Of a stretch of DNA of 64,000 nucleotides, positions 1 to 64,000 are shown in pieces. Position 1 is the first letter of the stretch, and every line of letters starts with the position of its first letter. The stretch is from Archangium violaceum (GTDB taxonomy: Bacteria; Myxococcota; Myxococcia; Myxococcales; Myxococcaceae). The notes under the pieces were generated by a model. The model ran no database searches, was not told where the DNA came from, and saw only the letters and a program-made list of their open reading frames with translations. Both the position numbers and the translations under genes were made by a program. Location: positions 7,937,501-8,001,500 of the forward strand of contig NZ_CP069338.1 in NCBI RefSeq assembly GCF_016859125.1, in the 5' to 3' direction.

Positions 1-1
1 C

Positions 2-61
2 AAGCTACGCAATCTCACCATCGAGCAGTTTCGCGAGGAGAAGGCGCGAAGGAGCGCGTGA
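2..61 (+). CDS. C-terminal tail of a JetC-like SMC protein (partial)
   Basis: An open frame enters from the left edge and ends at TGA 59-61; only 19 residues (KLRNLTIEQFREEKARRSA) are visible. The stop overlaps the next start in a TGATG arrangement, typical of translationally coupled genes. In Wadjet operons (jetABCD) the SMC-like ATPase gene jetC lies directly before jetD, so position alone suggests jetC. The fragment is too short to show any SMC motif, so the identification rests on context. Confidence 0.55.
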   Translation, partial: KLRNLTIEQFREEKARRSA

Positions 62-1239
62 TGTCCGCCTCGAACTGGAGCACGCCCGAGGAACTGGTGG
101 AGCAGCTGGAGCGGATGTGGGATCGTGGAGAGATTCTGCGAGCCTCACTGACGGGTGAGGCGCTATTTCCGAAGCAGCTGCGAGTCCGCAGACCGAGCAC
201 GAAGGAACTGGGGGAGCGATTCGAGGACGCCCGTCGGTGGATTCGCCAGCTGGAGGAAGACAGCCGGGCACGCGGCTACCTGCTCGAGTTCGAGGAGGTG
301 GTGCACCGCCAGCTCGGCCGTAATCGGGTGCCCGGGCGTGTCGTGGTGCCGACCGAGGCCGATGCCCTCCGCATCATTGGTAAGACGCAGGACGCTGAGC
401 GCTTCCATACGCTGCGCGAGGTGATTGTCGACGCATTTCCCAGCCTCGAAACGTGGGTGCACGCACGCCCTCTGAAGGTGGTGGAGCTCGCGGCGCACTG
501 GGAGGGACTCCTGGCGGTCCTGCGCTGGTTCTCCCGCAATCCGTGCTCGGGCCTCTTTCGCCGCCAGCTCGAGATTGAAGGGGTGGATACCAAGTTCATC
601 GAGCACCATCGGCAGGTGCTCACGGAGCTTCTGGAATTGACGCTTCCTCCCGAGCAGATCCTCTCCGAGCGGGGTACCTCGTTCGACCGGCGCTTCGGGC
701 TCCGGGAAAAGCCCTTCATCGTGCGCTTTCGCCTGCTGGATGAGACGCAGTTCATCCAGGGGTTTTCGGACCTGGCGGTGCCACTCTCGGACCTGGCGAG
801 GCTGGAGCTCCCGGTGGACGACGTCATCGTCACGGAGAATGAGGTGAACGGGCTCGCGCTGCCGCCGCGCCCACGGACAATGGTCGTCTTCGGCCAGGGC
901 TACGCGCTCGAGAGGCTCGGTGAGGTGCCGTGGCTCGCCTCACGCAGGGTTCTCTATTGGGGGGACATCGACACGCATGGTTTCACGATGCTCGACCGGT
1001 TTCGCGCGCATTTTCCCAGAGCGCGCTCGCTGCTGATGGACCGCGAGACGTTGCTCGCGCATCGGAGCATGTGGGTGGTCGAAGAGACGCAGAGCACCGA
1101 AGCGCTCACTCGGTTGAATGATGACGAGCGCCTGCTTCTTCGCGAACTGTTGCGTGGCGCGCTCGGCGAGCGGGTTCGCCTCGAGCAGGAGCGAATCGGA
1201 TTCCAGTTCGTCCGTGGAGCCCTCGAGCGAGCCCGATGA
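61..1239 (+). CDS. jetD: Wadjet nuclease subunit JetD (DUF3322-DUF2220)
   Basis: This 392-residue protein matches the two-domain JetD family: an N-terminal DUF3322-like half and a C-terminal DUF2220/TOPRIM-like half. The acidic TOPRIM motif is visible as WGDIDTHG at about residues 300-307, preceded by a hydrophobic strand. In Wadjet, JetABC is an SMC complex that extrudes circular plasmid DNA and JetD is the nuclease that cuts it. I chose the ATG at 61 rather than the in-frame GTG at 58 because it forms a TGATG overlap with the preceding gene. jetA and jetB would lie left of the window. The following DNA runs into an unrelated pseudogene, so jetD is the last gene of its operon. Confidence 0.88.
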   Translation: MSASNWSTPEELVEQLERMWDRGEILRASLTGEALFPKQLRVRRPSTKELGERFEDARRWIRQLEEDSRARGYLLEFEEVVHRQLGRNRVPGRVVVPTEADALRIIGKTQDAERFHTLREVIVDAFPSLETWVHARPLKVVELAAHWEGLLAVLRWFSRNPCSGLFRRQLEIEGVDTKFIEHHRQVLTELLELTLPPEQILSERGTSFDRRFGLREKPFIVRFRLLDETQFIQGFSDLAVPLSDLARLELPVDDVIVTENEVNGLALPPRPRTMVVFGQGYALERLGEVPWLASRRVLYWGDIDTHGFTMLDRFRAHFPRARSLLMDRETLLAHRSMWVVEETQSTEALTRLNDDERLLLRELLRGALGERVRLEQERIGFQFVRGALERAR

Positions 1240-1285
1240 ACCGCTGTCGCTCTCTTTCCGGATATCCGTGAGCACTGCGAGTAGC

Positions 1286-1764
1286 TCATCCCTTGGGATT
1301 CTTCCTGATGTGTGAGGGGCGCTTCTCGAGGAAGCGCTCGACGAACTTGTGGTGCCGGCCGAGTTTCTTGGCCGCTCCCGTGATGTTTCCACCGCTCTGT
1401 TCTACGGCCTCTTGTACGAGTGCCTCGGTGATGACCGTGAGCTTGTCCTGAATGGGGAGTTCGAGGAGCTTCCGGGCGATCCGCCTCAGACCATGAGTTG
1501 CTGCTTCTCCCGCGGCATCCACGGGAAGCTCGCGCTCGATGGTCTCCGCGTCGATGTGCTTGGTATCGGCGAGGTAGACCCGCCGGTCGATGGCATTGCG
1601 AAGCTCGCGGATGTGCTGAAGTGGAGTGACTTGTGGTGCTTCTCCGCGAAGTGTTGGACGAGCGCGGGGACCGGAACCCGGCTGTCCGGCGCGGCCATCT
1701 CCTGCTCAGGGGGCTGGCTGAAGTCGAACCCAGCTCGGAGCAACTCGGGAGCGTCCGGATGCAA
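1286..1764 (-). pseudogene. Broken C-terminal part of a sigma-54-dependent activator (NtrC family)
   Basis: Read on the minus strand, the end of the AAA+ domain is recognisable. Around 1560-1620 it reads HIRELRNAIDRRVYLAD, matching the NtrC-family motif, and a C-terminal Fis-type segment (GGNITGAAKKLGRHHKF) runs to about 1300. The preceding part (VPALVQHFAEKHHKSL, 1620-1680) is in a different frame, and the downstream frame is closed by a stop near 1710, so a frameshift separates them. The sigma-54 contact loop and Walker motifs are absent. This is a decayed fragment with no complete upstream gene; a sequencing frameshift alone would not explain the missing N-terminus. Confidence 0.6.
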
Positions 1765-1767
1765 GGA

Positions 1768-2862
1768 CTACGGACGGAGGGGGGCGGCGTCCTGGATGAC
1801 GAGGGGGATGACGGGCTGACCGTCGCTCCAGACCCCGAGTGACCTGTGCTCCGGCGTGTCACCAAGCGCGTACCGACAGTCAGTCCCGTCGTAGGCGCAG
1901 CTCCTCAACGCGTCCCAGACCTTCCAGACGAAGTTCCAGTCGTAGGCATCTGCCCGGCCGCCATAGCCGGGGCCCCCCGCGGACACGCCATGCCTGCTCG
2001 ACAGCGGAGGAGTGCCATGGCGGTCGGTTCGGATCATCACGAGGTCCTTGTTCTCGTCGGGGATGTGCCCGAGCTTCGGGAACACCGCGTTGCAACTCGA
2101 GTGGGCCTTGCCCTTCTCGGAGATGATCCCTTCCTCGCTCGAGTGGCACTGCAGTTTGACCGACGCGGGAATGCCGTCCAGGGTCTCGTCCAATCCGCCC
2201 TCGCCATCAGTCCCTCCGTCGTGCGGATCCTCGAGGAAGATCGCCCGCGGCGTGGGCAATCCGATGGACGCATGGCGGTTGGCGAGATTCGCCGTGAGGA
2301 TTCCGCCGAACGAGAAGCCGAAGTAGCTCGTCCTCTTGAGCTGCGGCCGTACGCGCCCAGGCCCGTTCAGGAACTCGAGCCCTCTCTGAATCCCCACGCG
2401 CGCGGACGTCATGCAAGGCTCGATGTCGAACGCGCCCGCGCACGGAAACGTCAACCCGGTCTGCCATCGTGGATAGATGACCACATTGCCCTTTCGGACC
2501 GTGTGCCGGATGAGCTCGTACATCATGTCGTAGCCCGAGTACTCCGCGTATCCGTGCAGGATGATGGCGAGCGGCGCCGATGCCGGCTGCGGGTGGATGG
2601 GCTCGAACACGTACCAGCCGTAGACGCCCTCGCCTCCCGAGCTCACTCGCATGTCCACATGCGGGTAGTCGCTCCCACCCGGCCCGCTCGGAGGCTGCGC
2701 GGGTTGTTGGCTCCCGGTCTCGCCCGTGGTCTCGCGCGGCCCCGGCGGAGCGCAGCCTCCCGTCACGAGCACGCCGAGCATGACCATGAGCGCCAGTGTT
2801 CTGTTTCGTTCATGGCGCTCACGCATGGGTTTCCCCTGACCCTTCGCGACTCGCGCCGTCAT
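1768..2862 (-). CDS. Lipoprotein alpha/beta hydrolase
   Basis: The 364-residue protein starts with basic residues, a hydrophobic stretch and a lipobox ending at Cys37 (LVTGGC), so it should be a lipoprotein. A Pro/Gly-rich linker follows, then an alpha/beta-hydrolase fold: an oxyanion-hole strand (IILHGY, about 101-105) and a nucleophile elbow GFSFGG with Ser184. The acid and His of the triad cannot be placed with certainty. The start at 2862 overlaps the previous stop (ATGA), implying coupling with the upstream gene; an internal Met13 is a possible alternative start. The substrate is unknown; dienelactone hydrolases and lipases have similar layouts. Confidence 0.75.
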   Translation of the reverse strand: MTARVAKGQGKPMRERHERNRTLALMVMLGVLVTGGCAPPGPRETTGETGSQQPAQPPSGPGGSDYPHVDMRVSSGGEGVYGWYVFEPIHPQPASAPLAIILHGYAEYSGYDMMYELIRHTVRKGNVVIYPRWQTGLTFPCAGAFDIEPCMTSARVGIQRGLEFLNGPGRVRPQLKRTSYFGFSFGGILTANLANRHASIGLPTPRAIFLEDPHDGGTDGEGGLDETLDGIPASVKLQCHSSEEGIISEKGKAHSSCNAVFPKLGHIPDENKDLVMIRTDRHGTPPLSSRHGVSAGGPGYGGRADAYDWNFVWKVWDALRSCAYDGTDCRYALGDTPEHRSLGVWSDGQPVIPLVIQDAAPLRP

Positions 2863-3548
2863 TGCTTGAACTCCCAGCCAATGAAGACCATGGGGACGAG
2901 TGTCCAGATGGCCTGCCGCACATCGCGCGCGTCGAGGATTTCTCGCGTGGACGAGATGGTTGTCGTGGCCACATGTCCATCCGCCCCCAGGAGCTTCAGG
3001 TCGACCCCGACCACCAGCCGATGGGGACCGTCTCCGAACCGCCAGCCTCCGCGAACGTTCGCTCCGGAGGCGAAGTTCACCAACCCTTCGCCGGCCATGT
3101 TCATGCTCTGCGAGCGCACCGCCCCGGCCCGGGTGATTCCATGCTTCGTCTGAAGCATGATGCCCAGCCCCAGGACAACGCCTCCGGCGACGAAGGCGCG
3201 TTCGGTGAGGTCGAGCTCGGCCATCAGCGTGACGTGGCTCATGCCGAGCGCCGAGACACGTGACGCGGCCGGGTCTTCGATATCCCGGAGAAAGCCCCCG
3301 AGCTGGCCAATCTCCGCGACCAGGCCCAGCCGGCCGAGCTGAACACCAGGGCGAAGGGCGAGCCCACCCGCCAGCGCCCCCTCCGGGAAGAAGAAGCCGC
3401 CTCCACCGAGCTGAACGCCAAAGCGGAACGGGGGGCCGGCGTGGCTCGCAGGAGACGGGGAAGTGTCGTCGGAGACGCTGGATGGGTCACCCCGCGCGGC
3501 AGCGGTGCCGGCGACGAGCAGGCACGAACAGAGCAGGGGCACCTTCAT
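2859..3548 (-). CDS. Predicted outer-membrane protein of unknown function
   Basis: The frame could start at 3614, but the ATG at 3548 follows AGGA by about 8 nt and begins a clean signal peptide (MKVPLLCSCLLVAGTAAARG), so I prefer it. The mature part (229 aa in total) has alternating hydrophobic, glycine-rich strands such as FGVQLGGGGFFF and ends with an aromatic-containing strand (IGWEF), as small beta-barrels do. It overlaps the lipoprotein hydrolase gene by 4 nt, so the two are probably co-expressed. No family is recognised. Confidence 0.65.
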   Translation of the reverse strand: MKVPLLCSCLLVAGTAAARGDPSSVSDDTSPSPASHAGPPFRFGVQLGGGGFFFPEGALAGGLALRPGVQLGRLGLVAEIGQLGGFLRDIEDPAASRVSALGMSHVTLMAELDLTERAFVAGGVVLGLGIMLQTKHGITRAGAVRSQSMNMAGEGLVNFASGANVRGGWRFGDGPHRLVVGVDLKLLGADGHVATTTISSTREILDARDVRQAIWTLVPMVFIGWEFKQ

Positions 3549-3722
3549 GGCCACCATCCTTTCACGAACACGAGTCTCGAAGGAGCGCACGCCGCGAGTG
3601 GACCATGTCTGCACCGGGCCAGGCCACCGCTCCAGGCGGCCGTGGTGGCGGATGAGGGCCGCGGCGGACTCGGCGCGGGAGCGGCTCCTGGGGACGCTGG
3701 GAGCCGCCCTTCGGGCCCGGGG

Positions 3723-4160
3723 TTACCGGGCGACCTTCGCGTATGTCCCCTTGAGGGAGACGCCAACGACGAACGTGCCCGCGTGGCACTCGTACGCGGT
3801 GGCGCTCTTGTACTCGCTCTTCTTGTAGTAGCTGACGATGTCGACCACGGCGTTGGCGCCGGACTTCTTCGCCGACTCCTGCAGGGCGATCAGCGCGGAG
3901 AGGGCGGCCCACTTGCAGCCGAACTCGTCCGTCTTCCCCACGCTGTTGGTCTTCTTGTTGCTGACGTCACTCTTCAGGGTGTCGAGCACCTTCGGCGTCT
4001 TCTGCCCCGCCAGGTAGAACTTCACCGAGCCATCAAGCTTCCCCTTCGCCTCGGGCATCTCCAGCACGTCGGCGAGCGGCAGGTGGAGCACGGTGTCGCG
4101 TGCCAGGGCGGGGCTGGAGAGGGTGAGCGCGAGCAGCAACAGGCGCAGCGTCTTCTTCAT
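3723..4160 (-). CDS. Small periplasmic protein of aryl polyene clusters
   Basis: The protein has 145 residues with a clear signal peptide (MKKTLRLLLLALTLSSPALA). The mature part contains one conserved-looking block with ALSALIALQESAKKSGANAVVDI followed by aromatic strands and two cysteines (FGCKW and AYECHAG). Proteins of this type, often mislabelled excinuclease subunit, accompany APE operons in Gram-negative bacteria. It is the last gene of the APE operon here, 12 nt after the ketosynthase stop. The precise role is unknown; a periplasmic role in pigment handling is inference. Confidence 0.65.
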   Translation of the reverse strand: MKKTLRLLLLALTLSSPALARDTVLHLPLADVLEMPEAKGKLDGSVKFYLAGQKTPKVLDTLKSDVSNKKTNSVGKTDEFGCKWAALSALIALQESAKKSGANAVVDIVSYYKKSEYKSATAYECHAGTFVVGVSLKGTYAKVAR

Positions 4161-4172
4161 CGTGTTCCTCCA

Positions 4173-5411
4173 TCAGGCCCATCGGCGGAAGATCAACGAG
4201 GTGTTGATGCCGCCAAAGGCGAAGTTGTTGCTCATCACGGTGTCGGTCTGGATGTCGCGACCTTCTCCCATGAGGTAGTCCAGAGGAGCGCAGCGGGGAT
4301 CCACCTGCCCGGGGGCGAGGTGCAGTGTCGGGGCGAACCAGCCCGAGCGCATCATCTCGAGGGTCATCCATGCCTCCAGCGCGCCGCAGGCCCCCAGCGT
4401 GTGGCCCATGTAGCTCTTCAGCGACGAGATGGCGATGCCCTCTCCGAAGACAGAGTGCGTGGCCACGCTCTCCGCGAGGTCTCCATGATCCGTGGCCGTG
4501 CCGTGGGCGTTCACGTAGGCGATCTCCGAGGGGGGAATCGCCGCGTCCTCCAGCGCCAGCCGCATGGCCTGGGCCATGGTGTCCGAGCTGGGCTGGGTGA
4601 CGTGCCGGCCATCGCTGTTGGTCCCATAGCCGATGAGCTCTGCGTGGATCTTCGCGCCTCGCGCCCGGGCGTGCTCCAACTCCTCCAGCACCAGGGTGCA
4701 GGCGCCTTCTCCCAGCACCAGTCCATCCCGCTGCGAGTGGAAGGGCCGGGGGCTCTGCTCCGGCGTGTCGTTGTGCTTCGTGCTCGTGGCGAACAAGGTG
4801 TCGAACACGGCCGCTCCGGTGGCGTCGAGCTCCTCGGCGCCCCCCGCGAGCATGGCCACCTGCCGTCCCAGCTTGATGGCCTCGTAGGCATAGCCGATAC
4901 CCTGGCTGCCCGAGGTACACGCGCTGGAGGTGGTGATGATGCGTCCCGTGATGCCAAAGAAGACGCCGATGTTCACCGCGGCCGTGTGGGACATCATCCG
5001 CAGGTACGTCGTGGCGTTGATGCCCTCGGTGGTCTTCTCCGTCACCATCCGGCCGAAGTCCCCCAGGCTGGAAGGAGTCCCCGCGGAGGAGCCGTAGGAG
5101 ATGCCCAACCGGCCGCTCTTCACCAGCGGCTCTCCCAGGAGTCCCGCGTCCGCGAGCGCGAGCTCACTGGCGCGCGTGGCCATCAGCGCCACCCGTCCCA
5201 TGCTGCGCGTGTTCTTGCGGGAGTAGAGCTGCGCGGGCAGCTCGAAGGGAGCGGCGGGCGCGCCGAGCCACGTGTTCAGGCCCTGGTACTGCTTCCACTC
5301 CTCCATCACCTGCACGGCGTTGCGGAGCGACCTCAGCCTCGCCTCCACCGACTTCCAGTCGTGGCCCAGGGGGCTGATGGCGCCGATGCCGGTAACGACG
5401 ACCCTCTTCAT
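4173..5411 (-). CDS. apeR: Beta-ketoacyl-ACP synthase of aryl polyene synthesis (ApeR type)
   Basis: The 412-residue protein is a full-length FabF/FabB-like ketosynthase with an intact Cys-His-His triad: Cys165 (TTSSACTSG), His303 (NAHGTATDHGD) and His337 (SYMGHTLG). It also has the FGG(I)N motif near the end. Ketosynthases of this kind condense malonyl-ACP with the growing polyene chain. The ATG at 5411 overlaps the ketoreductase stop (ATGA); upstream in-frame sequence is only a shadow of that gene. Assignment to ApeR rather than ApeO rests on sequence feel and its place next to apeQ and apeP, as in Gammaproteobacterial clusters. Confidence 0.85.
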   Translation of the reverse strand: MKRVVVTGIGAISPLGHDWKSVEARLRSLRNAVQVMEEWKQYQGLNTWLGAPAAPFELPAQLYSRKNTRSMGRVALMATRASELALADAGLLGEPLVKSGRLGISYGSSAGTPSSLGDFGRMVTEKTTEGINATTYLRMMSHTAAVNIGVFFGITGRIITTSSACTSGSQGIGYAYEAIKLGRQVAMLAGGAEELDATGAAVFDTLFATSTKHNDTPEQSPRPFHSQRDGLVLGEGACTLVLEELEHARARGAKIHAELIGYGTNSDGRHVTQPSSDTMAQAMRLALEDAAIPPSEIAYVNAHGTATDHGDLAESVATHSVFGEGIAISSLKSYMGHTLGACGALEAWMTLEMMRSGWFAPTLHLAPGQVDPRCAPLDYLMGEGRDIQTDTVMSNNFAFGGINTSLIFRRWA

Positions 5412-6139
5412 CCGAGCATCCCCCCGTTCACCGAGATGACCTGCCGCGTGATGTAGCTGGCCTCCTCTCTCATGAGGAAGCTGACCACGGCCGCCACCTC
5501 CTCGGGGGTCCCCATGCGCTGGGCGGGGATGAGCTTGAGCGCGTGCTCGAGCACGTGGGGGTCCACCATCTCCGTGTCGATGAGCCCGGGGGCCACGCAA
5601 TTCACCGTGATGTTGCGCTTGGCCAGCTCCACCGCCAGGGCCTTGGTCGCGCCGATGATGCCGGCCTTCGCCGCGCTGTAGTTCACCTGCCCCCGGTTGC
5701 CGATGAGGCCGGAGACCGAGGACAGGGTGACGATGCGCCCCGGCTTGCGCCGCCGCACCAGGGGCATGGTGAGCGGGTTGAGCACGTTGTAGAAGGCATC
5801 GAGGTTGGTGTGGATGACCGCGTCCCAGTCCTCCGCGGGCATGGACGGGAAGGTGTTGTCCCGGGCGATCCCCGCGTTGCACACCACGCCGTAGTAGCAG
5901 CCGTGCGCCTCCACATCGGCGAGCAGCGCCTGCTGCGTCGCGGCGCGGTCGGACACGTCGAATTGGAGCACGCGGACCTCGCGCCCCAGCTCGCGAATCT
6001 GCCCGGCCACGGCCTCCGCCTGCTCGAGCTGGCTGCGGCAGTGCAGCACGACGTCGAAGCCGTCGCGCGCCAGGCGCAGCGCGATGGCGCGGCCAATGCC
6101 CCGGCTCGAGCCCGTCACCAGCACCGTTTGCTCACTCAT
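5408..6139 (-). CDS. apeQ: 3-ketoacyl-ACP reductase (ApeQ, FabG-like)
   Basis: This is a 243-residue short-chain dehydrogenase. It has the NAD(P)-binding TGSSRGIG motif at residues 9-16, an NAG motif near 88-90, and the Ser141-Tyr154-Lys158 active site. Length and motifs match FabG. In APE synthesis it reduces the beta-keto group after each condensation. Its start overlaps the dehydratase stop by one base (TGATG) and its end overlaps apeR by four, so the order dehydratase-reductase-synthase is translationally coupled. Confidence 0.9.
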   Translation of the reverse strand: MSEQTVLVTGSSRGIGRAIALRLARDGFDVVLHCRSQLEQAEAVAGQIRELGREVRVLQFDVSDRAATQQALLADVEAHGCYYGVVCNAGIARDNTFPSMPAEDWDAVIHTNLDAFYNVLNPLTMPLVRRRKPGRIVTLSSVSGLIGNRGQVNYSAAKAGIIGATKALAVELAKRNITVNCVAPGLIDTEMVDPHVLEHALKLIPAQRMGTPEEVAAVVSFLMREEASYITRQVISVNGGMLG

Positions 6140-6609
6140 CAGTCTCCACCCTCGGTCTCCAGCCTCAATGCTTCGCTTCCATCCGGTGGTTCGAACACCG
6201 TCAGCGCGGCCGTGGCCACCGTCTCGCCATCCATCGCGATCCGACAGTCGAACTGGCCCAGCCCGTTCTCCGCCCAGAACTGCCGGCGGACCTCGATGCG
6301 CAGCCGCTCACCCGCCTTGAAGGTGGGCCGGCCGCAGTCGTAACTGCGGGTGCCGAGCAGGAACCCATTCTTCGGCGTCTCGCCGCGTTGCCGCGCGTGC
6401 CAGCCGGCCCAGGCGGCGACCGCCTGGGCCATGAGCTCGACGCCCACCCATCCTCCGACGCCGCCGTTCTCGAAGAAGAGACAGTCCTCGCGGATGGTCA
6501 CCTCGGCCACCAGGCTCTCCTCGTCGCCCTCGAGGGCCCGGTCGAGCAGGCTCATGCGGCCGGTATGGGGGACCAGCTCGGCGATGGTGTAGTCGGTGAC
6601 CGTGGACAT
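6139..6609 (-). CDS. apeP: Hotdog 3-hydroxyacyl-ACP dehydratase (ApeP)
   Basis: The 156-residue protein begins with the segment VPHTGRMSLLDR, typical of ApeP-like hotdog dehydratases, followed by the central helix VGVELMAQAVAAWAGWHA. In known APE systems ApeP pairs with ApeI to form the dehydratase that makes the conjugated double bonds; here an ApeI-like domain is fused to the ligase encoded at 16085-17785. The ATG at 6609 overlaps the apeO stop by one base. Catalytic residues were assigned only from the family pattern. Confidence 0.83.
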   Translation of the reverse strand: MSTVTDYTIAELVPHTGRMSLLDRALEGDEESLVAEVTIREDCLFFENGGVGGWVGVELMAQAVAAWAGWHARQRGETPKNGFLLGTRSYDCGRPTFKAGERLRIEVRRQFWAENGLGQFDCRIAMDGETVATAALTVFEPPDGSEALRLETEGGD

Positions 6610-7802
6610 CAGGCGCTTCCCAGGATGAGGACGGCGTTGCTTCCGCCAAAGGCGAAGGAGTTGCTCAGAACATAGCGGAGCGGGCGCTCCAGCGTGTAGC
6701 CGCGTTTCACCAGGGAGAGGGTGGGGAGCGAGGGATCCGCCTCCCCATCCCACCAGTGGGGAGGCAGGCGGCCCTGGGGGTTGCCGGTCAGGGTGAGCCA
6801 GCAGATCGCCGCCTCGAGGGCGCCCGCGGCCCCCAGCGTGTGGCCGGTGAGCGGCTTGGTCGAGCTGGCCGGAATGTCCCCGCCGAGCAGCGCATGAACC
6901 GCGTGGCTCTCCATGGCGTCGTTCTGGGGGGTCGCGGTTCCGTGCAGGTTGACGTAATCGAGCTCGGAGGGAGCGAGGCCCGCGCGCTCCAGCGCGGCCC
7001 GCATGGCGGCCAGCGCCCCCCGGCCCCCGGGCTCCGGCGCGGAGATGTGGTGGGCGTCCGAGGACTCGCCCCAGCCCGCGAGCCGCACGGGCCCCGGCTC
7101 GCGCGTCATCACGAACAGGGCCGCGCCCTCGCCGATGTTGATGCCGCGGCGGTTCACGCTCATGGGGTTGCAGCGCACCTCGCTCACCGAGTCGAGCGCG
7201 GAGAAGCCGGCCACGGTGAAGCGGCACAGGGCGTCGGCGCCGCCCGTCACCACCGCATCGGCCATTCCCGCCCGTAGCAGGCGCGCGGCGCTGGCCAGGG
7301 CCTTGGCGCTGGAGGAGCAGGCCGTGGAGATGACGAAGGACGGGCCGGTCACGCCCAGCACGTGGTTCAGCGCCAGGGCCGGCGAGCCCAGCTCCTGCTG
7401 CCGCACGTGGAATTCCGGAGGCATCTGGCCCGTGGTCAGGTACCTGGCGATGGCGGTCTCGCTCTCGCCGATGCCCGAGGTGCTGGTGCCGAGGACGATG
7501 GCCACGCGCTCCCGCCCGTAGCGGGCGATGGCCGCATCGACGGCGGGACGGATCTCCGCCAGCGCCGTGAGCAGCAGCGCGTTGTTCCGGCTGCGCAGGG
7601 GCGCGGGGAGCACCCCTGTCTCCGCGAGCGGTGACGTGACGAGTCCTACGTGCAGTGTCTTCGCGGCGAAGTCATCGCTGGGGGCCACGCCCGTCGGCGC
7701 GTCGCCGAAGAGGGCCGCGGTCACCTCCTGCTTGCCGCGGCCCATGGCACAGACGAGGCCCAGTTGATTGAGGAAGACGGGCGGATTCATGGGGTCATTC
7801 AT
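6609..7802 (-). CDS. apeO: Beta-ketoacyl-ACP synthase of aryl polyene synthesis (ApeO type)
   Basis: This is a second complete ketosynthase of 397 residues. Its Cys162 (STACSSSAKA), His287 (NLHGTATPQND) and His321 (LTGHTLGA) are intact, as is the C-terminal SFAFGGSN motif. In characterised APE systems ApeO works with the inactive partner ApeC, which is encoded at 19630-20367, to elongate the chain. The gene overlaps the upstream lipoprotein gene by 8 nt. It is clearly paralogous to, but different from, the apeR product. Confidence 0.86.
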   Translation of the reverse strand: MNDPMNPPVFLNQLGLVCAMGRGKQEVTAALFGDAPTGVAPSDDFAAKTLHVGLVTSPLAETGVLPAPLRSRNNALLLTALAEIRPAVDAAIARYGRERVAIVLGTSTSGIGESETAIARYLTTGQMPPEFHVRQQELGSPALALNHVLGVTGPSFVISTACSSSAKALASAARLLRAGMADAVVTGGADALCRFTVAGFSALDSVSEVRCNPMSVNRRGINIGEGAALFVMTREPGPVRLAGWGESSDAHHISAPEPGGRGALAAMRAALERAGLAPSELDYVNLHGTATPQNDAMESHAVHALLGGDIPASSTKPLTGHTLGAAGALEAAICWLTLTGNPQGRLPPHWWDGEADPSLPTLSLVKRGYTLERPLRYVLSNSFAFGGSNAVLILGSA

Positions 7803-8361
7803 CGGCCGGGCGGGATTCGATGGTCAGCCGGTAGTGCTCCGCGTGGTTGAGCAACTCCGCGCGCCCCGCATGGCGCGGCTCGCCATCGTATTGCACCGTC
7901 ACCCATTCCCTGCCGGTCTCAAGCAGGGCGCGACGGCCAGGGCTCTCCTCCAGGGTCCAGCCTGGCGGGAGGGCGGAGCGGAGCGCCTCGGCTGGCCAGT
8001 AGACCAGCTGGACGTCCCGGAGGACCTGGCGCGACTGGAGCTGAGCGGGCACGTGCGGGTCCCGCTGCTCCGCGAGCACGGTGCCATCCCACTGCATCGT
8101 GAACACGCGCCGGCCGAGCATGAATCCAGCCAGACGCAGCGCCGAGGTGTCGATCTCCAGCAGGGCCTCGAGGGAGCGGGGGCCTTCCGGGTCGGCGTCG
8201 TGAGCGAAGCTCAGGTTCTGTGCCAGGCTCACGGCTTCACCGAACGCGGCCGGAGAGAGCTCGAGCACGGGCAGGGACACCGCGGGCGCCGCGGGCCGGG
8301 TGGGCGTCGTGGCGCACGCGGCGAGATAGAGCAGGGCGGCGGTGGAAATCAGGCGGCGCAC
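7795..8361 (-). CDS. DUF3261 lipoprotein of the aryl polyene operon
   Basis: The 188-residue protein starts at a GTG (8361) that overlaps the FAD-enzyme stop by 13 nt. Its N-terminus VRRLISTAALLYLAACATT is a lipoprotein signal with Cys near residue 16. The remainder contains QVLRDVQLVYWPAEALRSAL and WTVQYDG-like segments seen in DUF3261 proteins, which are regularly encoded in APE clusters. A role in outer-membrane placement of the lipid-linked pigment, with LolA and the MMPL protein, is inferred from gene company only. Confidence 0.72.
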   Translation of the reverse strand: MRRLISTAALLYLAACATTPTRPAAPAVSLPVLELSPAAFGEAVSLAQNLSFAHDADPEGPRSLEALLEIDTSALRLAGFMLGRRVFTMQWDGTVLAEQRDPHVPAQLQSRQVLRDVQLVYWPAEALRSALPPGWTLEESPGRRALLETGREWVTVQYDGEPRHAGRAELLNHAEHYRLTIESRPADE

Positions 8362-9578
8362 AGGGCCTCGAGCACCCCGAGTCGGCGCTTGCTGTCGGCC
8401 ACGTAGGGGTTGTTCTTGTCCCAGGCATAGCCCGCGAGGATCGCGGAGAGCATCCGGCGGACCTCCGGGGACGGGTTCGGGTGGAAGATGATCTGCTGGA
8501 AGCCTCCGGCATACCAGGACTCGACGAAGGTGCGGAACGTATCCACGCCGGCCTTGAGCGGTACGGCGTAGTCGCGCTCCCAGTCCACCGACTCGCCAGC
8601 GAAGGTGCGAGCGAGGCAGTCCGAGGCCAGGCTCGCCGACTTGAAGGCGATGGTCACGCCCGAGGAGAACACCGGATCCAGGAACTCGCCCGCGTTCCCC
8701 AGCAGCGCGAAGTTCCTGCCCCACAGCGACTTCACGTTGGCGGCGTAGCCGATGAGCGACCGCGCCGGCGTGTCCCAGACCGCGTCCTTCAAGAGGGCGG
8801 AGAGCGAGGGTTCCTCCGCGACGATCGTCTTGAGGCGCTCGGTGTCCGTTCCCTGGTACTGCTCGAGGAACTCGCGCTTCGCCACCACGCCCAGGGAGCA
8901 GCGGCCGTTGGAGAAGGGGATGGTCCAGTACCACACGTGCACGTGCTCGGGATGCACGGTGATCCGGATCTTGTTCCGGTCGAAGCCGCCCGGAGCGACC
9001 CGGTCCTCGACGTGGGTGAAGAGGGCGCCACGCACCGGGAAGTTGGAGGGCGTCTCCAGCTTCAGGAGCTTCGGAAGGACCCGGCCGAAGCCGCTGGCAT
9101 CCAGGAGGAAGCGGGCCTGGACACAGTACGTCTCGCCCTCGGGCGAGCGGGCGGTCACCTGGGGCTGCTCCCCGTCGACGTCGACCGACAGGACCTCGTG
9201 GCGGTAGCGCACGGTGGCACCCATCCGCTCGGCGGCCTTCGCCAGCACCTCATCGAAGTGGGCGCGCTGCACCTGGTATGTGGTGCCCCAACCCGGGGAG
9301 GACTTCTCCCGGAAGTCGAAGTCCGTGAACTTGCCGCCCCGCACGAAGGCCGCGCCGTTCTTGTACTGGAAGCCCGCCTCGACGACGTCGCGCATCATCC
9401 CCGCCGCCTCGATGTACTCCATGCTCTGCGGCAGCAGGCTCTCTCCGATGGAGAAGCGAGGGAACTGCTCGCGCTCCAGCACCAGCACCTCGCGGCCCTG
9501 CTTGCGCAGCAGCCCCGCCGCCACCGAGCCCGCGGGGCCCGCGCCAATGATGAGGATCTCCGTCTTCTCGCTTCTCAC
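8349..9578 (-). CDS. FAD-dependent oxidoreductase (halogenase/geranylgeranyl reductase-like)
   Basis: The 409-residue protein opens with a Rossmann dinucleotide motif (IIGAGPAGSVAAG, Gly12-Gly17), the GESLLPQS block typical of flavin-dependent halogenase-like monooxygenases, and a second FAD motif LLGNAGEFLDPVFSSGV. The GTG start at 9578 overlaps the MMPL stop (GTGA). Enzymes of this group occur in APE and flexirubin clusters and could hydroxylate, reduce or halogenate the aryl head. The halogenase-specific WxWxIP motif appears only as WYWTIPFS, so halogenation is not excluded but not shown. Confidence 0.8.
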   Translation of the reverse strand: MRSEKTEILIIGAGPAGSVAAGLLRKQGREVLVLEREQFPRFSIGESLLPQSMEYIEAAGMMRDVVEAGFQYKNGAAFVRGGKFTDFDFREKSSPGWGTTYQVQRAHFDEVLAKAAERMGATVRYRHEVLSVDVDGEQPQVTARSPEGETYCVQARFLLDASGFGRVLPKLLKLETPSNFPVRGALFTHVEDRVAPGGFDRNKIRITVHPEHVHVWYWTIPFSNGRCSLGVVAKREFLEQYQGTDTERLKTIVAEEPSLSALLKDAVWDTPARSLIGYAANVKSLWGRNFALLGNAGEFLDPVFSSGVTIAFKSASLASDCLARTFAGESVDWERDYAVPLKAGVDTFRTFVESWYAGGFQQIIFHPNPSPEVRRMLSAILAGYAWDKNNPYVADSKRRLGVLEALCAA

Positions 9579-11869
9579 GTGATGTCCTTGCCCGGAGGCA
9601 TTCTGAAACAAGGGGTCAAAATCCAGATGGCCACCTCGCCCAGGAGCATGGCGAGGCCGAAGGTGCGCAGGGCCGGTGTGGCCGAGAGCCCCAGGAGCCC
9701 GAAGGAGAGGAGGGTGCTCACGCCGGCCAGGGCCACCGCCACCCACGCGGAGCCGTCTCCCGGGTGCTCCAACAGGAAGATGCCGTAGTCCACGCCCATT
9801 CCCAGCAGGAGCAGCAGGCCCAGCACGGTGAACAGTTGCAGCGGCTCTCCCACCCAGCCGAAGAAGGCCAGCGTGAGGAGGGTTCCCAGCGCCGAGGGGA
9901 CCCAGGCCCGCCAGGCCTCGCGCTTGAAGCGGGCGAGCAGCATCACCAGCACCGCGAGGTAGCCCGCGACGATGAGCCCGCCCATGAGCCGCCGGTAGCG
10001 GCCCATCAGCCGGGAGATCTCCTCCGTCTTGTCCACCCAGCGCACGCCCTCCAACCCGTGAGCGGCTTCGGCCAGCCGGGCGAGGACCGCCGGGCCCTCG
10101 AGGCCCCGCAGCATCAGCACGCTGTACTGCTTGCTGCCCAGCGGGCCCAGCCACTGCTGCCGGATGGCTGGCGCGGCGGGACTGGAGAGGAACCGCGCGG
10201 GGGTGAGGACGTCGTTCGCGAACCGTGCGCGCGAGGGCTCCTCTCCCGTGGCGGCGGCGACGGCGGCCACGGCCTGCTGCTCCGCGCGGGCACTCAGCTC
10301 CGCGTCCGCGCGCTGCTGCGAGGCGGGCGGCAGCCAGTCCGAGACGGCGCGGTAGCCTGTCAGGACCCCGTCCGCCACCAGCGCGTCCAGCCGCTGCTTC
10401 AGCGGCACCTCACGTTGGAGGACCTGCTCTTCGTCCCCACCCTCGACGAGGAAGAGCTGGGCCGGGCTGGGCAGGCCCAGCAGTCTTCCCAGCTCGCGCT
10501 GGTCCTCGAGCAGGTTCGCGGGTGCCCCTTGCAGCTGGCGGATGTCATCGCGCGTCTCCAACCGCCACAGCCCTCCCGCGATCACCACCAGGAGCCCCGC
10601 CATCGCCGGCCACCACCGTTTCTCGGAGGTGATGCGTGGCCAGCGCAACAGGGAGGCGGAGACACGCTCGGCGAACGCGGTCACCGGCAGGTCGCCGAGA
10701 TCGAACGTGGGGAACCAGCAGAGCACGGTGAGGAACGCGCCCACCAGACCCGCGGCGGCGAACACCGCCATCTGGCGAAGGCCTGGAAAGGGTGCCAGTC
10801 CCAGCGCCAGGTAGGCCACCACGCTGGTGAGGAGCGCCAGGAGCATGCCGGGCAGGAGGAAGCGCATCACCCGGCCGCGCTCGGCGGCGGGCTTGCCCTG
10901 GCGGGCGGCGAAGTAGTGGAAGCCGTAGTCCTCCGCGACACCGACGAGGCTCGCGCCGAACACCAGGGTGAGGAGGTGGACCCGGTCGAAGAGCAGGGCG
11001 GTGACGCTCAGCGCCACGGCGCAGCCGATCATCAGGGACACCCCCACCAGCACGATGGGGCGCAACGAGCGGAAGGTGAGCCAGACCAGCAGCAGCACGG
11101 CCACGAGGGAGCCGAGGCCGATGGTGGAGATCTCCCTGCTGGCCTGCGAGGCGGCGGCCTCCGCGTACAGCGGCACCCCCGCGGCCACCAACCGGCCCCC
11201 GGGAATGGCGGCCACCGCGGCCCGGGCGCGCTCCACGGCGGCCGTGACCTTCGCGTCGTCACCCAGGGCGAACGCCGACACCTGGCTCTGCCAGGTCAGC
11301 AGCACCCACTCGCGGCCCTCGCCGGAGAGCCAGAGCCGTCCGTCACGCGGCCTCGCCTCGTTCTCGGCGGCGCGGGCCGCCCACCAGTCGGGCCACAGGC
11401 CCAGCGGATCGTCGCTCCAGTCGGTCAGCCTGGGGCCCGCGGGCTGGTACAGCTTCATCAGCGCCGTGCCGCCCAGCTCCTCCGACGTCGCGCGGGCCAG
11501 CCACGCGCGCTGGGCCGGTGTCAGCAACCGGTCCCGGTACGGGCGGTAGAACTCCACCGCGGCGTCCAGGGCGGTGGCGTCCACGCGGGCGGGCTCCAGC
11601 GGAGCGCCGGCTTTGGAGAGCGCCTCCGTGGCGGCCTCCGCCGCGCGCTGGGCGGATTCCCAATCCGGAGCGCCCACCAGCAGCACCAATTGCCGGCCCG
11701 ACTCATCCGCGAGCTTCCGGGTGGCGGCGCCCACTTCGGGTGCCTGCTCATCCTCGGGTAGCAGCGCCAGGATGTCGGTCTCCAGCCGCGCCGAGCGCCA
11801 GAACCGGACCTGGTGTACGCCCACGGCGAGTACGAGCAGGGCCCAGACGATGGCCAGCCTATTTCCCAA
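9575..11869 (-). CDS. MMPL/RND-type exporter of the aryl polyene operon
   Basis: About 764 residues with the layout of hydrophobe exporters: one N-terminal membrane helix (RLAIVWALLVLAVGV), a large periplasmic domain, five clustered helices, a second periplasmic domain and another five helices near the C-terminus (LQLFTVLGLLLLLGMGVDYG). The motifs GVAEDYGFHYF and GMGVDYGIFLLEH place charged residues in membrane helices, as in proton-driven MMPL proteins. The start is uncertain: a TTG at 11869, overlapping the LolA stop, fits best; the ATG at 12010 lies inside the neighbouring gene. It probably moves the finished APE lipid across the inner membrane. Confidence 0.82.
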   Translation of the reverse strand: MGNRLAIVWALLVLAVGVHQVRFWRSARLETDILALLPEDEQAPEVGAATRKLADESGRQLVLLVGAPDWESAQRAAEAATEALSKAGAPLEPARVDATALDAAVEFYRPYRDRLLTPAQRAWLARATSEELGGTALMKLYQPAGPRLTDWSDDPLGLWPDWWAARAAENEARPRDGRLWLSGEGREWVLLTWQSQVSAFALGDDAKVTAAVERARAAVAAIPGGRLVAAGVPLYAEAAASQASREISTIGLGSLVAVLLLVWLTFRSLRPIVLVGVSLMIGCAVALSVTALLFDRVHLLTLVFGASLVGVAEDYGFHYFAARQGKPAAERGRVMRFLLPGMLLALLTSVVAYLALGLAPFPGLRQMAVFAAAGLVGAFLTVLCWFPTFDLGDLPVTAFAERVSASLLRWPRITSEKRWWPAMAGLLVVIAGGLWRLETRDDIRQLQGAPANLLEDQRELGRLLGLPSPAQLFLVEGGDEEQVLQREVPLKQRLDALVADGVLTGYRAVSDWLPPASQQRADAELSARAEQQAVAAVAAATGEEPSRARFANDVLTPARFLSSPAAPAIRQQWLGPLGSKQYSVLMLRGLEGPAVLARLAEAAHGLEGVRWVDKTEEISRLMGRYRRLMGGLIVAGYLAVLVMLLARFKREAWRAWVPSALGTLLTLAFFGWVGEPLQLFTVLGLLLLLGMGVDYGIFLLEHPGDGSAWVAVALAGVSTLLSFGLLGLSATPALRTFGLAMLLGEVAIWILTPCFRMPPGKDIT

Positions 11870-12467
11870 GGCGCTCCGTCTCCGTGGCACTGGGCGGGGG
11901 AGTTTGCGCCAGCTGCGTGAACTGGATGAGGCTCGAGTCCCCGCTGGTCTCCTCCAGTTGCACCTGCCGCACGAACCGGTCGCCTTCCAGGCGGATGCCG
12001 CGGAAGACACGTGCGAGTCCCTCGTCCGTCGGCGTGAGCGTCAGCCGCCAGCCGTCCGCGCCCACCAGCTCGCCCTCGATCCGGAAGCGCGTGGAGAGCG
12101 AGCCCACATCCCCGGAGAGGAGCGCGAAGAGGAACTCGTTCATGGCGGCCAGCGCCGGCTCGCGGCTCGCGTCCAGGTGGTAGGCGGCGCCGCCCGTCTT
12201 CTGCTCCGCGCTCAGCGACTTGCGGGTCAACGTCAGGGTCGAGGCGAAGGGCGCGCGGGTATCCCAGAGCAGTCCCTTCCCCCTCGACAGGAGGAACTCG
12301 CCACGGGAGAGCAGCGGCTTCTTGAAGCCGGCCACCGTCTTCTTCTGTTCGAACTGCCCCCGGAGGATCGAAGGGTCCGCCAGGCGCGAGCGGACGCCCG
12401 TCAGCAGCTCGGAGGCGCTGGCGGTGGTGCACAGCAGCACGCAGGCGAGGGCGAGCAGGCGCTTCAT
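11859..12467 (-). CDS. LolA-like outer-membrane lipid/lipoprotein carrier
   Basis: The 202-residue secreted protein (signal peptide MKRLLALACVLLCTTASA) has the LolA-type start of the mature part: RGQFEQKKTVAGFKKPLLSRG followed by a strand pair ending in GLLWDTRAPF. LolA-fold proteins carry lipidated cargo through the periplasm; dedicated copies are encoded in APE clusters next to MMPL exporters, exactly as here. The ATG at 12467 overlaps the thioesterase stop (ATGA). It is unlikely to be the housekeeping LolA because it is embedded in the operon. Confidence 0.82.
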   Translation of the reverse strand: MKRLLALACVLLCTTASASELLTGVRSRLADPSILRGQFEQKKTVAGFKKPLLSRGEFLLSRGKGLLWDTRAPFASTLTLTRKSLSAEQKTGGAAYHLDASREPALAAMNEFLFALLSGDVGSLSTRFRIEGELVGADGWRLTLTPTDEGLARVFRGIRLEGDRFVRQVQLEETSGDSSLIQFTQLAQTPPPSATETERLGK

Positions 12468-12883
12468 CCGGGCATCACCCCCAGCCGCTCCCACAGCACG
12501 CGGGGGCAGACGAACTGCATCTCCCGGGTTTCCACCGAGACGGCGACCTGGATGGTGTGGGCCTGGTTCACCTTGTGGCCGGTGTCCGCGTCACGGATGA
12601 GGTAGTCGATCCTCAGGCGGTTCTCCCATTCGGTGATTTCGGCGCGGATCCGCAGCTTCTGCCCGTAGAGCGCGGGCCGCACGTACTTCAGCCGCATGTC
12701 CACGATGGGCCACACGAAGCCCGACGCCTTCATCTGCGGGTAGTCATAGTCGAACTTAGACAGCAGCGCGCAGCGGGCCAGCTCGAGGTATTTCGCGTAG
12801 TTGCCGTGCCAGACGATGTCCATCGGGTCGAGGTCATGGAAGGCGGGGGACAGCTCGATCTCATGGCTGAGATCAGGCTTCAT
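12464..12883 (-). CDS. apeK: 4HBT-family acyl thioesterase (ApeK type)
   Basis: The 139-residue hotdog protein contains the 4-hydroxybenzoyl-CoA thioesterase signature FHDLDPMDIVWHGNYAKYLELAR, with the acidic residue and WHGNY motif intact. Start 12883 is preceded by GGAGG five bases upstream, deciding it over the longer frame. In APE systems a thioesterase of this class acts on the ACP-bound polyene, either releasing product or editing. It overlaps the ammonia-lyase stop by 11 nt. Confidence 0.82.
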   Translation of the reverse strand: MKPDLSHEIELSPAFHDLDPMDIVWHGNYAKYLELARCALLSKFDYDYPQMKASGFVWPIVDMRLKYVRPALYGQKLRIRAEITEWENRLRIDYLIRDADTGHKVNQAHTIQVAVSVETREMQFVCPRVLWERLGVMPG

Positions 12884-14435
12884 AGAGCCTCCACTCGCGG
12901 GCACGGATCGCCGTCAGGAGCCCCTGGAGCTCACGATCCAGGGCTCGGTCCTCCTCCACCAGGGGGATACGCTTCTCCAGGTCCGCCTGCATGGCCGAGA
13001 GCGCGGGGCCGAGGCTCAGCTCGCCGTCCACGCGCTGGCGCAGCGCCACGCCCTGCCTGGTGGCGATGAGCATGGCGGCCACCACCTGCTCGGAGAGCTC
13101 CAGCACGCGCAGGCAGTCTCGCGCGGCGATGGTGCCCATGCTCACCTTGTCCTGGTTGTGGCACTCGGTGGAGCGGGAGAAGATGGAGGCCGGCAGGGTC
13201 TGCTTGAGGGCCTCGGCGGTCCAGGCGGAGACGCTGATCTGCACCGCCTTGAGGCCATGGTTGATCGCCGCGCGCTCCCCGGTGGCACCGGAGAGGTTGG
13301 GCGGCAGCCCGTGGTTGAAGCGGGAGTCGACCAGCAGCGCGAGCTGGCGGTCGAGCAGGTCGGCCACGTTGGCCACGGCGCTCTTCAGGCCGTCCATGGC
13401 GAAGGCGATGTGCCCGCCGTAGAAGTGGCCACCGTGGAGCACGCGCTCCCCATCCGGATCGATGATGGGGTTGTCGTTGGCGCTGTTCAGCTCGTTCTCG
13501 ATCTGCGTGCGGAAGAAGGGCAGCGCGTCCTCCAGGACGCCAATCACGTGCGGCGCGCAGCGCAGCGAGTAGCGGTCCTGCAGCCGCTTCTCGTTGCGGC
13601 TGGGCCGGTCCGCGGTGAGATCCACGCGCAGGCGGGCCGCCACGCGCTGGGGGCCCGCGTGAGGCTTCACCGCGAACAGCGCCTCGTCGAAGTGGTGGGT
13701 GTTGCCGGCGCTGGCCAGCACGTTGAAGGCGGTGATGCGCGTGGCCAGTTGGCACAGGTACTCGGCGCGCTCCCACGCCAGACAGGCCAGGGCGGTCATC
13801 ACTGCCGTGCCGTTCATGATGGCCAGCCCCTCCTTGGGGCGCAGCCGCAGGGGCTTGATGCCGAGCTGGGCCAGGACCTCCGCCGCCGGCCGCCGGGCCC
13901 CGCGGTACCAGACCTCGCGTTCGCCGCAGAGCACCGCCGCCACGTAGGAGAGCGGGGTGAGGTCCCCACTGGCACCCACCGAGCCCTCGGCCGGAATCAG
14001 CGGCAGGATGTCGTGCCTGAGCAGCAGCTCGAGCTGCCTCAGTAGTGCCATGCCCACGCCGGAGACGCCCTGGGCGAGCGAGGCCAGCCGCGTCGCCAGC
14101 ACGGCGCGCGTCTCCTCGGGCGTGAGGATCCGGCCCGCCCCGCAGCCGTGGTACGTGTAGAGGTGATGCGGCAGCTCCGGCACGAGCCTGGGCGGAATCG
14201 TGACGGTGCACGAGTCACCGTAGCCGGTGGTCACGCCGTAGATGACCCCGTCCTCGGTCAGCAGCCGGTCGAGGAACTCCGCGCCCCGGGAGATCCGGCG
14301 CAGGAACTCAGGGGAGGTACTCAGCTCGGCACTGCATTCACGCCGCGAGAGCGCACACACGTCCTCGAGGGTGAGCCGGCTTCCATCGAAGTACACCGAG
14401 CGCTCAGGCTGGAGGCTTTGCAGAGACGGAGACAT
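12873..14435 (-). CDS. MIO-type aromatic amino-acid ammonia-lyase (probable tyrosine ammonia-lyase)
   Basis: The 520-residue protein has the Ala155-Ser156-Gly157 triad (GSVGASGDLTPLSY) that cyclises to the MIO cofactor, plus the YGVTTGYGD and SANDNP-type active-site segments. It therefore removes ammonia from histidine, phenylalanine or tyrosine. The inner selectivity loop reads His90-His91-Leu92, like the tyrosine-selective Rhodobacter enzyme, rather than the SH pair usual in histidine ammonia-lyases. Within this operon it most likely makes 4-coumarate as the aryl starter, as in flexirubin pathways. No histidine-utilisation genes are nearby. It overlaps the acyltransferase gene by 32 nt. Confidence 0.85.
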   Translation of the reverse strand: MSPSLQSLQPERSVYFDGSRLTLEDVCALSRRECSAELSTSPEFLRRISRGAEFLDRLLTEDGVIYGVTTGYGDSCTVTIPPRLVPELPHHLYTYHGCGAGRILTPEETRAVLATRLASLAQGVSGVGMALLRQLELLLRHDILPLIPAEGSVGASGDLTPLSYVAAVLCGEREVWYRGARRPAAEVLAQLGIKPLRLRPKEGLAIMNGTAVMTALACLAWERAEYLCQLATRITAFNVLASAGNTHHFDEALFAVKPHAGPQRVAARLRVDLTADRPSRNEKRLQDRYSLRCAPHVIGVLEDALPFFRTQIENELNSANDNPIIDPDGERVLHGGHFYGGHIAFAMDGLKSAVANVADLLDRQLALLVDSRFNHGLPPNLSGATGERAAINHGLKAVQISVSAWTAEALKQTLPASIFSRSTECHNQDKVSMGTIAARDCLRVLELSEQVVAAMLIATRQGVALRQRVDGELSLGPALSAMQADLEKRIPLVEEDRALDRELQGLLTAIRAREWRLYEA

Positions 14436-15354
14436 GGGCTTGGTCCCAGAAGGGGAAGAAGTTGAACCAATCGAAGGGCGAGCGCTTCAGCAGCGCGGTC
14501 AGCCGCTCGGCATAGTGCTGGGCGTAGCCGCTCAGCGCCGCCTCGCGCCTGCCGCGAGGAAGCTCGACGCGCTCGGCCAGACACTCGAAGCGGATGGTGT
14601 AGCCGGGGCCCTCGTGGATGCAGCCCAGCAGATAGAGCGGGCACTTCAACAGGGCCGCCAGCACGTAGGGGCCCACGGGAAAGGGGGCGGGGTGGTCGAG
14701 GAACCCGACGCTCACCGTCTGGTTGGAATTCACCGGGACCCGGTCTCCCGCGATGACCACGAACTCGCCTGTGGCCACGCGCTCGTTCAACGCGACGGCG
14801 GTGGCCGGGCCCAGCTCGCTGACCTCCATCAGGCGCAGGTCGCTGTCCGGGTTGAGCCGCTTGAGCAGGCGGTTGAACTGCTCGGCGTGCCGGGTGTGCA
14901 CCAGCAGGTTGAGCTTCACTTCACCACGCCGTTCGGCCATGGCGCGGCACAGCTCGAGACAGCCCATGTGGGCGGTGATGATGACGCCACCCTTGCCAGC
15001 CTTGGCCGCCTCGTAGAAGGACTCGCGTCCCTCGGTGCGCACCTGCTCGAAGCGGTAGCGGCCACTGACGGCCAGGAGCTTGTCGAGCATCGTCTCGGCG
15101 AAGAGCGCGACGTGGCGCAGGCTGTCCCGCCAGCCGGGCCGCCTGCCGAGCGCCCCGGTGGTGGCCTCCATCCTCTCCAGGTACTGCAAGGAGGCTTGGC
15201 GCACCAGTGGCCGGGCCAGCCAGTGCACCGTGACCACCGGATAGAGACAGAGGCGGAACGGCCAGCGCCCCAGCAGCCGGTGAATCCAATAGAGCAGCCA
15301 GATTCCGGCGACGAAGGTGCTCTCGCCCATCTCGGCCCAATGCCGGGTTCTCAC
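14404..15354 (-). CDS. LpxL/HtrB-like lipid acyltransferase
   Basis: The 316-residue protein resembles lysophospholipid acyltransferases of the LpxL/LpxM type. It has a hydrophobic N-terminal anchor (about 14-48), the catalytic pattern His129-x4-Glu134 in ITAHMGCLE, and an AGDRVPV block. The GTG start at 15354 overlaps the glycosyltransferase stop (GTGA). APE clusters encode such enzymes to attach the aryl polyene acyl chain to a lipid or sugar-lipid carrier. The second acyltransferase of the operon (18858-19637) belongs to the different PlsC type. Confidence 0.83.
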   Translation of the reverse strand: MRTRHWAEMGESTFVAGIWLLYWIHRLLGRWPFRLCLYPVVTVHWLARPLVRQASLQYLERMEATTGALGRRPGWRDSLRHVALFAETMLDKLLAVSGRYRFEQVRTEGRESFYEAAKAGKGGVIITAHMGCLELCRAMAERRGEVKLNLLVHTRHAEQFNRLLKRLNPDSDLRLMEVSELGPATAVALNERVATGEFVVIAGDRVPVNSNQTVSVGFLDHPAPFPVGPYVLAALLKCPLYLLGCIHEGPGYTIRFECLAERVELPRGRREAALSGYAQHYAERLTALLKRSPFDWFNFFPFWDQAHVSVSAKPPA

Positions 15355-16088
15355 GCTGTCACCTTCCTCCACAGGAGCAGCGGCAGGCGCACCAGCATTC
15401 CGAGGAAGAGCCGGGCATGCATGCGGGAGATCCGCACGTTGTCCCAGAGGACATCGAAGTGGGAGATGCCGTCGCTCGGGTAGCGGACCGGGGTGGGGTT
15501 GTTGACGATGCCCATCCCGCGCCAGAACAGCCGCACCAGGACCTCCACGTCGAAATCCATCCGCTTGCCCAGCTTCACCGTGTCGAGGAGCTGGACGGTG
15601 GGCTCCAGCGGATAGACGCGGAAGCCGCACATGGAGTCACGGATGGTGAAGGACAGCGTGTTGATCCACACCCAGATGTGGGTGGCATAGCGGCCATAGA
15701 GGCGGCCCTTGGGCACCGAGGCGTCATAGACCGGGGTGCCGCAGATGAGCTTCTCGGGACTCTGCTCCGCCAGGTGCAGGAAGCGGGGGATGTCGGAGGT
15801 GTCGTGCTGGCCGTCGGCGTCGATCTGCAGCGCATGGCTGAAGCCCCGCTCTTTCGCCGCGCGCAGGCCGGCCATCATCGCGCCGCCCTTCCCCTGGTTC
15901 TCGGGTAGCCGGACGAGCTCGATGCCGGAGCGATCTCCCTCGGCCAGCGCGTCCAGCACCGCCGCGCAGCCCGGCTCACTCCCGTCGTCGACCAGCACGC
16001 AGGGCAGGCCCTGAGCCCGCACACCGCCCACCACCGCGCCCACCGCCTCGCCGTGGTTGTAGACCGGAATCACCGCGCAGACCTTCAT
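15351..16088 (-). CDS. Family 2 glycosyltransferase of the aryl polyene operon
   Basis: This 245-residue GT2 enzyme has the nucleotide-binding start MKVCAVIPVYNHG, LVDDGSE, and a DADGQHD metal motif. The size and the MCGFRVYP segment resemble dolichol-phosphate-mannose-synthase-like enzymes that sit in APE operons. It has no evident C-terminal membrane helices beyond a short hydrophobic tail (LFLGMLVRLPLLLW). It likely builds the sugar part of the lipid anchor. Its start overlaps the end of the ligase gene by 4 nt. Confidence 0.82.
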   Translation of the reverse strand: MKVCAVIPVYNHGEAVGAVVGGVRAQGLPCVLVDDGSEPGCAAVLDALAEGDRSGIELVRLPENQGKGGAMMAGLRAAKERGFSHALQIDADGQHDTSDIPRFLHLAEQSPEKLICGTPVYDASVPKGRLYGRYATHIWVWINTLSFTIRDSMCGFRVYPLEPTVQLLDTVKLGKRMDFDVEVLVRLFWRGMGIVNNPTPVRYPSDGISHFDVLWDNVRISRMHARLFLGMLVRLPLLLWRKVTA

Positions 16089-17785
16089 ACATTGGCTCCG
16101 CCGAAGACGATTCGACCGCTGGCATGGACACCGGCGTCGGAAGTGAGCTTGAAATCGAGGCTTCCGCGCTCTTTCTTCCAGGTGAGCTCCAGCGTGAGGC
16201 TCGTGCCGGGCTGGATGACCCGTTGGAACTTCAACGCCGCCAACCGCAGGAAGTCGGGGGGAAGCGTGAAGAGCTCGCGGCCGAAGTGGATGGCCCAGTG
16301 CACCTGGGTGACGCCGGGCAGGATGGGGGTGCCGGGGAAATGGCCCTCGAAATACGGCGAGTCCGCCGAGGCCTCGAGGGTCAGCAGGGCGCGGTCGGCG
16401 GACTGCTCGAGCACGCGCGCCCGGGGCCTGCGGGGATCGAAGAGGGTGGCCAGTGCCGCTTCGGTGGACTTTCCCTGGCTGTTGACCGGCATGGCCTCCA
16501 GATACCGGAACCGGCGTGGGAAGGCACTGGGCTCGAAGCGCGAAGTGAGCTGCTGCCTGAGCGCCTGGTTCAGGGCACGCTTGCCTCCCTCCCCATGCAG
16601 CTTCCAGCCCGCCTCCGAGGGCACCGCCACCACCGCCAGCGTCAGCCGGTGGCCGTCCTCGAGCGGCAGCACCCGGGCCTCGCGCAGCAGCCCACCCTCG
16701 AGCAGCGTCCGCTCCAGGGCGCTCAGCGACACGCGCTTCTCCTCGAGCTTCAGGAGGCGATCGCCCCTCCCGAGCAGCTCGAAGCCCTCCGGCAGCAGCC
16801 GCACGCGATCCCCGGTCCGCAGCCAGTCCCCCTCGGGCAGGTCCAGGTGCGGCGAGCGGACGGTCAGCATCTCCTCCCGGGTGCCCACCTCGACGCCGGG
16901 CATCACGCGCCAGGCGAGCGCGTCGTCCCCGGTGCGCTGCCTCCAGGCGATGCCGCCGGTCTCCGAGCTGCCGTAGACCTCGACGGGCGCCTGGCCCAGA
17001 AGCGCGCGACAGGCCTGTAACGCCTCGAGGGGCAGCGGGCCTCCCGAGGAGAACAGCGTGCGCAGGTTCCCTCGGACCTGGGCCCAGTCCAGCATGTCCG
17101 GCAGGCGCTTGAGGTGGGCGGGACTGGCGATCAGCCCGGCGGGGCCCTGTCGCAGCGCGGCCACGATGTCCTCGGGGTAGGTGAGGCCGTGGGCCGCGAA
17201 GGGCCGGCCCGCCGTCAGCGGCCAGAGCACCCGGAAGAGCAGTCCGTAGATGTGCTGGTGCGAGACGGTGGAGATGACGCGGGCCTCGCCGAGCCGCTCC
17301 TCGAACAGGGCCGCCAGCGTCGCCACCTCACGCGTCAGCTGGCGGAGGCGCTTGGGAATGGCGGTGGGCTCGCCGCTGGAGCCCGAGGTGTAGACCACCA
17401 GGGCTCGTGCCTCCGGGGAGAGCGGCGTCCATCCCCCCTCGCGCCCCTCGCCGGGCGACAGCGGTGCGTACTCCGCTGGAATCTTCCCGGCGAAACCATC
17501 CACCTCGTCGCGCAGCCTCGCCAGCGTCGCGGGCTGGGCGTCGGCGGGGAGGTAGACGCACACGCCCGCATGCCACGCGCCGAGCAGGGCGGCGGAGAAC
17601 TCGAAGGTGTCGTCGAAGTAGAGCGCCTGACGCCGGCCACCGTGGCGCTCGAAGGCCGCGCGCCAGCCCGCTGCCCGCTCCACGAGGGACGCGAAGCCCA
17701 CGGCCCCGCCCTCGCGGAGGGCGACCGGATGCCCGGGGAGTCGCCCCCGGCTCATGAGCTGCTCGAGCCCGATGAGCTCAGCCAT
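16085..17785 (-). CDS. apeH: Aryl acyl-CoA/ACP ligase fused to a hotdog dehydratase (ApeH-ApeI)
   Basis: The 566-residue protein has two parts. Residues 1 to about 450 form an ANL-family adenylating enzyme with the P-loop-like VVYTSGSSGEPTAIPK, the VEVYGSSETGGI core and the catalytic Lys in NSQGKS. The last 110 residues carry a FabA/FabZ-like hotdog domain with SPYFEGHFPGTPILPG, including the active-site His. In characterised systems ApeH activates the aryl starter and ApeI is half of the dehydratase; here they are fused. The fusion would bring starter loading and dehydration into one protein, with ApeP supplied separately. Confidence 0.88.
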   Translation of the reverse strand: MAELIGLEQLMSRGRLPGHPVALREGGAVGFASLVERAAGWRAAFERHGGRRQALYFDDTFEFSAALLGAWHAGVCVYLPADAQPATLARLRDEVDGFAGKIPAEYAPLSPGEGREGGWTPLSPEARALVVYTSGSSGEPTAIPKRLRQLTREVATLAALFEERLGEARVISTVSHQHIYGLLFRVLWPLTAGRPFAAHGLTYPEDIVAALRQGPAGLIASPAHLKRLPDMLDWAQVRGNLRTLFSSGGPLPLEALQACRALLGQAPVEVYGSSETGGIAWRQRTGDDALAWRVMPGVEVGTREEMLTVRSPHLDLPEGDWLRTGDRVRLLPEGFELLGRGDRLLKLEEKRVSLSALERTLLEGGLLREARVLPLEDGHRLTLAVVAVPSEAGWKLHGEGGKRALNQALRQQLTSRFEPSAFPRRFRYLEAMPVNSQGKSTEAALATLFDPRRPRARVLEQSADRALLTLEASADSPYFEGHFPGTPILPGVTQVHWAIHFGRELFTLPPDFLRLAALKFQRVIQPGTSLTLELTWKKERGSLDFKLTSDAGVHASGRIVFGGANV

Positions 17786-18329
17786 GGACGTGCCTTGCCC
17801 TCACCTGTTGCCTCACCACCCACTCCACGGCGAAGAGCACGCCCATCAGCACGTACGAGATGAGCCCGTTGTACAGCGCCCAGGTCTCATCACTGGCCCC
17901 AATCGCCGTGAAGAGCGCGATGCCTCCGTTGAGCACGAAGAACCCGCACCACACCTGCGTCACCCGGCGGGTGTAGGTCACCCCCGAAGCGGGGAGCTCG
18001 GGCTCGCGCAGGCGTGCCAGGCGCTCGATGACGCTGGGGGGATAGGCGAGGCTGGTGACGAAGACGGCGAGCAGGACCGTGTTCACCAGGACCGGATAGA
18101 GCTTCAACGGCAGGGCATGGTTGCCCAGCATGCTGGAGGCCGCGAGCGCGAGGGCGCCCACGGCCGCAGCCAGCCAGACACGCTCGCGCGTCGCCACCGC
18201 GCGCACCACGGCCATTCCCGCCAGCGGCAGGGCCATCCAGCGGGGCTCGAAGTGGCCCAGTCCCAGGTAGACCAGGGGCGGGTACGCGAGGCTCAGCAGG
18301 CCGAGCAGGGCCGGACGAAGGAACTTCAC
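17778..18329 (-). CDS. Six-helix membrane protein of aryl polyene clusters
   Basis: The 183-residue protein is almost entirely hydrophobic, with about five or six membrane helices, for example LGLLSLAYPPLVYLGLGHF, VWLAAAVGALALAAS and LISYVLMGVLFAVEWVV. It corresponds to the COG4648-like membrane proteins found between the ACP and ligase genes in APE operons. Its start overlaps the ACP stop by 4 nt. No catalytic residues are visible; a role in anchoring the biosynthetic complex or in export is a guess. Confidence 0.75.
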   Translation of the reverse strand: MKFLRPALLGLLSLAYPPLVYLGLGHFEPRWMALPLAGMAVVRAVATRERVWLAAAVGALALAASSMLGNHALPLKLYPVLVNTVLLAVFVTSLAYPPSVIERLARLREPELPASGVTYTRRVTQVWCGFFVLNGGIALFTAIGASDETWALYNGLISYVLMGVLFAVEWVVRQQVRARHVHG

Positions 18330-18583
18330 GCCGCGGCGGACTCGTCGAGGAGCCCGTGCAGGGCATCGACCACGTCCTGCAGCGTACGCACCGACTTGAA
18401 GACCTCCGGAGGCACGCGCTTGCCGGCCACCGGCTTGAGCTGCACGAGCAGATCGATCGCATCGATGCTGTCGATGTCCAGGTCGTCATGGAGCCGGGCC
18501 TCGGGGGTGATCCGCGCCGGCTCGATGTCGAAGGTCTCCTGCAGGATCGCGCTCAGTCGCTCGAACAATTGATTCTTGGTCAT
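18326..18583 (-). CDS. apeF: Acyl carrier protein (ApeF type)
   Basis: The 85-residue acidic protein carries the phosphopantetheine attachment motif DIDSIDAIDL near residues 36-45, with the Ser that receives the arm. This is a normal ACP length. APE pathways use two ACPs; the neighbour at 18611-18871 is the second. It is separated from that gene by 27 nt and overlaps the membrane-protein gene. Confidence 0.87.
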   Translation of the reverse strand: MTKNQLFERLSAILQETFDIEPARITPEARLHDDLDIDSIDAIDLLVQLKPVAGKRVPPEVFKSVRTLQDVVDALHGLLDESAAA

Positions 18584-18610
18584 GGTGACCCAATTCCTTT
18601 TCTGATGAGT

Positions 18611-18871
18611 TCAGGCCTTGCGATGGGCGCTCACGAAATCCGCGAGTGCCCTCACGCTGGCGAAATGGCGGCGGTTTTCCTTCGAGTCGTTCGCGAGGGA
18701 CACGCCATAGGACTTCTGCAGCGCCAGGCCCAGCTCGAGGGCGTCGATCGAGTCGAGCCCGAGTCCCTCGACGAACAGCGGCGCAGCCGGATCGATGTCG
18801 TCAGGAGTGATGTCCTCGAGGTGAAGCGTCTCGATGACCAGTTTCTTGATTTCCTGTTCAAGCTGCAGCAT
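18611..18871 (-). CDS. apeE: Acyl carrier protein (ApeE type)
   Basis: This 86-residue ACP has the modification motif GLDSIDALEL with the phosphopantetheine Ser. The start at 18871 (MLQLEQEIKKLV) gives a normal ACP; a longer frame to 18967 lies inside the acyltransferase gene. In the described pathway one ACP carries the aryl starter and the other the extender and product; which does which cannot be told from sequence. It overlaps the acyltransferase by 14 nt. Confidence 0.86.
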   Translation of the reverse strand: MLQLEQEIKKLVIETLHLEDITPDDIDPAAPLFVEGLGLDSIDALELGLALQKSYGVSLANDSKENRRHFASVRALADFVSAHRKA

Positions 18872-19637
18872 GGCCCTGCCCTTCCCTGGAGAAATAGTCG
18901 TGCAGCTGCGCCGTGAGTTGCCGGGCCGCTCGCGCCTCGCCGCCGGCCTCTCCAAGCTGTGGCGCAACGGGGATGTCGTCGTGTACCTGGATGGTGAAGT
19001 TCATCCGTTTCGGCGGCACCCTCCACCACGGTGTCCCCTTGGTGAGACCGAGCGGTTCACACCGGATGGTGACCGGGGTGATGTCGCACGGGCCGCGCAC
19101 CGCGATGTTGGCGGCGCCGCGCTGCAGTTGCATCGGGCCGTTGACCCGGGTGCGGGTGCCCTCCGGGAAGATGATCAGGTTGTTGCCCGCCTTCACGGAG
19201 GCGATGCAGTCCTGGATGAGCGCGGGGCCGGAGTCGTTGCACAGATAGCCGGTCGCCCGGACCGGCCCGCGGGTGAAGGGGTTGTGCGCCAGGCTCGCCT
19301 TCACCACGCAATCCGCGTTGGGCACCAGGGAGATGAGGAAGACGACGTCGATCAGCGTCGGGTGGTTGGCGAGGATGAGCAGGCCGGGCCGGGCCAGCTT
19401 CTCCACGCCCTCGATGCGGTAGCGCAGCACCCCGAGGACGCGCATCCACTCGATGAAGAACCTGAAGGAGTGGTGCACCGCGAGGCGCGCCAGCCGCGTC
19501 TGCCTCGCCTGGTCCCGGACGAGGAGTTGCAACAGCGGGAAGTAGAGCAGCCGCAGCCCGAGCCCTCCCAGCCCGAAGGTGGTGAAGGAGATGCCGGTCG
19601 CCAGGATGCGCCACCCGCGCTCGAGCGTCTCAAGCAT
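18858..19637 (-). CDS. PlsC-like 1-acylglycerol-phosphate acyltransferase
   Basis: The 259-residue protein has the classical acyltransferase motifs NHPTLID (HX4D) and FPEGTR, preceded by a hydrophobic N-terminal segment (SFTTFGLGGLGLRLLYFPLL). ATG 19637 follows a GGAGG by about 10 nt and overlaps the chain-length-factor stop. APE operons normally encode such an enzyme near the ACP genes; it probably helps build the lipid to which the polyene is attached. It is distinct from the LpxL-like enzyme encoded at 14404-15354. Confidence 0.85.
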   Translation of the reverse strand: MLETLERGWRILATGISFTTFGLGGLGLRLLYFPLLQLLVRDQARQTRLARLAVHHSFRFFIEWMRVLGVLRYRIEGVEKLARPGLLILANHPTLIDVVFLISLVPNADCVVKASLAHNPFTRGPVRATGYLCNDSGPALIQDCIASVKAGNNLIIFPEGTRTRVNGPMQLQRGAANIAVRGPCDITPVTIRCEPLGLTKGTPWWRVPPKRMNFTIQVHDDIPVAPQLGEAGGEARAARQLTAQLHDYFSREGQGHAAA

Positions 19638-20367
19638 GGCGCTGCCACCTCCAGCATCGAGTGCCGACCTTGTGGTCGAGCCGGGCCTCGTTGGAGACCA
19701 GGAATCGCAGCACGGTGAGATCCTCCGGCAGCCCATCCGAGGAAGGGGCCTCCCGCGTGTCCTCGGCGGGGTGACAGGTCAGGCTGTAGCCCGGAGCCTC
19801 GTCCCCGGCGCGCAGCCAACAGGCCCACGCGCGCGGGAAGTCCATCTGTCCGGAGGCGTGCCCCAGGGGCTCGGGGAGCGGCTCGTCGTAGATCACCACC
19901 AGCACGTCCCTGGCCCCATCCGCGAGCAGAGCGCTCGCTTCGGTGAAGGCTGCCTCGACCGTCTCCTCGCCCGCCGCGATGGCGGTATAGGCGGAGGTGT
20001 CCCCCCGGGCGATGGAGTAGAGCGCGCCAATCGCGTTGTGCACCGACAGGCTGAAGGACGTGGGCGAGAGCGGGACGGAGTGCGCCAACTGGCGCAACAG
20101 GTCCACCGAGCGGCTGATGTCTCCGAAGCGCGAGGCGAAGATGACGGGGACGCTCGGGGAATCTCCCTGGCATCCGTACGCTGCCTGCAGCGCGAACCGG
20201 CCCAGGCGCTCCACCCGGCGGCGCATCATCGCCGGCATCTCGGACAGAGGAGGGGTACCCTCGGCCGGAAGGAAATGGGGCTCCGAGAACCATCTCATCC
20301 AGGCGTCTTGCTCGGTGAGGCCAGGAGCCCACGCGACCCAGCGGTTGATAGAAAAAGCCATTGTCAT
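19630..20367 (-). CDS. apeC: Ketosynthase chain-length-factor-like protein (ApeC type)
   Basis: This 245-residue protein is the short N-terminal-type ketosynthase relative (PF13723-like) that lacks a catalytic Cys. At the equivalent position it reads LSVHNAIGALYSIARGD. In described APE systems it pairs with ApeO as a chain-length factor. It is the first gene of the operon. ATG 20367 is preferred; a second ATG at 20361 is possible, and the longer frame to 20436 would run into the promoter. Upstream lies a well-spaced sigma-70-like promoter. Confidence 0.8.
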   Translation of the reverse strand: MTMAFSINRWVAWAPGLTEQDAWMRWFSEPHFLPAEGTPPLSEMPAMMRRRVERLGRFALQAAYGCQGDSPSVPVIFASRFGDISRSVDLLRQLAHSVPLSPTSFSLSVHNAIGALYSIARGDTSAYTAIAAGEETVEAAFTEASALLADGARDVLVVIYDEPLPEPLGHASGQMDFPRAWACWLRAGDEAPGYSLTCHPAEDTREAPSSDGLPEDLTVLRFLVSNEARLDHKVGTRCWRWQRHA

Positions 20368-20407
20368 GACGGGCGTTTCCCCCCCTCCCCCAAACCCCCA
20401 GCCGCCA

Positions 20408-20436
20408 CTATTACCAAAGTATTCAGAAGGAGACAA
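20408..20436 (-). promoter_or_regulatory. Sigma-70-like promoter of the aryl polyene operon
   Basis: On the minus strand TTGTCT (20436-20431) is followed after exactly 17 bases by TAATAG (20413-20408). The stretch is much more AT-rich than its surroundings and ends about 40 bases before the first ATG of the operon. No repressor-type inverted repeat is obvious next to it. Confidence 0.55.
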
Positions 20437-20439
20437 TTG

Positions 20440-21270
20440 ATTGTATGGGCGAGGGGGCGTCGGAGCGAATCGTCATGCCCAGATACACACTTGGGGTGAA
20501 GTCACGACCAGGGGGGGACCGAAAGCCCCTCCACGGTGTCCCAGAGCCTCCTTGGATGGGCGGCTCCACCACCCCACAGACTCCTTGAACGGTGGTGGAG
20601 GTGGCGGGCGGAGATATGCCGCGGCCAGCGCGCCCACTCCCGCAGCCAGGCCTACGGTGAAACCCGTACGCGGGTGCATTCCGCCCGAAAGCAAGAGACG
20701 CACAGAGAAGCCAGCCACCAGGAGCTCTGGAGCAGGTGGTTGCCGTTGGGCATCCAACTCAACGGGAACGTGCTGGCGCCCAGATGGCGTCGTGGGCCTC
20801 TGGCGCGCCGCGACCGCGGCTCGACCGCGTCCCTCGGGACACGCCAGCGGGGCGGGGTGGCCATGCCAGTGGTCATCACCGTGCGCCATCACCACCAGCC
20901 GCTCGAGGAGCGGAGCGATTCGGACCTCGCACCTGGAGAGACTGGCCTCGGAGCGCCCAGGAAGACCCCTGCCAGTTGCGCGCGGTGTTCGCCCTGCAGA
21001 GCCGGAGGGCATGGCGATGTTGGCGTTCACGAGGAAGCGCGGGAATTTGGACGAGCCGAGCGTCGCGGCCTGAAACTGGGGAGCAGAGGTAGGTGGGGGG
21101 AGCGCAGAGGACCGGGACGAGGGCGCCAAAAAGAAGAGGGCCCGGAACTGGTACCTCCGGACCCTCAGGCCGAATCACGGGGACGTGATGCGGGAGGAGC
21201 ACGCTCGCACGAGGCCATGTGCGGGTCGAGTTTCCAGGCGGCTCAAGCCTGGGGACGCGTGGACTCACCG
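20440..21270. other. Stretch without a recognisable gene
   Basis: A 218-codon open frame exists on the minus strand (20473-21129) and a longer one on the plus strand, but neither shows a family motif or convincing composition. The minus-strand reading is rich in Pro, Arg and Gly and has a single hydrophobic patch near TVGLAAGVGALAAAYL. I treat it as spacer DNA between the APE promoter and the IS remnant. Confidence 0.4.
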
Positions 21271-21273
21271 CGG

Positions 21274-21705
21274 ATGGCGCAGTGCGCGCTCGGCACCTGC
21301 CGGGCACTCTTCTACCTGTGTCGTCGGCACGACCGGGGCCAGCGCTACTGCTCGCGTGAGTGTAGTTTCCTCCCTGGCTCATTCCCTCTCCGGGCTCGGC
21401 CTGCACCGCACCAGCGCCGAGCTCGATGACCTCGTCGCTCGCGCCACCAAGGCCCGCCTCTCTCCCTCCCAGCTGCTGGAGCAGATTGTCCAGCTGGAGT
21501 CCGACGAGCGCGCCCGCCGCTCCCTGGAGCGCCGCACCCTGCGCAGCCGCCTGGGCCGCTTCAAGCCCATGGCCGACTTCGACTGGAGCTGGCCCAAGTC
21601 CATGGACAGACCCCTGGTGGAGAGCCTGCTGCGCCTGGACTTCCTCCAGGACGCTCGCGACGTCGTGCTGCTCGCCGCCCAGGGCCTGGGCAAGACGATG
21701 CATAG
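21274..21705 (+). mobile_element. IS21-family remnant (zinc-finger ORF fragment plus istB fragment)
   Basis: At 21274 a frame begins MAQCALGTCRALFYLCRRHDR and continues through RGQRYCSREC, the start of the small zinc-finger protein that often accompanies IS21-like elements. After about 30 residues it is joined directly to sequence encoding the IstB helper ATPase in another frame. The IstA transposase is absent and no terminal repeats were found. It is therefore an internally deleted relic. Confidence 0.65.
21370..21705 (+). pseudogene. istB: Truncated istB (IS21 helper ATPase)
   Basis: The frame reads LAHSLSGLGLHRTSAELDDL, then LGRFKPMADFDWSWPKSMDR, and ends at the Walker A motif AAQGLGKTM, where similarity stops and the reading becomes repetitive Arg/Pro/Ser. 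Full IstB has about 250 residues; only the first 110 or so remain. Walker B and the rest of the AAA+ domain are lost, so the protein cannot be functional. Confidence 0.75.
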
Positions 21706-23138
21706 AGGGTGGCAGCTTCCGCCGCCGCGAAGCCGAAGCCTCTCTGGAGTCTCGCCGCTCTCGCCGCTCCGGCTGACGCCCTGGGGGACTACATCCCCCA
21801 GTCCCCCTGTGGCTCCGCTCCGGCCCGCCCCCAACTGCGGTGCGGGCCGGAGCGGAGCGCGAGCCCCACCGCTCCTTGCCCCCAAACCGGCTGGTTCATT
21901 TTCCCGCGCTTCTTCATGTTCAGCGACACCGAGGGCGGAGGGGCTGCGGCACTATCCGATGCGAGTGATACGCCTGGGTCTCTATGGCGGATGCGATGAA
22001 TGTACAGCGAGTGCCGAGCGCATAGGGCTCATGGCCACTCCGGACGGGGCTCTGATTGGTGAATGTTGAGTCCTGGCGCAGCCCGTGTCCGAGCGGCGTC
22101 GCGCCTCATCATCAAGGAGAATGGCCCTGCGAGACCAGGCCCCAGCGGTGTGGGCCGTGTCTTTGTTGGGAGGAGCGGCGCCCGAGAGGTTTCACAGAGT
22201 CATGCGGTGAAAGTGTCAGCTACAGTGCGTTGAAACGCGCCTGCCCGTCTGCTTTAAAGACAGACAGGCATTCGCCTGCTCGTCCTTTGAGCGCAGATGA
22301 GGAACGGACTAAAGCGCTTCGCATGCGGTGGACTGCATGCACGCGATTCCAGCCCATGGACGGGAGAGTCCAGGGTCATCCCACACGAGGCTGTCCCCTC
22401 TGGGGAGGGGCTCCGAGAGCATGTAATTACATGCTCTCGGCAGCATGTAATAACATGCTCTCCGTTGCAAGCGGGCGGCACATACGGCGGCTCAGCCTGT
22501 GCTCGTCTGCCTGCTGCTCGTTCGTGCGGCGCTCATTATTCGGGGCCTCGGTGTGGACGACGGCGCGGTGCCATTCGGTCGGCATAGCCACGCCTGTCTC
22601 GTGTGCTGAGCGGAACCGATGTGGGTTCGGTGTCTGTTCCCGCTGTCGGCGACGAGTGATCCAGCGGGAAACTGCTACGACAGGCCCGCGGAGGGCGCAC
22701 GCGGTCTCGTGTACGTTTCGAAAGCGTCTAGCCAGAAGGGCTGGGCGGGCGTTCAGAGTGAAGCAGATTCGGGACCGGTCTCGGCCGTGCGGAGCAATTC
22801 AGCAGCGACGGCGGAGATGGTTGCTGGTGCGAAACCAGGTCCAGCACGCAGATACGGCGCGCAAAGGGCAGGACGCGGAGGAGCCGCCATTACGTGTGCC
22901 CTGAGCGACAACTTCATGCGCTCTGAGCGAGCAGGAGCCAAATGCTGTGTGGAGTGATTGGCTCCTGCAGGGTGAACTGGGCTGCGTTGCATGTGCTGTC
23001 TCAGTCGAATTGAAACCCACGTAGGCATGAGCGTGATTGGGTTGCTTGGGGTGGCTTTGAGGGGAAGTTGCGACAGGTAATCGCATTTCCATCAAGAGAG
23101 GGGCTTGTGAATGCACGTGAGTTTGAGGTGGGAGTGAG
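21706..23138. other. Gene-poor stretch with a palindrome pair
   Basis: No convincing gene was found. Around 22600-22900 a plus-strand reading (FGVCSRCRRRV, then FRKRLARRAGRAFRVKQIRDR) faintly resembles the zinc-finger/basic proteins linked to IS21 elements but needs a frameshift. The one strong feature is the palindrome pair at 22413-22463. Confidence 0.4.
22413..22463. repeat. Perfect 28-bp palindrome followed by a related imperfect one
   Basis: Positions 22413-22440 are a perfect inverted repeat with half-site CCGAGAGCATGTAA. Two bases further, 22442-22459 holds AGCATGT-AATA-ACATGCT, and both right arms share ACATGCTCTC with a 24-base offset. The AT-rich centre in GC-rich DNA suggests a tandem operator for a dimeric regulator, or a cruciform site. 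The nearest downstream gene is the HTH gene at 23139. Confidence 0.7.
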
Positions 23139-23714
23139 ATGTCGGATTCAAACATATGCAGGGCTCCGTCGCGGGGAGGCTCCCCATCAACGGAGACGGT
23201 GCGCGGTGATGATGTGCTGAAGCTCAAGATGTCCTTCCCCTCTGGTGGCGAGGGGCTCGAATTTCCTGCGGCGTTTGTGCAGATGATTCGAATGATTGTT
23301 GAGGAGATGCAGTACACCGTGATGGAGCACATCGTGCAGCGAGTGGTGGAGCGCGTGTGGGTGCGCTCCATGCTCGGCGACGCCATCGGTGTCCCAATCG
23401 AGATTGCTACGGAGGTGTTGAGATGTAAGGAATCGAAGATTTACGAACTCCTGGGGGACGGCTCGCTCAGGCGAGCTCCGAAGCATGGGAAGGAGACCCA
23501 GATTGAGCTTGCCAGCATCAAGGAGTTGCTGGAGGGGGCTCCACCCGGGAGGAAAGGTAAGCGAAAGAAGGGCAGCGGAGGCGGGGGCGGCTGGTCGAAC
23601 GGAAGCGGAGTCGGACTGCCGGCAGGCGTGACGAGTAGAGTCACGCCTCCGCCGAGTAGCGCGGAGCATCCATCCCGCGCTCCAGGGGCGGAGAGCCGCA
23701 AGCTGTCAATCTAG
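23139..23714 (+). CDS. Small helix-turn-helix DNA-binding protein (excisionase-like)
   Basis: The 191-residue protein has a central segment IATEVLRCKESKIYELLGDG followed by SLRRAPKHGKETQIELASIKEL. This is the helix-turn-helix/wing pattern of excisionase-type (HTH_17) proteins, although the N-terminal 70 residues are unlike typical excisionases. The C-terminus is a Lys/Gly/Ser-rich low-complexity tail (GRKGKRKKGSGGGGG). The ATG follows GGGAGTGAG. It converges on and slightly overlaps the broken integrase gene, so it probably belonged to the same lost element. Confidence 0.55.
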   Translation: MSDSNICRAPSRGGSPSTETVRGDDVLKLKMSFPSGGEGLEFPAAFVQMIRMIVEEMQYTVMEHIVQRVVERVWVRSMLGDAIGVPIEIATEVLRCKESKIYELLGDGSLRRAPKHGKETQIELASIKELLEGAPPGRKGKRKKGSGGGGGWSNGSGVGLPAGVTSRVTPPPSSAEHPSRAPGAESRKLSI

Positions 23715-24873
23715 CCACTCGCGGATCGTTCGTTGTTCCAGCTCCACGGCAGCTTGGGATGCGAGGTGTGACGCGCTCAGGCTGCCGACTGGAGAGCTTG
23801 TGGGTCGTTGGGGTGCTCCAGCTGAGAGGCAGCTTGATCATGCTGGGCACCTTGCTGACGTCGTAGAACTTCGTCGTCGTCACCATGGAATTGTGACCGA
23901 GCACGGAAGCCACGAGTGCGAGGGGCACGCCCTTCCCAGAGAGGGTGACTGCCTCGCCCGACTCCAGGCTCCAAGCGACGAACGAGTGCCGGAGCTCTCC
24001 GACCAGGACGCGGGGCAGACCCCGGGACTCACAGGCCACGCGGAGTCGGTGGCGGACCTGATCCGGCGTCGGTGCTCCATGCGCTTGGAGTCGCTGAGCC
24101 GCGGCGAGGGCCTGGGCGTCGAGCGAGAGCGTGTGGACCCGCCCTGACTTGTGAACGAACTTCACCGGTACCGGCGATGATCGGGTGTCCGGGCACCAAG
24201 CTGATCTTGCCCTCGCGAGCAGCGATGCGCTGTACCTCTGACTCGTGGAGTCCGAGCTTCGCGTGCAGGAGCAGCACGTCGCGCGAGCCCTGGTCCTCGA
24301 GGGCTCGGTAAAGCGCCTCGATGGTGGCCATCGCATAGCCCTTTTCGCGAATGGCCTTCTCGGGCCTGCTGGCGGGCACCGTCAGGGGGCGGCTCGGGTC
24401 GTGGGCGGGGTCGAGGAACCCCTTCTTGATCAGGTAGGAGCAAAACGCCTTCAAGGCGGCGATCCGCTTCTGCTCGGCCGTGTTCCACTGGCGCAGGAGC
24501 TTGAGCATCTCCCGCGGCTCGACCTTACGGAGGTCACGGCCCTGGAGCGCATCGGCCCATGCGGAAAGGTAGTAGCGGGTGTCCTTCCGGTACTTGGGTG
24601 TCCGGTCCTTGATGAACTTGAGGAACCGTTCGACGAACGCCGCGTTGACGTACACAGCGTCCGCATCGTCCTGGATGCGCGAGCCTCGGCCTCCTGGCGG
24701 GACTTTTCCTCGTCCTCCTGGGCCTGCCGCCGGGCCTCTTCTCGCTGGGCGCTCGGCATCTTGTAGGAGGCGGGGTCCTGGTCGAACAGCGCCAACTGCG
24801 CGAGGGCCTGGCGCTCGGTCTCGGAGTCGAGGACGATCTGGTAACGGTGCCCCTTCACCATTTTCCGGATCAC
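23641..24873 (-). pseudogene. Tyrosine recombinase broken by two frameshifts
   Basis: Three consecutive minus-strand frames together read like one integrase. The first is MIRKMVKGHRYQIVLDSETE up to about 24685; the second carries the SAM-like core-binding part (VERFLKFIKDRTPKYRKDTR, then MATIEALYRAL) to about 24175. The third carries the catalytic end, with ELRHSFVAWSL (His/Arg) and LGHNSMVTTTKFYD (His and the nucleophile Tyr). Two frame changes interrupt it. It is unrelated in detail to the intact integrase at 25226. If the frame changes were sequencing errors it would be a normal integrase of about 400 residues. Confidence 0.72.
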
Positions 24874-24954
24874 CCATACTGTGCGGTTATCTTGGTCTGG
24901 TACGTTCGGCCGTCGGCCCAGCTACCTGTCCAGTTGGGCATGTGCTGCTACTCC

Positions 24955-25063
24955 ACGGGGTGGGGAAGTGGTACTGCGAGGGGTGTTGAAGTGGGTACTT
25001 CGGAGGGGTGGGGGAGTGGGTACCAGTGCGGTGTCGGGGTGGGTACCGCGCGGGGTGGGCACC
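24955..25063. repeat. Five imperfect direct repeats of about 23 bp
   Basis: Degenerate copies of a unit with core GGGGTG...AGTGGGTACY follow each other from 24955 to 25063, between the start of the broken integrase and the tRNA gene. Spacing is about 22-25 bases. They could be integrase arm-binding sites or simply a G-rich tandem expansion. Confidence 0.5.
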
Positions 25064-25122
25064 ACGGGCGCTGCGGAAGCGCAATGCGGGACGTAGGGTC
25101 GTAAGTTGTTGAATTTGCTGAC

Positions 25123-25208
25123 GCACGAGTGGCGAAACTGGCAGACGCAGCGGACTTAAAATCCGCTGGCCCGAAGGGGCCGTCCGGGTTCGATCCCCGG
25201 CTCGTGCA
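25123..25208 (+). tRNA. tRNA-Leu (anticodon UAA)
   Basis: The acceptor stem GCACGAG pairs with CTCGTGC (25201-25207), followed by discriminator A; CCA is not encoded. The anticodon stem GCGGA/TCCGC encloses loop CTTAAAA with anticodon TAA at 25157-25159. A long variable arm (TGGCCCGAAGGGGCCG) marks a class II leucine tRNA, and the T-arm reads CCGGGTTCGATCCCCGG. The gene is intact. The integrase gene of the adjacent element ends 17 bases downstream, as is common for tRNA-linked insertions. Confidence 0.96.
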
Positions 25209-25225
25209 TTCCTAAGTGGTTGAAC

Positions 25226-26335
25226 TCACTGAGGATTCTCTCCCGTCCGGCGCCATGTGCCCCCAGTGTGCCCCTCGAGCGCGCGCACGGCGTCCTTCTT
25301 CACGTCCGGGCTGAGGTGGGCGTAGCGCATCGTCATCTCGATGGTGGCGTGCCCGAGCAGCTCCTGGACGGCCTTGAGCGGCACCCCGCGCGTGACGAGG
25401 TGGCTGGCGAAGGTGTGCCGCAATGTGTGCCAGCCGATGGGGCGCAGGCCCGCCCGCTTGCTGGCCCGGAGGATGGCGTTCCGGCAGGTGTCGTTTTTGA
25501 GGTGGCTCCCCGTGGCATCGCAGAAGACGAAGGCCCCGCGGAGGTGCCGGTGCGCCTTGAGGGCCTGGAGGGACACCGCGTTGAGCGGCACCTCGCGCGA
25601 GCGGCCTCCCTTGGGCGTGCCGAAGTGGCCCCGCCAGACGTTCCGCTTCACCAGCAGGCGACCGGCGACGAGGTCCACCGCGTCCCACTGGAGGGCGATG
25701 AGTTCGCCGCGCCGTAGGCCCGTGTGGAGCGCCACCTGAATCATGGTCCGCCACTCCGGGGGAGCGGCGGCCACCAGGCGCTCCGCCTCCTCGAAGGAGA
25801 GGAAGTCGAACTCCGGCTTCTCCACCTTCAGCAGCTTCACGCGCGGCACGTGCGGAAGCACCTCCTGCTCGGCAGCGACGGCGAACAGGGTGCGCAGCAC
25901 CGTGAGCGCGTTGTTGATCGTCTTGGGGGCGAGTCCCTCCTTGCGCTTCTGGGCCTTGAACGTCTCGATGTCAGCCGGTCCGACGCGGTCGAGTCGCAGG
26001 TGCTCGAAGGCTGGCAGCAGGTGGCTGTCGAGCAACTGCCTCTTGGCGGCCAGGGTGCTGGCCTTGTTGTTGTTGGAACTGTACGTGAGGAAGCGCTCCG
26101 TGAAGTTCCTCACGGTGGGCACTTCCAGTTCGGCCTCCCTTCGGTTGTAGGAGCCGCCCAGGAGGGCCTGACGCAGCTCCCGCTCGTAGTGCTCGGCGCC
26201 CCGGCGGGTGTTCACGGGGGACGCCTTCCGGATGCGCTCAACGCGCCCGTCCGGATGCTGGAACTTCACGTCCACCCACCACGCCTCCTGCATCTTGCCC
26301 TCCTTGGTCTTCCATCTTCGTAGTCTCACGCTCAT
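25226..26335 (-). CDS. Tyrosine-type site-specific integrase
   Basis: The 369-residue protein has an N-terminal arm-binding part, a SAM-like core-binding domain (about 75-165) and a complete catalytic domain. The latter shows Arg in TGLRRGEL, HTLRHTFASHL (His and Arg), LGHATIEMTMRYAH with His and the nucleophile Tyr. It integrates or excises the element. The last codons contain a 19-bp sequence repeated at 44081-44099, so part of the attachment site appears to lie inside the gene. After excision the protein would receive a different C-terminus, as known for intP of myxophage Mx8. The excisionase gene lies just upstream. Confidence 0.92.
   Translation of the reverse strand: MSVRLRRWKTKEGKMQEAWWVDVKFQHPDGRVERIRKASPVNTRRGAEHYERELRQALLGGSYNRREAELEVPTVRNFTERFLTYSSNNNKASTLAAKRQLLDSHLLPAFEHLRLDRVGPADIETFKAQKRKEGLAPKTINNALTVLRTLFAVAAEQEVLPHVPRVKLLKVEKPEFDFLSFEEAERLVAAAPPEWRTMIQVALHTGLRRGELIALQWDAVDLVAGRLLVKRNVWRGHFGTPKGGRSREVPLNAVSLQALKAHRHLRGAFVFCDATGSHLKNDTCRNAILRASKRAGLRPIGWHTLRHTFASHLVTRGVPLKAVQELLGHATIEMTMRYAHLSPDVKKDAVRALEGHTGGTWRRTGENPQ
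25249..25282. other. Proposed left attachment site (attL)
   Basis: A 34-base segment in the 3' end of the integrase gene is nearly repeated, in the same orientation, at 44071-44104. Nineteen bases, TGCCCCCAGTGTGCCCCTC, are identical (25258-25276 and 44081-44099). The tRNA-Leu gene lies 40 bases to the left. Direct repeats at both ends of integrase-bearing DNA are what recombination between attP and attB leaves behind. Confidence 0.6.
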
Positions 26336-26337
26336 TG

Positions 26338-26553
26338 CTACTCTCCGAGCGCAGGACCGCCGTTACCCTGGATCCAAGCTAGCAGGGCCTCGCGGCTGAT
26401 GCGGATGACTCGGCCGACACGGATGATTCCCGGCACTCTCCCCAGGCGGACAGCCTCGTAGAAGGTCTTGCGATTTACCCGGAGGAGGGTTGCCGCCTCT
26501 TCCACGGTGAGGCAGGCGGGCAGGGACTCAGGGGGCAGAGAGGAGTCGCTCAT
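26338..26553 (-). CDS. Excisionase-like HTH protein
   Basis: The 71-residue protein is a typical HTH_17/MerR-like excisionase: LTVEEAATLLRVNRKTFYEA, then RVGRVIRISREALLAWI. Such proteins bend DNA and steer the integrase toward excision. It is encoded two bases upstream of the integrase start and overlaps the primase stop by 4 nt, forming a primase-excisionase-integrase operon. Confidence 0.85.
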   Translation of the reverse strand: MSDSSLPPESLPACLTVEEAATLLRVNRKTFYEAVRLGRVPGIIRVGRVIRISREALLAWIQGNGGPALGE

Positions 26554-28781
26554 GGCTGGTCGCCCTCCTGCGCGGACATGGTTTTCCCGGTGCGCCGCAA
26601 GCCCCTGTTCGGCACTCGCATCACATGGCCTGCAGCGATCAGTCGCTGCACCGTCCCCTGCGCCTTCTCCTTGCCCACGTGGAGCCGTTGGCGGAGTTCC
26701 TCGAGGCTGATGGTGTCGCCGCTCGCGTCGGTCGGGATTTTCGATAGGGCGCGTGTATCGAGTTCCTCCTCCGTCTCCTCGCGCTCTGTCCCCTCGGCAT
26801 CCGCTTCCACCGGCTGTACCACCACCTCACCACGGCCCTCCTGCACCAGCAGGGTGAACTTCATGGGCGGTGGCGCCTGGAAATCCCGCGCCTTCACCAG
26901 CTCGAGCAGGAAGTGGGCTGCCGGTTTCGTCCTGCCGGGGTCCAACTGGGTGAGGGAGATCTGCACGTCGGCCGCACCGACGAGAACGCTGCTGCCACGG
27001 CTGTGTTCGCGCCGGGCGGTCACCGCGCTCCACGCCCCCTTCACGGTGTGGTGCAGGAGCAGGATGGTGCAGTCCGGGGCGGCACGACGGATGTGCTTGA
27101 GGGCTGCGGTGAGCCGCGTCATGTCTTGTGTGTCGTTCTCGTCCCCGGAGTGCAGGTCCGCCAGCGGGTCCAGGATGAGCAGGGCCGCCTCCTGCTGCTG
27201 GCACGCCCGTGCGAGCTGCTCCACCCAGGCGGGGTCATCCAGCCGGATGGGCTGCCCGTGTGCGATGCTCAGGAGTGGGTGGACGACTCCGATCAGACGG
27301 AGTCGTTTGGAGAGTGCCGCGGGGCTGCCCTCCTGCTCGACGAGGATCACGCGCTTGTCCTGCTTGGTGACCAGGGATGCGTAGTGCAGGGTGAGCCACG
27401 TCTTGCCCACTCCCGGAGAACCCTGGACGAGCGCGAGGGCTCCGACGGGCAGCACGTCCTTGATGAGGAAGCGCACCTCGCTTGGCGCTTCCGCCACGAA
27501 GTCCGTCGCGGGCACTAACCAGGACCGGCTCCGGGGCGCCGTGGCGAGGGCGTCTCGCCAGGCCGTCGGCGCATCCTCGCCCGTTCGCAGCAGTGCCACC
27601 GCCCAATCCGCCAGGTCTTTGTGGGGAGGAGGAGGGCATACCCGCTTCACCGAGAGTCCGGCGTTGGTGAGTAGTGGGATCACGTCCTCTGCTGCTTTGT
27701 TGCCGGCGAGGTCGTTGTCGAAGGCAAGCACCACGGTGCGCAGGCTTCGGGGCATGCACTCCACCAACGCTTCCACCATTTTCTGCGCGCACGTTGCACC
27801 GGGCAGGCCGAGAACGGAGCCGTAGGGTAGGGCGAAGGGGCCGAGCGCGGCGAGGAAGTCGCTCATGCCTTCGATGAGGACGAGCTCCTCCACGGTGCCG
27901 AGCTGCCCGAAGACGAGCGGGCCCACGCTGTCAGGCACGTTGCCGAGACGCATGAATCGTTTGTCGTGCGGCACCTCTTCGACAGCGCGGAACTGCACGT
28001 CGCACACCTTGCCGCTCAGGCTCCGCAGGGCGAGCGCGAGGCGCGGCGACTGGCCGGGGGTGGCCCGTGCCTCGGTCTCCGTGGCATCCGAGTAGAGGCC
28101 GCGCTCACGCACGTATGCGAGCACGCGCTCGTTGGCCGACAGGCGCTCGAACGTCGCCCAGGTCTCGCTCGCGGGCGGGTGGACGGACTCAACCCTCAAG
28201 GGAGTCTGTTCCTTCACCCCAGCTGTGCTGAGGGTGGGGCCGTGCTCAGGAGGAGTTGTGCCCGTCGTGGACGCTGCCCACGGCGCGTGCGTGGACGGAC
28301 GGACTGGCGCAGCCCCCAAGGGAGTCCGTCCGTCCGCCCTGCCCGTGCTGAGGGTAGGACCGGTCGTAGGGGGCCGCGTGGCGACCATGGACAGCCCGCA
28401 GTGCAGGGCACGCTCTGCCTCGTGTCGCAGCTCGGAGGGCAGCGTCACCTGCCAAGTGTTCGCCAGTGAGAGCAGGGCGTCCACAGGGTCTGTCTTGCCC
28501 GTCAGCATACGGGCGAAGTCGAGCGTGCCCCCTTTCGCACCACAGCCGAAGCAATGGAACACTCCGGAGGATGCGTTGAAGGACATGCTCGGGGTGGTGT
28601 CGTCGTGGAAGACACAGCGCGCCTGGATCTCACCACGCGTGTTGCGCCTCGGGGTGGCTCCACCCTTGCCCTTGAGGTGACGCTCCGGAGTCCACGCGGA
28701 CTGGAGTTCGCGGATGAGGCGCTCTACTACGACTGGAACGGGGGGGTTACAACCTTCGGGTTTCGGGTGTACTCTAGACAT
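26550..28781 (-). CDS. Replicative primase-helicase (CHC2 zinc finger, TOPRIM, RepA-like ATPase)
   Basis: The protein, about 743 residues, joins four modules: a DnaG-type zinc finger (CVFHDDTTPSMSFN, then FHCFGCGAKGG), a variable linker, a TOPRIM domain (LVLIEGMSDFLAAL and VVLAFDNDLAGNKAA), and a RecA/RepA-like helicase. The helicase has Walker A GSPGVGKTW, Walker B LLILDPLADLHSGD and sensor LLLHHTVKG. A small winged-helix-like segment follows at the C-terminus. Such proteins start and drive replication of plasmid-like integrative elements and phage satellites. The linker holds two in-frame copies of a palindromic repeat. ATG 28781 is preferred; a GTG at 28802 would add seven residues. Direct repeats just upstream may be its origin or operator. 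Confidence 0.85.
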   Translation of the reverse strand: MSRVHPKPEGCNPPVPVVVERLIRELQSAWTPERHLKGKGGATPRRNTRGEIQARCVFHDDTTPSMSFNASSGVFHCFGCGAKGGTLDFARMLTGKTDPVDALLSLANTWQVTLPSELRHEAERALHCGLSMVATRPPTTGPTLSTGRADGRTPLGAAPVRPSTHAPWAASTTGTTPPEHGPTLSTAGVKEQTPLRVESVHPPASETWATFERLSANERVLAYVRERGLYSDATETEARATPGQSPRLALALRSLSGKVCDVQFRAVEEVPHDKRFMRLGNVPDSVGPLVFGQLGTVEELVLIEGMSDFLAALGPFALPYGSVLGLPGATCAQKMVEALVECMPRSLRTVVLAFDNDLAGNKAAEDVIPLLTNAGLSVKRVCPPPPHKDLADWAVALLRTGEDAPTAWRDALATAPRSRSWLVPATDFVAEAPSEVRFLIKDVLPVGALALVQGSPGVGKTWLTLHYASLVTKQDKRVILVEQEGSPAALSKRLRLIGVVHPLLSIAHGQPIRLDDPAWVEQLARACQQQEAALLILDPLADLHSGDENDTQDMTRLTAALKHIRRAAPDCTILLLHHTVKGAWSAVTARREHSRGSSVLVGAADVQISLTQLDPGRTKPAAHFLLELVKARDFQAPPPMKFTLLVQEGRGEVVVQPVEADAEGTEREETEEELDTRALSKIPTDASGDTISLEELRQRLHVGKEKAQGTVQRLIAAGHVMRVPNRGLRRTGKTMSAQEGDQP
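28178..28361. repeat. Two copies of a palindromic repeat inside the primase gene
   Basis: Copy A (28178-28249) and copy B (28291-28361) share GTGGACGGACT...CAAGGGAGTC.GT followed by GTGCTGAGGGT. They are read in the same frame, giving two 24-residue segments that both begin TLST and contain TPL and a V(R/H)P. A third copy, inverted, lies at 43940-44010. This is a dispersed repeat that has entered a coding region without breaking the frame. Confidence 0.65.
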
Positions 28782-28790
28782 GCCTGTACC

Positions 28791-28900
28791 GGGCCCCTCC
28801 ACCTCTGCTTGCCCCTGGAAAGTGCACGGAGGTGGGGGGTTGTTGGGCCCCCACCTTCGCTTGCCCCTGGAAAGAGCACGGAGGTGGGGGGAGTTGTCCT
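28791..28900. repeat. Tandem pair of about 52-bp units upstream of the primase
   Basis: Two units starting near 28791 and 28845 share GCTTGCCCCTGGAAAG.GCACGGAGGTGGGGGG with one mismatch. Each unit has inverted CCACCT/AGGTGG arms, so each can form a hairpin. Placement directly before a replication gene makes an origin or autoregulatory role plausible. Confidence 0.6.
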
Positions 28901-29049
28901 CGGCGGTGCATCGACCGCTCGGCAGACACCCTACCTCGCAACGGGACGAGCACTAGTGGAACGCTGTGACGGGCCGCGACCGAGAATTCTCCACGTTCCG
29001 GGGGTTCTCACCGGAACGGTCTGAATTTCTGGGGGCCTCATAAATCCCC

Positions 29050-29065
29050 ATAACCTTTAGGTTAT
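29050..29065. repeat. Inverted repeat ATAACCT-TT-AGGTTAT
   Basis: A 16-base inverted repeat with 7-bp arms lies in the 200-base gap between the primase promoter region and the gene at 29120-29836. A close relative occurs at 43388-43404 near the other end of the element. The surroundings are GC-rich, so the AT-rich dyad stands out as a likely protein-binding site. Confidence 0.5.
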
Positions 29066-29119
29066 AGGCCCTGCCGGCACCTTGCGACATCTTGCGGCAC
29101 TGCAAAGTGGCGGAACGGC

Positions 29120-29836
29120 TCATGATACAGGGCGGCCGCTAGTCTTGAACTCGTAGGTGGGTAGGTCGTGCTCAGCCTTCCTGTAGCGCTTGCGCCAGGT
29201 GTCGAGCCGTTTCTCGTAGTCCTCTCCGGGTGGCTCGAGCTCTACCAGGACTGAGAGGACCATCATCTCCGCGGCCCTGGGCAGAGGCAGGCCCAATCGG
29301 GCGCTCCAGGTCATCAGCCGTACACAGAAGGCTCGGCGGTCGTCGTACTTCCTCACCGCGTCCGCATCTCGTCGTGCAAGTTTCTGATGGCTGTAGTCGC
29401 GAGCCCATCCTTTCAGCTCGGAGATGGCCGTCTCCAACTGACCCAACAACGGGATGACCTGCGAGGGGGCTGTGGCCGCACCGCTGGAGCGAGCCAGGTG
29501 CTCGAGCTTCTGCGCATCCAATGCCGCCTCGTGCAGTCTCGTGCACAGCATCGCCACTGTGGGAATCACGTCGTCAGGATGCTCATTGTCGATGAGTAGC
29601 TCGTCGTGGCCTGGACCTCGTCCGACCTCGAGAGCTGCATTCCGGATTCTGTCGCGGAGTTCATCCCGGCGCTTCGCATCGCGGAAGTTGGGGGACGCGC
29701 GGCGGGCCAAATCGAAAAGGAGCTTCCGCTTCTCTTCATCCGGGAACTTGCGACAGAGGTACTGCTCAGCTGCTGCCCGATTGGCGATGGGGTTGGTTCG
29801 CCCTCGGGGTCGTCCACCAGCTCGTGCCGTGCCCAT
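29120..29836 (-). CDS. Element protein of unknown function
   Basis: The 238-residue protein is charged and mostly helical in appearance, with a basic N-terminus (GGRPRGRTNP). Segments such as KRRDELRDRIRNAALEVG and EDYEKRLDTWRKRYRKAEHD suggest a DNA-associated role. No domain is recognised. It is encoded upstream of the primase on the same strand and separated from it by the repeat-bearing gap, as accessory replication genes often are, but that is context only. Confidence 0.6.
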   Translation of the reverse strand: MGTARAGGRPRGRTNPIANRAAAEQYLCRKFPDEEKRKLLFDLARRASPNFRDAKRRDELRDRIRNAALEVGRGPGHDELLIDNEHPDDVIPTVAMLCTRLHEAALDAQKLEHLARSSGAATAPSQVIPLLGQLETAISELKGWARDYSHQKLARRDADAVRKYDDRRAFCVRLMTWSARLGLPLPRAAEMMVLSVLVELEPPGEDYEKRLDTWRKRYRKAEHDLPTYEFKTSGRPVS

Positions 29837-30033
29837 GTGTGTCCACCCACCTCCCTCCCTCGTTGGGCCTGTTGCCGCCAGGTGTCCGGGTCATCGCTGG
29901 AGGCAGCGAGCGGGAGATCCTAAAGGCCCAACCTCGGGTGTCGAGGGACTCTTTCAACCCTCCACGTACTACCTGCTATTCGGGGGCATCGGGCGCCGCC
30001 TCCGGGCCGCAATGGACGGCGGGCCGTAGGGCT

Positions 30034-30306
30034 TCACCTGCGCCGCTCGAAGAGCTGCGTCACGTCCACTTCGAAGCCTTCGCAGATGCGCGCCAGCGTC
30101 GTGAAGGTGGTGTTGACGTCCTCCCCCTCCACGCACTGGAGAAGGCGCGTCGTCATACCGCAGCGGTGCGCAGCCTCCTCCTGTGTCCAGCCCTTCTCTT
30201 CGCGCAGGCGCCGTACGGCCGCAGCCAGCCGCGCCTGTAGGTCGCGGTAGGCGGCGCTCTCGTACTGCGCGGCCCGCTCGGGCCGGCGTCTGCGGGGCTG
30301 CGGCAT
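30034..30306 (-). CDS. XRE-family transcriptional regulator
   Basis: The 90-residue protein is a single Cro/CI-type helix-turn-helix: LAAAVRRLREEKGWTQEEAAHRCGM followed by the recognition-helix region TTRLLQCVEGEDVNTTFTTL. A short basic N-terminus (PQPRRRRPERAA) precedes it. It lies between the minus-strand replication genes and the plus-strand cargo, an ordinary place for an element repressor. Confidence 0.82.
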   Translation of the reverse strand: MPQPRRRRPERAAQYESAAYRDLQARLAAAVRRLREEKGWTQEEAAHRCGMTTRLLQCVEGEDVNTTFTTLARICEGFEVDVTQLFERRR

Positions 30307-30394
30307 CTTGCGGCGCGACCCTAGAAGCGCCTACAAGGAGTGGACCACGCTGCTAGCATCGTGTGGACGACGGCAACGCTTCGGGAGAACTCAC

Positions 30395-30937
30395 ATGGCG
30401 CTGGTGAAGTGCAAGCAGTGCGGCAACGAAGTGGCGGCCAACGTGGCTGCCTGCGAGAAGTGCGGAGCAGCGCGGCCCCGAGGCATCTCCACCGGCAAGG
30501 TGCTGGCCATTGTCTTCGCGGGCATTGGTCTGCTCTGCGTCGGCCCTTGTCTCATCGGCGGAGTGGTGTCGGCGCTCGAAAACAGGGGCACCTCAGTGAG
30601 CACCAAGCCCGCCGAGGTCGCGAGGACGGTGGATCTTGGCACTCTCCTCCGAGAGTACAGCGACAACGAGGTTCGGGCTGACTCCGCCTTCAAGGGGCAC
30701 GTCATCCAGACGAGCGGCTTCGTCGGCGACGTGAAGAAGGACATCATCGGCGACGCCTACATCACGCTCGGTGCCGGTGAGCCGCTCGAGGTTGTCCAGG
30801 TGCAGTGCGTCCTCAACAAATCCCAGGTGAAGAAGGCGGCCTCTCTCTCCAGGGGCGCGCGTATCACCGTCCGCGGACGCGTGAGTGGGCTGATGATGAA
30901 CGTCCTCGTGCGCGAGTGTGAGCTCGTGGGCCTGTAG
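30395..30937 (+). CDS. Zinc-ribbon membrane protein with OB-like domain
   Basis: The 180-residue protein starts with a zinc ribbon (CKQCGNEVAANVAACEKCGA), has one membrane helix (VLAIVFAGIGLLCVGPCLIGG), and ends in a 100-residue domain. That domain contains DSAFKGHVIQTSGFVGDVKK and ARITVRGRVSG, like the tRNA_anti-type OB folds fused to zinc ribbons. The ATG at 30395 has GGGAG eight bases upstream. Function unknown; its relatives are thought to bind nucleic acid or ligands at the membrane. Confidence 0.7.
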   Translation: MALVKCKQCGNEVAANVAACEKCGAARPRGISTGKVLAIVFAGIGLLCVGPCLIGGVVSALENRGTSVSTKPAEVARTVDLGTLLREYSDNEVRADSAFKGHVIQTSGFVGDVKKDIIGDAYITLGAGEPLEVVQVQCVLNKSQVKKAASLSRGARITVRGRVSGLMMNVLVRECELVGL

Positions 30938-31703
30938 TCGGCCTGTTCGAGCTACGAGGTGGTGGGGGTTCAGGGTCAATTGCGTGTACCGCGCCATGAG
31001 GAACGCTCCCTGGAAGTGAGTAGCAGGACGGCCGACACAGTGGAGCGTTGACGGCGCTGGGCGAGCCGCCGCCTCAGACCTCTCCCAAGGAGGTCTGTAC
31101 GGTGTTGCGTCGGCTCCGGCTGCCGTAGTGGTTGTTCTTGCTGCCCTCAATCAACCTGTGCATGGCGCACCAGGTGGCGCAGTTGTAGTGGGCGCTTGAG
31201 TGGGTGATGACGCTGAGGGAGCGTGCCTCCTTGCGCCCCTCGCGACGACGCGACACATGCCGCCAGTGGCGCTGTCCGCGGGCAGCTTTGAGCCTGCCAG
31301 CTCGCGCACGGCACTCGCGCGACGCACTCCTCCGCGCCGACGGGGGAATGAGCTGGGGCCACCTGCCACGGGCGCGGTTTCTGACGGACCTGCGGGGGCT
31401 GCTCTCTTCGCTGAACCATTCGACGTGGACTCTGCAGTGGCCAGGATCTGCCTTCAGGCGAACCATGCAAGCCTTGACAATCGGGGCGGGAGGCTACCGG
31501 AGGAGTAACCCACGCGTTCTGGCTCCCCACGTCACGAAACGCCAAGGCTGCCATTCCTCCCTTGAAACCAGGGTTCTGCCGCTCTGACAAGTTGGCTATG
31601 AATTAGAACCTCGGCGGTAGGGCAGGGCTTTCCTTCTGCGATTGGCTGTGTTACCCGTAACTGCACAAGCCAGTCGCAACCCATACACACCGGAGGTGTT
31701 GTC
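30938..31703. other. Stretch without a recognisable gene
   Basis: Several open frames overlap on both strands between 31074 and 31590, none with a family motif or good start signals. The composition is average for the window. I see no RNA gene or repeat. It separates the replication half of the element from the kinase/toxin cargo. Confidence 0.45.
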
Positions 31704-32318
31704 ATGCCGCGCGTCTCTCCCTCGCGTCGGATGGGGATTTGTCTTGCCTCGACTCCCAGCCGCTTCTCGTTGGGCCTCTTCACGCTGCTCTCCTTGGTGC
31801 TGCTGAGCCCCCTCGCGTGCGCGAGCAACAGCCAGCCCCAGGCATATTCCTCCACTCGTGAGGCACTCGCGGACCTGGACGAGTTCGGAGCGCTCCTCAT
31901 GCGGGCCGGACTCCCTCCGGAATTTCTGCCCTCGGGGCGAGAGCTATCTCCGGAGCAGGCCAGGCAACTCCGGTTGCAACTCCATCTCTATCCGCTCTAT
32001 CCGCCCAAGCCCGTCGAGCATGGTCCGTGGACGGTGGCGGACGTGCTGCTGCTCGACGTCACTCTCAAGAGTAGTGCCGTTTCCCGGGCCGAGCTGGGCC
32101 GTCGCATCCAGGAGTTCAAGCCTCTCCTCGTGCTCCGCCCTGATGGTTACCTCGCCGAGGCGCTCACTGGCAGGGCTGGGCGATGCGTAGGCCCGGTGGA
32201 GGTGAAGGACAACACCTACCGTGCTGGCATCTACGAACTGGGCGTCTTCTACAGGCCCGATGAGAACAACGAGCCGCAGCCCGTTTCCGTTGGCGGGCAG
32301 CCCGCCGCCTCCCGCTAG
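31704..32318 (+). CDS. Putative lipoprotein of the kinase cassette
   Basis: The 204-residue protein begins with a signal sequence of lipoprotein type (FSLGLFTLLSLVLLSPLACAS, Cys near 39, though the -3 residue is Pro). GGAGGT lies seven bases before the ATG. The mature part has no known domain. It is encoded 65 bases before the pseudokinase gene on the same strand, so it may be the surface or envelope partner of that signalling cassette. Confidence 0.65.
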   Translation: MPRVSPSRRMGICLASTPSRFSLGLFTLLSLVLLSPLACASNSQPQAYSSTREALADLDEFGALLMRAGLPPEFLPSGRELSPEQARQLRLQLHLYPLYPPKPVEHGPWTVADVLLLDVTLKSSAVSRAELGRRIQEFKPLLVLRPDGYLAEALTGRAGRCVGPVEVKDNTYRAGIYELGVFYRPDENNEPQPVSVGGQPAASR

Positions 32319-32382
32319 CGCGCATTCCCCGCACCACGCCACGTACTGGCTTTTTCCGACCTTCTGCCGCCAGGACTCGTCC

Positions 32383-33549
32383 ATGTCTCGTCCGCCAGCT
32401 TCACTCGGCCCCACTGCTCGGCTCGTCTTCGAGTCCGGTGGCTACCGTTACAGCGTCCTTCGCCACCTCGTCACCCATCCGCACTACAACACCCTCCTGC
32501 TCGCTTCGCGCCAGCACGCCGACGGGGGCCCCGTCAAGCTGGTGGAACTCAAGCCCGTGGTGTTGGACGAAGGTCGCGAGGGGCTGGAGCGAGTCCTCGA
32601 GGAGGTGCGGCTCGCCCGGTTTCTACGCCACCCCAACATCGCCACCGTGTACGGGTACGCGGTGCAGAACGAGCTGCCCCACATCGTCATGGAGCACCTG
32701 CGCGGGTGCTACCTCCTCACCGTCATGGACGCCGCCGTGGCCGTGGGCCGCCGCCTGTCTCCTGCCTTCGCGGCCTACGTCGCCGCCGAGGTGGCGGACG
32801 CGCTCGACTACGCCCACCGCAGCGAGGGGGACGACCGCAAGCCGCTCCACATCGTCCACCGGGCCGTGGGTCCCATGCGCATCCGCCTGGGCCGCAACGG
32901 CCGCGTCCAGCTCACCAACTTCGGCGCCGCCTACTCGGAGTTGCTCGGTCGTATCCGCTCGCCGGATGGACTCCTTCGGGGGGACCCGGCCTACATCGCC
33001 CCGGAAATCCTCCTGGGCTTCCTGCGGCCCAAACCGGGCCAGAGGGATTTGCTCACTCCCAGGAACCTTACTGGACGGGCGGATATATTCTCGTTGGGCC
33101 TGGTGCTGCTGGAGATGCTGGTGGCGAGCTACCCGCTCGACCCGCCCGACTCCCTGTGGCGGGACGTGAAGCGCCGCTTCCCCGGCGAGGTGCGCAGCGA
33201 GGTGCCCACGTTCATCAAACTGGAGACGCTCGCCGACCGTGTCCTGCACTTCGGCCCGGACGAGGTGCAGCGGGTGGCCGAGGAAGTGCCGCCGCCGCTG
33301 CGGCAGATTGTCTCCAAGGCGCTGCGTCCCAACCCCGACGAGCGCTACCCGTCAGCGGACAAGTTGCGCGACGAGCTGCGCGCCTGGCTCCGCGGACTGC
33401 CGCAGCCCTACGGAGCGAAGGATGCGGAGGAGGAGTTGGCCGAGCTTCTCAAGGAAGCCTCCGATCTCGACAAGCTGGCTGTCCACGCTGGCGTGGAGCG
33501 AGGCGTGCTCCCCGTACCGCCCGACGTGGACACCGAAGAGTTCCACTGA
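32383..33549 (+). CDS. Ser/Thr protein pseudokinase
   Basis: The 388-residue protein keeps the kinase fold: VELK with the candidate ATP-binding Lys, RHPNIATVYGY, PAYIAPEILLG, and DIFSLGLVLLEML. The catalytic positions are altered. The HRD loop reads VHRAVGPMRIRL, so the catalytic Asp and Asn are missing, and DFG reads TNFG. It is therefore probably inactive and may act as a scaffold or sensor. Three XRE regulators and an active kinase follow within 1.5 kb on the same strand. The ATG at 32383 is the first that precedes the conserved domain. Confidence 0.82.
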   Translation: MSRPPASLGPTARLVFESGGYRYSVLRHLVTHPHYNTLLLASRQHADGGPVKLVELKPVVLDEGREGLERVLEEVRLARFLRHPNIATVYGYAVQNELPHIVMEHLRGCYLLTVMDAAVAVGRRLSPAFAAYVAAEVADALDYAHRSEGDDRKPLHIVHRAVGPMRIRLGRNGRVQLTNFGAAYSELLGRIRSPDGLLRGDPAYIAPEILLGFLRPKPGQRDLLTPRNLTGRADIFSLGLVLLEMLVASYPLDPPDSLWRDVKRRFPGEVRSEVPTFIKLETLADRVLHFGPDEVQRVAEEVPPPLRQIVSKALRPNPDERYPSADKLRDELRAWLRGLPQPYGAKDAEEELAELLKEASDLDKLAVHAGVERGVLPVPPDVDTEEFH

Positions 33550-33557
33550 GACGCACC

Positions 33558-33977
33558 ATGGCCCAGGTACACAAGACACAGGCGAAGTTGGCCCTTCATA
33601 TCGGAGCGATGGCACGCGAGGCGCGCAAGAGCGCCGGGCTGACTCAGGAGGAGGCGGCCGAGCTCGTCGGCGTGGCGACGGAGGTGTACGGACGCCTGGA
33701 GCGCGGCAACATGCTCCCCAGTCTCCCCACGTTCATGAGGTTGTGCCGCGCGCTGGCCGTGGATGCGAACCGGCTGCTGGGCTTCTCGTCCTCGAATCCT
33801 CCCGCGTGGCTCACCCTCGAGCTTCCTGGTGACGGCGAACCGCCTGCGATGCGTCGTCTTCTTCGTACGGTGCGCAAATTGAGGCCGCGCCAACTCACCG
33901 CTCTGAGCCACGTAGCCAGTGCCCTGCTGCCCTCCCCGGGCACACGGGCCCCGCACAAGACGAAACGCGCCTCTTGA
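33558..33977 (+). CDS. XRE-family regulator, copy 1
   Basis: The 139-residue protein has an N-terminal helix-turn-helix (IGAMAREARKSAGLTQEEAA, then GVATEVYGRLERGNMLPSL). A C-terminal part ends in MRRLLRTVRKLRPRQLTALSH. It begins eight bases after the pseudokinase stop. It is clearly paralogous to the next two proteins, sharing VYGR(L/I)ERG and the C-terminal helix. Probably a regulator controlled by the kinase pair. Confidence 0.83.
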   Translation: MAQVHKTQAKLALHIGAMAREARKSAGLTQEEAAELVGVATEVYGRLERGNMLPSLPTFMRLCRALAVDANRLLGFSSSNPPAWLTLELPGDGEPPAMRRLLRTVRKLRPRQLTALSHVASALLPSPGTRAPHKTKRAS

Positions 33978-33988
33978 GGACATGGCCG

Positions 33989-34369
33989 ATGGACATGGAT
34001 TCGGCGTTGAAGAAGTACCTTGGGAATGCGGCTCGGGCAGCCCGCCTGCGCAAGGGCCTCTCCCAGGCCCAGGTCGCCCAGAGCGCGGAGCTGGCCACGG
34101 CGGTCTACGGTCGCATTGAGAGAGGCGCGATGATGCCCAGCCTGCCCACGGTGCAGCGGCTGTGCCGAGCGCTCGAAGTGGATGCCAATACGCTACTGGG
34201 GTTCTCTTCTCCGACTCCGCCCGCGTGGTTCACGTTGCCGCGCTCGAAGGACAGGCCGGCTGTCCACGAACTACTCCGAACGGCACGCCGGATGAGACCT
34301 CGACAGCTCAGAGCACTGCGGGGCGTAGCCCATGCCCTGCTCACGGCGGATTCGGGCAGCACCCAATGA
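33989..34369 (+). CDS. XRE-family regulator, copy 2
   Basis: The 126-residue paralogue has GNAARAARLRKGLSQAQVAQ and AVYGRIERGAMMPSLPTVQR, then VHELLRTARRMRPRQLRALR at the C-terminus. ATG 33989 is preceded by GAGGA with good spacing; a TTG at 33974 is the longer alternative. It starts 11 bases after copy 1. Confidence 0.83.
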   Translation: MDMDSALKKYLGNAARAARLRKGLSQAQVAQSAELATAVYGRIERGAMMPSLPTVQRLCRALEVDANTLLGFSSPTPPAWFTLPRSKDRPAVHELLRTARRMRPRQLRALRGVAHALLTADSGSTQ

Positions 34370-34434
34370 CAAATGAAGCGATGAAGGACGCGAGCTACTC
34401 GGCGTGCAGCATGCCGCGCGGAGGACTCAGATAG

Positions 34435-34836
34435 ATGCGAACCATGGAACTCGAACAGCTACAGCCCGAGCAGCTCCAGCAGTCGTTGGGAGAAGTGGCC
34501 CGAGCGGCACGCGAGCGGCTGGGGCTCACTCAGGCTCAAGTAGCGCGGCAGACCGGACTCGCCGCCAATGTCTATGGCCGCATTGAACGCGGCGGCATGA
34601 TGCCCGCCGTCCCCACGTTGCGGAAGCTCGCGCGCACCCTCGGCATCTCCGCGGACGCGCTGCTCGCATTGAGCTCCGCCGACGTGGCTGCCTCCGTCGA
34701 TGCGCCCGCCCCCGAGGGCAACCTGTCACCGGAACTGTTGCAGCTCGTGAGCATGCTGCGCGGATGGAGCCCCGCGAAGGTGAAGCGGCTGATTCGGGTG
34801 TTGAAGGTGCTGGAGAACGCGACCGACGACGAGTGA
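34435..34836 (+). CDS. XRE-family regulator, copy 3
   Basis: The 133-residue paralogue has VARAARERLGLTQAQVARQT and VYGRIERGGMMPAVPTLRKL. Its C-terminal part diverges (LVSMLRGWSPAKVKRLIRVL). The ATG at 34444 is an alternative start. It lies 65 bases after copy 2 and about 150 bases before the active kinase gene. Confidence 0.8.
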   Translation: MRTMELEQLQPEQLQQSLGEVARAARERLGLTQAQVARQTGLAANVYGRIERGGMMPAVPTLRKLARTLGISADALLALSSADVAASVDAPAPEGNLSPELLQLVSMLRGWSPAKVKRLIRVLKVLENATDDE

Positions 34837-34982
34837 GCGGGCGCGCCAGGATTGGGTTGGAGCCAGGGGCCGAGCTGCACCCGGACTTTGGAGGGGTTCC
34901 GGTGTGCGCCGCCCCTGGCTCCGGCCGAATGCGCACGGCCCGAGTCGTGCTATCCTCCCAACTCCGGAGGTTGACTCATCCC

Positions 34983-37157
34983 ATGCAACTCCCGCCCTTC
35001 AAGCAGCCCGAGTCCGGGGACATTGTTGGCAACTACCGCCTCCTGGAAAAACTGGGCGACGGTGGTCAGGGACTCGTCTTCAAGGCCGAGTGCGCGGGTC
35101 GCTTCTTCGTTCTCAAATTCTTCCGTGCCCGCGAGCTGGACGAGTGGGGCCTCACCGAGGTGTCACTCCTCCAGAAATTCAAGCACCCCAACATCGTCCG
35201 TGTGCTGGGGTACGGTCGGTGGCCGGACCCGGAGTTCGGCTACTTCTACATTGAATTGGAATGGGTAGAGGGCGTGACGCTGGAGCAGTACGCCAACACG
35301 GAAAATCCCTGTGCTCGTCAGTGCGCGGGCCTCATTCTGACGCTGGCCCGCACCCTCGGAGCAGTGCACCGCAAGAACGTCCTGCACCGAGACGTGAAGC
35401 GCGACAACATCCTCATCCGCTCTCGCAATGGGGCGCCCGTGCTGGTGGACTTCGGCATTGGAAACGCGACCGAGGCCACCACGCTGCCCGGCTTCGGCCT
35501 GTTACCACCGGGCACGCCGGAGTACGTGAGTCCGGAAGCGTGGCGCTTCCTCGGGGAGAACGTGGGCGAGCCCGTCACGTACAAGTCCCGCGTGTCGGAC
35601 GAACTGTGGGCGCTGGGCGTCACCTTCTACTGGCTGCTCACCAACCGGCTGCCTTTTGGCACCCGGCGCAACCCCCTCATGGTGAGGGCGATCCTCAGCC
35701 TCACCCCCAAGGCCCCGCACGAGTGCAACCCGCGTGTCCCCAGGGTGCTGAGCGACGTGTGCATGCGCATGTTGGAGAAAGACCTGGCTGCGCGATTCCC
35801 AGACATGACGGCGTTGTGTGCGGCGCTCGAGTCGGCAGTGGCCGCGGCCCAGGGCGACGCGAGCTGGGACGTGGCGCTGGGCGACCCGGATGCGCCCGAG
35901 GAGACGACGACGGACGAGATTCCGGCGCAGGTGCCCTGGGACGAGGAGGAGCTCGCGGTGCGCAGGTGCTTCGCACCGCCGCGACGGGGACGGAAGAAGC
36001 CGAGCGCCGAGGAGAGCCGTACCCCTGTGGTTGCCCCGCCTGTGCAGCCCGCGGTGCCTCCAAGCCCCGCGCCGGTGGCCGAGGCCCTGGCGGCGCGTAT
36101 GGCGGCCATGTTCCCCGCCCATGCCTGGGAAGGCGTGCCGCTCCCCGAGGGGGAGATGGAGGCTCCGCCGCTGCCGGCGGTGCAGGACTCCGCGGCTCCC
36201 GGGCCAGGTGTCGTCGCCTCTCGGATGGGGGATGCAGGACCCACGTGCGAGGCTGCTCCCAGACGTGGACCGTTGAGGCTCGCGGTCTCGCGGGCCTTTC
36301 CCACCTTCATGGGCAGCCTGCCCGTGCGCGCCGTGACCCTGGACGGCCTTCGCCGGGTGGCGTTGGTGCTGGTGTTGATGGCGGTGGCGGCTGGGGTCAG
36401 CGTGGGCGCGGTGCTCGCCGCCTTTCCCTCCTCTCGGTCAGAGGGCACGGCGCAGAATCAACCGGCTCCAGAACCCTTTACGTCTTCCAGCAACAATCCG
36501 ACTCTACACGCCTACTTGGCCCGGGAATTGGCGGTTTCGTGGGACCCACCGCAAGCTGGTCGGAGCGCGGCAATTTTTCTGCCTCCTACCCCCGCGCTGG
36601 AATTCACCACCGCCATGCTTCGCAAGGAAGACTTCAGCGTGAACACCCCCGAGAAGCCCCAGCCCCAGGCCCGGCGTGCCCGTTTGGGGGTGAAGTGCGT
36701 CACTGCGGCCTGCTGTGCCGTGCTCGGCGGCTGCGCGGGCTCGCCCCCGGTGCGCCCGGCTCCGAAGCCCGAGGCTTGCCCCTCGGGTGCCCTGGACGCC
36801 ATGGAGAAGCTGCACATCCGTATTGGGCAAGAAGCCCCTGGCCACTTCCCTGTTGTCGGCGACACCAAGCCCGTCTCCGTGACGGAATTCAGCACGTTTA
36901 CAATTGTGGATGACTTGGGAGAGCTGAGGCCGGGCACCGTCCTCTCCGGACGGCTCATCTTCGCGGAGGGCCGTGTCTTCGGCCGCTTCACCCAGGCCAA
37001 GCAGGCCCAATCGAAGGGTGGACAGACGTACCCCGTCTGCTTGGAACTGCGGAGCCGGGCGGGTGAGCTTGGCGTGGAAATGAAGCCGGACGGCGGGCCC
37101 GACTCCGCCGTCGTCTCCTCCAGCCAAGACGTCAGGGCGGTGGATCGCTTCGAGTAG
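34983..37157 (+). CDS. Membrane Ser/Thr protein kinase with C-terminal lipoprotein-like domain
   Basis: The 724-residue protein has an active kinase domain (residues about 15-300): glycine loop LGDGGQGLVFKAE, FVLKFF with the ATP-binding Lys, VLHRDVKRDN near 135, DFG near 155 and PEYVSPE. A Pro/Ala-rich linker leads to a membrane helix at about 457-480 (VALVLVLMAVAAGVSVGAVL). Beyond it comes a second hydrophobic segment with CVTAACCAVLGGCAGSPP, which looks like a lipoprotein signal inside the chain, and an OB-like end domain. The downstream gene encodes a DUF2381 protein, a pairing common in myxobacteria. The start follows GGAGG by 12 bases. Confidence 0.8.
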   Translation: MQLPPFKQPESGDIVGNYRLLEKLGDGGQGLVFKAECAGRFFVLKFFRARELDEWGLTEVSLLQKFKHPNIVRVLGYGRWPDPEFGYFYIELEWVEGVTLEQYANTENPCARQCAGLILTLARTLGAVHRKNVLHRDVKRDNILIRSRNGAPVLVDFGIGNATEATTLPGFGLLPPGTPEYVSPEAWRFLGENVGEPVTYKSRVSDELWALGVTFYWLLTNRLPFGTRRNPLMVRAILSLTPKAPHECNPRVPRVLSDVCMRMLEKDLAARFPDMTALCAALESAVAAAQGDASWDVALGDPDAPEETTTDEIPAQVPWDEEELAVRRCFAPPRRGRKKPSAEESRTPVVAPPVQPAVPPSPAPVAEALAARMAAMFPAHAWEGVPLPEGEMEAPPLPAVQDSAAPGPGVVASRMGDAGPTCEAAPRRGPLRLAVSRAFPTFMGSLPVRAVTLDGLRRVALVLVLMAVAAGVSVGAVLAAFPSSRSEGTAQNQPAPEPFTSSSNNPTLHAYLARELAVSWDPPQAGRSAAIFLPPTPALEFTTAMLRKEDFSVNTPEKPQPQARRARLGVKCVTAACCAVLGGCAGSPPVRPAPKPEACPSGALDAMEKLHIRIGQEAPGHFPVVGDTKPVSVTEFSTFTIVDDLGELRPGTVLSGRLIFAEGRVFGRFTQAKQAQSKGGQTYPVCLELRSRAGELGVEMKPDGGPDSAVVSSSQDVRAVDRFE

Positions 37158-37266
37158 CGTCGGGCATGGGCTCGGCGGCTGGGAGGTCGGGCGCCTGGAG
37201 GGCGGAGGTGTGGTAGAGGCCGGTCTCTTCCTGGCGCTTGCTCGCCCCCATCAAGGTTGACCTCCC

Positions 37267-38217
37267 GTGCTCGTTGCGTCCCCTGTCGGCCTCCTGGCGC
37301 TGGCCCTCCTTTCCACCCCCTCGGCCGTTTCCGCCGCCCCCAGTGTGGACGAGTGCGAGGCGACGAGCCCTCGCATCGAGCTGGCTGCCATGCCCACCAA
37401 GGGACAGGCGCCGGTGGTGTGTATCGGCCCGAGCCTGCCCATCACCTTCCGCTTCGACTCGTCGCTCCGGCAGGACTCCCTGAACATTCAGGAGCGGGGA
37501 TGGTTCGAGGATTGGGCCTTGGGGCAACAGACGCTCACGCTGGTTCCCCGCGAGAACCTGGTCGCCGGGAAGCGGATTGAAGTGGAGGTGTGCTTCGCGG
37601 ATGGTGCCGCGCCCGCGTGCGCCACCTTCGTGCTCGTGGTCCATCCCGGGCTCGGCATGCAGGAAGTGAAGGTGCTGCGCCAGACGCGCCCCGTGGCGCA
37701 CTTTCAGCAAGTCGCCAAGGAGGCCGAGGCTGAGGTCCAGCAGTGTCGTGCGGAGGTGCGGCAACTGCGCGCCGAGCGCGGTGTGCCGGATGGATTGAGC
37801 GGCGCCATCGCGTCCGGACTGGTGAACCTTGGCCGCGGTGTTGACGGCAAGGACTTGACCGACAACGCCACCGGGAAGGAGGGGAATGCCCTCTTCAAGG
37901 ACCGTGTCTACAGCTACCGCGCGAAGGAGCGGGTGGCGGTGGAGGTGTATCTCAGGAACCCGGGAAAGGAGCCCTGGACGGCGGCGGGCGCGGTACTCCG
38001 TGGGCCCAAGGGCGAGGCGTTCAAGCCGCTGTTGCTCTGGCAGCCGGGCGCCATCCTTCCGGCCGCGCCGGGATACGCACAGGAGAGCGAGCGAGGTCGC
38101 GTCGTAGTGGAGATGCTGGCCACGGAGAAAGAGGCCCGGGGGACGTACACCCTCATCCTGTGGGATGCGGATCGCCAGCGCACCGTGACCCTCGGCAACG
38201 TGACGTTCCCCGAGTAG
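37267..38217 (+). CDS. DUF2381 family secreted protein
   Basis: The 316-residue protein begins at GTG with a signal peptide (VASPVGLLALALLSTPSAVSA) and a conserved Cys in VDECEAT. The layout, with an N-terminal beta part, a coiled stretch (FQQVAKEAEAEVQQCRAEVR) and a C-terminal beta part, matches DUF2381, a paralogous family described in Myxococcus xanthus and often encoded beside kinases. It is probably the extracytoplasmic partner of the kinase encoded upstream. Function unknown. Confidence 0.8.
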   Translation: MLVASPVGLLALALLSTPSAVSAAPSVDECEATSPRIELAAMPTKGQAPVVCIGPSLPITFRFDSSLRQDSLNIQERGWFEDWALGQQTLTLVPRENLVAGKRIEVEVCFADGAAPACATFVLVVHPGLGMQEVKVLRQTRPVAHFQQVAKEAEAEVQQCRAEVRQLRAERGVPDGLSGAIASGLVNLGRGVDGKDLTDNATGKEGNALFKDRVYSYRAKERVAVEVYLRNPGKEPWTAAGAVLRGPKGEAFKPLLLWQPGAILPAAPGYAQESERGRVVVEMLATEKEARGTYTLILWDADRQRTVTLGNVTFPE

Positions 38218-38258
38218 GTGCTGCCACCGCAGTGGCCCGGCTCGACCAAGGCTTGGGT

Positions 38259-38729
38259 CTAGACTTCCTCGTCGGGCAGGAGCGAGCGCAGTAGCTCGTC
38301 GTCAGGGCCGAGCGGGCGCCAGCCGGGCGGCGGTGGTGTGGCGCGAAGCGCTGCCTTGGCCCGCTCGACGTGCTGTTCATGTGTTTCTGGGGTGTAGGCA
38401 CCCCAATGGGCGAGCGCCACGGCAACCTTGAGGCGGTTTGCGTCGTCCAGCACGGCCGGCCAGCCGTTGGGGAGTGCTTCAGCCAGTTCGCGCACGAGCT
38501 GCCCCCGCACCAAACGCGTGACCTTGCGGCTTCGCTCAGCCTCGGCAACCAATCCGCTGAACACCTGCACTGCCGCAATGTCATCAGGGCCAAGCTCGTC
38601 CGCCAGTTCCACCAGCGAAGCGGTGGGGCGCGCCTCGGCGAAGGCGGTGAGCGAGTCGTAACCTCGCTCGCGGACCCGCTCATATAGGCGCGCTTTCACG
38701 TTGCCCTCCCAAGCACGTCCGTCGCTCAT
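38259..38729 (-). CDS. Predicted immunity protein of the Sit-like toxin operon
   Basis: The 156-residue cytoplasmic protein (EGNVKARLYERVRERGYDSL, then FAEARPTASLVELADELG) belongs to a myxobacterial family found directly after DUF2380 toxins and often loosely labelled NUDIX hydrolase, although no Nudix box is visible here. Its ATG overlaps the toxin stop (ATGA), the close coupling expected for an immunity gene. Role as immunity protein is inference from position. Confidence 0.7.
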   Translation of the reverse strand: MSDGRAWEGNVKARLYERVRERGYDSLTAFAEARPTASLVELADELGPDDIAAVQVFSGLVAEAERSRKVTRLVRGQLVRELAEALPNGWPAVLDDANRLKVAVALAHWGAYTPETHEQHVERAKAALRATPPPPGWRPLGPDDELLRSLLPDEEV

Positions 38730-40267
38730 TTCCCACCACAGCGGAGGAAGTTCATTGGAATTCTGTACTCCTTCATTTGCCTTGCGACGATCTCCAGGAT
38801 CGTGTTCCGCGTCAACATCCGGCCGGATTCAACCTCTGCGTCGCGCAGCACCTTCATGATCATCCGGTTCCATTCACCGGGCCATGCGCGTCCCAGCTTC
38901 CAGTTCCCACCACCGTGTATTGCCTGGTGGTGAGCCTGCTGGAGCGTGACGCAGAAGCGCTCGATGCTCATCTTGCCGGTGAAGCCGCGCTTCTCGAACC
39001 ACTCGCGGAACTCCTTCGGCATGACGTGGTGACGTGGGGGCCTGGCCATGCCGGCCCCCGCTTTGCCCGTCACGCGCATAGCCCTCACTTCGGGCGCATC
39101 GCCCAGCGCCTCGCGCACGCCCCGCGGCAGCTCGCCGTGCGCCTGCGCCATCATTACCTGGCCGGCCTGAATCCGCACAGCGGCACTGACGGCAGGCAGA
39201 GAGAGGACGCCCGCCCGCACCAACTGGCGCATCATCTCCACCCACTCGGCGGACACGACAATCCGCGTCCCCATCATCACGCCGTTGGGGCCCACCATGA
39301 GGCCCACGCCGAGCATGGCGGGAGCGGCCGGGCGCATGGCGGGGAGCGAAAACCTCAGCGCCGACAGCATGGTGAGTGCCTCCATGGACTCCTTCAGCAC
39401 CAGCGCCGTTTCGAGGACTTTCGCCCCCTTGTGTATGGCCTCGAGGAGTGCGGCAAACTCGCCCGTGAGGTGGCCTACCAGGGCGGGCATGTCGTCCGCG
39501 GCGACCTCCACCTGCTCTGGCTCCAGGGACGAGAGCGCCGTCATGGCGTGCTCCATCATCTTCTGCCAGCGCTCCATCTTCACGTACAGCGTCTCCACGC
39601 TATAGAGGTGCCGGGAGAGCGAGGCGTCGGTGAGGTTGAGGAAGTCAACCCATACGGCCAGCAGGGTGGAGCCCAGCATGGCGGCCTCCAGCCGTGGGCC
39701 GGCGAGGCGCAGCAGGGCGAGCTGCATGTCCGGGTCCTGCACCTCCGAGGTGTCGGTGGCCAGCTCAGCGGCGGCGGCAAGCTCGGCGTCAATCCACCGC
39801 AGTTGCTGGGCGCCGTAGTCAACGTAGCGGAGGAAGATACCGTTTCCGCTGGCAATGCCCCGGCCACTGGCCTTGAGTCTGGAAAGCTCGCCGGAAATGC
39901 GGCGGGTGGAGTTGGACACCTCACCCACGCCAGTGCGAAAGGCCAGGTGGGCCGCGAGGGCGCTCTGCCACACAGTCCCCTTGGCAGCGCCAGGGCCCGC
40001 CGCCGTCACCGCCTCCCGGACGCTCCGGCGACGGTGCAGCCGCTCCGGTGCCTCGGGCCCAGGAGGGGAGGGTGGCCGAGAGGCGAGGGCGAGCGGTAAC
40101 TCCTCGCCCAGCTCTCCGGCCACCACGGGCCCCGTGGCCTCGCGCGGGGTGTAGCGCAGGTTCATCCCCCGGTCGGGCGGAGGCGTCAACGACGCACAGG
40201 CGTTGGACAGGAGGGCCAGGGTGAGCAGCAGCCCCGTCCCCCTCGCCCCTGGCAAGTCAGCGTGCAT
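38726..40267 (-). CDS. SitA-like lipoprotein toxin with DUF2380 nuclease-like end
   Basis: The 513-residue protein starts with a lipoprotein signal (TGLLLTLALLSNACASL, Cys24). The long middle is helical. The C-terminal 100 residues form a DUF2380-type domain with RHHVMPKEF near 410 and ERFCVTLQQAHHQAIHGGGN, the His-rich pattern of HNH/endonuclease VII-like toxins. SitA lipoproteins in M. xanthus are transferred between cells by outer-membrane exchange and kill non-immune siblings. Here the gene is preceded by a membrane-barrel gene and followed by a coupled immunity gene. Nuclease activity is predicted only. Confidence 0.8.
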   Translation of the reverse strand: MHADLPGARGTGLLLTLALLSNACASLTPPPDRGMNLRYTPREATGPVVAGELGEELPLALASRPPSPPGPEAPERLHRRRSVREAVTAAGPGAAKGTVWQSALAAHLAFRTGVGEVSNSTRRISGELSRLKASGRGIASGNGIFLRYVDYGAQQLRWIDAELAAAAELATDTSEVQDPDMQLALLRLAGPRLEAAMLGSTLLAVWVDFLNLTDASLSRHLYSVETLYVKMERWQKMMEHAMTALSSLEPEQVEVAADDMPALVGHLTGEFAALLEAIHKGAKVLETALVLKESMEALTMLSALRFSLPAMRPAAPAMLGVGLMVGPNGVMMGTRIVVSAEWVEMMRQLVRAGVLSLPAVSAAVRIQAGQVMMAQAHGELPRGVREALGDAPEVRAMRVTGKAGAGMARPPRHHVMPKEFREWFEKRGFTGKMSIERFCVTLQQAHHQAIHGGGNWKLGRAWPGEWNRMIMKVLRDAEVESGRMLTRNTILEIVARQMKEYRIPMNFLRCGGK

Positions 40268-41582
40268 TGTCCACCCCCAGGCCCATGGAGGCGAAGGCCC
40301 CCGGGCGCAGCTCGCCTACGCCTTCCGGAAACAGCAGCGTGCCGCCCGTGCCCAGCGCGTATAGGTGCCCCCCGAAGAGACGCCAGCGCACCTCAGCTCC
40401 GCCCATGTAGCGCGCCCCCGGCTGCCCCATGCCCATCGCCAGGCCCTTTACCGCCACCTCGAGGCTGCGGCCGAAGAGCTGCACCGCCACGCGCCCGTCC
40501 ACGTCGAAGCGGCCCCAGGTGAATGCCTCGGCGCCCAGCGAAAGCTGCAAGTGCCGTTGTAGGCCGCCGTAGCGCACGGCATCCCAGCCCACCACCGCCT
40601 CGCCGTACACGGAGAAGCCGTCCGGAAAGGACGCCTCGGCCAGCGGCACGCCGTCAGGGCCCGCGACCCGGAAGCGTGCTAGTTCGTAGTCCGGTCCGAA
40701 GTAGCCTTGGCGGAAGCCCCCGTGCTGCCTACGCACCTCCAGCCGCACCGTCATGTCGAGTGTGGGTGTCACTGCATCCGCGCCTGCCCCCACCACCGCG
40801 CCCCACGCACCGCTTTCTCCCGGCCGTCCGCCCCAGCCAGCGAGCACGTGCGCCTCGAAGCCTGGGCGCACCACCACCACCGCCGTCCCATCCACGTGCG
40901 CCAGCGTCACCGGGGGAGCCTGTCCCCCGGCTCTGCCCCAGTCGTGCACGGCGGACAGCGCCAGCGTGTAGCGCCCGCGCTCCTTGGGCCGGCCGAAGAG
41001 GAGGTGCTGCACGTCCAACGCGACTTCCGCGCCCATCAACCGCGCGCCCAGCACATCCGAGGCGAAAGCCTCCGCGTAGAGGGGTCCCAGCGTGCCGGTG
41101 AGGAAGCCGCCCGCCGGGTGGTAGTCGGGGTTGGATTGGTTGGAATAGCGACGGACGAGGTGCGCCGAGAGGAGGCTGTAGGACTCCAGTCCGCCCACCC
41201 ATAGCGCCACGGGCGCGTTGTCCGAGCCCAGCTTGAGGCCGCGCACGAGTTGCCCCCAGTCCGAGAGGCTGTCCCAGTCCTCCCGGCGCACGAGGCTCGC
41301 GCCCTCACCGCCGCCCCAGAGGCGCAGACGCACGGGGGCGCCCAGGTTGACGCCGAACTCCTCGCCGCCGTCCAGGAGCAGAGTAGGCTCCACTTGCGCG
41401 AATCCCTCCTCGCTCACACCTGCACGCGGCAGCAGCGCCAGTGTCGTCACCTCCAGGCGTGCCAGGTATCGCCACCGTCCAGCCGAAGAAGCCGACAGCG
41501 GTGGCTCCATTGCTCCATCGGGCGGGTTGTCGGGCCCTTCCGCCTGAGCGAGGAGCAGTAGCACCAGCAGCGTGGACGTCAT
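40257..41582 (-). CDS. Predicted outer-membrane barrel protein of the Sit-like operon
   Basis: The 441-residue protein has a short signal-like N-terminus (MTSTLLVLLLLAQAEG) and many alternating aromatic/glycine strands (VALDVQHLLFGRP, GARYMGGAEVRWRLFGG), the look of a beta-barrel. It overlaps the toxin start by 11 nt, so the three genes form one operon. M. xanthus sit operons have an accessory gene sitB before sitA; this gene sits in that place, but similarity to SitB could not be tested. Confidence 0.7.
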   Translation of the reverse strand: MTSTLLVLLLLAQAEGPDNPPDGAMEPPLSASSAGRWRYLARLEVTTLALLPRAGVSEEGFAQVEPTLLLDGGEEFGVNLGAPVRLRLWGGGEGASLVRREDWDSLSDWGQLVRGLKLGSDNAPVALWVGGLESYSLLSAHLVRRYSNQSNPDYHPAGGFLTGTLGPLYAEAFASDVLGARLMGAEVALDVQHLLFGRPKERGRYTLALSAVHDWGRAGGQAPPVTLAHVDGTAVVVVRPGFEAHVLAGWGGRPGESGAWGAVVGAGADAVTPTLDMTVRLEVRRQHGGFRQGYFGPDYELARFRVAGPDGVPLAEASFPDGFSVYGEAVVGWDAVRYGGLQRHLQLSLGAEAFTWGRFDVDGRVAVQLFGRSLEVAVKGLAMGMGQPGARYMGGAEVRWRLFGGHLYALGTGGTLLFPEGVGELRPGAFASMGLGVDNAR

Positions 41583-42149
41583 CAGCGCCTCCGATGGATG
41601 ACTCCCATCCTAGTGGGCGCTCCGACAAACCCGGACAGTCTGGACAGCGCGGGCAAAAGGTGCCCCCCATCGTAGGGTCCGTAACCCAACCGTACGGGTT
41701 ACCTGGGGTAGATCGATGAACCCCTGATGCAGGTAGAAGGCGGGTGCATGCCCTTCGAGACTCTGCGAGAGGGCGGGGAAGCGCGTCAGGGGGCGCGCGT
41801 CTCGGGGGCGGTACTCCCGTTGCCCTTGCGCTTGCCGTTGAGGGGGCTTCTTGTCCGTCTCCTCCTGCCTGCGCGGAGTCTCGGTGGGGCATTGACGCCC
41901 GGGCTCCGCGAAGATCTCTCCCCGATCCTTCCCGTGGAGAAATTGCTCTACCGCGTCCTGCCGGCGCGCTTAGGTCCTCCATCGCCTCACGCAGCTCCTC
42001 GCCGAGTGCCCGTGTCTCGCTCTGCTGGGCGTCGAGCTGGCCCTCGAACTTGGCCATCGAGGTGATGAGCTCCGACTGCGCGTCGTTGAAGAGTTCCCTG
42101 AAGTCGCTCACCGTCTTGCTGTTCATCTCGGTGACGTGGGATCGGCGGG

Positions 42150-42215
42150 GTGCTCTACATCGCCGATTCTGGCAACGCGCTCCTGCGCGCCGTCACCCCG
42201 TCGCAGCCAGGGGGC
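42150..42215 (+). pseudogene. Single NHL-repeat fragment
   Basis: The reading LYIADSGNALLRAVTPSQPG is a typical NHL beta-propeller repeat. NHL proteins have several such repeats; here neither side continues the pattern, so it is a fragment of a lost gene. Confidence 0.5.
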
Positions 42216-43183
42216 GGAGCACGCCCTCCGCAGCATCCGGCAGGGATGCGATGCCGGACCAGGGACCGCAGTGTCAGGCTGCGTTCGTTCAGGTCGGTGG
42301 CGCGCTGGCCTCATCACGGGACCCATGGGGGTATGGACGCCTGCTCGGATGCTGCTGCGCGGATTTCAGGATTTTTCACCGGGTACCCGCGTCCGAAGCG
42401 AGGTTTTGCTACTGGGTAACCGGGGGATTTTATCGCTCAGGGGCTTTGGCTCAGGAGTGGATGGGCGGACGAACCGCCTCAACCCTGGGCAAAGTCCGTT
42501 TGGACCGTGCTGCTGCGGCCCAAGATGGATGTAGGTGATGTGGCTACAGGCCGTTGCCCGTAGGTTTTGTCACCGGTCGCTGGCCCAACCTGGTTCCGTT
42601 CCTGGGCCGATAGCACTGAAGTTCCCGACTGATCGGTGCTCTAAGTCCGGACGAGGCGGCCTTCGTGGTGGGACGAGTTCTCTATCGCGGTAGTGAGGCG
42701 CTGGGCTCTGTCCTCGAGCTCGTACTGGTGTCGCTGGTTCGCGCGCTATCGGTCGTTCGATGGGGTCAAGGCAGAACCCTTCCGTGATGGTGTCCGGAGT
42801 GTAGAGCGACAGCAGAAACGAACCCCCTCGCGCCACTAACGTTGACCCCCTTGGTCCAGCGCGCAGCTCCCTACCTCGCGTGCCCCGAGCCTGCGGTGCT
42901 GTCCAGGTCAGGCTCGCTTTCGCGAGTCGCTACGCGCCCCTTGGACAGCGTCCTCGTCGCGGGGCGGTGGGCTGACTGCGTGAGGCCAGGGGCCTCACCG
43001 CAGGTGGGGTGGGGGTCAGAGTTACTGTCGCCGACGGGTTCAATCTTCCTGTCGCCTGACACGGGGGCCTTGGTCGACTCTGCCGATGTCGGTCGACATC
43101 TGCCGACGCTGCTCATCCATCCGTCGTCACATGGCGTCACGCGTGACGTAACGACGCAACGCAGGTGTGTTTCAGCAACGGTT

Positions 43184-43275
43184 CCCGAACCCATCCGGGA
43201 TGGTATCCGGGATGGTATCCCCGAACCCATCCGGGATGGTATCCGGGATGGTATCCCCGAACCCATCCGGGATGC
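43184..43275. repeat. 36-bp tandem repeat, 2.5 copies
   Basis: The unit CCCGAACCCATCCGGGATGG plus TATCCGGGATGGTATC is repeated exactly at 43184, 43220 and, partly, 43256. Inside each unit ATCCGGGATGGT recurs, so a shorter 15-base repeat is nested. There is no spacer, so it is a minisatellite and not a CRISPR array. Confidence 0.85.
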
Positions 43276-43387
43276 CCCGAAGGCTTCCCAGCCAGCGACG
43301 CCCGCAGGCCCATCCACACAACCTGCCACGTCAATGACCCCATCAAACCACCTCTGTGCGTGGCGAAATGCGCACCGACAACAGGGT

Positions 43388-43404
43388 ACAACCTTTTAGG
43401 TTGT
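43388..43404. repeat. Inverted repeat ACAACCT-TTT-AGGTTGT
   Basis: Seven-base arms around TTT; the core AACCTTTTAGGTT matches the dyad at 29050-29065 except for one central base. It lies about 0.7 kb from the proposed right end of the element. Confidence 0.5.
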
Positions 43405-43939
43405 GGACTTCAAACCACATTCCCAACTTCTGAAGCTTGTGTTATTCGGAGGGGCTACCAAGCCCCGACGGTCTATCTAGGCTCGCGCGTTGCGCTTGCT
43501 GTCGACTGTTGCTCTTGCTGTCGACTCCTCCTCCTAGTGGTGTAACGGGTCCGGGTGGTTTTCCACCCGGTACAAGCCCCTCCCGGGGGAGGGGCGCGGA
43601 AGCAGGAGGGGGACGGTCGAGTCATGCATCGCTGTGGAACCCAGGGTCCACCGCTCTGCCGACTATGAGGGAGGAAGTCGCGAAAATCCTGCGTCGGCCG
43701 CTGACTGTGCAGTGAGACGTCTTAGGAGATGTTTGAAGCACCCAGTCTCTCAGTTACCCCGCGCGGGGCTCCCTGCGTCTCCCCCGAAAGCACGCGCGGT
43801 AGGGGTGCCAGCCCTGGACCCGGATGCATCCGCACCCTGCCACGGACGTTCACGGACGTTCACGGCTATGTCCGGACGGTTCAGGGATGCATCGACATTC
43901 AGCGGGGAGAGGATAGGTAGATGTGTCCGCATGCCCTGA

Positions 43940-44010
43940 GCGAGCTCCACGTTCAGGGCAGACGGACGGACTCGCCTGGGGATTAAGCCAGTCCGTCCGC
44001 CGAGACGCCG
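43940..44010. repeat. Third copy of the palindromic repeat found in the primase gene
   Basis: On the plus strand the segment reads TTCAGGGCAGACGGACGGAC, then TCGCCTGGGG and GCCAGTCCGTCC, matching the reverse complement of copy B at 28291-28361. GGACGGACT and AGTCCGTCC can pair as a hairpin. It sits just inside the proposed right end of the element. Confidence 0.6.
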
Positions 44011-44070
44011 CTAGAGCGGACCCTGGGAAGTCGGGCGTTGCCAGTCTGCTGGCTTCCACCATGACGAACC

Positions 44071-44104
44071 GCCGCCATGTTGCCCCCAGTGTGCCCCTCC
44101 AGCG
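44071..44104. other. Proposed right attachment site (attR)
   Basis: This segment repeats the left site in the same orientation, with 19 identical bases (44081-44099). Read on the minus strand it again encodes LEGHTGG, but the following codons differ and run to a TAA at 43983. In the excised circle the integrase would end with this alternative tail of about 30 residues. Sequence to the right no longer resembles an integrase. Confidence 0.6.
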
Positions 44105-44215
44105 TGGATTCAGGGGGAACCAGGGGGCCGGGATAGGGCGGGATGAAAACCCGGGGAAAATAAGGCGGTGGAGGGTAAAGGCGCGTCCTGCTTGGGGCTT
44201 TTCCACCGCATTGAT

Positions 44216-44240
44216 CGGGTTCGAATCCCTCCATGGGCAC
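44216..44240 (+). other. tRNA 3'-end-like fragment
   Basis: GGGTTCGAATCCC followed by TCCATGGGCAC looks like the T-loop and acceptor strand of a tRNA, and a terminator follows directly. No matching 5' half exists upstream and the T-stem is only three base pairs, so it is not a working tRNA. It may be the relic of a tRNA gene cut by an insertion. Confidence 0.45.
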
Positions 44241-44253
44241 TCTGAAGAAGCCT

Positions 44254-44282
44254 CCAAGTCCCTGAGACTTGGGGACTTTTTT
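44254..44282 (+). terminator. Rho-independent terminator
   Basis: CCAAGTC-CCTGA-GACTTGG forms a 7-bp stem (44254-44272), shortly followed by a T-run (ACTTTTTTAG). An alternative stem AAGTCCC/GGGACTT abuts the T-run directly. It follows the tRNA-like fragment, as expected for an old tRNA terminator, and would also shield the kinase gene at 44415 from upstream transcription. Confidence 0.7.
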
Positions 44283-44414
44283 AGTTCCGAAGCACCCGTT
44301 TGCTGTCTCCATCTTCGACTCCTGCCTCGCCGCTGCATCAGGCGCCACGCTCGCCTCCTCCGCTTCCGCTTGGGGGACGCGGAATCTCCTCGACGTGACT
44401 CCGGGGAACAGGAG

Positions 44415-47400
44415 ATGTCGACCTGCGTTTCGAGTCATGATTGGCGTGCGCGCATGAGGCAAGCTGGCGATCACATCGGTCCATACAGGTTGGTGCGGCC
44501 GCTGGGCAGAGGCGGGATGGGCGAGGTCTTCACCGCGCTCCACGAGCGCATGAACCAGGTGGTTGCCCTCAAGCTCCTGTCTCCGGCTGCGGTCGCTGAT
44601 CCGCAACTCGTGGCTCGGTTCGTCCAGGAGGCGCGGGCCCTCGCGCAATTTCAGCACCCGGGCGTGGTCCGCATCCTCCATTGCGACCGCACGGAGGATG
44701 GCACGGCCTTCCTTGCAATGGAGCACCTTGAGGGGCTGTCGCTGCGCGAGTGGATGCGGGACCAGCAGGGGCCCGCGCCGAGCGAAGCCGCGCTTTCGCT
44801 GTGCCAACAGATCGCCGCAGTGATGGCCGACATCCACGCCAAGGGCATCGTTCACCGGGACCTGAAGCCGGAGAACGTGTTCCTGTGCCCCGATGCCGAG
44901 GTCCCACCGGGGTACCGCATCAAACTGCTGGATTTCGGCATTGCGAAGGTGCCACCGGAGGCGAATGCCCGGGGCGACACGCAGGTGCACACCGCGGCGC
45001 CCGTTTTCCTGGGCACGGCCATGTACATGGCCCCTGAGCAGTGCCGGAACGCCGCGGAGGTGGATGGCGGCGCGGACGTCTACGCCCTGGGGGTGCTGCT
45101 CTTCGAACTCCTCGCCGGTCGGCCGCCGTTCGTCTCTGACGACGCGGTCGATCTGATTTCGATGCACATCCGTGCTGAGCCGCCGCCGTTGCGCGAGCTG
45201 GCTACGGCCGTTCCGGGCGCGCTGTCCGCATTAGTCGCCTCCATGCTGGCCAAGGAGCCAGCGTCCCGTCCGACGATGCTCCGCTGCCGGGATATGCTCG
45301 GACGGCGACCCTGGCAGAACGAGCGGGATGAGTGTCCGGTGCCAGGGCTCGCGCCCTTCACCGAAGCACATGCCGAGCTGTTCTTCGGCCGTAAGACAGA
45401 GATCTCCACCGTCCTGAACCTTCTGGATGAGGCGCGGTCCGGCGAGCGCCGATGGGTGCAGGTCGAGGGACCGAGCGGCGTAGGGAAATCGTCGTTGGTA
45501 CAGGCTGGCGTCCTTCCGCGCTTGAAGGAGCGCGCCTCGCAGCTCGCTCCCGCCTGGAGGGTTGCGGTCCTTCGCCCGTCGTACGATCCGGTGCATCAAC
45601 TTGCCGTGGCCGTGCGTGATGCGCTCGCCGGAAGCGACTTCACCTTCTCGGCTCGGGAGTTGGAGCGCGCGCTGCGCGCGGATGTTTGTGCGCTCTCGGA
45701 GATGGTGAGGGCGCACACGCCTCCGCAGGGTCGTTTCCTGCTGGTGATCGAGCAGATGGAGGAGCTCGTTACGCTGGGGGGCGCGGATTGTTCAGAGATT
45801 GACGGGTGGGTGGAGACAGCACTCGCCGCGCCTGATTCACCCCTGCGGTTGCTCACGACGATTCGGAGCGACTTCATCCACCGGCTGGAGCAGATGCCGC
45901 GGATGGCGGCGCGGCTCAACCAGTCTGCGCGCTATCACCTCCGACCGATGGAGGAGGAGGCGCTGACGCAGGTCATCGAGGGAATGGCCCAGCGCGTCGG
46001 GCTGCGGCTCTCCGAGGGACTGTCGCTGCGTATGGTTCGCGACGCGAGGAGCGAAGGAAGTCAGCTCCTGCTGCTTGGCCAGGCTCTCCGCGCGTTGTGG
46101 TCTCTGCGCAGCGGCGGCCGGCTGACCCATGAGCGATACGAACAGCTCGGCGGAGTCGGCGGAGCCCTGGCGCAGCAGGCGGAACGGTTGCTCGACGGGC
46201 TCGGCTCCCAAGGACGCGAACGCGCGAAGTGGATTCTCCTGGACCTCGTGCAGGTCGGCCGCGGTGTCCCAGACACGCGGCGGCCCCGCACCCGGCGGGA
46301 GGTGCTCGAGGCCGGCGGGGGAGACGCGTTGTCGCTGGAGGTCTTGATGAGGCTCTCCGGCATGCGGACCGGGACTCGGGACGACGCGGAGGAGGGGCTT
46401 CGGCTCATCGTGCTCTCTGCCGGAGATGAGCCCGCGGAGCAGCGTGTGGACTTGATACACGAGTCGCTCCTGCTGCAGGTTCCATCACTCGCGGATTGGA
46501 TCGGGAGCGAGCGCGTCTTGCTCGAGCGGCAGGCGGAGCTGGAGATCGCCGCGCAATCGTGGGAGCACGCCGGGTGTCCGATGGAAGGGTTGCCTTCCGG
46601 CTCGTTGCTCGCGCACTACGGGGATGCGGCGGGTCTATCTTCGCGAAGCGGTCCCCCGGGCCGCAGGGTGAGCGAGCGTGCCTCCCGCTACCTCACCGCC
46701 GCGCGAAGTCTTGAGCTCCGTCGTGTCCGGCTCAGGTGGGGACTGGCGCTCGCGGCGATGGCCGCGGTGCTGGCCATCTCCTTCAGCGCGCTCAGCGCAT
46801 ACCGCGAGTGGCGGCGAGCTCAGGAGAATCTCCAGCGCATCGTCCTCGCCACGCACCAGTTCGTCTCCGACGCCGACTGGAAGCTCGGCAGGGTCGCTCA
46901 TACGCTCGAGGTGCGGCGGGCCATGCTGCACAAGATCGACGAGAACCTGGCGTCTCTCCCGCGCGCAGACCGTCAAATCCCCGAGGTTCGCGAGGCAATC
47001 ATCGCGACGAAGCATCGACGCGGGGACTTCGCCTTCCAGAACGAATCGCTCGCTCGGGCCGAAGGCTTCCTGGATGCCGCGGCTGTGGAGATCCAGAGGG
47101 GGCTGGACGCTCGACCGGAGGATGAGGAACTCAAGCTTCTCCGGGCGCTGAACCACTCCAAGTTTGGGAAGATCGCGCTGGCCCGGGGCCGGCTCGACGA
47201 GGCGCGCGGCCACTTCGCTGGTGCGCTCGCATTCCTGGATCGGCCGACGGACCACGTCGATGATGACTATCGGCGGACCCTGGCGACGAGCTATTCGGAG
47301 CAAGGAGAGCTCGACCTGGCGTTCGGAGCTGCCGGAGCTGTCGAGTGGTTCGCTCGAGCCGTCGCTCTGTTCGAAGAGAATGCCCGGAGTGGTGATGCTT

Positions 47401-47885
47401 ACGAGCAAGCACTCCTCGCCGAGGCGCTGTGCTGGCGCGCGGAGGCGTTCCATCGTGAGAGAAGACTCCCGGCGGCCGCGGCCGATCTCGAGCGCGCGCT
47501 CGGTATTGCTCGCAGGCTGAACGAAGTGGAGGCGGGAAACGAGTTCTTCCGGTGGATCCTCGCTCGCGCTTACCTCGGGTCGGCCTCGGTGGAGGCGGCT
47601 CGTGGTGGGCCTCAGGCGGACGACCGATATCGTGCGGCGGAGGAGCTGGGGCGGGGGCTCGTCCGCGGCGAGCGAACCAACAAGCGCTATGGCCTCGTCC
47701 TGGCCCAGACTCTGTGGGAGCACGAGGCGTTGCTGAGTGACCGGGGAGCGGCTGCGCAGGCCCGGTCACTGCACGACGAACGCTGTGGGTTGGTCAGAGC
47801 ATTCGTCGGGATGGATGGCGAGGACCACCGGTTTGACCGGCTCGTCTGCCCTGGGTCCCCCGTCCCTCAAGGAACCGGCCAGTGA
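44415..47885 (+). CDS. Ser/Thr kinase fused to a STAND-like NTPase and TPR-like repeats
   Basis: The protein, about 1156 residues, begins with a full kinase: LGRGGMGEVFTALH, VALKLL, VHRDLKPEN near 148, LLDFGIAK near 173 and MYMAPEQ. A P-loop NTPase follows from about 320: FFGRKTEISTVLNLL, Walker A GPSGVGKSS near 351, Walker B-like RFLLVIEQMEEL. A membrane helix lies near 773-795 and TPR-like helical repeats fill the rest. Kinase-STAND-repeat proteins occur in signalling and in immune-type systems. Starts at 44415 (AGGAG directly before) or 44454 are both possible. It is the first gene of the right-hand defence island. Confidence 0.85.
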   Translation: MSTCVSSHDWRARMRQAGDHIGPYRLVRPLGRGGMGEVFTALHERMNQVVALKLLSPAAVADPQLVARFVQEARALAQFQHPGVVRILHCDRTEDGTAFLAMEHLEGLSLREWMRDQQGPAPSEAALSLCQQIAAVMADIHAKGIVHRDLKPENVFLCPDAEVPPGYRIKLLDFGIAKVPPEANARGDTQVHTAAPVFLGTAMYMAPEQCRNAAEVDGGADVYALGVLLFELLAGRPPFVSDDAVDLISMHIRAEPPPLRELATAVPGALSALVASMLAKEPASRPTMLRCRDMLGRRPWQNERDECPVPGLAPFTEAHAELFFGRKTEISTVLNLLDEARSGERRWVQVEGPSGVGKSSLVQAGVLPRLKERASQLAPAWRVAVLRPSYDPVHQLAVAVRDALAGSDFTFSARELERALRADVCALSEMVRAHTPPQGRFLLVIEQMEELVTLGGADCSEIDGWVETALAAPDSPLRLLTTIRSDFIHRLEQMPRMAARLNQSARYHLRPMEEEALTQVIEGMAQRVGLRLSEGLSLRMVRDARSEGSQLLLLGQALRALWSLRSGGRLTHERYEQLGGVGGALAQQAERLLDGLGSQGRERAKWILLDLVQVGRGVPDTRRPRTRREVLEAGGGDALSLEVLMRLSGMRTGTRDDAEEGLRLIVLSAGDEPAEQRVDLIHESLLLQVPSLADWIGSERVLLERQAELEIAAQSWEHAGCPMEGLPSGSLLAHYGDAAGLSSRSGPPGRRVSERASRYLTAARSLELRRVRLRWGLALAAMAAVLAISFSALSAYREWRRAQENLQRIVLATHQFVSDADWKLGRVAHTLEVRRAMLHKIDENLASLPRADRQIPEVREAIIATKHRRGDFAFQNESLARAEGFLDAAAVEIQRGLDARPEDEELKLLRALNHSKFGKIALARGRLDEARGHFAGALAFLDRPTDHVDDDYRRTLATSYSEQGELDLAFGAAGAVEWFARAVALFEENARSGDAYEQALLAEALCWRAEAFHRERRLPAAAADLERALGIARRLNEVEAGNEFFRWILARAYLGSASVEAARGGPQADDRYRAAEELGRGLVRGERTNKRYGLVLAQTLWEHEALLSDRGAAAQARSLHDERCGLVRAFVGMDGEDHRFDRLVCPGSPVPQGTGQ

Positions 47886-48022
47886 TGTGAGTTCATAGGG
47901 GACTTTGTGCGCTGGAGCCCTGGGGCTACCCCGTTCAAGCCCCTGGCGTGTCGTTGAGCTGGCGCTCGCGAAAAAAAAGTCCGACCCCGCGCGCGATCCG
48001 TCCGCGAATGGCGTCCTAGGGA

Positions 48023-48958
48023 ATGGAGCCGGAATCCCAACGGATGAACACGGACATGATCGACGCCCACCTGATTGCTCGCGAGGAAACATCGCGTGCA
48101 CCGCGGTTGCCCGCGCGAAGGGCGCTGTGGAAGGGTCGCCTGGGGATGAGCCGCAATGCGTTGTCGAAGGTGGCTGTAGAGGAGTTGATCCGCCGAGCCC
48201 GCGGGGGGGACAAGGCCGCGCTGGAGGAGCTCTTCCGGCGCTACCAACGCAAGTTGGTGAACTGGGCCGCGCGGAGCGCTCCTCAGCCGCCACCGGGTGG
48301 AGCGCGTGCCTCGGACATCGCGCAGGACACGGCGCTGCGCGCGTTCGACAAGTTCTCCTCGTTCAGTGGAACGACGGAGGCCGAGCTGCTGGCGTGGCTC
48401 AAGCGCATCCTCGCCAACCAGGCCGTGCAGTTGGTCCGGGGAGCGCGGCGGAAGAAGCGCTCCGCAGGCAGCACCGTGCCGCTGGACAGCGTTGAGGCCG
48501 AGGCAACCCCTTCCCACGGGAAGAGTCCGAACCAGGTCATTTTCGAGCGGGAAGCATGGCGCCAGCTCCTCATCTACCTCTATGAGCTCCCCGAGGCGCA
48601 GCAGGAGGCCATCAAGCTCTGTCACCTGGACGAGCTCCCGGTCGCGGATGTGGCGCGCCGGATGGGGAAGACGCAAGCGTCGGTGGCGGGGTTGCTCCTG
48701 CGGGGCCTGCGGACCTTGAGGGCTCGAATGCAGGAGGGCGCTGCCGGCGCCACCTCGGACGCGACGTGGGCAGCGCTGCTGACGTACCTGCAGAAGCGCG
48801 ATGCCGGGGAGAAGGTGGACCCGGATGCTTTCATCGCGGCCTACCCGGACTGCGCCGACGAGTTGCGGGCGAAGCTGGAGTTGCTGGGTCGCATCCGCGA
48901 TCTGCGTCCGAAGCCCCCCCCGGCGGCGCGGGCGGGTCAACGGACGAAGAAGACATGA
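48023..48958 (+). CDS. ECF-like RNA polymerase sigma factor
   Basis: The protein shows sigma region 2 (LEELFRRYQRKLVNWAARSA, then ASDIAQDTALRAFDKF with LAWLKRILANQAVQLVR) and region 4 (LPEAQQEAIKLCHLDELPVA, then DVARRMGKTQASVAGLLLRG). A C-terminal extension (DPDAFIAAYPDCADELRAKL) is typical of sigma factors paired with Ser/Thr kinases. The start could be 48023 (311 aa) or 48146 (270 aa), the latter directly before the conserved part. The stop overlaps the kinase start (ATGA), so sigma factor and kinase are coupled. Confidence 0.83.
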   Translation: MEPESQRMNTDMIDAHLIAREETSRAPRLPARRALWKGRLGMSRNALSKVAVEELIRRARGGDKAALEELFRRYQRKLVNWAARSAPQPPPGGARASDIAQDTALRAFDKFSSFSGTTEAELLAWLKRILANQAVQLVRGARRKKRSAGSTVPLDSVEAEATPSHGKSPNQVIFEREAWRQLLIYLYELPEAQQEAIKLCHLDELPVADVARRMGKTQASVAGLLLRGLRTLRARMQEGAAGATSDATWAALLTYLQKRDAGEKVDPDAFIAAYPDCADELRAKLELLGRIRDLRPKPPPAARAGQRTKKT

Positions 48959-49827
48959 CGAGGAGCGTGGCGATGCGTGTTGGAGAATACGTCCTTGCCC
49001 ACCGGGTGGCGTCCGGAGCCACGTGCGATGTGTATCAGGGGTACCACGCGGTCACCGGGCAAGCCGTGGCGGTGAAGATACTCTCCCCCAGCCTCTGCTC
49101 GGACGAGGAGGTGGGAGGGCGCTTCCTCAATGAAGCGCAGGCGCTCCAGCAGCTGCGTCACGAGCACCTGGTCCAGGCCGTCACTTCGGGAGTTCTACCT
49201 ACAGGACAGCCCTTCCTCGTCTTGGAGTGGCTTCCCGGAGATCTGCATCGACTACTCAAGCGCGCCGGAGGCCAGCTCCCGGTCCAGGCCGCCACCCGTG
49301 TCGCCGCGCAGCTCGGCGCCGCGCTTACGTTCCTGCATGACTCCCGGATCTTCCACCGCGACCTGAAGCCGGCCAACATCCTGGTGGCCACCGATAACCT
49401 CGCGATCATCGAGGTCAAGCTCGCGGATCTCGGACTGGCCAAGATCCCGCGCGAGGAGGGCCATGAAGGGGAAAAGGGGCTCGCGGCCTCTGCCATTTCG
49501 ACGGCCAAGCGTGCCCTCCTCGGAACGTGGGACTACATGGCCCCGGAGCAGTGGGTGCAATCCAAGACCGTGGGTGGCCCCGCGGATGTGTACGCGCTTG
49601 GCATTCTCCTGTTCCAGATGTTGGCGGGCAGGCTGCCATTCGTCGCCGAGCAGCAGAAAGATCTGATGTACCTGCACCTCTTGGAGAAGCCCCCACTCGA
49701 GCTGCTGGAGGGCCTGGCTCCCCAGGCTACTCGCGACCTGATTGCGGGAATGCTGCGCAAGAAACCGCTGGAGCGACCGGCAATGCGCGAGGTCGCTCGG
49801 CGGCTGGCGGACACACCTCTCATGTAG
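48955..49827 (+). CDS. Small Ser/Thr protein kinase coupled to the sigma factor
   Basis: This 290-residue stand-alone kinase has VAVKILSPSL, IFHRDLKPANIL near 121-132 and WDYMAPEQW. The metal-binding DFG is replaced by DLG (LADLGLAK), which is compatible with activity in this family. No membrane segment or sensor domain follows. It is encoded 39 bases before the SAVED gene, so kinase and CBASS-like genes may be one transcript. It could phosphorylate the sigma factor or one of the defence proteins. Confidence 0.88.
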   Translation: MTRSVAMRVGEYVLAHRVASGATCDVYQGYHAVTGQAVAVKILSPSLCSDEEVGGRFLNEAQALQQLRHEHLVQAVTSGVLPTGQPFLVLEWLPGDLHRLLKRAGGQLPVQAATRVAAQLGAALTFLHDSRIFHRDLKPANILVATDNLAIIEVKLADLGLAKIPREEGHEGEKGLAASAISTAKRALLGTWDYMAPEQWVQSKTVGGPADVYALGILLFQMLAGRLPFVAEQQKDLMYLHLLEKPPLELLEGLAPQATRDLIAGMLRKKPLERPAMREVARRLADTPLM

Positions 49828-49866
49828 CCCGGACTCCTCGGGTCTCCACACTTCAGCCTGGATGAC

Positions 49867-51594
49867 ATGAACACGATACATGCCGTGCTTTGCCTCGATG
49901 TGGATGCTCCCGTCGCGGACGACGACATCCTGCCCCTTCTTCCTCCGGCACGGAGGGAGCTGAAATTCCTGCGCCTGAGCACCTTCGCTACCCAGGGGCC
50001 GAAAGGAAAGCGACCAACGTCCAGCCCTGTGGACTGGATCGCGCTCGCGAACGCCGTATCCCGGCTGGCGGGCGAGGCGCTCGCGCTCCGGGACTCATCC
50101 TCCACGCCCGTGGAGTTCTTCGTTGTGGGCCTGGCGCCGTTGCCGCTCTTCGTTCTCCTGGGGGCTGAGCTTTCTGCGTGGGCGAAACCCCAGACGTTCC
50201 TCAACGTTCGAAAGGACACCACGTGGGATGTCCTGAGGCTGGATGACAAGCGCCCGAGTGGGGTTCGCTACTTCGACACGGTGGTCGGGCTGAGTGATGT
50301 GCCTTCGGAGGCAAACGGCCTAGTGGGGGTCTTCATCTCAACCCAAGCCATGCTGCCGCGCGACGCCGTACGTGACTTCTTGAGGGCGCAGGGGAATGGG
50401 ATCGCCGGCGTGGTCGAATGCCGGAACAGCACCAGCACGCCAGTGGATGCCGCCCATGCACCCGTGATCGCGGAGGAGCTGGCGCAGGTGCTGGCCGCCA
50501 CCCGGCGCACGTATCCCAATCACTCGGGCCTGGCGCTCTTCGTCTCGGGACCGGCGTCGCTCGCGTTCATGGCGGGTCGGGCCTTCAACCCGAGGGCGAT
50601 GGGGAGGGCGTGGGTGGCCAGCTATGCACCGCCCGGATACGAGCTGGCGTTCACCTTGCCATGGAAGCCCGTATCGCGGGTGGAGTTGCGCCGTGGACCG
50701 AAGCAGGAGCAGGCGCGTCAGAAGGTCCTGCTGGCGGTGTTGGCGGGCGTCCGGACATTGAAGAACACCCTCAAGCGTGAGGATCTCCCGCCGTTCCTTG
50801 CTCCGTCCGAGGGAGAGAAACTCCTGGCGCGTCTCCACCAACTGGAGATCGCCGATGAACCAGAGGGGGATGAGACGCGCTTGAGCGTCGGACAGCGGCG
50901 GCTGACTTTCGGGCGCGGGCTGCTCGAAGGCATGCGCCAGCTGGACGAGCACCACCGGGAGCTCCTGGCCTTGCAGTATCTGCTGCATGAGCTCTTCCAC
51001 TTCGACCAGGATCTGACCTCCCAGAACTACCGTGGCGTCGGACGCGGGGGCTTCGCCTTGGAGGAGGTGGATTATTGGGCGGACACCCTGGCGATCGGCA
51101 CGCTGGCGCGCTGGCGGATGCGAGAGGGGGGCCCACAACTCCAGCGCGAGCCTGGAAGGGTTCTCGCCGAAGAGATCGACGTGAGCCTGCGGGGCATCGA
51201 GACCTTCGATCGTATGGAGAGCGGCGATCGCATGGGAGAATTGCTGGAGCGGCGTTTGCGGCGCTACCTCATCTGGGCGCTCCAGCTCGCACGCGCCAGG
51301 ACGCTTCGCCCCGATACGGACATCTGGAAGGTGCTTGGAGAGCGTCTGATTGTCGAGTTGGCCCCTCTCCGAGGAAGCTTTGACAACGTGCACGACAAGG
51401 TCGTCGTCGAGGCGCTTCCCGATACCGAAATGTTCGTGGTCTGGGGAAAACGTCTGATGCGATTGCAGCGACGACCCGCGTTCGATCCCGCGGCCCTCGT
51501 GGACGTCGTGCGGACGTTCGATCAGCGCTTGCTTCGCACGAGGATGGAATACGTGGCGGAGGAGGAGCGCGCGGTGCTGACCCCGTGGGTTTGA
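49867..51594 (+). CDS. SAVED-domain protein fused to an HExxH metallopeptidase-like domain
   Basis: The 575-residue protein has a SAVED-like cyclic-nucleotide sensor in about residues 50-270: VEFFVVGLAPLPLFVLLGAE, SGLALFVSGPASLAFMAG and ELAFTLPW. In the C-terminal half LLHELFHFDQD supplies an HExxH zinc motif (His374, Glu375, His378). Downstream, ALEEVDYWADTL offers the third ligand Glu399/400, the gluzincin pattern. Known CBASS SAVED effectors mostly carry nucleases (Cap4, Cap5); Lon-SAVED (CalpL) belongs to type III CRISPR. A gluzincin-like SAVED protein is not one I know. It probably is the effector of the following nucleotidyltransferases. The sequence between residues 280 and 370 is unassigned. 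Confidence 0.75.
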   Translation: MNTIHAVLCLDVDAPVADDDILPLLPPARRELKFLRLSTFATQGPKGKRPTSSPVDWIALANAVSRLAGEALALRDSSSTPVEFFVVGLAPLPLFVLLGAELSAWAKPQTFLNVRKDTTWDVLRLDDKRPSGVRYFDTVVGLSDVPSEANGLVGVFISTQAMLPRDAVRDFLRAQGNGIAGVVECRNSTSTPVDAAHAPVIAEELAQVLAATRRTYPNHSGLALFVSGPASLAFMAGRAFNPRAMGRAWVASYAPPGYELAFTLPWKPVSRVELRRGPKQEQARQKVLLAVLAGVRTLKNTLKREDLPPFLAPSEGEKLLARLHQLEIADEPEGDETRLSVGQRRLTFGRGLLEGMRQLDEHHRELLALQYLLHELFHFDQDLTSQNYRGVGRGGFALEEVDYWADTLAIGTLARWRMREGGPQLQREPGRVLAEEIDVSLRGIETFDRMESGDRMGELLERRLRRYLIWALQLARARTLRPDTDIWKVLGERLIVELAPLRGSFDNVHDKVVVEALPDTEMFVVWGKRLMRLQRRPAFDPAALVDVVRTFDQRLLRTRMEYVAEEERAVLTPWV

Positions 51595-51631
51595 CCGGGA
51601 TGCGAGGACCTTGCGTAACGGTGATACTCAC

Positions 51632-52573
51632 ATGCGGGATCTGACCGATTTACTGCGCAGGATACTTAGCAGCGTCGAGCCTTCGCAGGAGGAGACGGAG
51701 GGCGCGCAGCGCAGCCACCGCTACCTCCGGGACATCCTGGTGACCGGAAACATGGAGTCGATCATCCGGGATCATTTCCTGAGCGGTAGCTACCCACGGG
51801 CAACCGCCATTCGTCCGCTCGATGACGTGGACATCATCTTCGTCGTGGATCCTGGCCATTGGAAGACGCCGAGTGTCGGCGCTTTCCCTGACCCTGGCGC
51901 GGTGCTTCAGACCTTCAAACGGGCATTGCAGTGGCGGTATCCGGAGACGGAGCTCCGGGTTCAACGTCGATCCATTCGGCTCCAGATGTGGCATCTGAAT
52001 GTGGACGTGGTCCCCGCGCTCAGCGCGGACGGAAGAGGCAGCGAGCGGCTCCTCATCCCGGACGCCGAAAATGATGGGTGGATCCGCTCCGCGCCCAAAA
52101 TACACGGTGCGCTGGCGACGGAGATCAACCAGAGGCAGGGAGAATTATTCAAGCCGTTGGTGAAGCTGCTCAAGACCTGGAATCGGGGCGCGCCCGAGGA
52201 GCTGCGTTTCAAGTCGTTCTGTGTCGAGACGATTGCTGCGAGGCTGTTCGCTTCAGCCAGGCTACGCTCTCTTCAGACCGGCCTCGTTCAGTTCTTCGAT
52301 TTCGTTTGCTACATCGGCGGTGGCCCGTGTGAATACTCCTGGGGAGGTGATCGTGGCATGTCACTCCGCTTCGGGAATTGTGTGGTGCCGGATACGGCCG
52401 AGGGCATGAACGTGGCGGCCAGCGTCACGAGGCAAGGTCGCGAGTGTTTCCTCCGCCGGGCCGCGGCCAGCCGGAAACGGATCCTCCAAGCGGAGCAAGC
52501 CAGGACATGGAATGAAGCAGAGCGCAAGATCGAGCAGGCGTTTGGAAGCCACCTGCGAGAGCTGGGTTGGTGA
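51632..52573 (+). CDS. CD-NTase (cGAS/DncV-like nucleotidyltransferase), copy 1
   Basis: The 313-residue protein has the nucleotidyltransferase signature LSGSYPRATAIRPLDDVDII, with Gly52-Ser53, Asp65 and Asp67, and the third acidic residue Asp125 in WHLNVDVVPAL. All catalytic acids are present, so it should make a cyclic oligonucleotide. ATG 51632 is chosen; an in-frame TTG at 51611 is less likely. It lies 37 bases after the SAVED gene. The C-terminus ends ELGW, without the terminal Gly of the second copy. Confidence 0.85.
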   Translation: MRDLTDLLRRILSSVEPSQEETEGAQRSHRYLRDILVTGNMESIIRDHFLSGSYPRATAIRPLDDVDIIFVVDPGHWKTPSVGAFPDPGAVLQTFKRALQWRYPETELRVQRRSIRLQMWHLNVDVVPALSADGRGSERLLIPDAENDGWIRSAPKIHGALATEINQRQGELFKPLVKLLKTWNRGAPEELRFKSFCVETIAARLFASARLRSLQTGLVQFFDFVCYIGGGPCEYSWGGDRGMSLRFGNCVVPDTAEGMNVAASVTRQGRECFLRRAAASRKRILQAEQARTWNEAERKIEQAFGSHLRELGW

Positions 52574-52638
52574 CCCTCGGGGCGCTCCCGTGCGCGCGAT
52601 CTTCGCGCCAACGGCATCTACTCTCTCAGGAGGACACC

Positions 52639-53598
52639 ATGCAGGTTCGACAAGCAGTTCATGACTTCATTTCCGCACTCGAGCTCACCACCGCCGAGAG
52701 GACGGCAGCCAGCGACCAGCACAAGTTCCTGCGCGATGGACTCGCCAGCCGGCTGGAGATCGAGCCCGACCATTACCCATTCCTCACCGGTTCCTACGCG
52801 CGGAGCACGGCCATCCGTCCGCTCAAGGACATCGACCTGTTCTGCGTGTTGAAGCGCACGCCCGTGCTCGACCCGGCCATCAGCAGCCCGATGGATGCAC
52901 TCAAAACGGTGCGAGAAGCGCTCGAGGATCAGTACTCGGGCAAGACCGCCGATCCCCAGAACCGCTCGGTGAACATTTCCTTCTCCATCACGGGAATCGC
53001 CTACGATGTCGTCCCTGCGTTCCTCGACAAGGGCAACAGCGAGATCTTCTGGATCCCGGACCTTCAGGCGAAGACCTGGATCCGTTCCAACCCACGTATC
53101 CACGAACGCTTGTCGGTGGAGGCCAACGAGGCCGCGGGCAATGAGCTAAAGCCCCTCACCAAGGCGGTGAAGCACTGGAACCGGCGACAGCCGGACGGGG
53201 CGCGACTGCGGTCGTTCCACATCGAGGTGATGATCTGGGATGTGCTCGTGGCGAAGCCCGATAACCGGCTCGATGGCCTCATCCAGACTTTCGAGGGCCT
53301 GGCTTCTCGCGTGCTCCTCGACACGCCGGATCCGGCGGCGCTGGGGCCACACATCAACCAGGGCATGACCGACGCGGAGAAGACCGCCGCGAAGACACGG
53401 TTGAGCCAGGCGGCCGCGACGCTGAAGGAGGCGCGGGATCTCGCGCAGGCTGGCCACACGGAGCGGGCCCATTACCTCCTGTATGGGATTTTTGGGGATC
53501 CCTACCCGGAGAAGGGAAAGGAGGGGCGCTCAATCGTCACCGGCGTTTCAGCATCCTTGCCGTCCGCGCCGGATGGTCACGGCTCCAGGTTCGGGTAG
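52639..53598 (+). CDS. CD-NTase (cGAS/DncV-like nucleotidyltransferase), copy 2
   Basis: The 319-residue protein has LTGSYARSTAIRPLKDIDLF (Gly51-Ser52, Asp64, Asp66) and Asp123 in AYDVVPAF, so all catalytic acids are kept. AGGAGG lies five bases before ATG 52639. It is a clear paralogue of copy 1, but diverged. It ends GHGSRFG: a C-terminal glycine is what Cap2 conjugates in type II CBASS, and the Cap2-like gene begins six bases downstream. Confidence 0.86.
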   Translation: MQVRQAVHDFISALELTTAERTAASDQHKFLRDGLASRLEIEPDHYPFLTGSYARSTAIRPLKDIDLFCVLKRTPVLDPAISSPMDALKTVREALEDQYSGKTADPQNRSVNISFSITGIAYDVVPAFLDKGNSEIFWIPDLQAKTWIRSNPRIHERLSVEANEAAGNELKPLTKAVKHWNRRQPDGARLRSFHIEVMIWDVLVAKPDNRLDGLIQTFEGLASRVLLDTPDPAALGPHINQGMTDAEKTAAKTRLSQAAATLKEARDLAQAGHTERAHYLLYGIFGDPYPEKGKEGRSIVTGVSASLPSAPDGHGSRFG

Positions 53599-53604
53599 AC
53601 GACA

Positions 53605-55374
53605 GTGCCATTCCCCGACAGTGACCGGCGGCGGTGGTTGGAGGAACTGCGTGTTCTCCACCAACGGCACCCCAACATCCTACGGATTGAGGATCGTCCG
53701 GTGACCTTCGCCGAAGGCACGGTCGATACCGCAGTCGGATCTCGGCGATACCGGCTCGTATGGCCGCCGGAGTTTCCCTTGCGCCCGCCTGTTACCTGGG
53801 AGTTGTCGGCCGATGGCGCAGAAGTGATCGACCATCGCGCCCATGGGTACACGTTCCAGGATCTGAGTCTGTGTTTGTTCGCGCATGACCCTCGACGGGG
53901 ATGGCGACCAGAGTACACAGCGGCAGAGGCACTCGATCGGCTCGTGACGTACCTGGAGCAGGAGGCTCGCGGCGAGTTCCCTCGAATCGAGGACATTCCC
54001 CTGACGATGCACTCCATCCGGGTCTCCGTGCCGCTGAGCATCGCGGCGGCGCTGCGTCAGGGGGGCGGATGGGGAATGTTGATGGCACTTGGTAGGGAGG
54101 ACGGGCGACTCCTGCGCGTGATGAGCGTGGATGGAACCTCGCCCTCGCCGCTCATCACCAGACCTCTTGAGGCCGACCTGGAGGCGCCGTGGGTCGCCGC
54201 GCTGGGGTTGAACCATCCGCTGCAGGGCTTGTGGTGCAGGATCAACAAGACCGTGGATCAGCTCCCTTCGTCGCGGCACAGGCTCGAAGGGTGGATTCGG
54301 CAGCAGCTCCCGAACGAACTAGCACGACAGTTGTTCATGGAGCAGGCATTGATCCTGCTGGTGTTGAACGATGGGTTGAGATTCGTCGTCATGAGGACCG
54401 GAACCTCTCCGGACACGAACCCTGAAGAGAGGTTGATCTATGTAAAACCCTTCGAAGAGAACCTCGAGGAGCGCATATTCCGGCGCGTTGACGATCGCCT
54501 GGGGGGCAGCAGGGGGCTCCAGAGCGCGCAGGTCGCGATCGTTGGGGTAGGCAGCCTTGGCAGCAGTGTAGCGGTCGCGCTTGCGAAGGCCGGCGTGGGG
54601 AGGTTCGTGCTCCTCGACCCGGAGTTCCTCGACCCAGAGAACGTGGCGCGGCATGTGGGCGGCGTGGACGAGATCTGTTTGCCCAAGGTGGAGGTCGTGA
54701 GCAGAGCGATCCGTCGGATCAACCCCGCCGCGGAAGTGGTCCAGGTGCAAGCAGCGCTCTCGTTGGATCCTGTCGGCTGGGGCAAGGACCCGACGCAGCA
54801 CCTCATCGAGGTGACACATAACCCGCTGGGCATCGTCGTCTGCGCCACCGCCACGACCGAGGCGGAGAGCGTGGTCAACCATCTGTGTGTGACCCGCGCA
54901 TGCCCCGGGATCTTCGCCGCCGTATTGGGACGCGCGGAGCACGGGCGGGTATTCAGGGTCCTGCCGGGGGTAACGCCCTGCTATCAGTGTGTGCTGAACG
55001 CTCAACACGCGGAGCCCGGCCGATTTCCTCGCTTCGACCGCGTTGACATGGGCGTCCCCGCCTATCAGCAACCAGGACTCCCCGGGCTCGGAATGGACGT
55101 TGAGCAAGTCGCGCTGCTCACCGCGCGGATGACGTTGCAGTCTCTCGGAGAGCGGATCGATGGTGGGCTCGATTATCCGAAGGCTCACGGGGACCACCTG
55201 ATCTGGTCCAATCACGGAGGATGGGCAGTCGATGGTCCGCTTCAGGCGAGGGTGGAGCGCATCCCACGAGATCGCGCATGCCCCGTATGTGGGGTTGGGG
55301 ATGAACTTCCCCTGGCCTCGGAGGAGGAGAAAGAATTGGCTGCTCTGCAAGTGAACCGTTTGAAGAGGTCTTGA
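53605..55374 (+). CDS. cap2: E2-E1 ubiquitin-conjugation-like fusion (Cap2 type)
   Basis: The 589-residue protein has an N-terminal E2-like domain with a candidate catalytic Cys90 in QDLSLCLFAHDP. A linker domain follows, then a ThiF/E1-like adenylating domain with AIVGVGSLGSSVAVALAKAG (about 311-330) and LLDPEFLDPEN. CYQC (459-462) and CPVC (559-562) form a likely zinc site. Cap2 of type II CBASS attaches the nucleotidyltransferase C-terminus to targets and primes it. Translation starts at GTG 53605. No JAB-type isopeptidase (Cap3) gene follows; the next DNA is an IS remnant. Confidence 0.85.
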   Translation: MPFPDSDRRRWLEELRVLHQRHPNILRIEDRPVTFAEGTVDTAVGSRRYRLVWPPEFPLRPPVTWELSADGAEVIDHRAHGYTFQDLSLCLFAHDPRRGWRPEYTAAEALDRLVTYLEQEARGEFPRIEDIPLTMHSIRVSVPLSIAAALRQGGGWGMLMALGREDGRLLRVMSVDGTSPSPLITRPLEADLEAPWVAALGLNHPLQGLWCRINKTVDQLPSSRHRLEGWIRQQLPNELARQLFMEQALILLVLNDGLRFVVMRTGTSPDTNPEERLIYVKPFEENLEERIFRRVDDRLGGSRGLQSAQVAIVGVGSLGSSVAVALAKAGVGRFVLLDPEFLDPENVARHVGGVDEICLPKVEVVSRAIRRINPAAEVVQVQAALSLDPVGWGKDPTQHLIEVTHNPLGIVVCATATTEAESVVNHLCVTRACPGIFAAVLGRAEHGRVFRVLPGVTPCYQCVLNAQHAEPGRFPRFDRVDMGVPAYQQPGLPGLGMDVEQVALLTARMTLQSLGERIDGGLDYPKAHGDHLIWSNHGGWAVDGPLQARVERIPRDRACPVCGVGDELPLASEEEKELAALQVNRLKRS

Positions 55375-55891
55375 CCGAGCTGCGGTGGCTCCTGCGCTGG
55401 AGCCACCTTCACAGGCCGCATGGTCAGTCCCAGGTGCTCCAGGATGGAGCGGGCTCCACCGGGTGCCATGATGGTGGTTCGCACGGTGCGTAGCGGGAGT
55501 CCTCCTGGCGGAGCTCAATGGGTCCACTCTCTCCCTCTTATAGCTGGAGGATCTCGGCACACCGCCAGGCCGCGACATGGCGTCCATACTGCTCGGGCGT
55601 GAGGAACCTTGCTTTCTTGCGGCTCATCCTTCCTCCACGGGTATGCCAGGAAGTGGCGGCGAGACACCTTACCGCCAGTCGCGAGGACGCTGATTCAGAG
55701 GGAGCCGCTGAGGCTCGCTTGCTGGGCTCCACTCCCAGAGGGGGTTCTTCACGGCATGTCCTACCCAGCGGGTGGTGTATAGCGCCACACGAAATCCTTT
55801 GAAGAACGTCCCCTGGAGCGGTCAGACTCCGCATGCGGCGCCGGAGTGGGACCGTCTCTCCCTTGCTGTCCCATCTCGAGCCCGGGGGAAC
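55375..55891 (-). mobile_element. Remnants of transposase genes
   Basis: On the minus strand, 55375-55490 reads TTIMAPGGARSILEHLGLTM followed by RPVKVAPAQEPPQL, like the extreme C-terminus of zinc-binding IS91-type transposases. Near 55540-55627 the start MSRKKARFLTPEQYGRHVAA looks like the beginning of a different transposase-associated protein, cut after 29 residues. Both are fragments. The insertion scar separates the CBASS-like operon from the BREX operon and may have removed genes. Confidence 0.5.
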
Positions 55892-56614
55892 ATGACTGAG
55901 CGTTCACAGATGGCCCAGCTCTTCACGGAGGCGACCCTCCACGCCCTCGCCCGTGAGGAGGTGGTCGGGCGGAGGAACAAGCGGCTGCTCGAGCCGCAGC
56001 GCATCTCCTGGGAGCGCTTTCGCGGCCGCCTGGGGAGTGCGGCGCTCGCCTCCCTGCTGCTCGAGGACGGGGCTGTGACGCACCCCGCGGCCTTCGATGC
56101 GGCGGGCCTCCTCGGCGATTCGGAGCCCCTGGCGGCCCTGTCGGATTCCCAGGTGGAGGCGCTCCTCGCGGGGCTGACCGAGGCGTCTGTGGCCGGCGCC
56201 GGGGCCGACTACCTCCAGGCCCAGGCTCAGCGGCTTGGCATCACCTACCGCTTCGCCCGTTCGAAACTGCCGAGCGGCATCCGGGCCCACCACAAGGTGC
56301 TGGAGCTGCCGGGTAGCGGCGGACTCATCGCCCACCACGTCTGTAGCACCCTGGAGGGCGTCTACTTCCAGGACGTCTTCACCGTGGCCTGTGCGAGCTG
56401 GCAGGAGCGGCTCCTGGCCGGCCTGGTGGCGCTGGAGCTGGGGGTGGGTGGGGTGCTCCCCATCCTGGAGGACCCCACGCTCGAGCAGGTTCGCCAGCGT
56501 CTGCCCACGCCGGACTTCGTCCTCGGGCTGTCGCCGGACAAGGGCGGCCGCTTCAGCAAGGAGGAACTCCGGCCCTGGTTCTCCTCCACCACGACGGAAA
56601 TCGTCCTCGTTTGA
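55892..56614 (+). CDS. Unknown protein encoded directly before pglW
   Basis: The 240-residue protein starts MTERSQMAQLFTEATLHALA and contains a helical first half and a second half with SGIRAHHKVLELPGSGGLIA, then ALELGVGGVLPILEDPTLEQ. No domain is recognised; it is cytoplasmic by appearance. It is encoded nine bases before pglW on the same strand, so it very likely belongs to the BREX type 2 operon. An in-frame start at 55772 would reach into the IS remnant and is rejected. Confidence 0.65.
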   Translation: MTERSQMAQLFTEATLHALAREEVVGRRNKRLLEPQRISWERFRGRLGSAALASLLLEDGAVTHPAAFDAAGLLGDSEPLAALSDSQVEALLAGLTEASVAGAGADYLQAQAQRLGITYRFARSKLPSGIRAHHKVLELPGSGGLIAHHVCSTLEGVYFQDVFTVACASWQERLLAGLVALELGVGGVLPILEDPTLEQVRQRLPTPDFVLGLSPDKGGRFSKEELRPWFSSTTTEIVLV

Positions 56615-56623
56615 GCCGCCCCC

Positions 56624-59600
56624 ATGCCCGCTCAACACCATTCGCTGGGCGAACCCGCCCATGAGGCCGAACGTCAGGCCATCCGGCTCATCGTCGAGGG
56701 TCTGCCGGAGGACTACACCGTCTATTCCAACGCCTGGCTCGTGGAGCGCACCGGCGTGGTGCACGAGCTGGACGTGGTGGTGGTGGCCCCTCATGGCCTC
56801 TATGTCGTGGAGCTCAAGGCGTACCGCGGCGTGGTGCGCGGCACGGACCACGACTGGGACGTCCCCCAGGGCCCCATCCGTAGCCCGCTGAAGAAGAACC
56901 GGCACACCACCCAGGTGCTCGCCAACGAGCTCAAGCGCCTCTCCGCCGAGGCCGCGCGCCGTTGGGTGGAGCACTTCGTCTTCCTCTCTCACGCCTCGGC
57001 CGTCCAGGTGGAGGGCCCCGCCAGCCGCGGTCGCATCCACACGCGCCACACCCTCCTCGAGGCGCTTCAGGACGAGCGCGGCTTCCACGACCGCTGCCCT
57101 CGCGGCGTCTCCCCCGAGGTGGATGAGCATACCCGGCGCACCGTCCACACGCTCCTCTCCCAACAGGATCCGGCCCAGCGCCCCACGACGCGCATCCGCG
57201 GCTGGCGGATTGAATCCACGCTCGAAGCCACCGAGCGCTGGGTGGACCACATGGCGCTCAACGAGCTGGCCCAGACCCGGGCCGTTCTGCGCGTCTATGC
57301 CCTCTCGCCCCTGGCCACCGACGCCGAGCGCAACCACCTGGTGGAGCGGATGCGCTGGGAGGCCCAGGTCCTCCACCGGGTAGGACAGCACCGCGCCATC
57401 CTCCGCGCCGAGCCCTTCTTCGAGGATGACGCGGGCAGGCTCTGCCTGCCGCTCGAAGATTTCCAGGGCGTGACGCTGCCCACCTGGCTCGCCCACCACC
57501 GCAAGCAACTCTCCGGGCGCGAGGGGCTCAAGGCGCTGGCGCACCTGTGGGACGAGGTGGCCGACGCCGTGGCTCATGCCCATGGCCAGGGCGTGGTGCA
57601 CCGGCTGCTGCGGCCCGAGGTGGTGCTGTTGGAGGACAAGGCCCCCGACGCCCAGGTGCGCCTGACGGGATTCGATCTCGCCAAGCAGCTCCAGAGCGGT
57701 CGCACCGTGCACATCACCTCTCTGCAGGACGAGCGCATGCGCTTTGCCGCACCCGAGGTGACGCAGAGCTTCACCAACGCCACGGTGCACTCGGACCAGT
57801 GGGGGCTGGGCTTCCTGCTGGGCTGGTTTCTCACCGGCCGTGCCCTCTTCGAGTCCACCGCGGAGCGCATCCGCCGGGGCGGACCGGTGCTCAGCGTGGC
57901 CATGCACAACGCCCTGGTGCCGCGCTCGCTCGACGAGGCGGTGGGGCGCATGCTCTCACTGCGCCCGGCGGACCGCTTCTCCTCGCTGAAGGAGGCTCGC
58001 GAGGCCGTGGCCGCCGCCGTGGACCCCTCGCGCCGCGCGGGTCGTCGGCCCGAGAGCCCTCAGGTGGACCCGGACGACCTGCCCGAGGACTATCGTCTTG
58101 GCGCGGACTACGAAATCAAGAATAAGCTCGGAGAGGGGGGGCTGGCCACCGTCTACGCCGCCCTGCACCTGGTGAGCGGGCAGATGCGGGCCCTCAAGGT
58201 GGCGCGCAACACCGCCGAGGCCGAGGAGGCGCTCATGGCCGAGTGGCGCGTCCTGGAGCAGCTCGACCACAAGAACATCGTCCGGGTGAAGGACCCGAGC
58301 AACGCGCTGGTGCCGGGGCGCCGCACCCTGGTGATGGACCGAGTCAAGGGTGCGTCCCTCTCGAAGTGGCTTGCCGCGCACCCCAGCCCGGACCGCGACT
58401 CGCAGCGACGCTTCGCCGAGGACCTCTTCGCCGCCCTCGAGTACCTGGAATCCCGCGGCATCACCCACAAGGACCTCAAGCCGGACAACCTCGTGGTGGG
58501 TGAAGCGGGGCTCACCGTCATCGACTTCTCGCTCGCCGGCCACCAGCCGGACGACATCCTCGTGGGCTCCGTCCTCTGGAGGGATCCCACCCTCAAGGCG
58601 TGGGATGCCGCGGCCGACCGCTACGCCGCCGCGCTCGTCCTCCACCAGCTCTTCACGGGCCGCCACCCCTTCGACGGGCGCGTGCCCTCGCCGGACGAGC
58701 TGCCCCACATCGAACCGGACGACTTCGATTCGCCCGGCCTCGCCCGCTTCTTCCAGAAGGCGCTGAGCCCGGAGCGCCGGCAGCGCTTCGCCTCGGCGCG
58801 CGAGATGCGCGAGTTCTTCCGCGAGGCACTGGGCGAACGTGAGCGCTCCCCCCGCTCGGGTCTGCCCTTGCTGTCAGTGGATGCCTCCAACGAGCCGGAG
58901 GCCCCGCTGGGGGCGAGCCGGCTGTCCGGCACCGCAGTGGCCGTGCTTGCCCGGGCGGGAGTTCGGACCAAGGGCGAGCTGGTGGCGTTGCAACCCCAGC
59001 AGCTTTCGACCATCAGCGGGCTCGGCAAGAAGCGGCGCGAGGAGGTGCTCGCCTTCCGCGAGGAGCTGCTGAGCCGCGGCATCCAGCCCTCCGCACAGCA
59101 GAGCGTGCGCCGCGTCCTGCTTCCCGAGGCGGAAGGAGACGAGGCCGAGCTGTCCGTCCTCCAGCTCCCCTCGCCTTTGGAGGGCGCGCTGGTGTCCGCT
59201 GGCTTCCGCTCCGTGGGCCGACTGGCTGGGGCCACTCGCGAGGACCTCACCGCCGTGTCCGGCGTGGGTTCCGGGAAGCTGGCGCAGGTGGTGGAGGCGC
59301 TGGAGCTGTATGTGAACCGGCGCGTGGGGCCGGGGAGCGAGGGCCCGCGCCGCCCCTCCGTGGAAAAGGTGTGGGCAGAGGCCCGCCGGCGTCTGGAGGG
59401 GCGCGAGGAGGCTGTGCTGGCCGCCACCTTCGGGTTCCACGGACCGCCCGCGCAGCGCCAACAGGACGTCGCCGAGCAGCTCGAGCTGTCTCAGCCCGAG
59501 GTGAGCCGCACCCTCAACAACGCTCTCGTCAAGGTGGACCGCGAGGCGCTGGAGGAACTGCGCGAGAGCCTCCATGCGGAGTTGGACGCGGCCGCGGGCG

Positions 59601-60754
59601 TGATGAAGCTGGACGAGTTGGTGGAGCGGCTGCACGAGGCATGGGTGCCCTCGCCTCGGCTGGAGACTGCGGGGCTGGTGCGGCTCATCCAGCGGATGCA
59701 CGAGACGCGGCTGCACCGCATGCCGTTGCCCGAGGAGCCCGAGCAAGAGGTCCTCTTCCTTGCACCGCTGGAGGAGAAGACGCTCCGTTCCTTCGTCGAG
59801 ACGGCGCTGCGGCTGGCCGGGTGGGACGATGGCGAGCCCACCGAGCCGGGCGCGGCCCGTCGCACCTTGCGCGGGGTGCTGCCCGAGTACCTGGGTGACT
59901 TCCTGCGGCTGGCCGTGTACCTGGTGCCCTCACTGCGGCTGACCGCGGACGGGGAGCTGTTCCAGTCTCCCCTGGAGGGCTCGCAGGTGCTGCGCCACGT
60001 GCTGCGCCGCGCCCGGCTGCCGCTGAAGGTGGACGAGCTGTACCGGCAGATGGAGGTCACCTTCGGCGAGCACGGCTGGAACCCCCCAACGCGCGAGGCT
60101 CTGCCCGAAGTGCTGGCGCAGGTGCTGCCTGACTACCGGGTGGTAGGTGACGAGGTGGTGCCCGCCAGCGTTCGCGTGGAGCCGGAGAAGTCCCCCACGA
60201 AGGACCCGCTGCCCTCGGACTTCCTCGTCTCGCAGCGCACCTACAGTGAGGTGGTAGCGGAGCGGCTGCGCGAGGCGGCGAAGGGGCGCGGTTACCGGCT
60301 CGTCGTCGCGCCGCCAGCGTGCCACGTCGAGGTGGCCGACAGCCTCAAGCGCACCCTCGGCGAGAATGCCGTCCTCGTCAGCTTCGAGAAGGAGTTGCTC
60401 CAGCGGATGGAGCCCGACTTCGGCGCCTTCGAGCGGGCCGAGCGCTTCCTTGCGCAGCGGCCGAAGCTGAAGAAGGAGGCGGAGGCGCTGCTGGACGCGC
60501 TGCTTGCCGAGCACGGCCGCCCGGGGAAGGTGGTGGTGCTCGGGGACACCGGCATCCTCGGCGTGTGCGGCGTGGAGAAGGACGTGCCGCGGCGGCTGTA
60601 CGACCGCGTGACGGAGCGCGATCTGGGCTTCTGGGTGTTGGTCATTCCCGGCGTGGTGAGCGAGCGGCAGCCGCTCTTCAACGAGAAGACGCCCGTTCTC
60701 AATCTGCAGGTACTTCCCGTGGATGCACCGCTGGACGCGGAGGCGAGGGACTGA
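56624..60754 (+). CDS. pglW: PglW-like NERD/double-kinase protein of BREX type 2
   Basis: The 1376-residue protein starts with a NERD-like nuclease-related domain (VHELDVVVVAPHGLYVVELK). Two kinase-like domains follow. The first looks inactive: VVHRLLRPEVVLL near 325 and GFDLAK replace HRD and DFG. The second is better conserved: GEGGLATVYAALH near 502, ALKVAR, THKDLKPDN near 613 and DFS. Two helix-hairpin-helix motifs (ISGLGKKRREEVLAF near 796; VSGVGSGKLAQVVEAL near 878) and long helical regions follow. This is the PglW architecture. The stop overlaps the pglX start (TGATG). Confidence 0.88.
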   Translation: MPAQHHSLGEPAHEAERQAIRLIVEGLPEDYTVYSNAWLVERTGVVHELDVVVVAPHGLYVVELKAYRGVVRGTDHDWDVPQGPIRSPLKKNRHTTQVLANELKRLSAEAARRWVEHFVFLSHASAVQVEGPASRGRIHTRHTLLEALQDERGFHDRCPRGVSPEVDEHTRRTVHTLLSQQDPAQRPTTRIRGWRIESTLEATERWVDHMALNELAQTRAVLRVYALSPLATDAERNHLVERMRWEAQVLHRVGQHRAILRAEPFFEDDAGRLCLPLEDFQGVTLPTWLAHHRKQLSGREGLKALAHLWDEVADAVAHAHGQGVVHRLLRPEVVLLEDKAPDAQVRLTGFDLAKQLQSGRTVHITSLQDERMRFAAPEVTQSFTNATVHSDQWGLGFLLGWFLTGRALFESTAERIRRGGPVLSVAMHNALVPRSLDEAVGRMLSLRPADRFSSLKEAREAVAAAVDPSRRAGRRPESPQVDPDDLPEDYRLGADYEIKNKLGEGGLATVYAALHLVSGQMRALKVARNTAEAEEALMAEWRVLEQLDHKNIVRVKDPSNALVPGRRTLVMDRVKGASLSKWLAAHPSPDRDSQRRFAEDLFAALEYLESRGITHKDLKPDNLVVGEAGLTVIDFSLAGHQPDDILVGSVLWRDPTLKAWDAAADRYAAALVLHQLFTGRHPFDGRVPSPDELPHIEPDDFDSPGLARFFQKALSPERRQRFASAREMREFFREALGERERSPRSGLPLLSVDASNEPEAPLGASRLSGTAVAVLARAGVRTKGELVALQPQQLSTISGLGKKRREEVLAFREELLSRGIQPSAQQSVRRVLLPEAEGDEAELSVLQLPSPLEGALVSAGFRSVGRLAGATREDLTAVSGVGSGKLAQVVEALELYVNRRVGPGSEGPRRPSVEKVWAEARRRLEGREEAVLAATFGFHGPPAQRQQDVAEQLELSQPEVSRTLNNALVKVDREALEELRESLHAELDAAAGVMKLDELVERLHEAWVPSPRLETAGLVRLIQRMHETRLHRMPLPEEPEQEVLFLAPLEEKTLRSFVETALRLAGWDDGEPTEPGAARRTLRGVLPEYLGDFLRLAVYLVPSLRLTADGELFQSPLEGSQVLRHVLRRARLPLKVDELYRQMEVTFGEHGWNPPTREALPEVLAQVLPDYRVVGDEVVPASVRVEPEKSPTKDPLPSDFLVSQRTYSEVVAERLREAAKGRGYRLVVAPPACHVEVADSLKRTLGENAVLVSFEKELLQRMEPDFGAFERAERFLAQRPKLKKEAEALLDALLAEHGRPGKVVVLGDTGILGVCGVEKDVPRRLYDRVTERDLGFWVLVIPGVVSERQPLFNEKTPVLNLQVLPVDAPLDAEARD

Positions 60755-63700
60755 TGGAGTTGGAGAAGCGGAAAGAGCTCACGGAGGCACTGGCGAAGCT
60801 GACCGGGCGCATCGCCGAGGACATCAAAGCGCAGGTACGCAGCCCCGGACCCGCGCAGGATCGTGCTCGGGCCCTTCATCGGGACGAGAAGGTGGGGGAG
60901 GACTTCATCGTCTGGACCGACGTGCTGTCTCGGCGCGCCGCGGTGCTGTGGGTGCTCAAGACGGTGTACGTCCGCGTGCTGGAGGATCGGGGACTGCTGA
61001 GCTTGCGGCGTCTGGTGGACCCGGATCCCAAGGTGCAGGAATTGGAGTCGGAGAAGCTCTTCCACTATCTCGCGCCCAAGTTGGGGCCCACGGCGTATCT
61101 CACGTGGGTGTTCCGGGACCTAGCCAGCCCGCGCAGTGGCTTGCCCGAACTGTTCTCGCCCCAGCCAGCGGAAGTGGCCCGTCCCTCGGATGCAAACTCT
61201 CAGGAGTTGCTGAACTTCTGGAGGCGACGCAACACGGACACCAGCGAACTCATCTTTCGCTTCGATGGCGAGCACTTCGACGGGCGGCTGATGGGGGACC
61301 TGTACCAAGACCTCGATCCGGTGGTGAAGGAGCGGTACGCGCTGCTGCAGACGCCGGACTTCGTGCTCGACTTCATCTTGGACGAGACGCTCACCCCGGC
61401 CATCGCCGAGTGGGGAGTAGAGAAGGTGAGGGTGTTGGATCCGGCGTGCGGCTCGGGGCATTTCCTGCTCGCGGCCTTCAAGCGCTTGGTGACGGGGATG
61501 CACGAGAAGCACCCCAAGCGCCCTATGCCCGAAGTCGTGGCGGACTGCCTGGGGCGGGTAGTGGGCATTGACCTCAACGACTATGCGTGCGGTCTTGCTC
61601 GTGCGCGGCTCGTCATGACTGCCCTTGAACTCTCGGGAGAGAAGGATCTCAAAGCCGCGAGCGACTACCACCCGCAGGTGTACTGGGCAGATGCCCTGGA
61701 ACAGGTGGAATGCGAACCAGAGCCTGAGCAGATCGATCTTTTTACTGGAGAGACGGAGAAGAAGCCGTACGCCATGCTCACCCGGCCCGAGGTAAAGGCC
61801 CGCCTGCGGCCCCATCTCAAGGCTGGCTTTGAGGTGGTGGTGGGCAATCCGCCCTACATCACGGAGAAAGACGCAGGAAAGCGCGAGTACCACCGGGAGA
61901 AGAAGGGAAAGGAGCGCCGTTACGTTTCTGCGGCAGGTAAGTACTCGCTGGGAGCGCCCTTTACCGAGCGGATGTTTCAGCTCTCCTTGCCAGGTGGCTG
62001 GGTGGGAATGATTACAGCTAACTCCTTCATGAAAAGGGAGTTTGGCAAGGCGCTCATTGAAAAGGTTCTACCGCGTGAAGATCTCTTCAAAGTGGTGGAC
62101 ACATCGGGAGCATACATTCCAGGGCATGGTACACCTACCGTGCTAATCTTTGGCCGACACCGGAGGCCACATCGCGATTTTGTGCGTGTGGTTATGGGCA
62201 AGCGCGGTGAGCCAGGTACCCCCTCTGATCCAACGCGGGGCAAGGTGTGGACGAGCATCGTAGATGAGCATCAAACCCCTGGTGACAGATCTGAGTTTGT
62301 GTCGGTAGCAGATGTGCCTCGTGCCACGCTTAACGAACACCCGTGGAGCATAGGTGGTGGTGGGGCAGCGGAGTTGAAGGAGTCGCTTGAGATTGTTTCA
62401 ACTGCGCGTTTGGGGAAGATTGCTGACAGTATCGGCATTACTTCCTTTACGTTGGAAGATGAAGTCTACATTCGTACGGCGCGAGCGTGGGCCCGCACTG
62501 GTGTTTCGGCGGCGGGGCTGCGTGCGATGGTGACGGGGGATGTCATTCGGGACTGGGGTGTTGGAACAACAGAGATTGCTCTGTTCCCGTATGATGAGGA
62601 TTTTCGTCCTTGGAGTGATGCAGCTAGAGACCTCGTTGCTCTTTGGAATTATCGAACCAATCTGAGCAATAATATTTTGTTTGGCGGTAAGACGAAGGTG
62701 GAGGGTGGTCTTAAGTGGTTCGAGTACGGACGACTGACCGCAGATAAACTACGGACGCCGTTGTCTATCGCGTTCGCGGAAGTGGCTGCTCACAACCACT
62801 TCGTCCTCGACCGTGGGGGGAAGGTCTTCAAACAGACGGCGCCCATCATCAAGCTGCCCGCGCATGCCTCGGAGGCCGAGCACCTAGCGCTGCTCGCCCA
62901 ACTCAATTCGTCCAGTGCCGAGTTCTGGATGAAGCAGGTGTACCAACCCAAGGGCGGGGACAAGATGGGGGATGGCGGGCGGGTCACGGGTGAGCGCTGG
63001 GAGGAGCGTTACCAGCGCGATGGGACCAAGTTGAAGTCCTTTCCGGTCGCGTCGCCACGGCACCCGCAACTTGAGGCATTCGCCGCCGCTTTGGATTCCC
63101 TGGCGCGTGAGCGGGTCGAGGATGGTGCGGAGGTTTGCGTTGAGCGCCATGCGGGTGAGGGGGTCGAGAAACTGCGCGCTGCACTCCAGTCGCGCCGGGA
63201 TCGGGATCTGCCCCGCCTGTTTCGGATGGTGGGTCTCCAGGAGGAACTCGATTGGCTCTGCTATCGCCTCTACGGCCTTGAGCCAGACATTGAAGTGCGC
63301 GGCCCCGAGGAGGTGCCGGCGCTCGTTCCCGGTCAGCGCCCGTTCGAACTTGTGCTTGCACGGCAAGATGCCGAGCGCCGGGCTGTCCTCGCCTCGGGGG
63401 GTGAGCCGGATGAGACGCCCACCTCCTGGTTCGAGCGCCATGGCTGGGAGCCGGTGTCTTCTGTGAACGCCATCGGGGATGAGCTCGAGCGGCGTGTCAT
63501 CGAGGAGCGCTTGGCGCGTACCGCGGCCAACCGCAAGCTCGCCCTGATCGAGCAGCCGGTCTTCAAGCGACGCTGGTATCGCCCGGACCATGTCGACGAG
63601 GAGCGGCAGGCGCTCGAAATCTATCTCTCGGATCGGATGGAGGCATGGGTCCGGGAGCGCATGGCTCCATTCACCCTGAGGCAACTCGTTGCGGCCCTGC

Positions 63701-64000
63701 AAGCGGACGCGGGGGTGCTCTCCGCCGCTGAGTGTCTCGCCGACAGCGCCCAGTTCGACTTGGAGGCTCTGCTCGCCGAGCGCCTGCGCGCAGACAGCGT
63801 TCCCAATAATAAGCAACACATTTTCAAGCCCTCGGGTCTCGACAAACGCTCCGCTTGGGAAACGACTTGGGAGATGCAGCGTCGCGAGGACGCTGGGGAG
63901 AGGGTGACGCCTCCAGTGCCTCCCAAGTACGTCTCCGCCGACTATCTCCGTCCCGAATACTGGTCCCTGCGCGGAGCGCTTGACGTTCCCCAGGAACGCT
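60754..64000 (+). CDS. pglX: PglX-like adenine-specific DNA methyltransferase of BREX type 2 (partial)
   Basis: The frame stays open from ATG 60754 to the right edge (1082 residues visible). SAM-binding motif I reads VLDPACGSGHFLLAAF near 228, and the catalytic NPPY motif VVGNPPYIT near 364, as in N6-adenine methyltransferases. In BREX it marks host DNA and helps recognise phage. The stretch about 61980-62800, where target recognition is expected, is visibly more AT-rich than the rest. pglY, pglZ and the remaining genes should lie beyond the window. Confidence 0.9.
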   Translation, partial: MELEKRKELTEALAKLTGRIAEDIKAQVRSPGPAQDRARALHRDEKVGEDFIVWTDVLSRRAAVLWVLKTVYVRVLEDRGLLSLRRLVDPDPKVQELESEKLFHYLAPKLGPTAYLTWVFRDLASPRSGLPELFSPQPAEVARPSDANSQELLNFWRRRNTDTSELIFRFDGEHFDGRLMGDLYQDLDPVVKERYALLQTPDFVLDFILDETLTPAIAEWGVEKVRVLDPACGSGHFLLAAFKRLVTGMHEKHPKRPMPEVVADCLGRVVGIDLNDYACGLARARLVMTALELSGEKDLKAASDYHPQVYWADALEQVECEPEPEQIDLFTGETEKKPYAMLTRPEVKARLRPHLKAGFEVVVGNPPYITEKDAGKREYHREKKGKERRYVSAAGKYSLGAPFTERMFQLSLPGGWVGMITANSFMKREFGKALIEKVLPREDLFKVVDTSGAYIPGHGTPTVLIFGRHRRPHRDFVRVVMGKRGEPGTPSDPTRGKVWTSIVDEHQTPGDRSEFVSVADVPRATLNEHPWSIGGGGAAELKESLEIVSTARLGKIADSIGITSFTLEDEVYIRTARAWARTGVSAAGLRAMVTGDVIRDWGVGTTEIALFPYDEDFRPWSDAARDLVALWNYRTNLSNNILFGGKTKVEGGLKWFEYGRLTADKLRTPLSIAFAEVAAHNHFVLDRGGKVFKQTAPIIKLPAHASEAEHLALLAQLNSSSAEFWMKQVYQPKGGDKMGDGGRVTGERWEERYQRDGTKLKSFPVASPRHPQLEAFAAALDSLARERVEDGAEVCVERHAGEGVEKLRAALQSRRDRDLPRLFRMVGLQEELDWLCYRLYGLEPDIEVRGPEEVPALVPGQRPFELVLARQDAERRAVLASGGEPDETPTSWFERHGWEPVSSVNAIGDELERRVIEERLARTAANRKLALIEQPVFKRRWYRPDHVDEERQALEIYLSDRMEAWVRERMAPFTLRQLVAALQADAGVLSAAECLADSAQFDLEALLAERLRADSVPNNKQHIFKPSGLDKRSAWETTWEMQRREDAGERVTPPVPPKYVSADYLRPEYWSLRGALDVPQER

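What the first reader, a model, noticed from the sequence alone, without database searches (positions are those of the whole stretch)
51632..53598. Two complete CD-NTases side by side in one operon
Both genes keep the GS motif and all three acidic residues, so neither looks dead. CBASS operons usually have one cyclase. Two active cyclases could make two signals, form a heteromer, or respond to different triggers.
Basis: partly seen in the sequence, partly recalled or inferred. Interest (0 to 1): 0.8.

Follow-up and report, generated by a model that had tools for sequence, protein, structure and literature searches.

The report
CBASS operon with two nucleotide cyclases
A myxobacterial anti-phage operon carries two intact signal-making enzymes (CD-NTases) but one effector, and one of the two belongs to an uncharacterised family that often joins other CBASS operons as a second cyclase, so it looks like a recurring two-inputs-one-effector design rather than a one-off.

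Summary
Two intact CD-NTase genes (CDN1 51632-52573, CDN2 52639-53598) lie between a SAVED-M48 peptidase effector and an E1-E2 gene (Cap2-like). They are not recent duplicates (37% identity over the N-terminal 220 residues; separate supported clades).

CDN2+Cap2 is one unit (84-87% identical in two relatives). There it serves a Cap4-type effector in a normal one-cyclase system. Its tail ends in an invariant Gly, as Cap2 substrates do.

CDN1 belongs to a different CD-NTase family that no PADLOC or NCBIfam cyclase model fits well. In 14 of 15 loci it directly follows another gene, in 13 a recognisable effector (NucC, Cap4/SAVED, SAVED-M48). In 9 of 14 classifiable loci, across Myxococcota and Pseudomonadota, the operon holds a second cyclase, mostly with its own regulators (HORMA/TRIP13 or Cap2). 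In at least two loci CDN1 is the only cyclase, beside NucC.

Best reading: CDN1 is a regulator-free add-on cyclase, so two separately triggered cyclases feed one effector. Shared effector and messenger are inferred, not shown. SAVED-M48 systems of relatives have at most one cyclase. This is a new variant of CBASS; I found no description of it in the papers I could search.

The parts
44652..47885 (+). large Ser/Thr kinase with AAA/TPR-type C-terminal part (first gene of the conserved regulator set; ORF 43923-47885, similarity to G092 starts at 44652)
   Evidence: block 93.7% identical to G092 spans window 44652-55376; 47-55% homologues in the same order in relatives
48023..48958 (+). ECF sigma factor
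   Evidence: Pfam Sigma70_r2 4e-9, Sigma70_r4_2 3e-8; homologues in the same place in relatives
48955..49827 (+). small Ser/Thr kinase (ORF 48766-49827)
   Evidence: Pfam Pkinase 3e-44; homologues in the same place in relatives
49867..51594 (+). SAVED-M48 effector: SAVED sensor (residues 85-263) plus metallopeptidase with HExxH at residue 374
   Evidence: PADLOC PDLC02018 SAVED_peptidaseM48 5.5e-198; Pfam SAVED 2.7e-17; motif
51632..52573 (+). CDN1: CD-NTase of the add-on family, no C-terminal conjugation tail (ends LGW)
52639..53598 (+). CDN2: CdnD-like CD-NTase, predicted Cap2 substrate
53521..53595 (+). CDN2 disordered C-terminal tail (residues 295-319) ending ...SAPDGHGSRFG, last 16 residues invariant in 4 loci
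   Evidence: pLDDT under 50 over 295-319; rule for Cap2 substrates from PMC10097602
53605..55374 (+). Cap2-like E1-E2 protein (E2 Cys90; CxxC 459/462 and 559/562); no JAB/Cap3 recognised beside it
   Evidence: PADLOC E1-E2 2.7e-25, Pfam ThiF 7.6e-29, Cys map and JAB-motif scan

Best explanation
This is a CBASS locus in which two cyclases with separate controls feed one effector. CDN2 is a CdnD-like cyclase paired with an E1-E2 protein that probably conjugates or primes it through its C-terminal Gly. CDN1 is a regulator-free cyclase of a distinct family that occurs as an 'effector + cyclase' couplet and here supplies the SAVED-M48 peptidase. On infection either cyclase would make a cyclic oligonucleotide (most likely a cyclic trinucleotide) that binds the SAVED domain and switches on the peptidase. 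The locus probably arose by merging a myxobacterial kinase-ECF-kinase-SAVED-M48 system, which lost its own cyclase, with an effector-CDN2-Cap2 system that lost its Cap4 effector, plus CDN1. Shown here: gene content, intact catalytic residues, purifying selection, the CDN2-Cap2 unit without CDN1, CDN1 relatives without a partner, and recurrence of the two-cyclase layout. Inferred: product identity, sharing of the effector, separate triggers, conjugation, and a defence role.
For: CDN2+Cap2 (87%/84% identical) follow a Cap4-type SAVED effector, with no CDN1, in G075 and G077. The CDN1 family is one supported clade (13 rows, 98/98) apart from the CDN2 clade (22 rows, 99/98). CDN1 relatives are the second cyclase after CdnC-HORMA-TRIP13-NucC (L071, L075), CdnC-HORMA-TRIP13-Cap4 (L072), CdnD-HORMA-TRIP13-NucC (L079), CdnD-HORMA-TRIP13-Cap4 (L122, L123) and a divergent CD-NTase plus Cap4-like SAVED (L064). 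They are the only cyclase beside NucC in L065 (behind a divergent WYL-domain gene), L070 and L124; NucC identified by 6p7o at 3e-50 and 2e-52 and by PADLOC at 1e-106. NucC responds to cAAA (PMC10419184), so a lone CDN1 relative beside NucC most simply makes cAAA. Second cyclase within about 6 kb: 9 of 14 CDN1-family loci against 5 of 87 other SMODS loci, Fisher 1.5e-6 (hand count, rows not independent). CDN2 keeps purifying selection although Cap4 is gone. The genome's only other SAVED gene has its own cyclase next to it.
Against: No product, binding or phage data exist. Sharing one effector is deduced from gene order; one cyclase could signal elsewhere in the cell. Two Burkholderiales pairs (L122, L123) are near copies of each other and some loci are MAG contigs, so independent events number perhaps five or six. 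The E1 half of Cap2 has Pro where E. coli ThiF has its catalytic Cys184, so full conjugation activity is unsure. NucC in L079 is frame-broken as sequenced. Five CDN1-family loci have no second cyclase, so pairing is not a property of the family as such.
Confidence: 0.55

Rival explanations
1. Two signals: CDN1 and CDN2 make different cyclic oligonucleotides; one activates SAVED-M48, the other tunes it, competes with it, or acts as a decoy that exposes phage sponges (the logic of Panoptes, although that uses mCpol, not a CD-NTase).
For: The two cyclases are from different clades. A decoy-nucleotide guard of CBASS exists in principle (PMC12657218).
Against: No second sensor or effector is in the operon. 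CDN1 relatives sit alone with NucC, a cAAA-activated nuclease, where a decoy role makes little sense.
Confidence: 0.2
2. Accretion without cooperation: two CBASS systems were joined by recombination; the layout is transitional and one cyclase is redundant or signals to something elsewhere.
For: G075 carries the two would-be parents side by side: kinase-ECF-kinase-CDN-SAVED-M48, then Cap4-CDN2-Cap2.
Against: Both cyclases are under purifying selection, and the arrangement persists at 93.7% identity over 10.7 kb in another genus. Similar two-cyclase layouts recur in unrelated bacteria.
Confidence: 0.17
3. Obligate heteromer: CDN1 and CDN2 form a mixed complex in which one is catalytic and the other regulatory.
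For: Adjacent genes, related folds.
Against: Both keep all catalytic residues. CDN2 occurs without CDN1 in G075/G077, CDN1 relatives occur alone, and partner clades vary. Complex modelling was not available here.
Confidence: 0.06

Closest known systems
Type II CBASS (CD-NTase + Cap2 E1-E2 + Cap3 JAB + effector)
   Same: CDN2 next to an E1-E2 gene, C-terminal Gly tail, SAVED effector
   Different: no Cap3/JAB recognised, ThiF-type E1 Cys not found, and an additional cyclase of another family
Type III CBASS of E. coli MS115-1 (CdnC-HORMA-TRIP13-NucC)
   Same: relatives of CDN1 follow exactly this gene set in L071 and L075
   Different: those loci have a second cyclase after NucC; the window has no HORMA/TRIP13
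Type I CBASS (cyclase + effector only; some with the CapW WYL repressor)
   Same: L065 and L124 (NucC + CDN1 relative) look like complete minimal systems; L065 has a divergent WYL-domain gene
   Different: in the window the cyclase is embedded with a second cyclase and its E1-E2
Calp (CalpL SAVED-Lon protease, CalpT anti-sigma, CalpS ECF sigma) of type III CRISPR
   Same: SAVED-fused protease encoded with an ECF sigma factor
   Different: M48-type metallopeptidase, CD-NTases instead of Cas10, Ser/Thr kinases instead of a recognisable CalpT
Panoptes (mCpol + 2TM-beta effector)
   Same: a second cyclic-nucleotide source near CBASS in some genomes
   Different: mCpol is not a CD-NTase; no 2TM-beta effector here

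Membership tests
CBASS | CD-NTase (SMODS) with intact G-S and acidic triad | tested here: met
   both genes
CBASS | adjacent cyclic-oligonucleotide-sensing effector | tested here: met
   SAVED-M48 at 49867-51594
CBASS | signal-dependent effector activation and phage protection | not testable with these tools
   needs biochemistry and plaque assays
CBASS | one cyclase per system (usual, not strictly defining) | tested here: not met
   two cyclases in one operon; three within one locus in G092
Type II CBASS | E1-E2 protein (Cap2) next to the cyclase | tested here: met
   ThiF 7.6e-29, E1-E2 model 2.7e-25, E2 Cys90 conserved
Type II CBASS | cyclase ends in Gly or Ala (PMC10097602) | tested here: met
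   CDN2 ends RFG in 4 of 4 loci; CDN1 ends in Trp and does not qualify
Type II CBASS | E1 catalytic Cys | tested here: inconclusive
   Pro at the ThiF C184 position; other Cys present, true E1 Cys not located
Type II CBASS | Cap3/JAB isopeptidase | tested here: not met
   no JAB-like motif within about 3 kb (less in L086, contig end of the stretch) after Cap2 in window, L063, L082, L086
CdnD-like CD-NTase (CDN2) | closest solved relative is CdnD, by sequence and fold | tested here: met
   6p8u 2.5e-34; Foldseek 6p82 7e-20, 32% identity; full clade A-H tree with references not built
any modelled CD-NTase family (CDN1) | strong hit to a curated cyclase model | tested here: not met
   window CDN1 at most 142 bits in PADLOC (partner cyclase of L122 reaches 484); NCBIfam 125 bits against a cut-off of 200
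Calp-like protease/sigma cascade | SAVED protease cleaving an anti-sigma factor that holds the ECF sigma | not testable with these tools
   ECF sigma and SAVED protease present; a CalpT counterpart was not searched for

The most novel reading that the evidence does not exclude
A CD-NTase family exists whose recurrent role is to be an add-on cyclase: an unregulated effector-cyclase couplet that plugs into type II and type III CBASS, giving one effector two separately triggered inputs, as an OR gate or as a backup when phages block HORMA/TRIP13 or Cap2 control.
Probability: 0.4. Interest if true: 0.75.

Novelty: new variant of a known kind. Interest (0 to 1): 0.52.

Why it matters
How CD-NTases sense phages is largely open. 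Operons in which a regulated and an unregulated cyclase share one effector give a clean comparison: the same effector and genome with two sensors, and natural versions lacking one or the other. It would also show that CBASS types I, II and III can be combined, and that one-cyclase-per-system classifications miss a recurrent architecture.

Tried and rejected
Recent tandem duplication: rejected (37% identity over the N-terminal 220 residues, separate clades, different partners). One copy dead: rejected (motifs, fold, dN/dS). Pair unique to this genome: rejected (G092, plus seven further CDN1-family loci with another cyclase). Missing Cap3 hidden downstream: JAB-motif scan empty. CDN1 on plasmids: no relative above 37% among listed hits; SAVED-M48 absent from plasmids. 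Panoptes-type decoy: no mCpol or 2TM-beta gene recognised among the operon's annotated genes. Literature: ten searches found no paper describing two-cyclase CBASS operons, but the main classification papers (Whiteley 2019, Millman 2020) and Burroughs 2015 are not in the library, so prior mention there is possible. My simple gene caller missed some low-GC genes; key neighbours were re-read from six-frame lists. Heterodimer modelling was not available.

Full report
Observation. The window lies in a 12.7 Mb single-contig myxobacterial genome (phylum inferred from the Archangium and Myxococcaceae records among its relatives). Two SMODS-family genes, CDN1 (51632-52573) and CDN2 (52639-53598), follow a SAVED-M48 peptidase gene (49867-51594) and precede an E1-E2 gene (53605-55374), with gaps of 37, 65 and 6 bp. 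Both keep the G-S motif and three Asp, fold as CD-NTases and are under purifying selection relative to G092 (dN/dS about 0.3 and 0.14-0.19).

What surrounds the pair. A 10.7 kb block from window 44652 to 55376, i.e. to the stop of the E1-E2 gene, is 93.7% identical in G092, another genus of the family. It contains a large Ser/Thr kinase, an ECF sigma factor, a small Ser/Thr kinase, SAVED-M48, CDN1, CDN2 and Cap2. In other myxobacteria the kinase-ECF-kinase set is followed by ONE cyclase and then a SAVED-M48 protein (14 complete examples L082, L088-L098, L100, L102 and one cut by a contig start, L101; in L099 the SAVED part is). In the window the cyclase slot before SAVED-M48 is empty (39 bp) and the two cyclases come after it. 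The genome's second SAVED-M48 system (L106) again has one cyclase.

Where CDN2 comes from. In G075 and G077, CDN2 and Cap2 (87% and 84% identical) follow a Cap4-type SAVED effector without CDN1. In G075 this unit lies directly behind a kinase-ECF-kinase-CDN-SAVED-M48 system, so both would-be parents of the window's operon are side by side there. All four CDN2 proteins end in the same 16 residues ...SAPDGHGSRFG, predicted disordered in the window protein. Jenson et al. (PMC10097602) show that Cap2 acts on a C-terminal Gly or Ala and that Trp abolishes conjugation; CDN1 ends in Trp. So CDN2, not CDN1, is the likely Cap2 substrate. Caveat: the position of ThiF's catalytic Cys184 is Pro in this Cap2, and no JAB was recognised.

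What CDN1 is. Window CDN1 hits no PADLOC cyclase model above about 142 bits and is below the NCBIfam cut-off. A scan of 84,980 genomes and three HMM searches of about 980 genomes gave 16 members in 15 loci of Myxococcota and Pseudomonadota. The 13 rows placed in the tree form one supported clade (98/98). In 14 of 15 loci the gene directly follows another gene within a few tens of bp: NucC (L065, L070, L071, L075, L079, L124), Cap4/SAVED (L064, L072, L074, L122, L123), SAVED-M48 (window, G092), or an uncharacterised 280 aa protein (L076; effector role assumed). L078 is the exception.

Recurrence of two cyclases. Nine of 14 classifiable loci have another cyclase in the operon: CdnC with HORMA and TRIP13 (L071, L072, L075; CdnC of L071 matches 6p80 at 2e-143), CdnD-like with HORMA and TRIP13 (L079, L122, L123), CDN2-Cap2 (window, G092), and a divergent CD-NTase (L064). 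G092 has a third one, CDN1-like, 232 bp behind Cap2. By my count, 5 of 87 other SMODS loci have a second cyclase within about 6 kb (Fisher 1.5e-6). The loci are related by descent, so the p-value overstates the evidence; distinct partner and effector combinations number five or six.

Mechanism. Because CDN1 relatives can be the only cyclase beside NucC (L065, L124; also L070), and NucC is activated by cAAA (PMC10419184), the family most simply makes cAAA or a similar trinucleotide. In L071 and L075 it shares NucC with a CdnC relative. Hence the best reading is one effector with two separately controlled cyclases: one under HORMA/TRIP13 or Cap2 control, the other with no dedicated regulator. 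In the window the effector is a SAVED-M48 metallopeptidase (HExxH, residue 374); with an ECF sigma factor in the operon, a CalpL-like proteolytic cascade (PMC11417357) is a reasonable guess for its target, but untested.

What is not shown. No product, ligand, trigger or protection was measured. Full A-H clade naming was not done. The papers most likely to mention two-cyclase operons were not in the library, so novelty is claimed only for the family-level pattern and with that reservation.

Noticed in passing
window 44652-51594; L082, L088-L102, L106: SAVED-M48 CBASS of myxobacteria sits in a conserved operon: large Ser/Thr kinase - ECF sigma - small Ser/Thr kinase - CD-NTase - SAVED-M48. A SAVED protease with an ECF sigma factor recalls CalpL/T/S; this association may deserve its own study.
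   Followed up: partly
L063 7583-8548 (-): G092 carries a third CD-NTase of the CDN1 family 232 bp behind Cap2, absent from the window, where similarity to G092 stops right after Cap2 and a BREX-like region begins.
   Followed up: partly
window 55892-64000: Directly downstream lies a BREX/Pgl-like defence locus: a 240 aa ORF without family hits, PglW (56624-60754) and a large DNA methylase-like gene.
   Followed up: no
L066 9225-11466 (-) and L067: Another kind of two-cyclase locus: two overlapping CD-NTase ORFs (one with an N-terminal TM-like segment) beside a SLATT-like membrane gene in two genomes of the same order.
   Followed up: no
L068, L069, L086: SAVED-CHAT systems with a sigma factor and large CHAT proteins lie within about 10 kb of a second CD-NTase (with HORMA/TRIP13, or the Cap4-CDN2-Cap2 unit).
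   Followed up: no
L079 9258-9922: NucC reading frame is interrupted (two frames) as sequenced in a MAG contig.
   Followed up: no
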